From the NCBI GenBank assembly GCA_000310025.1, contig FN649752.1:3046157-3098915 (forward strand): a DNA stretch of 52,759 nt, in the 5' to 3' direction. This DNA comes from Ectocarpus siliculosus (taxonomy: Eukaryota; Sar; Phaeophyceae; Ectocarpales; Ectocarpaceae). The notes under the pieces are model-generated. The model searched no databases. It saw only the letters and a list, made by a program, of their open reading frames with translations, and was not told the origin of the DNA. This document shows, piece after piece, positions 1 to 52,759 of this stretch. The position numbers were made by a program, and so were the translations under genes. Numbering within the stretch: the stretch's first letter is position 1; every line of letters starts with the position of its first letter.

Positions 1-416
1 AAGCGCCGTGAGGTATTTGGCGAGTCGCATGAAGGGTGAGCTGCATCCTGCTAAGGGTGTTCGGCATCTTGTGCTTACTTCCTTGCGTACGGATGACAGC
101 TGCGTATGACTTAATTTATTTTCTGGTGCTTTCACTTCCAGAGACAGTTGTAAGCACTGTGTAACTGCCTCGAGGAAGCTTGACCATTTTAACACAACGT
201 GGTGCGATCATCCCCCGTTGCGCGGAGTGAGGTTTCTCGACCCCGCACAACATGATCTACTCGACCACCATTATGGTTACCGCCAAAAAAAAAACCAGAG
301 GTAAAAACAAATGACGGTAACCTGGTTGCCGAGTTCACGAAGTGAATTGGCTTGTTTTACAACGTCGTTGCCAATCGACGAAAACCCAATCCCGATGGCA
401 AACACCGAGTGGGGGG
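1..416 (+). repeat. Dispersed repeat family R1, copy 1 (5' end cut by window edge)
   Basis: This stretch is nearly the same as 19045-19577, 45467-46007 and 46008-46320. All copies share the segment beginning GCGCCGTGAGGTA, a GGTTACCG...CGGTAACC hairpin with an A-rich loop, and the near-palindrome CGTCGTTGCCAA[GT]CGACG close to the right end, followed by a G-run. No coding capacity was seen. The class is unknown. It is probably a non-autonomous mobile element. Confidence 0.8.
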
Positions 417-937
417 AAAGGGGACGGGTTAATTCATGTACTGTTCAGCAGAGGGAGCGGGGGAGGGATTGGTAGCGACAGGGAAAGAGAGCTGCGAAGA
501 AACAGAAGGAGAAACAACGGACAAAAAATAGGGCGCGATGGCCATTCCGAAAACGCCGGGGGGGGGTTGGGGGGAAGTTGGCAAACATGAAGGCAAGTAG
601 CTGAGAGAACCCAAACGCAGAAGCAAAGGACAACAAAATGGGGGAGGGATGAGAACGAGAACAAGAAGAAGCCGTACAACACTCGTTTGGTGGATACTTC
701 TGTTGATGCTTTGAGCCGCTCTCCCGGGCTCTCAAGGGACTGACGGTTTCGACCAACTACTCTAAAAAAGGCGTGGTCGTTATTTCGGCGACCGGGGCGG
801 CCGCTTTCTACACGCAGACCCAAATCAAATACTTTTATCTCTGCATACAGCACGGACGGCCGCGGTGTGTGTTCCATCACCGGCGAAACTGAGACCCTGC
901 GCGTTTGTTTGGTTTCCTTTCGTTTCTTTTTCTCCAG
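417..937. other. No gene recognised
   Basis: Purine-rich DNA follows the R1 copy. The open frames on both strands here are short, overlap each other and match no family I recognise. It may hold the promoter or upstream exons of the ZZ-finger gene. Confidence 0.4.
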
Positions 938-1710
938 GCGTCGACGCTCATGGCGGGAACGTTCAGAATGGCTGCGGCAAGAGATTCACGTGGAGTCGAG
1001 CACGGCCTTACCGAGGCGATCGGGGAGAGTGCAAGGCAACGGTACGTCTGCCGCCGAGCCGAAAGCATGCCTCCCTAGGACGCGGAATCTCCCCCAAGCG
1101 GCATCGTGGAACCTCTCAACGAACCGGCGTCGCCGTTGTGCGCGGAGTTGTTAATCATTCTTCGATTCACCCGTGGATCTTGTCAGCGGAGGCTCACTGC
1201 CCCGTGATGTTTCGCGCTGGTACGGCGAGACAGAAGACGCCCCATTAAAACAATTGATTAAATTAGACTGTTTTTCTCCCTCCCAACTCCGAAACTATCG
1301 TGCGACTGCTGTCTCTCCTCCCTGCCGGAGAGGCCACCCCTTAATCCCTCTTACCTGCCCTCCACGCTCTCATTCGCTTGGTTTTGGGCACAGCCGTTCA
1401 CGGAGCTTAGCAAATTAACGAGACTTTCCTCCCTCCCCTACCCCCTCTTGCTGTCCTCCACGCTCACATTCCCGCTTGGTCTTGGGCACAGCCGTTCACC
1501 GAACAAGAGCCGGCGGCGGCGGCTCGCTCGAGGCACTTCATCGCCGACGGGATCGCCCTCCGGTGCGACCGCTGCCACCGGGACGTCGTCGGCCCCCTCT
1601 TCCGCTGCGTGCACTGCCCATCGTTCGCGTGCTGCCTGGAGTGTCAGGTCAGTTTTTTGTTTTCAAGGAGAAGACATATTGATGCCATCGATTTTTTTCC
1701 CCGACTCCGC

Positions 1711-1748
<38 letters not shown>

Positions 1749-2743
1749 TACATACATGGTGTTTTGTTGGAGGAACTGGTGGCAAGGACGTAGTGGCACG
1801 GTCTGTGACTCACGCGTGCAGTTGTTGCGGAGTACCGGTCATCTTGTGTTGTTGGGCGTGTGGGCTGACTACTGTACGTTTTGCCAGCGGTCATCTGGGT
1901 CCAATGGTTGGCAGCTCGCAACGCTGGGCTCGGTTAGATACCATGAGTCTTTCATTGTCGTGAGTGTGTAACACACACTGATAAACATGTGTGTTTTTTG
2001 TTATCCACGGACAAAAGTATGCTGCGTTTTACGGCATGGTCTAGTCTACATGAGCCGCGGTGCGTCAAGGCGAATAAATGACCAAGGGTCGGGCTGGGCG
2101 ATGCAGTCAGCGCCCGCGCTTATGAAGTCGATGCTCAGCACCATATCGAAACTTAAGAACTTGAGCAACATGTTTGTGAGCCCCGTTAATTAAGAACCCC
2201 TTACAATACATCCTGGTATACATAGCGGCCATTTGTGGGTAACTGCAACACCCCAGCCCCGGCCAAAGCTACGAATAGAGGTCCTTTAAGGTGTGGGCGC
2301 TATGACTGTAGCCCTCCGTGTAGACCTTCTCTGCAACGCCTCCCTAGACCTGCTAGACTACATACGAACATACATACACGAAGTGTGACGGATCTCTGTC
2401 GTTTTCGCTGTGCAAGTCCGTTCTCTCGCTGCTTGCGAAGGACATCTGAATCTGAATCTGACGACAACGCCAGTGTGGCGTCAGCGCCAACACAGAAACG
2501 CTAGTTTCGACAGACAGCTCCCCCTTCCCCCCACCCCCCGGGAAACCTGCGGTGCAGGACGTCGCCAGCAACGACCCACGCCACGTGCATCACATCTTTC
2601 GTGTGGTGAATGGAGATAAGGAGCAGAATGCATCCTCGCCGGAATCAGGAGCACCAGCAGCAGCAGCAGCAGCATCACGAGTAGCGGCACCACCAGACGC
2701 AGCAGCAGGGAATATTGGGCAGAGGACGAGGCTGCGGCCGTAG
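938..2743 (+). CDS. ZZ-type zinc finger protein (partial model)
   Basis: The two supported exons are 1492-1647 and 2558-2743. The first follows TTGGGCACAG and ends GTGTCAG/GTCAG. It reads in phase 0 through DGIALRCDRCHRDVVGPLF, then further CxxC and CC..C pairs, the cysteine pattern of a ZZ finger. The second follows GGTGCAG in phase 0 and supplies the histidine end of the finger (NDPRHVHHIFRVV), then a Ser/Ala-rich tail and a stop at 2741-2743. ZZ fingers bind zinc and usually recognise proteins, for example histone tails or degrons. A possible upstream exon lies at 938-1041, after a long pyrimidine tract, with an ATG at 950; its phase does not join directly to 1492, so at least one exon is missing from this model. 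The first intron carries a (CCG)n run near 1710-1746. Confidence 0.6.
1343..1499 (+). repeat. Duplicated 3' splice-site segment
   Basis: A segment of about 57 bp ending GGTTTTGGGCACAGCCGTTCAC at 1399 is repeated about 98 bp later, ending at 1499. The second copy provides the acceptor of the ZZ exon. Using the first acceptor would shift the frame, since 98 is not a multiple of 3. Confidence 0.65.
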
Positions 2744-4828
2744 CGGTAGCAGGGCACGGTATGGTTGACATGGATGTCAAGCGACCTTTGGTGTGAAAAT
2801 ACCTCTGCGAGTTGGGAAGCTTTGCATCACGTCGAACTCAATACACGTACTTTTAATCTCGGGGACGGGCCGCACGAAGGGAAGCGGAGCGGCACCGCAG
2901 CAATCACCGCAGCAGCAAAACAGCTCGTTTGATATGTCAGGTCAATCGCGCTGTGGGAGCTGGGTCTGCGTTCGGCGCGTCGACGACCGGGGCCACTCAT
3001 GCCGCCGCCCCTCGACAGCAAGGGCGGGCCGCTTATTGCTTAGGCCGGACCCCGGTTGTCGGCATTGTACATTGTGAGGGGGGGGGAGAGTGAGGTCTCG
3101 GGGGAATTATGGGCATTCCTCTTGTGGTTGTCTCTCATATGGTGTGGAGAAGATGATGAATTGGAGTGTAAATGTCTTGCTGCATGTGGCGTTTGAGATG
3201 TTGAGCGTTGTCACAGCGCGCGCGCTAACTGTTGGTGATGATGTGCTATTATAATACACAGCAGTTGGCAAGTGGGTGTGTTTTGCAGTTATTGCCTGGA
3301 GAGAGAGAAAAAAAAAAGGGATTTTATACCATTAACCCCTTGACTACGGGTGGGTCTCTCCTGTGACGAGCTGTTGGCACCGAATCCACGTTGTGTTGCT
3401 CCTTCGATTCGCCGCCGGGCTAGATGAAAACATTTGTGGGATGGATCCCTGGGCTTGATTCAGATTGATGTCAATGTTCCTCCGTGGTGTATCCTGTGTC
3501 GCGGGGTACCATGGGTGCCGTGTTGTTTTGTAGCCCTGAATGTAGCTGGACGTGGTAGTTTTAGCAGAGTACCTTGTGAGGAGTCTCGAAGCACAATAAA
3601 AACCGTTGTATCATCCAGTACGTCAGACCGCGTGTGCGAGAGCAAACACCGAACGCAGCCTGCGCAGCGCTCGGACGCCCCCAGCAGCTATTCTTAGCGC
3701 AAGAAACACTTTCGTATGATAGCGATACGACACGATGCCATATCATCGTTCCAAATTTTTGTCTGCGGCCCCCCTTCCTCCGAAACGGTGGCCGCAGTTA
3801 CATTCTTGGAATCTTGGAATGGAAACAAGCGGAACAAAGAGGTACGGCACCACAACGAAAACTTGGTCTCCACGTAAATGGAGTGCGGATCAGCACAAAG
3901 CACGAAATGCAAACCTTTGGTCGTCTCGCCTACGCGACTACCACCGCCACCGCCTCTCAACTTTCTCCCATGCCGAGCCCCATTTAGTTTGCGCCGGCTG
4001 GGAGGCGACACAGACAAGAAGACCAAGCCGCTCTTAAAATCAATGCGGAGCGTGCAGGTGTGGACGGGGGTGAGTTATCGGGGCTTCGGTGATGACCTGA
4101 GAAAGAGACGAGCAGGTTGTACCCCCGCACGCCCGGTCCAACACATTGGTTTCTTAGTTTTTGTAATCCCATTTATACTCTGGACGTTGGTTACACCGTT
4201 CGGTACAACTTCTGGACGCACCGGCCGGGATTACCCACACACACACACATGAGAACAACAATAAAAAAAAGGCCTGGACGACAGAATAATTCCGGAATTT
4301 TCTTGCGGGCTGCCAATGGACCGGCCGACGCCGAACTAACAGCGCAAGAATGACACGCATGCCAGAGGTACGGTCAAATGAGGATGATTGTGGAGATGCA
4401 AGTCAAACCGATTAATGCATACAAATACAACACGGTTAAAATGTCGAGAACACGGTTAAATGTCGAGAAAAAGAAAAAGTAGAAAGATATCACTCTCTAG
4501 TGTGGGACATCCACACACCATAGAAGCGCAGCACGTAGCTGCTGAATAGTTCCCCTCTCATTCTACCCTAAGCCTCTGCAACCCATAAGAATTCCAGCTA
4601 AACGTGTCACATACCAGCATTCGAATCCACCAACGTGGACGCAGGCAGCAGCGTGCGTTGTGAATACAAGACCGTCCGTCTGTGCGCAGCCAGCATACGG
4701 GGCAGCGACAACACCACGAACGTCAATTCCCCAAAACCCTGTACACTCAAAAAACATTTTTAAAACGTTTTTCGTCTCATACCCTTGGAGAGGGTACGAT
4801 ATGTACACCATTCGATCGCTACATGTAA
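2744..4828. other. Intergenic region between convergent genes
   Basis: This lies between the 3' ends of the ZZ gene (plus) and ZMYND10 (minus). No exon with domain similarity was found. It has a 17-20 bp direct duplication (AACACGGTTAAA..TGTCGAGAA) at about 4430-4470. I looked on the minus strand for the C-terminal MYND finger expected for ZMYND10 and did not find the paired CxxC pattern. Confidence 0.5.
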
Positions 4829-7800
4829 CTATGCGCGGACCGACGAGGACGGTGCTTCACCGCCCCTTCCGCCGGCGCCGCCGCTACCCCCTCCCCAATC
4901 CTTCTCGCGCGAGGCTCCGGCCTCCGCCTTTGCCGCCCGCACGGCCTCCACCGCCGCCGCCGCCTTTTCCGCAGAAGCAGCGACAGCGCCGCGTTCTTCG
5001 AGCTGACCCTCCCCCGCCCCGCCGCCCCAATCCTCAAGCTCCCCGGCTGAGAAGAGGGCAGCGGCGCTCTTGACGTCGGGATCATCGGCGTCATCGTAGG
5101 TGCAAAAGGCACCGCCGCCACCCCCGCTAGCCGGTCGTTTCGACGTGGCCCGGAGAGCTAGGGCGTCCCAATCGTGGCCCCGCGTGAGGCTCTGGCGTAC
5201 CTTGGGGATCTGCTCCATCAGGAGGCTGCCCGTCGTGCCCATGCTGGGCGGTTCTGGGACCTCCATGATCGTGAGCTCGTCCATGTACCTGGCGGTCCGC
5301 GAGTCACGTGGTTTTTGTGTGGTTTAGCGTTGGTTGTAGGCCGGAGGAGGGGAGTGGAGCCAGCCGTCCTTGCCTACTGACAGCATTGCATCGATAAATG
5401 CGGAGAGATGCGTTCCGTTTCGTGAAGAATTAGTCGCGCCGCATCAGCACCGAGACAAGGTTGCTAGGTACTCTCCCACCTGCTGTCCCGCCGGTGTCAA
5501 CAGCGACCGCAGCAGATTCGACAACCCGTCCCCTTTCTGAACCATTCGCAGTGAAGATATCAAATTTGCGGGAACCTCCACCTCTTGTTTTTCTTCTCTT
5601 ACCTCTGTACGGAAGCCAGCACCGGCAGCTGATCCAGCAGGATGTCGTTGAGGTACTTCCGAACCCTAAGAATGTTGTTCTTTCTCAAGGAGTTGAAGTG
5701 GTACCGCTTCCGGCACTCCTCCTCACACATGAGGTGGTACATGGCAAGCCAGACCTGGTGGGGGTGGGGCGGGGGGGGTGTACTCTTATGTTTTGCATGC
5801 CTTAGCGTTAGACGATTGACCACGCGCCGTGGGGTGGGGTGCGGTGCGGAAACAGGCATTTAGTTGCGAGGGGGGGTGCGCGGTTCTAAGGCGGGGGGGG
5901 TAGGGTGATCAAGTTGTCTCGCGTGTCTCATTTGAGTCATGTGATACTTTCCCGTGCTTTCGAGGTGGCCAAATTGGCAGGGGTGGAGGGGGATACTCAC
6001 GTGAACGTATGCCATAGTCACTATAACCTTGACCTCGCAACCCTACAATGCCGGGGCGGAGCGATATGCCGGGTTTTCGCCGGCCCAGGCTAGGTTTCAC
6101 AACGAGCAACCGGAAGCTGGTCACCACCCTTGCGTTTGACGGGGGTAGCAGGGCGGCTACCAACATAAGTCGTAAAATCACCGCGTGATTGATGTAGGGA
6201 AGGTGCCCAATGACAAATTGGGAGGGACGTTCGACCCTCGGTCCACGAGAAGCCAATAAATAGTTTCAATCGACTGAACAAAACAGTTCACGCTTGTGCA
6301 CGGTGCGCTACATAGTGCAACGGCCAAGTAAAAAAGGGAATTTGGTCTCTCCACCTTCTGCACAAGTACAACGTACCCGCGACTTGCACCGGTGTGTGCC
6401 AAGGTGGAGATGGAATGCGTCTTTGTTCGAGATCACAACTTTGACGACCGCTCATTGGCACACTGTATAGCAACACACCCCGCAGTACATACCCGCGCGA
6501 CTTTTACTGTGAGAAACGATATAAAAATTATCCCAAACGGACGACCGCTTATTGGCACACTGTATAGCAACACACCCCACAGTACATACCCGCGCGACTT
6601 TTACTGTGAGAAACGACATAAAAATTATCCCAAACGGACGACCGCTCATTGGCACACTGTATAGCAACACAGCCTACAGTGCATACCCGCGCGACATATA
6701 TTGTGAGAACATATATATCTCCCTTGAGGTGCTGCTGTGGGAAACGAACGGTCTTCTCTTGCCTGTCCCTCAGTCTTGGTGACCTGCAGCAGGTCGGCGG
6801 CCGCCACGGTCCTCCACTCGAAGTCCACGAACTTCTGCCAGGTGCCCTTGTATCAAAACAAAAACATAAACAAATGAAAAAAAAAAGATATTAAAAAAAA
6901 CACACACACCAAGTAAACAAAAAAAAACACAGCGAAACTAGAAATTAGCGTGTGGCCGAGGACCAAAGTATGCACATGCCATGGGCCCCACAAGCTAAAG
7001 TCGGCAGACGACGTGCGTCCCGCTCGCTGACTACCCCTCCCCAAGATCTCTCCGTCCCAGCATTGTAGGGATTCGAGATTAATGATCTAACGACTACGGC
7101 ACGCGTTTACACCCCCCCCCCGTCCCCCATAATCCCAACCTTAGCCCCTCCCGTTGGAAAACCTGGCTTTTCTCCGATAGATACTGCTGCCGATTGCATG
7201 CACATACAGTAGTGGTCCCGGTATAATGCCGGTACGATCCAGCCGATTTTCACCGGCATTACTGCGGGCAGCCGGCATTATTCAGAGCATGAAAGACAAC
7301 TTCAACGTTCCGTCTGTGACAGACGATTCCACCGGCATTATACAGGGAAACCGGCATTGTTCGACCGGCACAATACCGGAACCACCACTGTACCTCTTCT
7401 GCCCGCCTGGTCCAAGGCGGGTTCTCCACGAGGATAACCAGGCCGAGAAGCACGTCGTGGGTGTCCAGCACTCTCGTCATGACCCCGAGGGGAAGGCGGT
7501 GCAGGTGCTCGCACAGGAAGCGGAGGAGGGCCACGGCCGTCACGCACACCCGGAACTCCGTCTCCTCCTGGTAGCCCCGGACCTGTAGGCCCGGCCGCCC
7601 AGCCAGCCCCGTTCGACGTGACCAAAAAATGACACAACGGGGGCAGAGAGAGAGGCCGTTCACTGATTGGTTGATGCCAAGACTGGTGTCGAGAAGAAGC
7701 ACGAAACCATGCGCGCGCATGGATGGGTGGATGAATGGAGGCGTTGTGCTTCGACAAGGGGCAAAACGGAGGCACTGCGGCGGGACGGTAGTCTTGCAGA

Positions 7801-10800
7801 GAGAAACTAAAAAAGGAAAACTAGATGGTGATAAAAACAAAGAGCGTGTGATCTACGTGTGACCCCCTGCACATGTGTGTGCTCATACAGTTATGTAGAG
7901 TTGCTATGGAGCATGGGGAATCAACAAGTTTTGTCCTTCAACGACAAATGCGAAAATCCCGCATGGTAGTCTGCACGCATGGCATGAATCGTCGACACCG
8001 TGAGCGGGCCGTCCCTATTCTTTCAGCACGACGAAACGACGCGGCCGGCTGGACAATCGAAACCCAAACCGCAACTCAACAATCGAAAAGAACATACGTC
8101 CTGTGTTTGCCTTCCTCCAGGGTGACCCCGGCTGGTGCTTCAAACGTATCTCAAAAGGTTTACATGGACACCCAGAACAGATGAAACGAAAAAACAACAA
8201 CACACACGCACAGTGTGTTGTACGATGCTAACAACGAAACACACAAAATACGCTGAGACTGACGTATTTTCATTGGTCAGCCGCTTATCGCGGTCGATCC
8301 TATCCTAACAATAATAACAAAAACACACACACACATTCACACACAACACTCTGGGGCTGACGTATTTTCATTGGTCAGCCGCTTATCGCGGCCGATCCTA
8401 TCCCAACAATAAAAACAAAAAAAAACACATACACATTCACACACAACACTCTGAGGCTGACGTATTTTCATTTGTTAGCCGGTTAGCGCGGTCGATGCCA
8501 ATGATAAAAAAAAACACACACACATGATACACAACGCACTCACCTCTTCGGCCGGAGAGAGCTTAGCGAGCCTTTCCTCAATGTCCTTCGCCACCTCCCG
8601 GGCATTCCGCGGTTTGCTCGAGGCCCGCCTGAAAGGGCAGGGATCAGCGAAGCACGCGCGAAGTTTCGCCGCAGGAACGCACAGAGTATTCTTGGAGTGC
8701 GTTGTCGTAATTTAGCGCACCTACATACAATCGACCGCGTGCTGCTACAAATCTAAGTTGGACAAGCCACGTGCGTGGATGCCTAATGGCGAGGGAGTAT
8801 CCCGGCAAGCAGTAGTGTAACGGCCGACGCTACCGTTTCGAGCTCTAAAATAGCTTGCCAGGAAAGCCTACTACCACAGCTGGTAGTTGCCAGCCGGCCA
8901 TCAGACACACTCCGCATTTCGGTACAAATACGATTACGCCGCGCACAGGCAGAGTACAACAAAAATAATCACATGAACCCTTCCAAAAAACACACACACA
9001 CATGCACACACGCAAGACAAAAGCGCTCCCACGAACGGACAGAACACCCACCCGGAGATAAGCATGGTCATCTTGCGAGCGCAGTAGTCGGCGAGCTCCA
9101 TGAGGAGGTCTCCTCCCGCCTGCTCGCAGATGTGCCCGTGGAACAAGGCGACCTGCAGGAGGTTCGCGAGGGTGGCCTCGTGGTAGAGGGTGAAGTAGAG
9201 CCGCATCGTGCACTTGCCCGACCTTGCTCGCTCCGTCTCCAGCAGCCGGGGAAGAACGAACTGCCATGACGTCATCATAAAAAAAAAAAACGTGGGTGGG
9301 GCGTTTTGGAAGGAGGGAGGGTTTCTCAATCGTTTGCACGGCTGTGGGTCAGTTGGGCAGGAAGGGGGATAGATGTTGTTGCTGTGCTTCCCCGTGGCGG
9401 GACAGGGTGTGGGTATTCAGCTGTCAGTCCCAGTCCTGCTGTCTCGGAAGAACGACCAGCAATGGCCGGTATCGCGGCATGGAGCATGAACCTGCTTCAC
9501 GACGAGAAACGTCAACGTTTCCGTGTGCTTGTATTTCATGCCACCTGCGGTGCTGTCGTGGTAAAGCCTGTCTGGTCTTGGAGGCAACCTTCTTGTTCGC
9601 GCTTCGGACTTGAAACGAAACAAAACAACGCTTCATGGGTCTACAAGGACAGCCGTGTGCTCATGTACCTCAACGCCAGCTATTCACGTACGTTCGTCCA
9701 CAACTACGCAAAAAATCTATCGCGCCCGCTGCCCTCACGACGAGCATCGGACACGCAACACGCAAGAGCAGCAGTACAGAGCAGCCCGTCTGCAGAACCC
9801 TTGGTAAGAACGGTTTGCCGCTAGTGACAGGACTAGTAGCTAAATTTCATATCGCCAGCCAAGACGGAGCGTGAACCAGCAGCTAAACGCGAGGGTGTAC
9901 ACACCCCGCCAGTGCTGTTTGCTGTCACCAACCTCCTTCCACGCCTCGATGGCCAGCAGCTCGTGCACGACGACGCCGAGCTTGTCGAACGTCAGCAGGG
10001 CCTCCAGGACGTACTCGTCGGATCTCGCCATCGCACTCTGGTGAGCCTGAAGGTTGAGCTTGGCCAGTCGGCGGTTTTGCTCGAACCAGCTGCAAAGTCG
10101 CACGAGATTTCAGGTGGGGCGCGTGGTTGGGGGGGGGGGATCGGTGGCGTAGCACAGTGCAGTAGGGGGCCCGCCCGATGTAAGGTTCAAAGGGCAGGCA
10201 AACACAGGCCTTAAACCGGGACACCCGGCACTATTCAGAGTAGAAGACAGTTACTCAGTCTGTGCCAAGCGATTTCACCGGCCTTATAATGGGCAGTTGA
10301 CCTTGTTTATGGGGCCATATATCTGCCCCCCTACTGTGTTGGCAAGGGCAGAACAGGGGAGAGGGATGGCCAGGGCGCCATCCAACTTACCGTGAACAGG
10401 TTGAGTCTATGTAGAAATATTTGACTTGTCCATGATAGCCGTGGAAAGGTAGGCGAAATCGTCCCCGCACTTGAGTACATGCCGTCAGACGGCAGAGGCA
10501 CGAAGGGAGCAGTGCATGCTAAAAACAGTGCGCAAGTAAACCTAGAACGTTTGAACCTACCAATTGAACGCGTACGTACGTACCGGTGAGAAACCAGGAA
10601 GACGGGCTTCGCTGCATCGCACTGCTGCTGTCCTGGTTCACACAGGCTACATACCGCTGCAGGCTTTGTTCGGGTTGCTTCCGAGATTAGTACACCCCTC
10701 GCACTTGCACTGCTGTTGCGCTACACCTCACCCCAACTCGGGAGCTTGGACGACAGAGATCGCTTCAGATGTACCACGTGGTGTATGAGGTTCCATGGAT

Positions 10801-11027
10801 GGGGCTACAGCAGTACCGCACGTCTTGTGCGCGCACAGCAGAAAGAGCAGTCATGAGAGAGAGAATTCCTTGTTTTCGCACCTGCTGTTCCCAATCTCTT
10901 CAATAGAGAACTCTCGCAAGCTCTCCACAAAGTGCTCCGCCTCCTCCACATACAGAACCGGCGCTGCGTTCGCTGCCCCCGCGTACTCGTTTTCCTGTAT
11001 CGGTGTGTGCAGTGCCGACCCGCTCAT
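4829..11027 (-). CDS. ZMYND10: ZMYND10 orthologue, axonemal dynein assembly factor
   Basis: Minus-strand exons in coding order are 11027-10882, 10089-9933, 9260-9052, 8628-8544, 7582-7394, 6846-6763, 5754-5603 and 5288-4829. They join in frame to 493 residues plus stop. The product aligns along the helical body of animal ZMYND10. Landmarks are LNLQAHQS and LLAIEAWKE (exon 2), YHEATLANLLQVALFH and ELADYCARKMTML (exon 3), HRLPLGVMTRVLDTHDVLL and NPPWTRR (exon 5), WRTVAAADLLQVTKTEGQ (exon 6), VWLAMYHLM and ILLDQLPVLASVQ (exon 7), then LLMEQIPKVRQSL (exon 8). In animals ZMYND10 acts in the cytoplasm with chaperones to preassemble ciliary dynein arms. The usual C-terminal MYND zinc finger is not seen; exon 8 instead runs into a Gly/Ala/Glu-rich tail. 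Intron 6 has a GC donor (GGACAG/GCAAGA). The gene is divergent from the gene at 12514. Confidence 0.9.
5983..6097 (+). repeat. Diverged fragment of repeat family R1
   Basis: This lies in ZMYND10 intron 6. It matches the left part of R1 (GACCTCGCA-CCCTACAATGCCGGG and ..GCCGGGTTTTCGCCGG) with scattered differences, so it is an older copy than those at 19045 and 45467. Confidence 0.6.
6443..6710. repeat. Tandem repeat, 97-bp unit, about 2.8 copies
   Basis: Units begin CGACCGCT at 6445, 6542 and 6639, exactly 97 bp apart. Units 1 and 2 are almost identical; unit 3 decays after about 6690. The array lies in ZMYND10 intron 6, close to exon 6. Confidence 0.9.
7207..7390. mobile_element. MITE with Tc1/mariner-like ends (TA target duplication)
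   Basis: A 184-bp element with inverted ends CAGTAGTGGTCCCGGTAT on the left and, in reverse complement, CAGTGGTGGTTCCGGTAT on the right. It is flanked on both sides by TA (7205-7206 and 7391-7392). The inside repeats the ACCGGCATTAT motif in both orientations. It has no coding capacity. It lies in ZMYND10 intron 5, and its right end touches the 5' splice site of exon 5. Confidence 0.8.
8261..8520. repeat. Tandem repeat, 98-100-bp unit, three copies
   Basis: The motif GACGTATTTTCATT recurs at 8261, 8359 and 8459. Units end in AC-rich stretches (ACACACAC), and the third unit is the most diverged. The array lies in ZMYND10 intron 4, immediately downstream of exon 4. Confidence 0.9.
10160..10336. 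mobile_element. Diverged MITE related to 7207-7390
   Basis: Its ends are CAGTAGGGGG and, reversed, CAGTAGGGGGG. The inner segment resembles the element at 7207: both have GGCA-TATTCAGAG, then a GAAAGACA-like stretch, TCTGTG and CGATT-CACCGG. No clean TA duplication remains. It lies in ZMYND10 intron 1. Confidence 0.55.
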
Positions 11028-12513
11028 GAGAAACAGCTATTATGAGCGATGCTCAAACCATATTTTGTCTTGTCCCCGCCACTGAGCAAAAGGCTGAAAC
11101 ATACTTATATGCATAGGAATCAACATAGCGCCGGCCTCTCTGCTCAATTTCTTCGGTTGTGTTCAAAATCTGAGCCTCGGCTTCTTACGAACATACCACT
11201 TCTTGCTAGCGGACCGGCACGGCTGTATGACACGCAGCAGTGAAGCAGCCAGTCGCAGCGGATATACGGCGCGAGCCGCGAAAGCACCGGTACAAACAAG
11301 ATCGACAGAGCAGAGTGATGCTGGATGCCGCAAAAATTGCACACAAAACGTCTGCGGTGTTGGGAAGGAACCAAACGACCGAAGCGTATCTATCACTACT
11401 ACACTCGTCAACATTCTAAAATACTCAGGTTGAATGTTGATTGAGGTCAATATGTTATTGTGGAGTGTGTTAAATTAATTGTTGTGTTTGGTTTGTGGGA
11501 AGCGACATGGATCCACTAAACCATCTGATTTAAGATACGTGTAAGAACACATGTCCGGGATACACCTCTTGCGCATACCACAAGTACATTTGTGATCCTC
11601 ACTCAATTCCGATTCGGTGAATTCCAACGCAGCTGGACGGAGCAACGACTGCGACATTTAAGGTTGTCGTCTGCCACAGTCAAGGGTGTTGGAAGGGGAG
11701 GACAGAACGCGGACGATGGCCGTATCTATTGCACACCCACTGCTGCACCACTGCACTATGGGTCTCACAACGGACGCCTCTACAGCAGGGCATCAGGGCA
11801 AGAGATGGACATCATCGGCTCTCGAGACTCACATCTTCGATTTGCAGACCCGGTCGGGTAGGCAGAGACCAATCGCTCTTGGGCACTCCTGCCGCCACCG
11901 TCGCCGTGCTCATCGCGTCTGCTTCCCTTGGTGTGTGCTGGGTGCCTGGGGGTGTCCAAGTCCAAACGAACATCCCCCATCAACAAATCTCGCCGCATCA
12001 GGACGGACGGGGCAGGCGGGCAGGCGTTTTCTGCTGTGACTGTCAGAGGTGACGGTTTCACGCAATAATTTTGGCCGCCGACCGCCGACATTTCAGGCGG
12101 ACCGAGCCGGCTCTGTTATTTATACTGCTGTGTGGCGATACAAGTTACTGCCCTCCCGCTCTGCTTTGAAGGTTGGTGAGAAATATAGCCAGGGCAACTA
12201 GGTGGTAATAGAAGCCTTTGAGATGTCCCCCGCCGTGTAGAGTAGAGCAACCGCCGCGGGAGAGTTGACGGGAAATGGAGCACGTCAACAAACGAGCGGC
12301 AAGACAAAGTTTCATGTCTTCGAATGTACTATAATAATTGGTGCATGATCATCCCTCTGGAGAAACAATGCATTCAGGCCTCTCTGTGACGTGAGTTAAG
12401 GGAGTTGAAGCTTTTTCTTAACATTTGTTCCGCTCCTTCTCTTGTTACGGGCGTCTACGTGAAACACGCTCCGCAATACACTGCTGTAGGCGAGGCCGAC
12501 AAGTACTTCCACC
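11028..12513. other. Divergent intergenic region (ZMYND10 / coiled-coil gene)
   Basis: About 1.5 kb separates the ZMYND10 start codon (minus strand) from the next plus-strand start, so it probably holds both promoters. I recognise no specific factor site. A plus-strand open frame at 11686-11870 could be a 5' exon of the downstream gene (residues ..SSALETHIFDLQTRSG), but its junction phase was not established. Confidence 0.4.
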
Positions 12514-15500
12514 ATGGGCAGAATAACCCTGGCGATACCGACGGGTGGACCCTTGATGGCAAATTCAAACTCCGGTTGCTGTGGTGGAGGAGCCGATGGC
12601 GACCTAACGCCGTTGGGACAGCGGAGGAGCAGGCTACCTTTGCAACGCAAAGTAAAGCAGGTGCGAACGCGGAATGATTGTCGATGGTACAGCAGTATTT
12701 AGTTCAAAGACACATTATTAGTCTACACATGTGCACCGAACCATGCTTCAAAAAAAACTCTCGTCAGAGCGGTGTCGTGAATGGATGTTGGTGAAATCCC
12801 TGGTGACATACATGTACGATTCTCCGAATACTCTATGTTTCAACACACGTAGAACAAGTTCTTACTACGATGCCGCGGTATCTCCCATTTCACCTGAGGC
12901 ACTCGCTGCACATGTTGCCTTTTGTTGTCTCTCGAACGGTCGCCGCACCTGCCAACCAGCTTGAGAGGCCATGGAAGCATACCGATGCTGGAGCACAGGT
13001 CATCACCCCACACCATCCCACGTGGGCGTCATCTCAGCCAGTAAGCAAAGACGGACGGTATCCCGACGCGAGGCCGCGAACCAGCACTCCGGTGGCGCGA
13101 AAGAGTAGGGCAAGTGTTTGTGGGGTGATGATGCGTACTAGTGTTTCGGCCAAAAGTGTGAGGCCGACTGGTTGCGGAACGACGGCACGACCACGGCCGT
13201 CAACCGGATTGTCTCCGTCGTCGTCACGCCTACTGAGCCCCGCTTGGAGCACGTCGGAACCGGTGCTGTTGAGCACCACCCGTACTACAGATACTGCCGA
13301 ACCTGCCGTCGAACCGGGCATTGCCTTTATCCGTGGGTGTGGCTACAGCCTGGACCCCGGCAGACGTGGCGACAACGAGGGAGCTGTAGGAAACAAGCGC
13401 CCCGTGCAGATTTCCACCGATGCCACGCTGACCTCTGCTATCAGCTCCCCCTCCTTGTTAGCTGCGATGTCCGTTACGACAACGGGTCCCGCAGCGAGTA
13501 CAGAGGGTGATGGTGGAGATCCCGATGACAAGATCGTCGGTGCGCGACAAGTCGTCAGCACGCCCTCAGGCAGCAGCAACAAGAATGGCAACGATGACGA
13601 GGAGGATAGCAACAGCAAGAACAATCCGTCTGTGGAGTCAGCCCGTCACGTGAGCTCTGCTGATGCAGTGGCTCATGGTGCAGCCAGAAGAGCGGCGAAG
13701 CGGCCGAACTCCGCTGCCATTGCTCGGGCTTCCTCCTTAAACCCGCTCGCTCAAAGGGCAAAAACTGACGTTCGGCGACCCCGAACAGCGGGATGCAGCC
13801 GGGGACACGCGGTTGACCCCTACCTCCTGTCAGATGACAGCGCGGTGATTGGACGGAGCATCACATCGGTTTCGTTCCGGCCAGACCTAGAGAAGGAAGG
13901 GTGCGCGGCGGTGGCCAACTGGGAAAACGAGGGCTCGTCGATCGAATGCAGACCGTCCGTGTCCGTCACCCTACCCATGTTGGAGGACTGTAACGACACA
14001 CGAGATAGGAGGTAAATAGGGTGATTGAGAGACGGTGACCCATTGTTGGTTGATACTCCCCAGATGTTGTACGGCAGGGCGCTGGCGGTCACGAAGAGGA
14101 AGATAGATTTTTCTGCTCTTGATCGGATGGAACATCGTGGCAACTGCCATCAGACCTTGAGGTTTGGTATCCGGTTACCATGCTCTCTTGCATGCGTCTG
14201 TCAGAATAGTCTATCACAAACTTCCAGGACAAGAACGAAGGCGGAGTAACGCGTTTAACAGCTTCGCCCTGCATAAGCTACGCGATATGCAGCATTGACG
14301 ATTGACTTTGTTGTTGTTGTTATTGTTGTTGTTGTCCTTCACATGAAAAAAACGTTCCGATCTCTGCTCGCTACCTTCGGACATCCGAACTGGTCCACCT
14401 GATACTTACGGCGACTGAACTATTCGTGCAGGTTTAGCCCCGGTTCCGCTACAGAAACGTCGACCCGCGGAGAGCTCGGAGTAGACAGCAGGCCATCATG
14501 TTCGACGGTTAACTGTGGCCCGGAGGAATTCAATACCGCCCCGCGGGAGCGCCCGGGAGAGCCAAGAAGACTCGGCGTAGCCATTGCACAGAGCAAAGCA
14601 GGACTTGACAACAGAAAAAACGAGGCCCTTCGACATAGTGGGGAAAACTGCAGCAGTCGCGACCCATTGTTGGGAACGCACTCGCCCCACATCAGCGCCC
14701 TGGGGTACTTTATCGAGGAACCCAGGCCGCAAGCAGCGCCCTCGGCCTCCCCCGGCCTGCACGGAAGGGCGCTCTTCGGCAGCAACCACCGCCGCCCTCG
14801 ATCATCGCCCTCCAGGCCGCCGCTTCCGCCGCCGCCGGCCATAACGCCCGGCGAGCAGCCGTACGGCGACGCCCATCCGCTGTCCCCGACGAGCATGGGA
14901 AGCCCTCCCCGGAGACACCGCAACTCGAACTGGGGGGAGGAAGGGGCACGCCTAGCGGCGGAGGAGGCGGAGAACGCGCGCCAGACCATCCCTTTTGTCG
15001 TCTCGGGCACCTTGCTAGGGTGAGGGGGGGGGGGGCTCAGGGGATGAAGATGGTGCCGTTTAGTTGGTGGTAGATGTGGCGGACAAGGTCCAGGTTGACC
15101 TCGAGAATTGACTCAGCTCTAGTGGTGGTATCACGGGTTCAAAATGATAGCAGGCAGGTTACGTCGATATACTCATATCCCTACCGTAGAAGCAACCTCT
15201 TAAATACCTTGTCAGTCACCTCTCTATTGGGCGATATAGCACGGTACGCTCTACCTCGCAGCTTATTTACAGCACGGCTCATCTCTACCACGAAAATGTT
15301 GATGCCGTGCCCGAACTCGGCCGTAACAAGTAGGTTCAAGCACCTCCTTTCCACGTCCCGCAGCGCGAAGAAAAAGCAAATAGCAAACGCCGCTCGATCG
15401 ACCAATTGTAAGATCAATCTTCTCACGTCACCCCATCAGGTGGAAGCTCTCTACGCGGGAGCGGAAGAAATCCCTGGAGGACTCGCTCAAGGCATCCGAC

Positions 15501-17711
15501 TACTCCGAGCACCATCTGATCCCCGTCTACGGCTTCCGCAGCAACGACGACAAAGAGCAAGAGGACGACCCCGGCGGGACGGAAGGAGGCGGTCGCCGTG
15601 ACCGGACGATGGGCGTCGAAGAGCGACGAAAAGAGCTGCGCCGGGTGGAGGCGAGGGCCCTGGCCGCCGAGCGAGCGTCTATGGAACGCCGGTCGAGGGC
15701 GGAGGGCGGGGCGGGGGGCGCGGCGTTCGCCAGGGCCATGTCGAGGCGAGCGTTGGCTCGGGCTGAGTGGATACAGAAGGTGCGCATTGCCTTGTGTGCA
15801 TCGAATTGCATACAGCTCTCTGTCTCTGTCTCTGTCTCTGTCTCTGTCTCTGTCTCTGTCTCTGTCTCTGTCTCTGTCTCTGTCTCTGTCTCTGTCTCTG
15901 TCTCTGTCTCTGTCTCCCTCTCTGTCTGTCTCTCTCTCTGGTAAATGGGGGTCTGTCAGGACGGTAGTGAGTGGGAAAAAAGCACGGTCACAAAGGGTGA
16001 TTGCCGGGATACTTACCCGGTTTCACCGATGCAAAAGTCGAGCTCTTCTCTCGAAAGTAGAAGGTCAGGAAGTTGGTGTTAGGTGGGGCCTCGGGTGTGT
16101 TCTCGGCCTCGCGCGTGCTTCGGCGTGTGCAGCATGGCTGCCTGATCGCTTGCCGTGTGTTTGACCTGTGCACATTCAAGTCGTGGACGTCGAGGACGAT
16201 GTGTCACCGCCGGTTTCAGTCAGACTTCAGCGTAGCACTTGCGTTGGAACGGCGTTTCGGCTTGCTCAGGGCATGCCTAGCAGATGCCGAGATCTCTCGA
16301 TTGCCCACGACGTTCTCCCCCCTGTAACTGTTGTGACGTGTTGTTATACAGTCTCCACGACCGAACCCCTCGCGCACTACGATTGCAGAAACGGGCGCGT
16401 GGTGTTTTTCACTTCATCTAGAATACCCCTCGTCGATATATTAGACGGGGTTTCGGGCTTCGCTTTTCCAGGCACCGAACGTTGGAGATGTATGAAGTAT
16501 AATTCCAGAGGGCCACCTATCATATCCCATATGAAAACCTTGCCGTCCCAGCGGGTGTAGCTGTATCTGGTGCTGAGCTCATCGTAGATGGTCGCTAAAA
16601 GAGCGACGGCCTCCTCAGTTGAACAGCAGTCTCGAACATTTAAGTGCCGATACGCAATTCGATGTCCCTGGGATGGCGATATCCCTGGGTGACGCTTGGG
16701 ACGAATTGTGTCGGGGAAAATGGAATGTGAGGGGAGTGAGAAAGAAAACCAAATTTGCGAGCTCTTGAAAAGTCGAAGACAAGTGTATGGGTCGTGCTGT
16801 AGAACCCATTGTTAGAATATCCGTCGGGGTCTTCCGAGAACTAGTTCCCACCGTCTGTTGTCAGTCTCGGAGAGAGGAGGAGGTAGCCCATGAGCACGCG
16901 GACTCTGTTATCACGTACTTTGTGACAATGCTGTATGAGTGTATCATACTATGGTGTCGACTGCCCTTAACACTTTCCTGCCGCTGCTCGATATCCTGCA
17001 TGCTCATCTGCCGTCTACAGTAGTACTTGGCTACTCTGTATACGTGCCCACGGAAGCATCTCCGACACTCCCCGCCCGCTGAAAATTGTCCATGTCCTCC
17101 GTTCCTCCTGACCGTCTTCGTGCCCGTTCTTTCCTCAGATGGGCGACGTTCTCGACGTAAGAAAAGACAACGTGTGCCGCGGATCCTCGCCGGAAGTCCT
17201 TTGCGCCTACCGCAAGCGCGTGAGAAACCGGCTGAACGGCGAGCGCCTTCGACAGCGCAAGGCGAGGGGGCTCCCTTCAAGAAAGCCACCGCGCATCAGC
17301 GCCGTCACCTCCCGCGCAGACTTTCCCTCGGCCGCTGCCAAGAACAAAGCGCAACCAGCCGGCGGAGGAACGGCTACCGACGACAACGACAACGATCATG
17401 ATGCCAGCAACGAGCGGGGTGGTGGTGGTTGTCGTGGCGGCGGTGGTGGTGTCAGCCTGATACAAGATGAGCTCGGGCGAGAGCCGTACCTCATGCTCGT
17501 GAGGGCTAGGAGCAGATACTCTCTAGAACAAGAGCTATCTTCGCGTGGTGGGGGGAGCAACAAGAAATTCGTTGCCTCCACAAGTATTTGCGCCCGGTTT
17601 TGCTCGGATTGTGTCGGTGGTTGCAAGGGGACGTGCTCACCCGATGGCGCGAGGAGTAGTCGTTCTCGTAGCTGTAGCACCGGAATTGTCGCTGAAGGGC
17701 TGGCGGGGTGA
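12514..17711 (+). CDS. Unrecognised low-complexity / coiled-coil protein
   Basis: The model has exons 12514-12660, 12960-14011, 14432-15019, 15440-15779 and 17139-17711, all phase-compatible, giving 899 residues. The ATG at 12514 has good context (ACCATGG). The acceptor at 12960 is the least certain; the frame is open from an ATG at 12870. Exon 2 is Ser/Thr/Pro-rich with an acidic Asn stretch. Exon 3 is Pro-rich. Exon 4 looks conserved: WKLSTRERKKSLEDSLKASD, then HHLIPVYGF, then an Arg/Glu/Ala coiled coil ending RALARAEWIQK. Exon 5 starts with a basic helix (AYRKRVRNRLNGERLRQRKA) and ends in Gly/Asp-rich sequence. I do not recognise the family. Head-to-head arrangement with ZMYND10 only weakly suggests a flagellar role. 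Confidence 0.5.
14311..14400 (+). repeat. Short repeat shared with 46782-46860
   Basis: Both sites have a (TTG)n tract, then CTTCACAT, AAAACGTTCCG or AAAACCGTTCCG, CTCTGC and TACCTTC. The identity is partial and the class is unknown. It lies in the intron before exon 3 of the coiled-coil gene. Confidence 0.4.
15817..15942 (+). repeat. Hexanucleotide microsatellite (CTCTGT)n
   Basis: About 20 units, nearly perfect, directly downstream of the exon ending at 15779. It is a pyrimidine-rich intronic tract. It makes long spurious open frames of SVSVSV and CLCLCL type, which are not genes. Confidence 0.97.
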
Positions 17712-19044
17712 TTTGCGGCAAAGAAAGGCCGAATCACAACCTGTCACATGATGGCTCGCGGAGGACCAACTGGCATTTTCGAGAGGAAAAGCACCGCGAA
17801 AAAACATCTGCTATGAGGATGATGCCACAAGGGGCAGGAGAGGGGGCTGGCTTGTCCGCTACACCGCGCGGGATGTTGGCGGCGTGGGGATGTGGTATCG
17901 TGGTGTTCCCGCACGCATGTGCCCATTCTTGTTTGATGTCGAGTGTTTGGACTTGCGACGTATCGGCGGTGTTATCAAGTGTTGCGTCCCCAAAGCTGAA
18001 ATAAAAAACAATTTAGTCCATAACAAACAGCAGCGTGCATATTTGCTTGTCGGTGGCAAAGCAAAAATAGGGACATACCTTCCGTGCGTTCCGTCCCCAA
18101 AACCGAAAACAAGAAAATGTAGGTATCTTCAACTGACGCTATGAATTTATTGCCAATCTATCCTGGACTCTTCTCTATGGAGGATAGAGATGGATTCGTT
18201 GTGTCATGTTCAGAAGAAATAATAAATAAAGTGCAACACACACACATGATTTATTGCAATTCAATCGATGTCTCGACCTGACTGAGCTTCAACTTGACTA
18301 TATAGTGTTGTGGTGATGCACGTGCCAGCACCCGACACACAAACCTATGTTGTTCGGGAGTTTAGCCCCGATGTGAGCTTTGGGCTGCTGTGCTGAGTTC
18401 ATTCTTGCCTGGGAGGCACGCTAGGCAGTGGTGTACACAGGGCATCTCACGGCAAGAAGACTTACTTGAATGAGGTGTCATTCGGACGGTGTTTGCACCG
18501 GCCTCTGATTTGTTGGTTGAGGTGTGGTCGAGGGGCAGAGGTCAACGAGACTCGCTACCGCCACAGCCAGGCAGATATTTTCGGCGCTATTGTGGGGTTG
18601 AAGTGCTTTCTAGCCGTTGCAGATATGCTGTATGGACTGCGTGAAGTTGTTGCCGTTTTTCGCCGGACACTCCTCCGTCGGGGCCCGATGCGGTCTCGGA
18701 TGTTGCATATGGGCAAGACAAGCGAAAGGACGGGGAGGGAGTGCCGATTCTTCGCCAGAGCAGACGATGACATGGCCCTCGCGCACCCACCACATGTACA
18801 AGCCGTATAGTGTGCTCCATTCAAACCACAAAAAAAATCGCCCAACACAGTAGCAGGCAAGAGACAGCCAGCACACGTGCTGTATCCTGACTTTGCAAGA
18901 TATTATTTTATGTAGACTGGCAGGCTTAATCTTTGGCAGCCACCCCGTGGCGAGAAAAACGTCTCATGCTGGTGCAAGGGAGCACAGAAATACGTTGATC
19001 CAACACCTACCCGCCAAAACTTTGTTTGTACCTCTCCGGGGGGT
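17712..19044. other. Gene-poor segment with one dispersed repeat
   Basis: No exon is supported. The segment 18350-18540 is similar to 33125-33300: both carry GTTCGGGAGTTTA, then GATGTGAGC, GGGAGGCA, CATCTCACGG and AAGAAGACTT in the same order. The motif AATAATAAATAAAG near 18220 could serve as a poly(A) signal, but it is 500 bp beyond the nearest stop. Confidence 0.5.
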
Positions 19045-19577
19045 GGGGGCGTGTACTCATAGTCGTGCATGCCGTAGTCGTTTGACCATTGACCTCGCAT
19101 CCCTACAAAGTCGGGACGGAGCACGCCGGGTTCTCACCGGACCAGGCTCTCACATTACCAAGCGCGAAGCACCGTGAGGTATTCGGCGAGTCGCATGAAG
19201 GGTGCGCGCCATGCTGTAAAGGGTGTTCGGCATCTTGTGCTTGCTTCCTTGCATGCGGATGGCAGCGGCGTATGACTTAATTTATTTTCTGGTGCTTTCA
19301 TTTCCAGAGACAGCAATGAGCACTGTGTAACTGCCTCGAGGGTGCTTGGCTAACTTAACACAACGTGGTGCGACCATCCCCTTTGCGCGGAGTGAGGGTT
19401 CTCGACTCCGCACAACATAATCTACCCGACCACCATTCATTATGGTTACCGCAGAAAATAGACCAAGGGCAAAAAACCCCGGTAACCTAGTCGTCGAGCT
19501 CACGAAGTGATCGGCTTGTTATACAACGTCGTTGCCAAGCGACGAAAACCCAACCCCGATGGCAAACATCGGGGGGG
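19045..19577 (+). repeat. Repeat family R1, copy 2 (full length)
   Basis: A full-length copy from GTGTACTCATAGTCGTGCAT to GATGGCAAACATCGGGGGGG. It is bounded on both sides by G-runs. It has the GGTTACCG...CGGTAACC hairpin and the CGTCGTTGCC..GCGACG near-palindrome. Confidence 0.85.
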
Positions 19578-19774
19578 TACGAAGGCCCCATCCCCCCCCT
19601 CTCCCCCAACGCCATCCAATTTCATATATATGCAAGTCTATTAATCCTATATGCAAAGAGGGCACATTTCACGCACGGGGGTAGTACAATCCACGTTGCC
19701 CCTGGGGGAGCTTGCGTGTGGTACCGTCCGTCGCAGAGGAGAGAGAGAGAGAGAGCTTGGGGAGGTTTGTCACG

Positions 19775-20385
19775 ATGAGCACAGTCTCCGTGGGGAGGGG
19801 ATCCCTATCAACGACCCCCTTCGACAAGATGGCTTGGCTAAACCGCGTCTGCCGAGAGCGGCGTCGAAGTCCACGTCATCTACACCTTGCACCGCCAACG
19901 TACAAAGCGCTTGTTTTGCAGCCCTGAAAAGTGGATGTGGAAGCACTCCATGTCCCACCACGTAAAAGGGAAGAATGCCACTTCGTTGGCGCTGAACAAA
20001 ACAGATCCCAACACTGTGATGAGGTCCACAGATAGCTTTGACCTAGGCGAGGCTGAAAAGGCGGCGGTGGTGGGAAAGCTAAAGACCAATGGTACGGCTA
20101 TCAGAGCCCCCGTCACACGCCGAAACGTCTCACACCAGAAGAAAACGGCTGCAAAGCCCCCGTAGCACGCCGTAAGGTCTCGCCGAGGGCAGGGGGGGTT
20201 GGGAGTACAGACGAGTCAGTCTCAGACGAGTCGTCAGCGGAGAAGGGGACTGGGTTGAGGACGAGAGCTCCGAGTCAGAGGAGGGCTTGGAGGTGGAGAA
20301 GGCGGCGGACATGGAGAGAAATGAGGAGGAGGAGGAGGAGGAGGAGGAGGAGGAGGGGGTGGGCGGGAGGGGGGGAGGAGAGGGA
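19775..20385 (+). CDS. Possible hypothetical gene next to the assembly gap
   Basis: An ATG at 19775 opens about 50 codons (STTPFDKMAWLNRVCRERRR) ending at 19926. Overlapping in another frame, after a TTTTGCAG acceptor-like site at about 19921, a second stretch runs from EKWMWKHSMSHHVKGK to a stop at 20163-20165. An acidic Glu-rich frame (20287 onward) runs into the N gap. These could be exons of one protein or unrelated open frames; the minus strand is also open here with a Ser/Pro-rich frame. I recognise no family. Confidence 0.25.
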
Positions 20386-20540
20386 NNNNNNNNNNNNNNN
20401 NNNNNNNNNNNNNNNNNNNNNNNNNNNNNNNNNNNNNNNNNNNNNNNNNNNNNNNNNNNNNNNNNNNNNNNNNNNNNNNNNNNNNAGGAGGAGGAGGAGG
20501 AGGAGGAGGAGGAGGAGGGGGTGGGCGGGAGGGGGGAGGA
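20317..20540. repeat. GGA microsatellite interrupted by the gap
   Basis: (GGA)n followed by GGGGGTGGGCGGGAGGGGGG occurs on both sides of the N run, at about 20322-20385 and 20486-20545, with almost the same sequence. Confidence 0.9.
20386..20485. other. Assembly gap of 100 N
   Basis: Exactly 100 unknown bases, the conventional placeholder for a gap of unknown size. It sits inside a GGA repeat, which explains the failed assembly. Confidence 0.98.
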
Positions 20541-20589
20541 GGAGGGAGGGCGAAGGCGCTCGACGCGAAAGCGCTCGGAGAAACGGCGG

Positions 20590-23500
20590 TTTAGTCTTGT
20601 TGAGTGAGATGGAGGGGCTTGGGGGAGTGAATAAGTGCAACGCACGGCAAATTGCAATTATGGACGGGTGTTTTGCACGTGGTGAAGGTGATGCCACCGT
20701 CGCTGTAGGCTCATCGGCAGCCCCTCTCCGGTGTGTTGCCGGCATACAGTAGTAAGCTTGGATTGATGACGTTTCGACCCATTGTGTTTATGTTATGTCA
20801 TGTGTCCTTTGGTTCTGGTGTGTGGTTTGTTTGTGTTATTTCGCGACATTCGCCCAAGGTCAAATGTCTCGGACTTGTCGCCGACGCATTGAGAAGTTCG
20901 GAGTTACTTGTAGCTTGGGGGTTTGTCCCCAAGTACTAGCCGTAGTACTTAAAAAAATTGAACACCAACTACTACTACTGTATTATTGCAGATGAAGTAG
21001 GTTTCACAGCCCATTACAGCTATTGTACGAAGTACTTGGCAATCTCCTTCCGGCGCCGGATGTACACACCATCAATTAGGTCAAACTCCTCAAGCAACCT
21101 ACTACCTGGTAACTAGGTATGCAATGCAATGGAGAGGGAGGAAGCCAAAAACAAAGCACGTACAAAAAAAATGTACCACGAAAAAAAAGAAAACTCTAAC
21201 ATTCGCAGGGGCGGGGGCGTTCTCAACCAGCGAAAGCAAAAATAGAGTTACTTGCTCCCACGGTGACTACAGACAAAGAACAGCAACAATAGCCTAGGGA
21301 AAGCTAGCATCCGTTACTGCTGACGATGCCAAATAAATGTTGTGGGATTACACGCACGCGTACCGATCGCTGAAGACCCTGCATGATGAAGACTCACTTG
21401 TTTAGAATACCAATCTCTTGGAACAGCAGTGCTTGCTGTTGCTTTGCTCTCAAAGGTAGACTGAGCACAGAGGGGGAGGACATGTTCCCTCAAGAAGGGG
21501 CCACAAAGAAAGATCATGTCCCCTGTTTTATCCTTCCATCGGGAGTTACATCTCCCGCAGTTTCCTTTGGGAATTACTCCGCAACGAGGATACCGTTGAC
21601 ACTTGCACTGGCTACACAATTCAAATCCCAATGGGGGGGGGGGGTGCCGGATTTGTTTTTTTGTCCGCCCTTCCTTGCTGGTGGAAATCTGCAGATCTTG
21701 GCTTCCGCAAATGTCAGGCAACTGACTTTTGAGCTACTGTACGTACGCCTAAGCCCTAAGCCTCGACCAAAGCCTCAACCGTGGGTTCACTGGCACAGAG
21801 GCCCGCCCCCCCTGTTCTCTCTACAGAATGCTCTGCTGCTGGGCGACCTTCTACCCACGACGCAGTCATCATGTCGTCCCCTGCTGTTCCTGCTGCACCA
21901 TCAGCTAGCGTGGGCCAGCAGGTAGGCAGCCCCTTTCTGAAGAACAGTAACGAGATTTACATTCGCCTACACCGACTGCAGTGGTATGCTCTGCTGCAGG
22001 CTGCATTTAAGTGGTGGGATAATCCTGGTTGCCATTACGTACAGCAGGTGGCATTGTACATCGACAGTCAAGTCTACACCGATGATGCAATAATTCCTCC
22101 GCAAAACCAAAGGAGTGCTCTTGTGTGCTCTCTGCCCCGCACCCACCACTCAACTACGCCCACTCTGCTGGCATTCTTGTGTGTGTGGGGTTCTGCCGGT
22201 CCCTAGGGCTCGGCCATGTCTGCTGGAGCAGCAGCCGGTGGTGGAACACCAGTTCGCTCCCAGAGAGAGGTGAGGTATCTCCAGTACTGAGGATGGCGGA
22301 TTTCGGATGTTCGAGGACATTTCTGCAGAGCGTTCGTTGCAGCTCGTCCTGCACCCCCATCCCCGTATTGGAAGCCTCTCGGTAACCTCCTGAGAGTTGG
22401 GCTGTGCTTGTCATACATAGCGGGTACCGGAATGCAGCGGTAGTTGCCCTGCATTAACAACTCTCACCTCCACGGCTCTCACCTCCACGGCTCCACACCA
22501 GTGCACCGCGGGATGGCAGAATTCCTCTGTGGCCGTATATTCACGTCATGTACGTGCGATAGTACCCCATAAGCCGGATGGTGATAGGATGGAGAAAAGC
22601 AGGAAGCATATTGCCAACATACCTTGCTTTTGCAGGTCAGATCGATAGACAGGGATGTCTTAGAGTATCCCCGTCGGCATTCCCCGACCCCGAGTCAGCA
22701 GCGGCAAAATCTGAGACACTGCTGTGCATAGACTACATCATCAGCCCCGCGGGCCTTCTTTTTTTGTTTTATTGTTTTCTTCCGAATTGCATTTATTAAT
22801 ATTTTCTACCGCCCGAGGGAAGAGAGAGATACCAAACTGGCAGAGAGCACGTTTCCCGCAGACACGTCTTTGCGGCCTTTCTATCGTGCCTTTGCCTCTC
22901 TCCCAATAAAGACTGTCTCTCTCTTCCCTCCAAACAGCAACTGAGGGTGCTCTCTCCTGCGGTGGAGGGAACCAATCTTACTGCACACAGTAGTCTCAGA
23001 TGACCAAGTCCCTAAAATGGTACCCTACCATTTTCTTCGCCAACATCGAGGTCATCATGACACTACTCGTGCAGTGGGATTAGCTCCTGTTACTGCCTAC
23101 CTACCGCACACAGTGCTTTCCCCCGATTGCCTCCCGACTCGCTATGTCATACCGAACGGGACACCCCTTGCGAGTCCTCTACTGTGGGTGGCTCCTACAC
23201 ATTCCTCTGAATTCATCTTCCCGTCCTTCGGGATACTCGTTCCAATGTGTTGCCCCCAACAGCCATATACAGCAAATTCCCAAATCCTTAGCTAAATGGT
23301 GCAGCGCGCGTTAGTTTCTGGGATTCACCCCTATTTCGTAACTATTTGCCTCGAAGCTCCGCGGGCTTGGGCATACTTCAGAACTTGCACTGCACAACCT
23401 TTAACTACAACCTTTAACTACAGTAAGACAGGATGTTAACGGCGCGTCATCGGGCAACGTTGCACAACATGACAACGACTCCACTTACTGTCAGCTCCAG

Positions 23501-24302
23501 AGGCTGGCACACCACTAGAAGCCTTGTATGTGACCACCTCGCTAGTTGTCTCTGCGATACTCTCTCTCTGGCACGCTAAGACTCTGTGGACACAAGGCTT
23601 GAACAGAATGGTAACACATGCGACTCCTCCTCTCGACCGAGGGGGCCCCGCAGTACGCAATGCGTTCCGGGTACCCCAATATAAACAGTATGGCAATTCG
23701 AGTTGTTTCAATAAACCTCGGTTTATTTTGTCTACGCCTTTGTCTACGCCTTAAACAAACCTGCCCATTTTTCTCCGACCGCATATCAAGGGCTCAAATC
23801 TGTGATATATCAAGGACAGGATTCCCTGAAGACCTCTCTCAACGATAGGCCGAGGTTGGAGAGGGAGGCGATGCGTGTGTGTGCCACAACGGTGCCGAGT
23901 ACTTGCAGGTGGACCACCAGCGGTCGACCTGCCATTATGTGGCAATGGGCAGCGACCCGCGGGGAGACTGAGCCTACGGTACTGCTGTTAGCTCATGCTC
24001 CAGCACTGGTGGTGACGGTTAAAAAACGAGGGTTCATGCGTAAACTATCCCCGCGTGATAATCTGTCCGTGCCCCTGGTTTTGTGTCACAATGCATGGGG
24101 GTGAACGACTAGGGTTGTCCCACCGAGGCCTGGTGATACCAAGCGACTGTTGGACACGATGTCCTACCGCGTGAAGGTCTTTCTCGGGGGTCGGGAAAGG
24201 TGGTTTCGCCTTGATTAGTTATCACCCACTGCACGGTTTTGCTCGTGGTGACGGTTGACACGGCAGCGCACCCCTTCCTCTCTCCGCTGTCGTGTGGTGC
24301 AG
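20590..24302. other. Gene-poor region upstream of the NB-ARC gene
   Basis: About 3.7 kb without a convincing exon. The best plus-strand open stretch is 21871-22206 (from MSSPAVPAAPSAS through QWYALLQAAFKWWDN), which matches nothing I know and has a donor-like CAG/GTAGGC at 21920. There are small tandem duplications at 22466-22497 and 23398-23425, and a 9+3+9 hairpin near 23014. The segment just before 24302 (CTTCCTCTCTCCGCTGTCG...GTGCAG) looks like a 3' splice site, so an upstream first exon may lie in this region. Confidence 0.4.
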
Positions 24303-27300
24303 GCACTTGCGGAAGCTGCCAGACGCATGGAAGCCGAAACGCCGTGGTTCGAGAAGCTGGGCTTACGGTACCAGGACGTGGCGGATGGGGGCGGCGACTT
24401 GACTGTGGAGACCATCCTCGCTTTCAACGTCGCGAGCGGCCTGATCAATGCAGCCAACGAGACCGTCCTCGCCCCCGTGTTCGTCGTGCTCAAGGGACTG
24501 CTGGGTGCCGTCCAGGGCGCTGCGGCGGCTCGAGAAGAGATCGTTGAGCTCGCTCGGTACTGCGTGGCCATGTCAAGGTGCCTGCTTGATGCTGCCAAGG
24601 CGGACGTCATGCCCGAAACAATCAAGTCAACGCTTGAAGAGTTCAAGGGCGAGATGGAAGCGGTGGGCAGGTTTGTCCAAACTTACGGCACCCGATCGAG
24701 CGGCTGCTGCTGGCGCAGGATGGTGCTCAACGCTCACGATCGCGACACCGCTGCTGGCCACAAGCGGAAACTGAAGGATTTACTAGATGCGGTGCTTGCG
24801 GGTCTCGCCGCTCAGACCAACCAGGGGCTTAACCAGATCAAGGGTATGATTCTTGCCAGGGACCCCCCAAGTCTAGGTGCTCTGGCCGAGATTCCTCGCG
24901 AGGCACCTGTCCTGCCCACGACCTACGTGCAAAGGACGGCCATGTTGGAGGAAGTGGTAGATGACCTGACACACCCTCATCGTTCAGCTTCTGCTACGCA
25001 CTGTCTATTGGGGATGGGCGGCGGGGGCAAGACGCTGATCGCCTCGTCCGTGGTGCGAGATGACCGCGTGCGAGCCCGCTTCAAGCGCGGCATATTTTGG
25101 GTGCCCGTGGGGCGCGAGGGCAAGGACGTGGCGCTGCTCCTGGAGCACCTAGCAGTTGAGCTATCGAGGGTACCCACGGATACGCCACGCAGCTGCCCGA
25201 ACAGGTTTAGCGGTGCAGAAGAGGCTCTCCGACACCTGTCTTCCGTTTGCGCTGAGGACGGCCTGAGGTGTCTGGTTGTGCTGGACAACGTGTGGAATGT
25301 GGAGGTGGTGAACGCCTTCGCGAGCACGGGCTTTCATGTCCTCGTCACCACTCGTCAGCGGGCGGTGATATCTGCTGTGCACGCTGGGGTGTGGACGGAG
25401 GTCGGGGACATGTCGGAGGAGGATGCGTTGGAGGTCTTGAGCAAGGCGAGTCAAGCCGACGGACCACTGCCCGCAGAGGAAGCGCGCCAGGTGCGGGTTC
25501 AATCGTCGTTACTCGCATGTCTTGGTATTTTGGTGAAACTCGAAGGCATGACACAGTTAGTTCTAGCCTCCGAACCAGTGCGGGGTTGTGTCGATGTCGA
25601 TGGTCATCTCGAACAGAGTTCTGCGGGTGTGTGCTCTCCACCTGACGTCAAAGCAGTTAAAGTTGACGGGGTCCCCGCCTGCTGGACACCTGCGTCTGTC
25701 ACAAGGTTAGTTGAAATCCGATAGCTGGCGGCGTTAGGGTTACCAGGTCGTGTGTTGCGGCCGGTTTTTCAAATGTTGCTTTTGCTTTTCCCGCGATGTT
25801 CCTTTTCCAGGTGGCGCTCGACTGTGGAATGCTGCCGTTGGCCTTAGGCATGATCGGAGCTCTAGCGAAGGACCAACCTCTTGATCCGTTGTCGTGGCGA
25901 GCTGTGCACAAGAAGCTGCAAGAAAAGCGTGCAATGTTCCGTGATGTGGAGAACGGGAAGCTGTTCTCCACCATGGACACAAGCGTGTGCAACCTGCCCT
26001 CTAACCAGCGGGAACAGCTTCAGTTGATGGCGGTCATGGCTTTCTGGAGTCGCCGCAACCTCGGAAATGCTCGCAAACCTGTGGGACCAGGTTCGTTTGA
26101 TTCGATGCAAGCGAAGTCCTCGTTTCCGGGTGTTGAGTTTAACGAATGTGATTATCACCGCCGTTGCCTCGAAGGTCGCAGAGTCTTGAGCTTGTACTGC
26201 GCGCGCCTTTGGTTGGCTGTGCTTCTGTATTGCATAGAGTTGGTGTCCCATCGACACCTGTACTGGTTCCTCACGGCTGGTTCTCTCCGTTGTTGTCGAC
26301 ATGACATCTCCCTCTCGGGGACGTTGTTGGTTCCGGATCTCTAACCTGAACTGCATGCAGGACATCAGCGACGTTTCGACTGGTGCGAGCATTTTGGTGG
26401 ACCGATGCCTGCTCCAAGATATGCCCGACGGCTACCGTCTCCACGACCTGGTGCTCGATTACCTGCAGCTCATCGTGACCATGGGCGGTGGTCGTCTAGC
26501 GGGAGAAGCAAGCTCGCGGCAGGCTCGGTACCTGGCGAGGCTCGGGGTATTCAGGCAGTACAATGCTCGCGGTCATAACGTCAGCACCGGCGGGTTATAT
26601 TCTCTCGTTGCCCTTTGGAACTCGGCGAAGAACCTTGATGGGAGTGTAAACGCGGATGCTTGCTATTCGAAAAGCTTGGAGGGCGTGAAGGACATCGGAA
26701 TCACGAGAGAGGTGGCATGGCTGCTCTTGTTGCTGGTGAGCACGTTGTCACGGTATTGTTTTTGGCTGATCTGCCCTACGTGGACCTTTGTCTTCAGCAT
26801 CGCAGTACTTCGTTTGTATGCTTATGTAGAGACCCTCCGTTGAATGTGAACCCCGTGCATACAGGGAAGCTACTCTGGTGCGGAGGCCATACTCAGGAAG
26901 GTCTTGGAGGGAGCTGACGAGAGAGCGGACGAGCTCGCTGAGTTTGGATTCGCGCTGGGTACCCTAGCGACAGCGCTTCAACATCAGGTGCGCCTTGGCA
27001 AGTTTTTTCAAACTTCCCGCCAGATACGGGTGCTTTCTTGCGCGAACGGTGTACCAATTTCCGATCTTCGCTACGGCTCTTCCGTGCCTCTGTTTGGGGG
27101 GCGCAAGAGCAAGCTACCGCGATTGTCACGGGTTAGGGTTTAGGGTTACGGAAACGTGGTGTTGCGTTGTTCTGCTCATTTTGACACGCTGCACGCGCGT
27201 ACGTTTGTTGGACAGGGCAAGCTCGATGAAGCGAACCCTCTCCTGGTGCGAGCTATCGAGATCCAGAAGCGAGCTCTTGGCCCCGATCATCCGAGCGTCG

Positions 27301-30300
27301 CCATCAGCCTCGGCACCCGGGCAAACGTCTTGAAAGCACAGGTGCGTTAGTATGTCGGGGAGACCCCTGTCGTTGATGAACGCGACATGTATGTGAACAT
27401 TCGGTGAAGCTTTGAATCATCATTTCGATGGGCAGAATGACGGCGAAGAATGGTTTGATTTGTGTTGGTGGAAGCATCTGCCATGTTTCGGGTTGTATTG
27501 GCTGAGTGTTTCTGTCTCAGGCACCATCTGGCATGGGGGAGTTCTTGGCAAGGTGTGCGTCGTGTTCTGCATCACGACGAGAAACTCTGATCCTGCAACA
27601 CCCTGATTTCATCTCGAAGGGCAAGTACGACGAGGCGGACCGGCTGTACCTGAGGTGTATCGAGATTGAGGAGAAACGTCTGGGCCCCGACCACCCTGAG
27701 CTTGCTGCAAGCCTCAACAACAGGGCGGGACTCTTGAAAGCACAGGTACAGCAGCGGTTGTTTCTTGACGTGCGGTTTGTGGGACATGGCACGTACTCGA
27801 CCACTCATTGCATCATTGCCTGTATTGACCAAGGGTCTGGGACCGACACCTGGATGTCGGACTTGTGTCTGTGGTGGTGACATGGTGTGCCGACGTGAAG
27901 GTGGTATTGCGTGTTCCTGCTCATTTTGACATGCTGCACGCGCGTACGTTTGTTGGACAGGGCAAGTTCGATGAAGCAGATCCCCTCCTGGTGCGAGCTG
28001 TCGAGATCCAGGAGCGAGCTCTTGGCCCCGATCATCCGAGCGTCGCCAACAGCCTCGGCACCCGGGCGATTGTGTTGGAAGCGCAGGTGCGTTAGTATGT
28101 CTGACTCCTGTCGTTGATGAACGTGACACGTATGTGAACATTCGGTGAAGCTTTGCATCATCATTTCGATGGGTAGAATGACAGCGACGAGTGGTTTGAT
28201 TTGTGTTGGCGGAAGCATCTGCCATGTTTCGGGGTTGTATTGGCTGAGTGTTTCTGTCTCAGGCACCATCTGGCTTGGGGGAGTTCTTGGCAAGGTGGGT
28301 GTTGTGTTCTCGATCACCATGGAAAGCTCTGCTCCTGCAACACCCTGATTTCATCTCGCAGGGCAAGTACGACGAGGCGGACCGGCTGTACCTGAGGTGT
28401 ATCGAGATTCAGGAGAGAGGTCTGGGCCCCGACCACCCGGATCTTGCTGCAAGCCTCAACAACAGGGCGGGACTCTTGAAAGCACAGGTACAGCGGCAGT
28501 TGGTTCTTGACGTGCGGTTTGTGGGACATGGCACGTACTCGACCACTTATTGCATCACTACCTGTTTTGGTAAAGGGTGAGGGACCGACACCTCGGATGT
28601 CGGACTTGTGTCTGTGGTGGTGACATGGTGGGCCGACGTGAAGGTGGTATTGCGTGTTCCTGCTCATTTTGACATGCTGCACGCGCGTACGTTTGTTGGA
28701 CAGGGCAAGTTCGATGAAGCAGATCCCCTCCTGGTGCGAGCGATCGAGATCCAGGAGCGAGCTCTTGGCCCCGATCATCCGAGCGTCGCCATCAGCCTCG
28801 GCACCCGGGCGATTGTGTTGGAAGCGCAGGTGCGTTAGTATGTCTGACTCCTGTCGTTGATGAACGCGACGCGTATGTGGCAGAATGACAGCGAAGAATG
28901 GTTTGATTTGTGTTGGCGGAAGCATCTGCCATGTTTCGGGTTGTATTGGCTGAGTGTTTCTGTCTCAGGCACCATCTGGCATGGGGGAGTGCTTGGCAAG
29001 GTGGGTGTTGTGTTCTCGATCACCATCAAGAGAAGCTCTGCGCTTGCACCACCCTGATTTCATCTCGCAGGGCAAGTACGACGAGGCGGACCGGCTGTAC
29101 CTGAGGTGTATCGAGATTAAGGAGAAACGTCTGGGCCCTGACCACCCTGAGCTTGCTGCAAGTCTCAGCAACAGGGCGGGACTCTTGAAAGCACAGGTAC
29201 GGCGGCAGTTGGTTCTTGACGTGCGGTTTGTGGGACATGGCACGTACTCGACCACTCATTGCATCACTACCTGTTTTGGTAAAGGGTGAGGGACCGACAC
29301 CTCGGATGTCGGACTTGTGTCTGTGGTGGTGACATGGTGGGCCGACGTGAAGGTAGTACTGCGTGTTCCTGCTCATTTTGACATGCTGCACGCGCGTACG
29401 TTTGTTGGACAGGGCAAGCTCGATGAAGCGGATCCTCTCCTAGTGCGAGCTATCGAGATCCAGAAGCGAGCTCTTGGCCCCGATCATCCGAGCGTCGCCA
29501 ACAGCCTCGGCACCCGGGCGATTGTTTTGGAAGCGCAGGTGCGTTAGTATGTCTGACTCCTGTCGTTGATGAACGCGACACGTATGTGAACATTCGGTGA
29601 AGCTTTGCATCATCATTTCGATGGGCAGAATGACAGCGACGAGTGGTTTGATTTGTGTTGGCGGAAGCCTCTGCCATGTTTCGGGGTTGTATTGGCTGAG
29701 TGTTTCTGTCTCAGGCACCATCTGGCATGGGGGAGTTCTTGGCAAGGTGGGTGTTGTGTTCTCGATCACCATGGAAAGCTCTGCTCCTGCAACACCCTGG
29801 TTTCATCTCGCAGGGCAAGTACGACGAGGCGGACCGGCTGTACCTGAGGTGTGTCGAGATTGAGGAGAGAGGTCTGGGCCCCGACCACCCGGAGCTTGCT
29901 GCAAGCCTCAACAACAGGGCGGGACTCTTGCAAGCACAGGTACGGCGGCGGTTGTTTCTTGACACACGGTTTGTGGGACATGGCACGTACTCGACCATTC
30001 ATTTCATCATTACTTGTAGTGACAAAGGGTGAGGGACCGACACCTGGATGTCGGACTTGTGTCTGTGGTGGTGACATGGTGGGCCGACGGAAGGTGGTAC
30101 TGCGTTGTCCTGCTCATTTTGACATGCTGCACGCGCGTACGTTTGTTGGACAGGGCAAGTTCGATGAAGCGGATCCTCTCCTGGTGCGAGCTGTCGAGAT
30201 CAAGGAGCGCGCTCTTGGCCCCGATCATCCGAGCGTCGCCATCAGCGTCGGCACCAGGGCGAGTGTGTTGGAAGCACAGGTTCGTTAGTATGTCGGGGAG

Positions 30301-32368
30301 ACCCCTGTCGTTGATGAACGCGACACGTATGTGAACATTCTGTCAAGCTTCGCATCATCATTCCGATGGGTAGAATGACAGCGACGAGTGGTTTGATTTG
30401 TGTTGGTGGAAGCATCTGCCATGTTTCGGGTTGTATTGGCTGAGTGTTTCTGTCTCAAGCACCCATCTGGCTTGGGGGAGTTCTTGGCAAGGTGGGTGTC
30501 GTGTTCTCGATCACCATGGAAAGCTCTGCTCCTGCACCACCCTGATTTCATCTCGCAGGGCAAGTACGACGAGGCGGACCGGCTGTACCTGAGGTGTATC
30601 GAGATTCAGGAGAAACGTCTGGGCCCCGACCACCCGGATCTTGCTGCAAGCCTCAACAACAGGGCGGGACTCTTGAAAGCACAGGTACGGCGGCGGTTGG
30701 TTCTTGACACACGGTTTGTGGGACATGGCATGTACTCGACCACTCATTGCATCACTACCTGTATTGACCAAGGGTCTTGGAGAGGTACCTTGATGTCGGA
30801 CTTGTGTCTGTGGTGGTGACATGGTGGGCCGACGTGAAGGTGGTATTGCGTGTTCCTGCTCATTTTGACATGCTGCACGCGCGTACGTTTGTTGGACAGG
30901 GCAAGCTCGATGAAGCGGATCCCCTCCTGGTGCGAGCTGTCGAGATCCAGGAGCGAGCTCTTGGCCCCGATCATCCGAGCGTCGCCAACAGCCTCGGCAC
31001 CCGGGCGATTGTGTTGCAAGCACAGGTTCGTTGGTATGTCGGGGAGACCTCTGTCGTTGATGAACGCGACACGTATGTGAGCATTCGGTGAAGCTTCGCA
31101 TCATCATTCCGATGGGCAGAATGACAGCGACGAGTGGTTTGATTTGTGTTGGTGGAAGCCTCTGCCATGTTTCGGGTTGTATTGGCTGAGTGTTTCTGTC
31201 TCGGGCACCATCTGGCATGGGGGAGTTCTTGGCAAGGTGGGTGTTGTGTTCGCGATCACCACGAGAAGCTCTGCGCTTGCACCACCCTGATTTCATCTCG
31301 CAGGGCAAGTACGACGAGGCAGATCGACTGTACCTGAGGTGTATCGAGATTCAGGAGAGAGGTCTGGGCCCCGACCACCCGGATCTTGCTGCAAGCCTCA
31401 ACAGCAGGGCGGAACTCTTGCAAGCACAGGTAGGGCGGGACTATTGGGGCAACAGGGACGTCGGTAGCACAAGGGGTTGTCATCGAGAACCACACATTGA
31501 CCTGGAACGGCGAGACTTTCTTTTGCAACTCGAAGGCCTGTCGTTCACTCAAAAGGCCAAATTTCCGTGGAAATCTGAACGGGAGATTACGAGAACCCGC
31601 ACGGAGTGCTCATGTAAATCATTGCGAAGATTCCCGTCGTTTTGATCCCGCCCCAAGTGGGCGGTGTTGGCCATTGCAGGACATCGGCTCGGTCTCGAAA
31701 GGGGTGCATGACGAGAGAGGCGAATGAATGCACCTTCCCGAGACCAATCAGAACAAATTAGTTTCACCTCCACTCCGTGGGCGCCTCTCCTCCCACCCAT
31801 TTTATTTCTCCAGGGGAAGATCAACGAGGCGAGGTCGCTCTGGCAGAGAGCCCTCGACATTCTAAGGGGCTCTCTCGGAGAGGGACACCAGTACACCAAG
31901 ATGGTTTTGAAGTCACTGGAGGGGTTGGATGGAGAACAGGTTGGTGCCTTTTTGCGCAACCAGTTGCCTTTACCCCACCGGACGCTAAGTTTCTCCTCTT
32001 AGAACGAGTCAGGATGCGCGGTTTAATTCCGATTTTCACCGAGACGACCTTGTTTGTTGCGTGCGTTGGGGTGCTGATCTTGAGACGTTCGGAGCTTCTG
32101 TCTCGGCAACGCTGGTGTCAATCTCGCGTCATTGCGCATGTTTGGACTACACACAAGAAACGAAGTACTTACTGTAGAGGATACTGTCGTGATAGTTGCA
32201 CTGAAATTGGACAGCAGGATGAACCAGACCTCCGAAGGTGGGAAAATTCCCATACGTTGCCTAGCGCCTCTGCATGCGATATTTTGTTCTCAGGCGGGCG
32301 ATATCTATGTACTGTGTGCCGCCCATCAGCTGCAGCTGGACGTGGTAGAGTCGTGGAAGACCATGTAG
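24303..32368 (+). CDS. NB-ARC NTPase with TPR exon array (NLR-like receptor)
   Basis: Exons: 24303-25490, 25811-26090, 26361-26735, 26865-26987; then twelve 126-nt TPR exons starting at 27216, 27620, 27961, 28362, 28704, 29071, 29413, 29814, 30154, 30559, 30900 and 31304; then 31814-31939. The end is either a read-through stop at 32000-32002 or a small exon 32294-32368. All junctions are phase 0. The start is uncertain: acceptor at 24303 or ATG at 24327. Residues about 57-172 form four helices. The NB-ARC domain has P-loop GMGGGGKT (237-244), kinase 2 LVVLDNVW (324-331), a VLVTTR RNBS-B, GMLPLAL in exon 2 and an RLHDLVLDYL MHD-like box in exon 3. TPRs run from about 615 to 1201. By family, it should be a nucleotide-switched signalling receptor with a binding solenoid. 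One extra T at 26041-26043 breaks exon 2: removing it restores GVAATSEMLANLWDQ and a 279-nt phase-0 exon. Confidence 0.92.
27216..31429 (+). repeat. Six tandem A-B TPR exon pairs, about 743-bp unit
   Basis: A exons (GK[LF]DEA[DN]PLLVRA..) start at 27216, 27961, 28704, 29413, 30154 and 30900. B exons (GKYDEADRLYLRC..) start at 27620, 28362, 29071, 29814, 30559 and 31304. Spacing is 745, 743, 709, 741 and 746 for A, and 742, 709, 743, 745 and 745 for B. Each exon is exactly 126 nt and codes one 42-residue TPR with a central LGPDHP loop. A-to-B introns are about 275-279 bp (241 in unit 3), B-to-A introns 214-216 bp. Intron sequences are nearly identical among units, so whole units were duplicated recently or are kept alike by gene conversion. 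Confidence 0.97.
31430..31813 (+). other. Last array intron, unlike the others
   Basis: The intron after the sixth B exon begins GTAGGGCGGG and shares no visible similarity with the five other B-following introns. It marks the right edge of the duplicated unit. The next exon (GKINEARSLWQRALDILRG..) is a diverged capping TPR of the same 126 nt. Confidence 0.8.
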
Positions 32369-33119
32369 CTGCATTGGTTAGCCGTAGCACATATATCTGG
32401 AGAGACAACGACCGCTGAATGAAGTAAGACCAACGCCTTGCTATGGTAATGGACTGGTGTGCCTGAAATCCTATCGGTTTCAGGTGGAAGGTTCGGAGTG
32501 AAGAAGTGCTGGAGATTTGGCGATGCAACGCCTCGGTTCCGTTTTCCCGTGCGGGGTTATCCTCGACAGAGGCGTCGGAGGCGCCGGAGAGAAGCATGTG
32601 CGAAGTGTAGGCATCTCGGAGGTCTGCGCGTCTTTGCCGATGCTTCGCTATTGCTCAGCAGCTCGGGCTGGTCGCTGCGTACTTTAGCCCCACCACAGCA
32701 GTGTACTATGGCACTATGGCCGGGTGGATGAGGCTGTGGCCAAATTCGACGATGTCGTTGTCGCAGAAGTGAAAATGTGTATTTCCACTGTATGGCTGGG
32801 AGATGAAGCATGTAGTCTGTGGTGGGCAGTCTTGAAGACAGCATGCGTAGTTTCCGAATGAGCCATTCAGCATCTTTCGCGGATGTGCGGTGGGCTCTCG
32901 TTGTCGATGTATTGCCCCGATGTCGATAATATTTGGCGTCCGTTCATGGTGACCCCCTAGTCCTACGTATGTTGCTGTGTTTATTTGTTGTCTGGCATTG
33001 TGACTGTGAGAGTGTATGACTTGCAGCCCCGTTTATTGCTTGGATTGTTGGCTTACACCCATGTACAGTATGCAAATAGCGCTTGCTGTTGACATTCGTT
33101 TCGCAATGATTCGTGAGTA
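32369..33119. other. No gene recognised
   Basis: Short open frames only. A pyrimidine-rich acceptor-like GGTTTCAG at about 32474-32481, followed by five codons and a stop, is another possible terminal exon for the NB-ARC gene. Confidence 0.35.
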
Positions 33120-33124
33120 ATGAA

Positions 33125-33300
33125 TGCTGTTCGGGAGTTTACGCTCGATGTGAGCGGCTGCTGTGCAGCGTTCATTTTTGGGTGGGAGGCAGAACAGCCT
33201 TTGGTGTGGGACATCTCACGGGAAGAAGACTTGAATGATGGTAGATATCATTCGGGCGGTGTGATACAGACCGTACAACTGGGGTGTGGGCAGACTGTGT
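33125..33300 (+). repeat. Dispersed repeat paired with 18350-18540
   Basis: Collinear blocks are shared with 18350-18540 (GTTCGGGAGTTTA, GATGTGAGC, CATCTCACGG, AAGAAGACTT, ATTCGG-CGGTGT), with small insertions and deletions. Both copies are in the same orientation. Confidence 0.6.
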
Positions 33301-35600
33301 GTAGGTTATCGATGATCATGGTCAATCATTGCATGATCGTGGCGCTCACCTTGGTCACGACAGACGGGAGGCCAAGGTGGGGAAATATAGACAGCGCAGA
33401 CTGACCTCAAAGCAAATGCGCACGAACGGACAGAATTCAATGAGCGGTAAAGATGCTCGTACCGGCTGCCGGGGATTGCGGAGTGTCGGAGCAAAGGCCT
33501 CCTTGGTGTTTCTTTTATGGTCTTGCCCTTTCAAATAGTCCAAGCCAGGGTAGCTTGGCTGTGAGAGAGAGTAGTCGGGGTGAGCGCGGCGGGCAGCAGC
33601 ACACGAACAGCAGTTGCTGGTGGTGTGTGCCTTTTCGGCCTCCGAAGTTCGAAGAAGGGCGACGAAGGGTGAGTTGTCCCGCACACAACTTCCGCCGCTT
33701 CCGGCGTTTCGGGGAAATAAAGCTCGGGTCTCCCCACCGGAAGCCTGCCTTCGGCACCCCGCCCCGTCTCGGTCCCGGCGAGGTCCGCGAGAGCCCGCCC
33801 ATACCCGCGCCGACGCGGAAGATCGGGTCGAAAACATTTAAGCGCGACGGCGAACGGGGCCCCCGAAATTTTGAATAGGAAATAGAGTTGAGGGGCCGAA
33901 CTTCACCCCCCCCCCCCCCTCCGGCCGAGGCCGTTGAGCCCGGGCGCCGGTGGTCTGGGGTCCCGGTCGGCAGTTCGAGGGGCGAATCCTCGCAAAGTTT
34001 CGTCCCGGGGTCGATTTGTGGCGGGGGCGAGCCGAGAACGGGTCGGATTTGGAGTACTCTACTAAAAGAACGGTAGTTTCAGATTTGTAACTGCTTCTCC
34101 GGACTCTCAAGATTTTTCTTTGGGCTGTAAGAAGACTTTGCACTGATTGCCTCCAGCTGTCGGGCCAGTGGTCGGGCCAGTCGTGGCCTGCGGTGTCGAA
34201 CAGCCCGGCAAAAGACGTCAGCTTCAACCAAAAACGTACGCGGTGACAAGCTGTTTCTGATCTGATGTTGAACGATGCGTGTACGTGTCTGCACATGCCA
34301 AGAACAGCTGAGCGTTGGCGCGCGGCAGCTGTCAGAGCGGCTGTGGAGCGAGCGTGTACGTGTGGGCGGGGCACGAGAGGGGGAAAGAGAATATGCATAT
34401 GCACAGGAGTAGCGTTCCCAGCGTATATACAGCAAGCAAGGCGGACCGAAGCATCATCACGGTATTGAGATTGTGTCCCAATAACGTTGTGCCAATCACT
34501 ACATAACATGTACGGGAGAGAGATCGGTTTGAACGGTCCGCCACAAGACGTCAGTGCCACCGCTAGCCGCTGTGAACAGCTGCAACCAACAATGTAAGCG
34601 GTGACAGCTGTTTCTGGCACATGCCAGCAACAAGTGATTGGCCACGTAAAAATATCCAAAGAGCGAGCAGGTCACATATTACTGCGTAGAAGTACAGCTC
34701 AACGGCGATTTGTCATTTAGGGGCAGAAACCACGGCCGAAGGAAGACCCCTTGTCGACAGGATGCAACGTCAAGTCGCATACTTTTTTTCTGTTCAGTTC
34801 TGTCAGACGAGGGCGGAGACACTGCTGTCTGATCTTGCCTCATCCCCACCGGAGTTTTCAGACATCATGATGCCACGGGCACTACCTGATACTATTGTCA
34901 CGCCGGAAACGCACATGTAACTATACTACGTAGTTTGTTCTCTTCTCCGCCCTTTCGAGGGTGGGTGTGTGGCGTGTGGTGGATAAAACACTGCTTTCCT
35001 GCTTGATGACGTCGCTCAAGTCCTTCTGCTGGCCATGATTCCGACTACCTGTGCTGAACTACATTATACGTACAGTAGTAAGCAGCCTCATGCAGTTTCC
35101 AGCAGCAGGCGAGCCATGGATGTATGTCGTGGCGGTGTCAGCAGACATGTGGATCAATGCACACCATCTGCAGACCCCCGAGCCTGAGGTCGGGAGGTCG
35201 GCACGCACATATGTTTACATGCGGCACACACACTTACACTGACCTATTACACAGTAAAACAAGCGCGCGGCATGTGGGCTTTCAACCAACAAAAATCCGG
35301 AAAATAGGTATTTTTTGCAGCCAAGTACCTGCATCCTTTATTGATGAAAACAACTCGCGCCCACCTCCTCAAAACCACGGGCTTACTCGGTATTTTTTTC
35401 CCGCCGTCAAAATACTGCCTGTTGCGGCAACTCCAAGACTGCAGTCGCTGTACAGCTATTTCCTTCAGCTGCAGCTACAAAATAGCTGGCATGTGATTCG
35501 AGGTCAGGTGGCAAACACAGAATGAATGTGGTATCCACACAGACGCCCAAGCTGACTTTACCTGACGGTTACAGACTTGGCAACGCCTTCACAATACCGC
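33301..35600. other. Gene-poor region with GC-rich island and direct repeats
   Basis: The part at 33700-34060 is very GC-rich with a C-run at 33907-33919, unlike its flanks. Two related segments occur at 34197-34260 and 34531-34615 (AAGACGTCAG, then CAACCAA, then CGGTGACA-GCTGTTTCTG); the second holds a 25-bp insertion. The long minus-strand open frames here (33838-34659 and 33355-33837) have no recognisable domain and are rich in Cys, His and Arg, so I did not call them genes. Confidence 0.45.
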
Positions 35601-35659
35601 ATAAACCCATGCAGTAAATTAGAGTCGTTCTTGGTACTGCAAGCACTCGAACAGGTGGT

Positions 35660-35930
35660 ACCGGTATACCGCGGCTTTACCGCCGCTTTTGGGTTTGCCG
35701 CCACCGCCAAAGTCGATACCGCCGAAAAACGCAATATCGCCAACCGCCAACACAAACACAATACCGCCGTATGGCGTTGCCACCGAGAAAATACCGCATT
35801 TTTCTTGTGTGACCGCCACCGCCAAAGTCGATACTACCAACACACGCATTACCGCCTACCGCCAAAACAGTCGCCGCCTATGGTTATACCGCCGAAAAAC
35901 GTTACCGCCATATAGGTACATCACCGCCGA
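35660..35930 (+). repeat. ACCGCC-rich repeat, copy 1
   Basis: Built from variants of ACCGCCACCGCCAAAGTCGATACC, GCCGAAAAACGC and CCGCCAACCGCCAA, with the block repeated internally. A second, longer copy lies at 37200-37610. Confidence 0.75.
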
Positions 35931-35935
35931 CCGAC

Positions 35936-36012
35936 GGGCTGAGTGGGTAGAGGCCTTGTCTCGTCGAAAGCACAGTGTAAGGGCAGCCCAGGAGCTCGAG
36001 TCCAGGGGTGGA
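35936..36012 (+). repeat. tRNA-like SINE head
   Basis: It has an A-box-like TGAGTGGGTAGAGG and a B-box-like GAGCTCGAGTCC at tRNA spacing, followed by a T-rich tail (TTGTTTTTCCCCCATTTCTTTTT). The arms do not fold as a functional tRNA, so this is better read as a SINE or tRNA relic. Confidence 0.4.
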
Positions 36013-36389
36013 CTTGTTGTTTTTCCCCCATTTCTTTTTCTTTCTTTTTTCTCTTTTGTGGTCCTGGAGTTATTTTCAGGTTGGATATAGTTGAGTGAAC
36101 AGGGAGACACAGAGAGAGGGACGCATGGGGCACCGGACGCATACACAGCACACGCCTACTCCATCCACACCCAGCGTGGTTCAGCAGAACAATGAGCTCT
36201 ACAGAGGAGAAGACCAGTTACAATGCCGGTCATGAGTCGGCAACTTTGCGGCAGCCTGGTTCGGGCGATCCGGCAGATGAGAGCTCACCGTCGGCGTTGC
36301 AAACACGTCGATTAAGACCTCAGCCAATACGATACCACGCATGACCTGTAGATCGTGCCACGCTTGTAAAATAGGACGATACCCACTAG

Positions 36390-36952
36390 ACTACTAGTCA
36401 GCCGCTGACTAGAGGTCTAGTGATCATCGTGCTTCTTAACAAAAGTTAATGGCCGAGTCCGTCAATCTTTCTTTCAAGCCACGAACGAACACGTCCCCCC
36501 AGGGTTGCCATCCCTGTGATCAGCGCTGTCTTCTCGACTCATTGTATGCAAGAGGTTCATCGGCCGGCATATATTGCGAAAAGTCTCACAGATGTTTTAT
36601 TCCCGTATATTGGGCGCAAATAAAATCCTCGAAGGATATAATGCTCAAGGGGGGATTCGAACCCCGGACATAGTCTAAACTTTTGATGTTAAAAAGAACG
36701 ATAACCACTAGAAGACTACTGTGCAGCGCTGCCGATGTGAAAATAGGCTCCACAAAACTAAGCTGATGGACCTCTTGCACCGATGAAATTCTCCGGGCAC
36801 GGCGGCAGCGCTTATCCCAGGGCGGGGGGGGTGGAAACCCTGGGGGGGCGTGTTCGTGGCTTGAAAGAAAGCTTGACGGACTTTGACATTGTAACTTTTG
36901 TTAAGAAGCACGATGACCATACTAGGCTGACCAGTAGTCTAGTGGTCTTCGT
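36390..36952. repeat. Inverted-repeat element with tRNA-like units
   Basis: The left arm (36390-36530) and right arm (36804-36952) are reverse complements over about 120 bp: CTTCTTAACAAAAGTT, GACGGACT, GGCTTGAAAGAAAG, CGTGTTCG and CCCTGGGGGG occur in mirror order. Each arm carries a tRNA A-box-like CTAGTG-TCATCGTGCTT. A further minus-strand copy lies in the centre. This looks like SINE units joined head to head, or a foldback element. Confidence 0.65.
36644..36718 (-). repeat. tRNA-like sequence (SINE head or pseudo-tRNA)
   Basis: On the minus strand: CTAGTGGTTATCG (A box), a T-rich stem with TTAACA, then CCGGGGTTCGAATCCCCCC (B box with a good T stem). The acceptor stem does not pair, so it is not a functional tRNA. 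The TAACA loop recalls tRNA-Val(AAC), but this is weak. Confidence 0.4.
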
Positions 36953-37199
36953 GCTTCCCAAACACGATGAGATGTAATTATTGAAATTTACATTTTGAAC
37001 AAGTGTTTTATCTACAATTTGTTTTTATGTTTTCACACGTCGAGCTGGCGCAAAAATGTGAAAGTCACTGGGGAGAACGATAGAACAAACCATGGGAGTA
37101 CATGGTCATCTTTGGGGAAAAGCGTTGCGGTCTGTTCGGGCGCCGTTGTTTTGTGTCGCATGAAGTGGTGTCGCTTGAATTTTTCGCCACTATTGCAAT

Positions 37200-37610
37200 C
37201 ATTACCGCCGCCGTGAAATCCCGCCGCCGTGGTGGGCGGGACCGGTACAATACCGCCGTTTTACCGCCACCGCCAAAGTCGACACCACCGAAAAACGCGA
37301 ATACCGCCAACCGCCAACACAGCACCGCCGTATGGCGTTACCGCCAACCAAATTCCACATACTTTTTTCGTTTTACCGCCGCCATCATCACTAAACAAAG
37401 TCGATACCACCGAAGAACACAACAGTACTATTAAAGCCTACGGCCAAACAGCAGGTACCGCCATATGGCAATGCCGCCGAAAAATTACCGCCAACTGTTT
37501 GTTTTGCCGCCTCCGCCAAAGTCGTTACGGCCAAAGGAGGCATGACCGCCAACCGCCAAAACAAACACCGCCAAATGACATCATTATCGCCGAAAACGAC
37601 GTGTGTGTCC
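37200..37610 (+). repeat. ACCGCC-rich repeat, copy 2
   Basis: The same composition and order as 35660-35930 (ACCGCCACCGCCAAAGTCGA, CCGAAAAACGCGAATACCGCC, ACACCGCCGTATGGCGTTACC), with two to three internal subunits separated by AT-rich insertions. Confidence 0.75.
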
Positions 37611-38305
37611 GTCGCAAAAAAGATACCGCGAGCGAGCGTGAGTACAGTAAACCCTTGCTAAAATGGCATGACGAGCCCTTTTATTGGTACAGTAAATATG
37701 AAGTATGTATGTACTGTTTCCTCTGTGTGCTTTTTGCATATTCTTGCATCATCCCTTGCCTTGTTGCTCTCTGTACCCCACTACGGATGGAGCCTTGTAC
37801 GTACGTCTTCGTACCTACCCATGTGTGAATACCACCTCAGACTGTAGTAGATTGTGACGTCAGATGACCTGTCGGAGATCTACCTTCGGGGTGTTGCCAC
37901 AGATAGAGTCAGTGTCGGATGGATGCTGAACCTTGCTTCAACACAAGGTTGCTCCCCCCCTTGACTCACAACACAACTATCCGTACTCGCCAGCCTCTCC
38001 ACCAGAGGTTGAACTGGTGTGTATCCACACCACACATCCCAAAGGGAACTTGCTCACACGCGAACCTGGAGACAACCGTCTCATACTTGTGTGTGTTTCT
38101 AACCCAACCGGCTGACCAATGAAAAGACGCGTCAGGCTCAGTGCGGTTGAAAACGCAAAAAAACACTTCTAAATGGCATTAACTGGGACCCCGTGAGGGG
38201 GCGGCATGGGGAAGACTAATCGACATATTCTCCGGACCAAAGACAGAAGCGATAGCAACAGAAAAAAACTGCACACGTCTACAATATTTAGGCTGCTATG
38301 CATAC
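37611..38305. other. No gene recognised
   Basis: Nothing coding is supported. A small hairpin AACCTTG-N8-CAAGGTT lies near 37929. Confidence 0.4.
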
Positions 38306-38586
38306 CTTGCACTCGAGTTCGTCTTTTGGAGTGCTTTCACCATCGTCACCCTCCTTACTTAGACTACTTACCGTTTTGACAGCAACTTTTCGACATTTCT
38401 TCTCTGGCCCTGCGTCGTTTGTGGTGGGAAGGTCATCTGGCTCGTAGATCTTTTGCTCTCTTCCACGCCATGATTCCCTCCTCGACTGCTGTTTTGGTCT
38501 CTGTCTTGTCCTCCTCTCGTTCCCCTCTCCTCCTCCCTCATCGCTGCCAAACGAATTCCCGTTGTTGCCATCCTGGTCGTTTCCAT
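38306..38586 (-). CDS. Candidate exon of an unidentified minus-strand gene
   Basis: On the minus strand, an acceptor-like TAGTAGTGCAG precedes 38586 and a good donor (GAGTGCAAG/GTATGC) follows 38306. Between them lies a 93-codon open frame rich in charged residues: GNDQDGNNGNSFGSDEGGG, an Arg/Gln stretch, then QKIYEPDDLPTTND and KRKV-like basic residues, ending STPKDELECK. The acceptor suits a phase-1 junction. No partner exons were found, and no family is recognised. Confidence 0.3.
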
Positions 38587-39800
38587 CTGCACTACTACTG
38601 TACCGAGATCCCAACCTGTTCGCCGTCGTAGAAACTAATCAATAAATAAGTAGTCCATGACTTTGAAAACATCGCGAGTTCGCACGGACAGAAAACGAGC
38701 CAGCTCGAAGGTAAACCGTCTCCGAAATCCTATAGTCTAGTCTAGATATGAAAAGGCTTTTGAGGCGAAGCAAGGCTGTTTCGTCGTCGAAATTTCCCTC
38801 GCACAAGGCTTCATTATATAGATATGCCAAAGTGGTTGGCGATGACTACGTAAGTCGATTTGTGCCTTTGCCAACACCACACCATTCGTTGAAGAAGCAG
38901 CAGTAAGGAGGGTAGATCTAGACGGGTTGAAAGTTCCCGCATAGTGATTGCCTTACTTGCAGCTCGATCTTCGAGGGCGGACACATGTGTGTGTCCGCTC
39001 CTGCCGCGCTGTACTGTAACAAAAGACGAAACGCCATATCTCGTTTTTCAGCGCCTCCGCGCCACCTTACCCCTCCAATGGCGGCAAACAAAGCTGAGGA
39101 GCTTGGTGTGTGATACACACAGCGCATGACGTAGTAGCGCTTTGTGAGCCAGAGGAGTGAAGGCTGTGTGTGTGTGCACGCCTACCGAGGCTGCCGGCCT
39201 CGCTCCAAAGAGGTGAGATACCTGTGGTGGATGTGCCCGATTATGCAACGGGTAAGGGTGCGCAATGTGCAACGAAGCCGCGGGACTGTTCAGATTACAA
39301 CGTGCCTGCATGCGGGGTCATTAGTCGTGTTGTCATCTCTGGCTCTGCTGCCCGATGCAGATCACCGCGTGTGGTGGCTGGTTGTCCTAGAAGTCGTGGA
39401 GGTGGGAGCTTTCCCATCTCTGGTTTCAACGGATCTCAATCGCTCCTAACCTTTCACAGTTGGAATGTTGGCTCCCTCATGTCCGGCTATTGTTTTGCGG
39501 TGGTCCCGAGAGAACGAATTCGCGCGCTTCTCGCTGTACCCTGGGTACATGTAAACAGCAGACGATTCTCTGGTGCCGACGAACCGTCGGGGATTATTGA
39601 CGGAAGGATTCTTTGACATGTAGCGTGGCGAGCACACTTGTCCACCGCCCTCAGACAGAACCCAAGAAACGCATCGTAGTTGAGCGCGAGAACCATGCAC
39701 AAGTGCCCTACCCAAACTATGTACAGGTAAACCTTGATACACGTTACATTCTCCTTCTTCATACGCAGCCCGGCTATTGTAACAGCTCTGGACGCTACAA
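38587..39800. other. Upstream region of the ankyrin gene
   Basis: Short overlapping frames on both strands without domain similarity. The sequence just before 39801 probably holds the 5' UTR and promoter of the ankyrin gene. Confidence 0.4.
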
Positions 39801-42800
39801 ATGTCGTCGTCGTCAGTAGCAGCAGCAACCGCAGCAGCATCACCCAAGGGCTGCGGAAAAACCGCGGTGGTGGGCGCGTTGCTGTCCCGCGTGCTGGCGA
39901 CCCCGGGACTGCCGGAGGCGTGCACGGCCTACCAGCACGGGGACCCATTCCTTTCGTACAACGACGGCGACCTGGCGGCTGCTCAGGGACACCTCAGCCT
40001 CTTGCGACTCCGACGCGTGCTTTGTCGAGGGGAGAAGAGGGAAAAGAGTGGTCGCGGCAGCAAAGTCAGCCGCGGCGATTGCGGCAGCAGCAGCAGCAGC
40101 AGCAGCAGGAGCGGTATCACGGAGGCCGGAGAAAATAGCGGCATAGGCGAACAGGATCAGGAACAATCACAACCTCTCTTGCTAGCGAAGGATGAGTCGG
40201 ATGCGGGGCGGGAGGGAGATGAACCGCTGCTCGACGATCTGAGGTTTAGCCATCGTGCGGCGGACTGGGCTGCTGCTCAAGGCCACCTGAAGGTTGTTAG
40301 GTGAGTTAGTTGTCAGGTGACATGCCATCGTGTTGCTTGCTCTCTCAGCAGTATGCTGCTGCTACTGCTGCTGTCTCTGTGTACAAGTTGGACGAAGTAC
40401 TCTTCCCCCCCCGTCAGAGGCGCTTTTGTTTGTTTCCGTGCGGAGTAGAACTCGACACGATACGTCGAGGGAGAGAAGCTTGGGCGTCTCGCGGCATGGA
40501 TCACGCTGAACGGTAAGTCTTGCACGTCTGAAAAAACAAACCGAACTCCCAATGAAGTGCCTGCTGCACTCTTGTACGTACAACACAGTACAATTCGAAT
40601 CTAACTCTAGCTGCGCTAGGTCACAGTTCTTGGGGCGAGGGGGGGGGGGCGTCCGCTCAGCACCTGCGGATCTGAAGAGCACGGTGGCGACGTTTAGGGG
40701 GTGTTGAACATGCTGCTGGACGTGCACATTCTCGACGGCTTGCCACCCACTTTTGCCTCCTCTCCTTTGGCACGAGCTCTGGTTTGTGGGTTTCACATTT
40801 ACCTGGACTACTCCCCTCTTTTCTTCTTTGGCCTGGGTGCAATTGAGTGAAAATGAGGCGGGGAGAAAATATGTTCTAGTATCTAGTGCCGTCAGAGAGT
40901 ACGCTGCCCATCTCGTACATGTTTTGACAAAGAGGTCTGGGGTTATTGAGTGACGTGTCCGTCGATCCTACTGTTGTGATGGGTTCAAGAATATTAACAA
41001 ATATATATTCGCCTAACGAGCAAGGATAAGATTTGGGCCTGAAAAACGTCGAACGTCGCGGCCTAACCGTCCGTGGAAGTTAACTCTTCAGCTGGATTCG
41101 AAAACCTCAACATGAATGAGCCCGAGCAAGCAGGTGGGTGCAGAGAACCACGAATACCCTCACTTTCTTCCTGTGGATACAATGTTTTCTCTCAATTACG
41201 GTCTGGGAATAGGTGGCTATTGGACAACAGAGATGAGGGCTGTACCGAGAGTGCTGTGGACGGGGCTTGCTGGAACGGCCACGACGCCACGGTGCACTGG
41301 CTCGTGTGCGAGCGGAAACAAGCGGGGTCGGAGCGTGCCTTGGACTACGCCGCGTCTACCGGTAGAATCGAGGTAACCCAATCCGCGGTGTTTTTCGTTC
41401 CACAGCCCAACCCGAATGGAAATACCGCCAACAAAAACCTTGAACAACAACACAGACCACCACCACCATTACACCGTCCCGACCGAAAAAAAAAATACAT
41501 GCCGCCAGTCAGCCCATCTCGCTTGACGCCCCCCCCCCCCCCTCACTTTCGCCCCTGCCTCGGCTCTTGCCTGCATAGCTGGTGAAGTGGCTCTCCCGGC
41601 GGCCAGGCTCGACCTGCACGGTGGCGGCCATGGACGGCGCGGCGGGGGGTGGCCACCTCGACGTGGTCCGCTGGCTTGCCGGCAACCGGCAGGAGGGGTG
41701 CTCGCAGGCGGCCTTCGAGATGGCTGCCTCGAACGGTCACTTGGACGTGATCCAGGTACAGGCATACATGCATGAGTAGGAGAGGTGGACACCACGAGGG
41801 AGACAGAAGGAGCCGAGGGGGGGGTCACGGGCTTTGATTTGTAGACTACACAGAACGAGAGGGGCTTGGTTTGGTTTGGCTGTGTTTGATCGAGGTTGGT
41901 TTGGTTTTCAGTCGCTTTGAATATGGTGGACACGTCTCGATCATCTTGGGCGAGGTACTTACGTGGGTCAGGACGTGCTTGAGCCTTGCCGTCGCCGAGA
42001 GTCCCTCGAAGAGTTGCTCGAGTCGCTCAACCGAAACCCATATTTTATGAAACTTGGCGATATTTACGACATGTATACCTCTTCCCGGTATGTAGCCTCG
42101 CTTACACCTCGGTCGTTCTCGCAGACGTAAACGTCATGCATTGCACTCAGCGCGGAGCCGGGTCTTCCTTTGTTTTGTCTGTTCTGTTATCTTTTTCCGT
42201 TCGCCAAACGGCGTGTCGCCAAGCGCCTACAGTGGCTTGACGATGCCGGGCTCCTTCGTTGTTCTTCGACGGGCTTGGACAGCGCCGCAGGAGGCGGGCA
42301 CCTCGGTGTTCTTCAGGTACTGCCATGTCTAAGACCTTCGTCGACCGGGCTATATTAGCGTGCAGGACGCGAGTCCAAAGAGTACCATAAAAAGACACTT
42401 TACGCCTATCGAATATAGTCACCCTAGAATTTTTAGGATTGGGTGGCGAAAGAAGGATGTCCTCCATTCCTTCCTTGCTGCTTGACGGCGCGTACCGAGA
42501 GAGGGATGTTTCCAATACGTGATCGTGTCTCTGCAGCATACCGAAATGCTGGGCAGGTTGGAGTATGTGGTAGCTTCGGGGCAGCTGGCTTTAACCTGAT
42601 TTCGTGCCAGAAAACGAAAACGCGGTACTAGCTTCACCCTAGGCACACGGATGAGCAAGCCTTGTTGCCTACGCTTTTCGAAGGTCTGGCTTTCACTAGG
42701 TTTTCGTAACGGCTGGGTTGGCCGCATACTGCAGCTAAGCATGCTGTGGCCAAGCATTCTGTGGCCAAGTGTTGCCACCCTGTATTTTGGCGCGGATGGT

Positions 42801-45800
42801 GAGTGACACTTCAGAGAGAAACCTGGCGCGTTTTCCCGGATCGACAAGGTCGCCCCGGTGGTCTAGTTGGTAACCTCGAAACCTTCTAGAGGTCAAGTCA
42901 GGGTTCGAATCACGGCGTAAGCGAGCTTTTCTTGCAAAGTGAGTTTTTCTCTCGCTTCCGCTCCTGGCCTAGAGGATAGCGCTATAATAGTTCGTGTGTA
43001 CACAGAGGGAAGAGAGTGCTGAACTTTTCCCGCATTAAAAATCGAAGGCAACGTACCGCAGGAGGGGAGGGTAGAGAGGGGCCCTTCTGTGTGACCACGG
43101 GTTGGAGTAAACCGCAATAATGGTGTGAGCGCTGATTTGAAGGGAAGACAAAAAAAAAAGAAGCTTAACCCCGTGAGCCACGTCCTTGTCGTGCGCGTGT
43201 TTTTACCCCGTGGACATCGATCTGTCTGCAACCAGTGGATGTTGGACCACAAGGAGCACCACCGATGCTCGTCCAACGCCTACGGGCTTGCCGCAAGCCG
43301 AGGGCACCTTGACGTCTGCGAGTGGCTGCAGCTGTGGATGCCAGACCTGCGATGTCCTGCCTGGGCAGCGGAGGCTGCAGCCGCGGCGGGACACCTCGAA
43401 GTGAGTGTTTTTTTCGTCTGTCGTAGCATATGTTTCTCTGTCCCCGTTGGCTTTTGCGGATCCGACCGTCCCTTTGGGATCTACGCCTGAGCACACCTGC
43501 TGGTTGACGTTTTTTCGAAGTTGTTCTTAACACCAGCCTTTGAAACTCTGCCTGTAGGACATATGGAGCACCCCGATCTACCCCTTTCAAATACTATTTG
43601 GATTGTAGTGCCTACCACCTGCTGTGTTGGCAAGGCTTGACTCGTTTTCGCGCTTTACAGTGACTCCAAACCACACATATTTCCTTCCCAAACAGAAGAA
43701 TCACCAAACTCCCGTGAACGAAATGCAGGTAGTTCGCTGGCTCCACGCCTCCGGCATCTGTCGGGCCTCTCTCGCCAACCTAGACGAGGTGGCGCGCGAG
43801 GGCCAGCTGCGCGCCTTGATCTGGCTCAGCGAGCGTGGCGCCAGGGCCAGCACCTCGGCGGTGGACAGGGCGGCCGAAGCCGGGCACCTAGGCACGGTGG
43901 AGTACCTTCTGCACCACCGGCGAGAGGTTGGTTTGGTTCCGTTTTGAGTGCTCTTGGGAGGTTGGTTTGGTTCAGTTTTTAGAGTTCGCGGGTAGGTTTC
44001 TCGTTGCTGCGCGGTTGCTTTGGCCTGGCGATCGACGCCCCCCCATACGCCCAATACTCCCTTCTGTCCTAGGTGGCAGGCGGCCTTAAGCGTTCTTCCA
44101 GAATATGTATACCACTGAGATGTATGAAGCACCCGACGAAATGCTTAGAAGTGTGGAAAATGTTTTTTTTTACCATGCACCCAGGCCCCACTTAACCGTA
44201 TCAACATATCAACATTACAAATGTCGCCGCCAAGACCAGGTGCTGCAGAATGCGTGGTAGGTCTTTTGGTTCGTCAGCAGGTAGCCAAGTAGGTAGATAT
44301 CGCAAGTGCGGGTCGATAAATGGATGGATCAAGTGTCGATCTCACCTATAGCATTGAAGCAACGGGCACCGGCCGCAAGCCTTGAGCATTGTGCCCCTTT
44401 TTTTCAGGGATGCGGGTTCGGCGGTACCCGTAATTACTCGTAACACCCTCCAGACGTACGTAACTAGTTACATCCCACGTAACTTTTGCGGTAACTTGGG
44501 GGTTTGGGATTTATTTGGGGCAACGGGGCGACCCCCGACAGATTTAATACACTAGAATAGTATCCAGAACATCATTTACCGCTGCTGCAGGTGGGAGCAG
44601 TTTGAAGCTTGAAGAACACAAGCATGTCTACCGCACGCAGTATACACGTATACACGTGTACGCGTGTACACAAGGAAGACTCATGTCAACCCCTGAATCC
44701 CTTATCTCTACGCCTTTGTGTCCTACTTCTACGGTGTTTAACACCACATACGGTGTTTAACACCCCATGCGGTGGTCAACACCCCGGGGACGACGAGATT
44801 CCGTCCCCGGTATGCCGCTGTAATTACGCGTACGTAACACAATTTTGTTGATTTCCCGTCATTACGGGTACGTGCCGGCCGGGAAACGCCGTAACCCGCA
44901 TCCCTGCTTTTTTTCGGTATGGGGTATTGACAGGCAGTGTTTGTCTTGATCGGTATCGGTTGCCATTGTCGATGGATGTACAGCTTTCCAGCAATCAACT
45001 GCACGACCTTGAGAGGACAGTGGGTCCATAGTCGAACCTTTGAATGACCAGCTTTGAGGACGGCGAAAAAAGTAGCGATTCCTACTCAATAATACCATGA
45101 TGAAGCAGATCCGAAGCCGACTGAAAATTGGCAAAGATGCGACTAAATGCCATGAAGAGCGTCATCGATGTCGACGGATAAAGTTCGACGTGTTCGTGCG
45201 TGTTTTTCTTTTGTTCGCATCGGCCACGCAACGGGTTGACCTAATTCATGCGATTCAAAGAAAAGCATCACACACGAAGGTAGGCTTCTACCCTGCGGAC
45301 TCCGCTGACGAAGGGGTGGGGGCGGAGAGAGGGGGGGCGAACGGAAGAAACGACACCAATGCACGTACCACAGGCAAACGACTGGCATTTTCCCACTCTC
45401 TCTCTCGCTCGCTCGCTCGCTCTCTCTGACCGAATCGTCATATGAGTGTGCGCGCATCACAACCCAGGGGGGGGGGTGTACTCATACTCATAGTCGTGCA
45501 TGCCGTAGTCGTTAGACCATTGACCTCGCATCCCTACAATGCCGGGACGGAGCACGCCGGGTTCTCACCGGACCAGGCTCTCACATCACCAAGCGCGAAG
45601 CGCCGTGAGGTAGTCGGCGAGTCGCATGAAGGGTGAACTGCATCCTGCTAAGGGTGTTCGGCATCTTGTGCTTACTTCCTTGCGTACGGATGACAGCTGC
45701 GTATGACTTAATTTATTTTTCTGGTGCTTTCACTTCCAGAGACAGTTGTATGCACTGTGTAACTGCCTCGAGGGAGCTTGACCATTTTAACACAACGTGG

Positions 45801-48800
45801 TACGATCATCCCCTTTGCGCGGAGTGAGGGTTCTCGACCCCGCACAACATGATCTACTCGACCACCGTTATAGTTACCGAAAGAAGAAAAAACAGAGGCA
45901 GAAAAAATAAGCGGTAACCTGTTGCCGAGCTCACGAAGTGATCGCCTTGTTTTACAACGTCGTTGCCAAGCGACGAAAACCCAACCCCGATGGCAAACAC
46001 CGAGGAGGGGGGGGTGTACTCATACTCATAGTCGTGCATGCCTTAGTCGTCAGACCATTGACCTCGCATCCCTACAAAGCCGGGAACGAGCACGCCGGGT
46101 TCTCACCGGACCAGGCTCTCACATCACCAAGCGCGAAGCGCCGTGAGGTATTCGGCCGCATGAAGGGTGCGCTGCATCCTGCTAAGGGTGTTCGGCATCG
46201 TGTGCCTTCTTCCTTGGGTACGGATGACAGCTGGGTATGACTTAATTCATTTTCTGGTGCTTTCACTTCCAGAGACAGTTGTATGCACTGTGTAACTGCC
46301 TCGAGGATGCTTGACCATTTTGGTCGAGGACGGGGGGGGGGAAGATTAGATCGAATTGAAAAGGAAGATGCAGGATAAGTTTAAGTTATTTGCTCCAGAG
46401 GACTACACCACTGACTTTCTTTCCACTTGGAGGTGTCTAATAGGTTGTCGTGTTCACTTTTTCTTCGTGCACCCTCGCCATTCATTTATGGCTTATTTTC
46501 CCTGGTTTGTGATGAATAAAAACATTCTGTATTTTTGAGGGGACGTAGGTCGTCACGCTAACTCTCTATCGTTAGTATACCCTACCAAACATTGACGTCT
46601 ACACCAACCAATTCAATAAAAATGCAACAATTGATAATAATGAAATACTATTGTCGTGTGGATTTTTTATGTCACTCAAGTCCTCAAGTGTTTCGACGTT
46701 GGGGGAGATCCCCTTGATTATTTTTCAAGCGACGTATCGCATGTATATCTTGGACTATTGTCGAAGGAGAGATATGAGTTTATTGTTGTTGTTGTTGTCT
46801 TCACATTCAAAACCGTTCCGTTCTCTCTGCCCAGTACCTTCTTCTGTCTGTATTATACTAGTCTAACACTTGACGGGGTCGATTCCCGTGGTCACAGGCT
46901 AACTTTCCGGGAAAAGGTGTATACGAAAATAAAACGGGCCCGAAGGGTCCGCAAGCCAATAAAAGTCAACGACCGATAGTCTAGGCCACTCCGCTCGTCT
47001 CTACACGCTATGCGAGGTAACCCTAGATGGGAAAAAGAAAGAAAAGAGAAAAAGAAAAGAAAAAGAAAAGAAAGGGAAAAATAAGAAGAAGAAGAAGAAG
47101 AAGAAGAGAGCAGATGGAGAAAAGAGAAAGTGAAGGAGAAAGACCCAGACAGAGAAAGACACACACCTTAGCGACAGACAACAAACAAACAAACAGAGCA
47201 ACGCAAGACAACCCCAAACAACACAACACAAAACGGGCCACCCGAGCCAGCACATGCACGTTATCGCTCGCGGGGGGTTGGTGCAATGGTGCGGTGCCGG
47301 GGGGGGGGGGGATGAGTCAAGCAAGGCGTTCAATTCGGCACGGTGTTTCGCGTCACTCGTCCGCCTCTTCGCGTTTCCTGTCTTTCCTCGCCGTCTCGTC
47401 CGCCTGCTGTACCCCTCCCGCCCCCGTGGTTGTTGCCGTGTTGTTGCCGGGCTTCTTGTTTCGTTTGAGCGCTTGTTGTGGGCTAGCCTCCTCTTCCTTC
47501 TTGTGCCAAGAGGCCATGAATCTCTTAGCTCCTTACAGTACCCCTGTATGCCACGGTACCCCCCGGTCCACCTTCGCTGCTTCCATCCAAGTTTTTTTCA
47601 GGACTCCGAAGAAGCATGGCTCGGCGTCCGTAGATCCGTGCTCTGCTCCGAACATCTTGAGGTCGTCCTTCAGGCACATCTGCCAGTTTTGCTCGGTATC
47701 TCCCCGCCTGGGCCCTCCCCCCTCACCAGCTCGCCAGGCATTTTCCGTTTCGGGAGTCGCCCGTCTGGTTGCCTTGCCAGCGCTCCCGCAAACAGCAGGC
47801 GGCGTTGCCGAAGCGTGGTTTCCACTCTCTGGCACCCTACCCTCTTCAGGGTCTGGGCGTAGGAAGGCTGCCGGTACGTGCCCTTCTTGCGTTGGTAACC
47901 GATAACTCGCAGGAGCAGTCGGCGGTGTATCGTCCGCAACGTCCGGTATTGGTCTTGACGTGGGGCCCATGTCATGCAGCCGTACGGCAGTGCCTCCATC
48001 GCCTCGGCCTGGAGCAGGCGAGTCTTGAGTCGGAACGGTGCTTTCGGCCTGTCGAAGAGCTCCTGGCGTTTTCTCCTGACGCATGCCCACGCTGCTCTGC
48101 TCCGGTAATTGATCTCCCGGGTGAGGTCGCCATGTTTGTTGACGAGGCCATCTAGGTACCGGAACTCGGTCGTCTGGGCGTACCTCTGCCCTGCTGCCTC
48201 AGATGATCAGCGGTGGGGGGGGGGGGGGGGGGGGTGGTTGTTGTGTGCTTCTCCTTTGCGCGCATCAGGAGCGTCTCCGTCCTCTTGTCCGATACCGTCA
48301 GCTCGAACTTCCCGACCACCTCCACGATGACGGTCATCATTCTCGCCAGTCCTTCGGCAGACCTCGATACGACGCCGGCGTCATCGGCATACAGCACCCC
48401 CCATACCGCCCTCCGCACTCGGTCAAGTGGTGTCCTCGCCCCCGCTCCCGTCTCCTCCTCCAGGTACACCAGGTTCTGCAGAATAACATCATCTCGCTGA
48501 ATCGAATGGCAACGACCTCGATGACCGCGGCGAAGAAGATGTTGAACAGCAGTGGGGACAGCACACACCCTTGTCGTAGGCCTTGTGTGACCCAGAACCA
48601 GGCCGATAGTTCTCCGTCGTCCATGCGCACCCGGGCCCGCATTACGTCGTGGAATTGGCGGATGACGGCGATCATCTCCTCAGGAATCCCGGCCATGGCT
48701 AGGACCTTCCACAGCAGCTCTCGGTCCACCGAATCATACGCCTTCTTCAGGTCGACGAAGCACATGTAGAGTGGTATTTTTCTTCTCCGCCCCAACTCCT

Positions 48801-51795
48801 GGAGTCGACGCACGACGAACAGATATCGTTGGTGGATCGCCCAGGTCGGAACCCGCATTGTTCCTCCGGGAGGATGTTGTTGGTTTCGCAGAAGGCGCTT
48901 AGGCGGTTGGTGATGATCTTGATGGGGGCCTTGCCTACGCGAGATAGGAGCGAGATCCCCCTGAAGTTGTTGCAGTTGGACCGGCCACCCTTCTTGTACA
49001 ACACCTTGATGGTTGCATCCTTCCACTCTTGGGGGATCTCTCCTCCGTTCCACACCTCAACGAGGATGGCACGGAGGTGCTCCAGGACGATGGGTTCCTC
49101 GTCGTCGTCGTCGATCTTCAGCAACTCGGCAGGGAGGGAGTCAGTCATTGCCGGGTGTCTTCCAGTTCTGCAGTCCTTCCGTTGCCCGTTCCACTTCCTC
49201 GAGGTCTGGCACCGCTCCCAACCTACAATATAATCAATGCGGACCCTGTGTGCGTGTGTTTCGAGCGGGAAAAAATATTGAAAGGAAAATAATAGAACCC
49301 CCTCGTCTTGCTTGCGAAGAGCGATCTATCCGTTCTCGCGGCTCTTACCCGGGTTTTGTTGGTGTTGGTCTTGGACTTACATTTCCGACGGGATCGACAG
49401 TTTATAAGTCACGATCGAAAAAACATTTAACAAAATATTGGCACGTGTTCGTGCGCGTCAGCAGCAACAGGGTGGTATTTCTCTTGCTTCCGAAATCCCG
49501 AAGGAACGAAGCAAACGGAACGGGGAACACCCTTCCTTGAGATAATCGCCGCATCACTACCGCTCTGGTTGATAAGCTTCTAGCGGTACTACTGTAACGC
49601 GGCGGACTGAGCTGCTCTGGAGACTTGAGACTTACCGCAGGTGCTCGCTGAGAAGCAAGACAACGTGCTCATTTTGGATGCTGCACCCACGTGGAAAACC
49701 TTGAGTGCTGTTACAAACGCAACTCGGTGTGACCCTCAAAGATCCCGACATCTATGCTTAACTAGGTTTTGCTTTAACCCGCTACCGAGGGCAGGCAGTT
49801 TTTTTCCGTTGGTATGTACTTTGGTCAAGAGGAGCTTAGGGTCCAGAAAGGCCGTTGGCGGGGCGGTGGCACAAGCGACCTGCCGCCGGCTCATGCCAGC
49901 GAAACTGGCATGTGGTTGAACAGAAGAGCCGTGTATCCATCCTCGTCTCCCGGCGAGTTTCAACGTTCTCGTAACAGATCTTCCCACACTTGGAACACTT
50001 CGAACGTGTCGGCATGGATCATGGATCCTACGTTTCCAATGTACATGTACCTGCCATCCATAGAAAGTTATACACCGTAAATACATAAGTATATGTATAC
50101 TAGTACATATCTTCGTTGTTCCAATTTTTCGGGTTTCCGAAGATCTCCATTTTGATTTCGTGGCTATGAAATCAGCTGCCGGAAAGACTTTATTCTTCGT
50201 ATTATTCCCAATTCCAAAGATGATTGAGAAAATAATAACCCAAAACAAACATCGAAGGCCGAAACTTGCCTATCCGTCACATAATACCAATCACTCATCG
50301 AATCTCCGAAGAAGCCAAGAAGAAAATGCCTGTTCCCCCGCAATGTACCAACTATAATCTCCGTAGATCCATGCCCCACATTCAACCATCATATGATACG
50401 AGTATGTCTGACATGCGAAACGGTTGCATCCATACATGAAAATCTGGAATATCATGCAGCGATCTTCAAATACATAATGCACAGTCTACATGTATGCATA
50501 CCTGTAGGATGTAGGACATTCAACAACTGACTGCTGTGGTGCACCTACATACGCCCATCCGTAGGCATTTATTCAGTGGCACATTGACGGCAGGCGGTTA
50601 CTTAGTCTGTCCTTGAGAAGGGTTCAAGTATCGTCCTAATGGACTAAATACTTGTTGACGCATACATGCATGGCCCTGCACTTACTTATTGCATAGACAG
50701 GTACACAACAATCCGATGGGTTGTACAGTATGCATCACACTTTGGAGGAGCTGGTACATCACTTTCGAAAAATGTCTCAATAAGTGACTGGCCATGCAAG
50801 CAATTGATACAGTAGGTGCATATCGATGCCTACTTAGAGGCAGACATAAGCGGCCACGTGGAGTAGAACCTTGCCTGATGCCGGTCGGCTATGGTCTCAG
50901 CATCTTATCCCTTGTTGCCCAGGTTGCGATTTATTTCTGTCTCGCACCCTACCAACAAATAACTTCGGCACCTTTACAGTAGATGAACGCGCCTTTCTCG
51001 AGAGGTTTTGGTAGTATAGGCGGTACGCTTTGCGTTCAGTTTTTTTCTCTCGTCACGCGTACACTGGCGTGTGTCTCTTGTTGTCAGGGCTGCTCGTCAG
51101 AGGCGCTCGTCGGGGCAGCGCGCAACGGCCATCTCGCCGTCGTCAAGCGTCTGCGAGAGCTCCGTCCGGAGCAGCTCGCGTGCCACGGCCTCAAGGCGCG
51201 TGCGGTCGCCGCGGCCGCCGGGCACGGGGCGGTGTCCCGATGGCTCGACGAGGACGATCCCGACCTGCTTCGCGCTCTGCAAGAGGCGGTGGTGTCGTCA
51301 GAGTCCAGCATCGGTAGTGGCGGCGGAATCAGCAGCAGCAGCAGCGAAAGCAGCAGCAGCGGAGGCAGCAATGGTGATGATGGTGATGATAGCAGCAGCA
51401 GTGTACAGCAGGCCGACGGTTTTGAAGAGGAAGAAGACGGAAGTTTATCGGAGGAAAAGAGGACGAGCACAATAGCGCGACCGGACGAGTCGGAGTTCAG
51501 CAGCGGCGGCGATGATGATAGCAGCAGCACCAGCAGCAATTATCAGCAGGCGGAGTGCGACGACGAAGACGACGATGACGACAGCAGTTTCTTCAGCGCT
51601 TGCAGCACGAGCGAGGATCCCGATGACGTCGGCAGCTGCTGTAGCAGAGACTCCAAAGACGGTGTTGTTACGTGTGGGGTTGCCAGCGGCGACGACGGTG
51701 ACGAGGGAGGTTGGGCCAACAACTGCTTGGCTCCGGCGGACTCCGCGCATAGCAGCCGCCATCTTGGCCCGCAGGGTTTCGACGGGCGCGGATGA
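39801..51795 (+). CDS. Ankyrin-repeat protein with acidic Ser-rich tail
   Basis: Exons 39801-40300, 41213-41372, 41579-41755, 42233-42316, 43236-43400, 43729-43926 and 51088-51795 join in frame to 663 residues; only the first junction is phase 2. The start is the ATG at 39801. Short ankyrin repeats carry the AA-x2-GHL-x-VV-x-WL signature: DWAAAQGHLKVVRWLLDN (across exons 1-2), DGAAGGGHLDVVRWLAGN, EMAASNGHLDVIQWLDD (across exons 3-4), GLAASRGHLDVCEWL, DRAAEAGHLGTVEYLLHH, and GAARNGHLAVVKRL in the last exon. Repeats continuing smoothly across junctions support the model. Exon 1 also has a poly-Ser tract from a GCA/AGC run. The tail from about residue 500 is rich in Ser, Asp, Glu and Gly and is probably disordered. 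Ankyrin solenoids bind proteins; the partner is unknown. The last intron is about 7.2 kb and full of mobile elements. Confidence 0.85.
42852..42923 (+). repeat. tRNA-like sequence in an ankyrin-gene intron
   Basis: It has an A-box-like TGGTCTAGTTGG and a B-box-like GGGTTCGAATC at tRNA spacing, but the acceptor and T stems are mismatched. It is a SINE head or tRNA relic in the intron between 42316 and 43236. Confidence 0.4.
44405..44906. mobile_element. hAT-type MITE, 502 bp
   Basis: Inverted ends are CAGGGATGCGGGTTCGGCGG on the left and, in reverse complement, CAGGGATGCGGGTTACGGCG on the right. An exact 8-bp target duplication CTTTTTTT flanks the element (44397-44404 and 44907-44914). CAGGG-type ends with an 8-bp duplication are typical of hAT transposons. 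No transposase is present. Inside is a three-fold short tandem repeat (CGGTGTTTAACACC-CAT) at 44731-44785. It lies in the large ankyrin-gene intron. Confidence 0.85.
45467..46007 (+). repeat. Repeat family R1, copy 3 (full length)
   Basis: A full-length copy from the G-run before TGTACTCATACTCATAGTCG to GATGGCAAACACCGAGGAGGGG. It is very close in sequence to copy 1. It lies in the ankyrin-gene intron. Confidence 0.85.
46008..46320 (+). repeat. Repeat family R1, copy 4 (3' truncated)
   Basis: It begins directly at the G-run ending copy 3, so the two are head to tail. Similarity stops abruptly at GACCATTTT (46320), where the other copies continue with AACACAACG. Confidence 0.85.
47530..49240 (-). 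pseudogene. Degenerate LINE reverse transcriptase
   Basis: Minus-strand fragments in coding order carry: EEVERATEGLQNWKTPG (about 49220-49150), WKDATIKVLYKKGG with NFRGISLLS and EEQCGFRPGRSTND (49148-48810), FVDLKKAYDSVDRELLWK and TQGLRQGCVLSPLLFNIFF (48770-48510), the catalytic GVLYADDAGV (about 48400-48370), and a C-terminal FRLKTRL..EAMEALPYGCMTWAP with RRLLFAGALARQ (48090-47670). These are non-LTR retrotransposon RT blocks. They lie in at least three frames, with a G-run (48213-48233) and stops between, so the copy is dead. It is antisense within the ankyrin-gene intron. Long plus-strand frames over it are shadows. Confidence 0.88.
49241..51087. other. Distal part of the large ankyrin-gene intron
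   Basis: No exon or known element is recognised. It is moderately AT-rich from 50000 to 50500. It ends in the acceptor TCTCTTGTTGTCAG before the last ankyrin exon. Confidence 0.45.
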
Positions 51796-52759
51796 CAGAC
51801 AGGCTGCTGACGCCGTCACTGCCGCGGCGACGAGGAACCACAATTGTACCGTAGCGCCATCGTCCGTGCCGAAGCCACTAAACCGTGCTACGTCTACGTT
51901 TGTTTTCCTGTGCGGGGCGGTTACTCCGAGGAGGAGAGGGAGGAGGACGAGGAAGAAGAGGGATGCGAGCGCGTGAAAAAGCAAGCAGAAAAGAACCGGC
52001 GCACGACCGGCGAATTACGGTTTCAGCGTCACCCACCCGTGTTTTTTGGAGAGAACTGGTGGGATGCGGGCGCCAACGGCCTTGATGGAGGTGTTTTGCG
52101 CCAACGCACAGACGACGACGGTGGCAGCGGCGGTGACGACGCGTGAGGGTTGAGGGTTGACCACGTTGACGGTATGTTTTACCAGCCCCTTGCCTGGCCG
52201 ACCAAAGCGACAACTTGATGGACCCCGGGACCTAGTCGCCGGTGGCGCGAAGCGTGATCGTCCTCTTTGCTTGGGGGCGAGCATGGCAGGAATTTGGAGA
52301 GGTACATGTCGTGAATGGCGTGTGAAGGGTCAATTGTGAACAAACACACGCACGTGGGTAGGGTTTGGATAGGGGCGTTTCGAGTACCGAGGGAGAGGAA
52401 TGGTAGGGCTGTCTTGTGGTTACAGCAGTATGCAGGATGGGTGGGGAGGGTGGGTGGGTGGACGCCACGGCCGGCTTGAGGCTCGCTTTCCCTCTGAAGT
52501 TCCTTGAAAGGAGTCCGAACGCAAACGCATGAACCAACGTTTTTTTGTACCGCCGTTGTGTACTCCTGTAGCGCCGGCTATATGCCGCGAGAGTGCTCTG
52601 GCTCGAGTGAACACGCACCACTGAAAGGAATGCCCCCCCCCCAAGCACAATCCAGCATCGCTCCCGTCTCGTCGTTGTAGCGAAGCGATGCGTGGCCCAT
52701 GGACGAACGTCTCGGCCGGCGTTCGCCCCCCCCCCCCGCCCCCTTCCGCCATCACGGCC
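51796..52759. other. Downstream of the ankyrin gene; no gene recognised
   Basis: A plus-strand frame at 51844-52146 is Glu- and Arg-rich (EEEREEDEEEEG) and could be an alternative C-terminal exon of the ankyrin gene or part of its 3' UTR. The minus-strand frames facing it are hydrophobic or low-complexity complements. The rest has no supported feature. Confidence 0.35.

Follow-up and report, generated by a model that had tools for sequence, protein, structure and literature searches.

How does a gene come to carry a long run of exons alike in length and phase, and does such a gene still make a receptor? Whether brown algae rebuild their receptors by DNA change or by splicing only is described as an open question in the accessible text of PMC11378527. 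The locus considered here lies in a 52,759-nt stretch of the Ectocarpus siliculosus genome (the window), to which all positions refer.

Anatomy of the gene

The features upstream of the exon array are as follows.

24303..25490, + strand: E1, 396 codons, NB-ARC (P-loop GMGGGGKT, LVVLDNVW); Pfam NB-ARC at 2e-16; ends CAG/GTGCGG
25811..26090, + strand: E2, 280 nt, CGMLPLALG (GLPL-like), placed by paralog comparison; the frame changes inside
26361..26735, + strand: E3, 375 nt, YRLHDLVLDYL (MHD-like), placed by tblastn to 10 paralogous regions; 3' end CTG/GTGAGC
26865..26987, + strand: E4, 123 nt, phase 0, TPR-sized, degenerate, placed by splice sites and length
27153..27215, + strand: left edge of the repeat, placed by local alignment

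The domain in E1 is NB-ARC (PF00931, 60.4 bits against a cut-off of 23.5), with Apaf-1 (1z6t, 6.6e-12) as its nearest solved structure and plant NRC4 (9cc8) matching at 1e-4. Within the NB-ARC region are motifs that we take to be the P-loop, kinase-2, a GLPL-like motif, and the HD of MHD. No exon was found 5' of E1, and the 5' end of the gene is provisional. E3 had no Pfam match, and reading-frame analysis placed its 3' boundary two bases beyond CTG/GTGAGC. E4 had neither a Pfam match nor a match in paralogous regions.

The array itself consists of the following 126-nt TPR exons, those from A2 onward identified by splice sites, length, and frame.

27216..27341, + strand: A1; splice sites, frame, and Pfam match
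27620..27745, + strand: B1; acceptor AAG (CAG in the others), Pfam match
27961..28086, + strand: A2
28362..28487, + strand: B2
28704..28829, + strand: A3
29071..29196, + strand: B3
29413..29538, + strand: A4
29814..29939, + strand: B4
30154..30279, + strand: A5
30559..30684, + strand: B5
30900..31025, + strand: A6
31304..31429, + strand: B6

As an earlier note on this DNA had described, all twelve exons at 27216-31429 are exactly 126 nt, open, and in phase 0, with AG before, GT after, and GT-AG introns between them, and types A and B (mean identity 65%) alternate to form six two-exon units. The note's figure of ~743 bp per unit agrees with A-to-A spacings, from unit 1 to unit 6, of 745, 743, 709, 741, and 746 bp; unit 3 is shorter owing to a gap of 36 columns in its A-B intron. 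Across the array, A-B introns measure 241-279 nt and B-A introns 214-216 nt. A1 and B1 match TPR_10 and TPR_12 in Pfam, and the other ten exons are DNA copies 88-98% identical. Because the array follows the NB-ARC exon, placing the TPRs C-terminal to NB-ARC in gene order, and Pfam matches to both domains fall in one gene, this is an NB-ARC-TPR gene, in keeping with its earlier description as NLR-like. The statement that each exon codes one whole 42-residue TPR holds for length but not for a canonical whole repeat. The exons start at position 16 of 42 in TPR_10 and 17 of 77 in TPR_12, so each pairs the second helix (B) of a TPR with the first helix (A) of the one that follows, with boundaries in the turn between two helices. 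No RNA family matched within the window at the gathering threshold.

Two features lie downstream of the array.

31814..31939, + strand: E17, 126 nt, weak TPR (TPR_12 at 7.9e-4, under the Pfam cut-off), two paralog matches
32294..32368, + strand: tentative last exon with TAG stop; AG before, open, in phase

The candidate last exon (32294..32368) had no match in paralogous regions. One further in-phase exon, to be added to the description in the earlier note, flanks the array on each side, E4 (123 nt) upstream and E17 (126 nt) downstream.

Growth of the array

A tree of 141 exons groups all six A exons together (support 0.996) and, in a separate clade, all six B exons (0.992). Between units, introns (93.5% and 92.7% identity) and exons (A, 92.7%; B, 94.8%) are similarly alike and were therefore copied together, which along with the two clades means that tandem copying of one exon pair built the array. 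Its regularity looks like that of a young tandem duplication. We propose that a piece made up of an A exon and a B exon, each with the intron after it, was duplicated repeatedly in tandem, probably by unequal crossing over, and that short stretches may have been swapped between units afterward. The signal of recombination between units expected by the earlier note appeared in PHI tests at 50 bp (p 0.0005) and 100 bp (p 0.022) but lost significance at 200 bp (p 0.37). A pattern opposing units 1, 3, and 5 to units 2, 4, and 6 fit exactly at 3 of 44 informative sites.

The edges of the array are less simple than its interior. By local alignment, the 63 intron nt immediately ahead of A1 resemble the end of the B-A introns; at the other edge, repeat homology ends ~10 nt past B6, and the intron after B6 scored 17 against the B-A intron, where shuffled sequences had a mean of 17 and a maximum of 22. 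About 150 nt at the 5' side of the B-A intron have no counterpart in the introns that precede A1 and follow B6, so one simple duplication cannot explain these edges.

The reading frame was guarded while the units diverged. None of seven gap runs falls in an exon, and the array exons differ by 18 synonymous and 21 replacement changes (p 0.004 under equal rates, 0.033 under intron-derived rates), with between-unit dN/dS below 1 for both types (A, 0.050/0.163; B, 0.047/0.083). The exons are weakly constrained: replacement changes reach 0.71 of what neutrality predicts (P 0.061), and no stops are seen where 1.7 are expected (P 0.18). As to diversifying selection on the TPRs, the low dN/dS contrasts with the 14 variable residue positions, which are the most variable ones in 129 other exons of the family (one-sided p 0.004). 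Because exons of 126 nt in phase 0 can be gained, lost, or skipped without loss of frame, the TPR superhelix is free to change in length and surface. By analogy with NLRs, a working member would be expected to bind a ligand through the superhelix and to signal through the NB-ARC switch, presumably in immunity.

The frame change in exon 2 and the possible part of splicing

Within E2, at ~26037-26045, ..LQLMAVMA and SGVAATSEMLANLWDQ lie in frames one base apart; the change falls between the GLPL-like and MHD-like motifs, and as assembled the array does not share the frame of the NB-ARC domain. When E2 is read on into E3, a stop is reached at residue 165 from the E2 start, upstream of the first TPR exon. 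All 10 paralogs compared keep one frame across this point. The earlier note had overlooked the change. With the frame broken upstream of the array, this gene copy may not make a full receptor, and the change, as read from the assembled copy, argues against a working receptor. Regular exon arrays, it follows from the break, are not to be counted as working receptors before their upstream exons are checked.

The frame change implies a recently broken gene, use of another splice site, or an assembly error. We consider it probable that one of these three applies and that this NB-ARC-TPR member enlarged its TPR part by two-exon tandem duplication through unequal crossing over, followed by short exchanges. 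A narrower reading, to which we give somewhat less than an even chance, is that the change is real and bypassed by no splice variant, leaving the array as the relic of a once working receptor. The 280-nt length of E2, the stop ahead of the first TPR exon, and the single frame of the paralogs all fit such a loss, as does the finding that broken members are not rare: internal stops occur in 5 of 37 NB matches of the genome, and one paralogous region (L044) has its own frame change in the same exon. However, all 504 array codons are open and there is an excess of synonymous changes, so any break must be recent relative to the array. The other NB-ARC motifs are in place, and a one-base assembly error could mimic a loss, the assembly holding no second copy of the locus.

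Splicing could enter in two ways. Skipping of symmetric TPR exons, already suggested in the literature for these genes, would yield many in-frame isoforms, a repertoire arising from splicing rather than from DNA change, and we regard this as possible, if doubtful. Every one of the 12 exons is symmetric, and PMC11378527, citing Teng 2023, argues in its accessible text that alternative splicing is the simpler account. Given how alike the units are, however, skipping would alter length more than surface, and DNA change is compatible with splicing rather than exclusive of it.

It is unlikely that a second kind of splicing, at an in-frame donor in or after E2 or an acceptor in E3, joins NB-ARC to the TPRs at the cost of residues near the break. 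About one-third of GT sites fit the required length by chance, and the four GT that give an open E2 divisible by three in a scan of 25970-26160 (ends 25984, 26032, 26080, and 26131) must be seen against that rate. The nearest of them, CCT/GTGGGA, lies ten bases before the usual E2 end, and one E3 acceptor (26419) likewise leaves the frame open; yet no candidate resembles a strong donor or has a known use, and the residues that would go are conserved in paralogs.

Exons of other loci and known systems

The genome searched comprised 189.5 Mb in 492 contigs. A scan of the window and 20 paralogous regions for AG, an open TPR-like stretch of 120-132 nt, and GT recovered the 12 array exons and returned 129 further 126-nt exons (score of at least 75) in 19 of the 20 regions (L034 had none); run on these 21 sequences reversed, it returned none. 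The 126-nt exon is a family rule of this genome. Between regions, 179 exon pairs, including 22 that link neighbouring pieces of one locus (L029/L030, L042/L043), have at least 80% identity, up to 100%. No window exon is among them. The best whole-exon DNA identity of window exons to the 129 others is 67-75%, and array DNA finds elsewhere in the genome only stretches of 57-139 nt at 69-83% identity. The array thus appears to have had no recent exchange with other loci, though other loci share exons mutually.

Where other loci do share exons, 14 recombinant exons in five regions, a count that admits only breaks between two matching flanks, represent 7 distinct flank combinations, and 13 of the 14 breaks lie in nt 89-126 of the exon. 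Introns break too, since of 73 between-region intron pairs that have an end in common, pairs that are not independent, 61 share one end only (46 the 5' end, 15 the 3' end); the idea of shuffling junctions confined to exons was thereby refuted. Late breaks called by changepoint in L037 used ungapped flanks, are probably indel effects, and were not relied on. With junctions inside introns and in the last third of exons, the pieces moved at other loci are not always whole exons. The modular design put forward in the earlier note therefore stands insofar as symmetric exons permit frame-safe gain, loss, or skipping, but not in having pieces always move whole.

Two further readings concern how the array might draw on such movement. 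We think it quite improbable that the locus is a live repeat-expansion site where two-exon cassettes are added, dropped, and rewritten from one individual or cell line to the next, that cut points across the family favour two places, introns and the LNNRA-coding stretch toward the end of the exon, so that the moving piece is the exon body plus the upstream intron end, and that the frame break arose recently as a side effect of rapid birth and death. Assembly of the array from exons of other loci, the general model of the earlier note, is very improbable: other regions do share near-identical exons, but the absence of window exons from all 179 pairs and the short genome-wide matches rule those loci out as its source by shuffling, and the array cannot serve as the example of such shuffling that it was taken to be. 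For the question of DNA change or splicing the array is a clean test object, with six differing units that single long reads can count and order; being private to the locus, it is free of cross-mapping from others.

Genes of this design have been described in brown algae before, and the window gene is a regular instance; since the kind is known, the surprise to a specialist is modest. In the work of Zambounis 2012, one exon reportedly codes each repeat. Like other brown-algal NB-ARC-TPR genes, the window gene has NB-ARC followed by TPRs, with one repeat-length exon of fixed length and phase per TPR; it differs in its six-fold, locus-private two-exon unit that includes introns and in its broken upstream frame. 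In these genes, according to the accessible text of papers citing Zambounis 2012 (doi 10.1093/molbev/msr296) and Teng 2023 (doi 10.1111/tpj.16131), TPR exons are shuffled and alternatively spliced, which bears out the earlier note's mention of a published shuffling proposal. Exon exchange with other loci, seen for the window in 0 of 179 pairs, is a family-level trait not needed in each gene.

Brown-algal LRR-ROCO genes, as portrayed in the accessible text of PMC11378527, likewise code each repeat in its own exon, keep the length and phase of these exons constant, and undergo shuffling and splicing, but combine 72-bp phase-2 LRR exons with a ROC-COR GTPase where the window gene has NB-ARC and 126-nt phase-0 TPR exons. 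Fungal NLRs whose WD, ANK, or TPR repeats are internally conserved (PMC4986451) also join NB-ARC or NACHT to near-identical repeats, including kinesin-light-chain-like TPRs, and show concerted evolution, repeat number polymorphism, and a preference for even TPR numbers; the accessible text of that source does not describe one exon per repeat, whereas in the window exons and introns repeat together. The closest solved structures to the TPRs are of kinesin light chain (7ai4, 7.9e-66; 3nf1), which has the same 42-residue TPR type and to whose TPR domain the joined A2-B2-A3 stretch aligns gap-free, but which is a cargo adaptor without NB-ARC. Apaf-1 (1z6t) and plant NRC4 (9cc8) share the NB-ARC switch domain, and their sensors are WD40 or LRR where the window gene has TPR.

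Gene layout and the frame change in exon 2

The array of twelve TPR exons (27216-31429; six alternating pairs, A1-A6 and B1-B6) sits in an NB-ARC-TPR, NLR-like gene, in C27:3046157-3098915 of the 189.5-Mb, 492-contig assembly that we searched.

Exons around the array, in window positions
24303-25490, plus strand: exon 1, open, 396 codons, NB-ARC domain
25811-26090, plus strand: exon 2, matches paralogs
26361-26735, plus strand: exon 3, matches paralogs
26865-26987, plus strand: TPR-sized exon of 123 nt, between exon 3 and the 126-nt array
31814-31939, plus strand: weak TPR exon of 126 nt, downstream of the twelve
32294-32368, plus strand: possible last exon with a stop, 3' of the weak TPR exon

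Exon 1 matches PF00931 (NB-ARC; Pfam) at 60.4 bits, and its nearest solved structure is Apaf-1. Exon 2, at 280 nt and flanked by two phase-0 exons, contains, as assembled, a one-base frame change at 26037-26045, between the GLPL-like and MHD-like motifs: one frame covers its first part, through LQLMAVMA, and the next frame its last part, SGVAATSEMLANLWDQ. The equivalent stretch keeps a single frame in all 10 paralogs compared. Continued past exon 2, the window's frame reaches a stop inside exon 3, at residue 165 from the exon 2 start. In the stretches scanned, sequence inspection yields four donors and one acceptor as candidate in-frame alternative splice sites, and the assembly holds no second copy of the locus. 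One of the 10 paralogs, L044, which has an internal stop in its NB, carries another frame change, earlier in exon 2.

Elsewhere in the window, an RVT_1 (reverse transcriptase) match on the minus strand at 48340-49056 (2.6e-13) is probably a retrotransposon remnant. Exactly 100 N between GAG/AGG triplet repeats (20386-20485) mark an assembly gap, and two tandem arrays, at 6443-6709 (2.8 copies) and 8240-8496 (2.6 copies), have units of 97 and 98 bp.

Anatomy and growth of the array

The earlier note had described twelve 126-nt phase-0 exons of two alternating types, and all 12 fit: each is open, preceded by AG and followed by GT. Its equation of one exon with one whole TPR holds for length but not for boundaries, as the exon start corresponds to position 16 in Pfam TPR_10 and 17 in TPR_12. 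At that point the chain turns from helix A into helix B, so that a moved exon would alter parts of two adjacent TPRs.

Between units, mean identity is 92.7% for A exons, 94.8% for B exons, 93.5% for A-B introns (241-279 nt) and 92.7% for B-A introns (214-216 nt), whereas A and B exons are 65% identical to each other. Units are spaced 745, 743, 709, 741 and 746 nt apart. The repeat begins 63 nt upstream of A1, within the intron, and ends near where B6 ends; over its first ~150 nt, the B-A intron does not match either of the introns adjoining the array. An 11-mer of the B exons, AGGGCGGGACT (RAG-coding), recurs at 31432-31442, at the start of the post-B6 intron, and may mark where the right junction lay.

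In a midpoint-rooted FastTree of 141 exons (these twelve and 129 other TPR-like exons from paralogous regions), all six A exons fall in a clade of their own (0.996), as do all six B exons (0.992); with nine exons of a C15 locus, L040, they make a clade of 21 (0.883). Best whole-exon identity to the 129 is 67-75%, array DNA matches elsewhere in the genome are 57-139 nt long at 69-83% identity, and B2 protein matches beyond the locus reach 81% among the matches listed. Given the separate clades and low identity elsewhere, the array is private to this locus and grew from a single A-B pair, introns included.

The earlier note had counted the lack of a recombination signal, together with one unit number and order in all strains, against its idea that changes of whole exons let a binding surface be rebuilt. 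Between units, the PHI test gives such a signal at 50 bp (p 0.0005) and 100 bp (p 0.022) but not at 200 bp (p 0.37), and the closest pair of units changes with the segment (A, 2 and 3; A-B intron, 2 and 4; B, 2 and 5; B-A intron, 2 and 3). Short-range exchange between units is therefore likely, if not certain.

The reading frame was probably guarded as the units diverged, a weak signal. Changes between units comprise 18 synonymous, 21 replacement and 0 stops (1.7 expected; P of none 0.18), with a synonymous excess under equal (p 0.004) or intron-derived rates (p 0.033) and replacements at 0.71 of expectation (P 0.061); all seven gap runs lie in introns. Because dN/dS is below 1, positive selection on the array exons is not shown. 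The 14 residue positions at which the array varies are also the more variable ones among the other 129 exons (one-sided p 0.004).

Comparison with paralogs and known systems

One scan of 21 sequences, the window and 20 paralogous regions, recovered the twelve exons along with the 129 others, each exactly 126 nt long (score at least 75); 19 of the 20 regions contributed to the 129, and the reversed sequences gave none. The regularity is neither chance nor unusual in this genome. Searching the whole genome with the B2 protein returned at least 150 scored matches from 538 candidates, with the exons of the window itself accounting for 12 of these matches. Another paralogous region, L037, has eleven near-identical single-exon TPR units ~452 nt apart (1241-5905), another array that looks private, here built on a unit of one exon.

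At other loci, 179 between-region exon pairs are at least 80% identical, including 22 between neighbouring pieces of one locus; window exons appear in none of them. Two other exons, recombined, can account for each of fourteen exons, and in 13 of these the break lies within nt 89-126; 61 of 73 between-region intron pairs with a shared end share one end only, the pairs behind these counts not being independent. Shuffling junctions thus fall near the ends of exons as well as within introns.

The earlier note's observation is confirmed and its interpretation partly supported. Its statement that exon shuffling of NB-TPR genes had been proposed agrees with three papers, which cite earlier reports of exon shuffling and alternative splicing in brown-algal NB-ARC-TPR genes (PMC11378527, PMC12879055, PMC7317505). 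In fungal NLRs with near-identical TPRs, repeat number is polymorphic among strains (PMC4986451). The array gene is of a kind already known, with, in the assembled sequence, a frame break upstream of the repeats.
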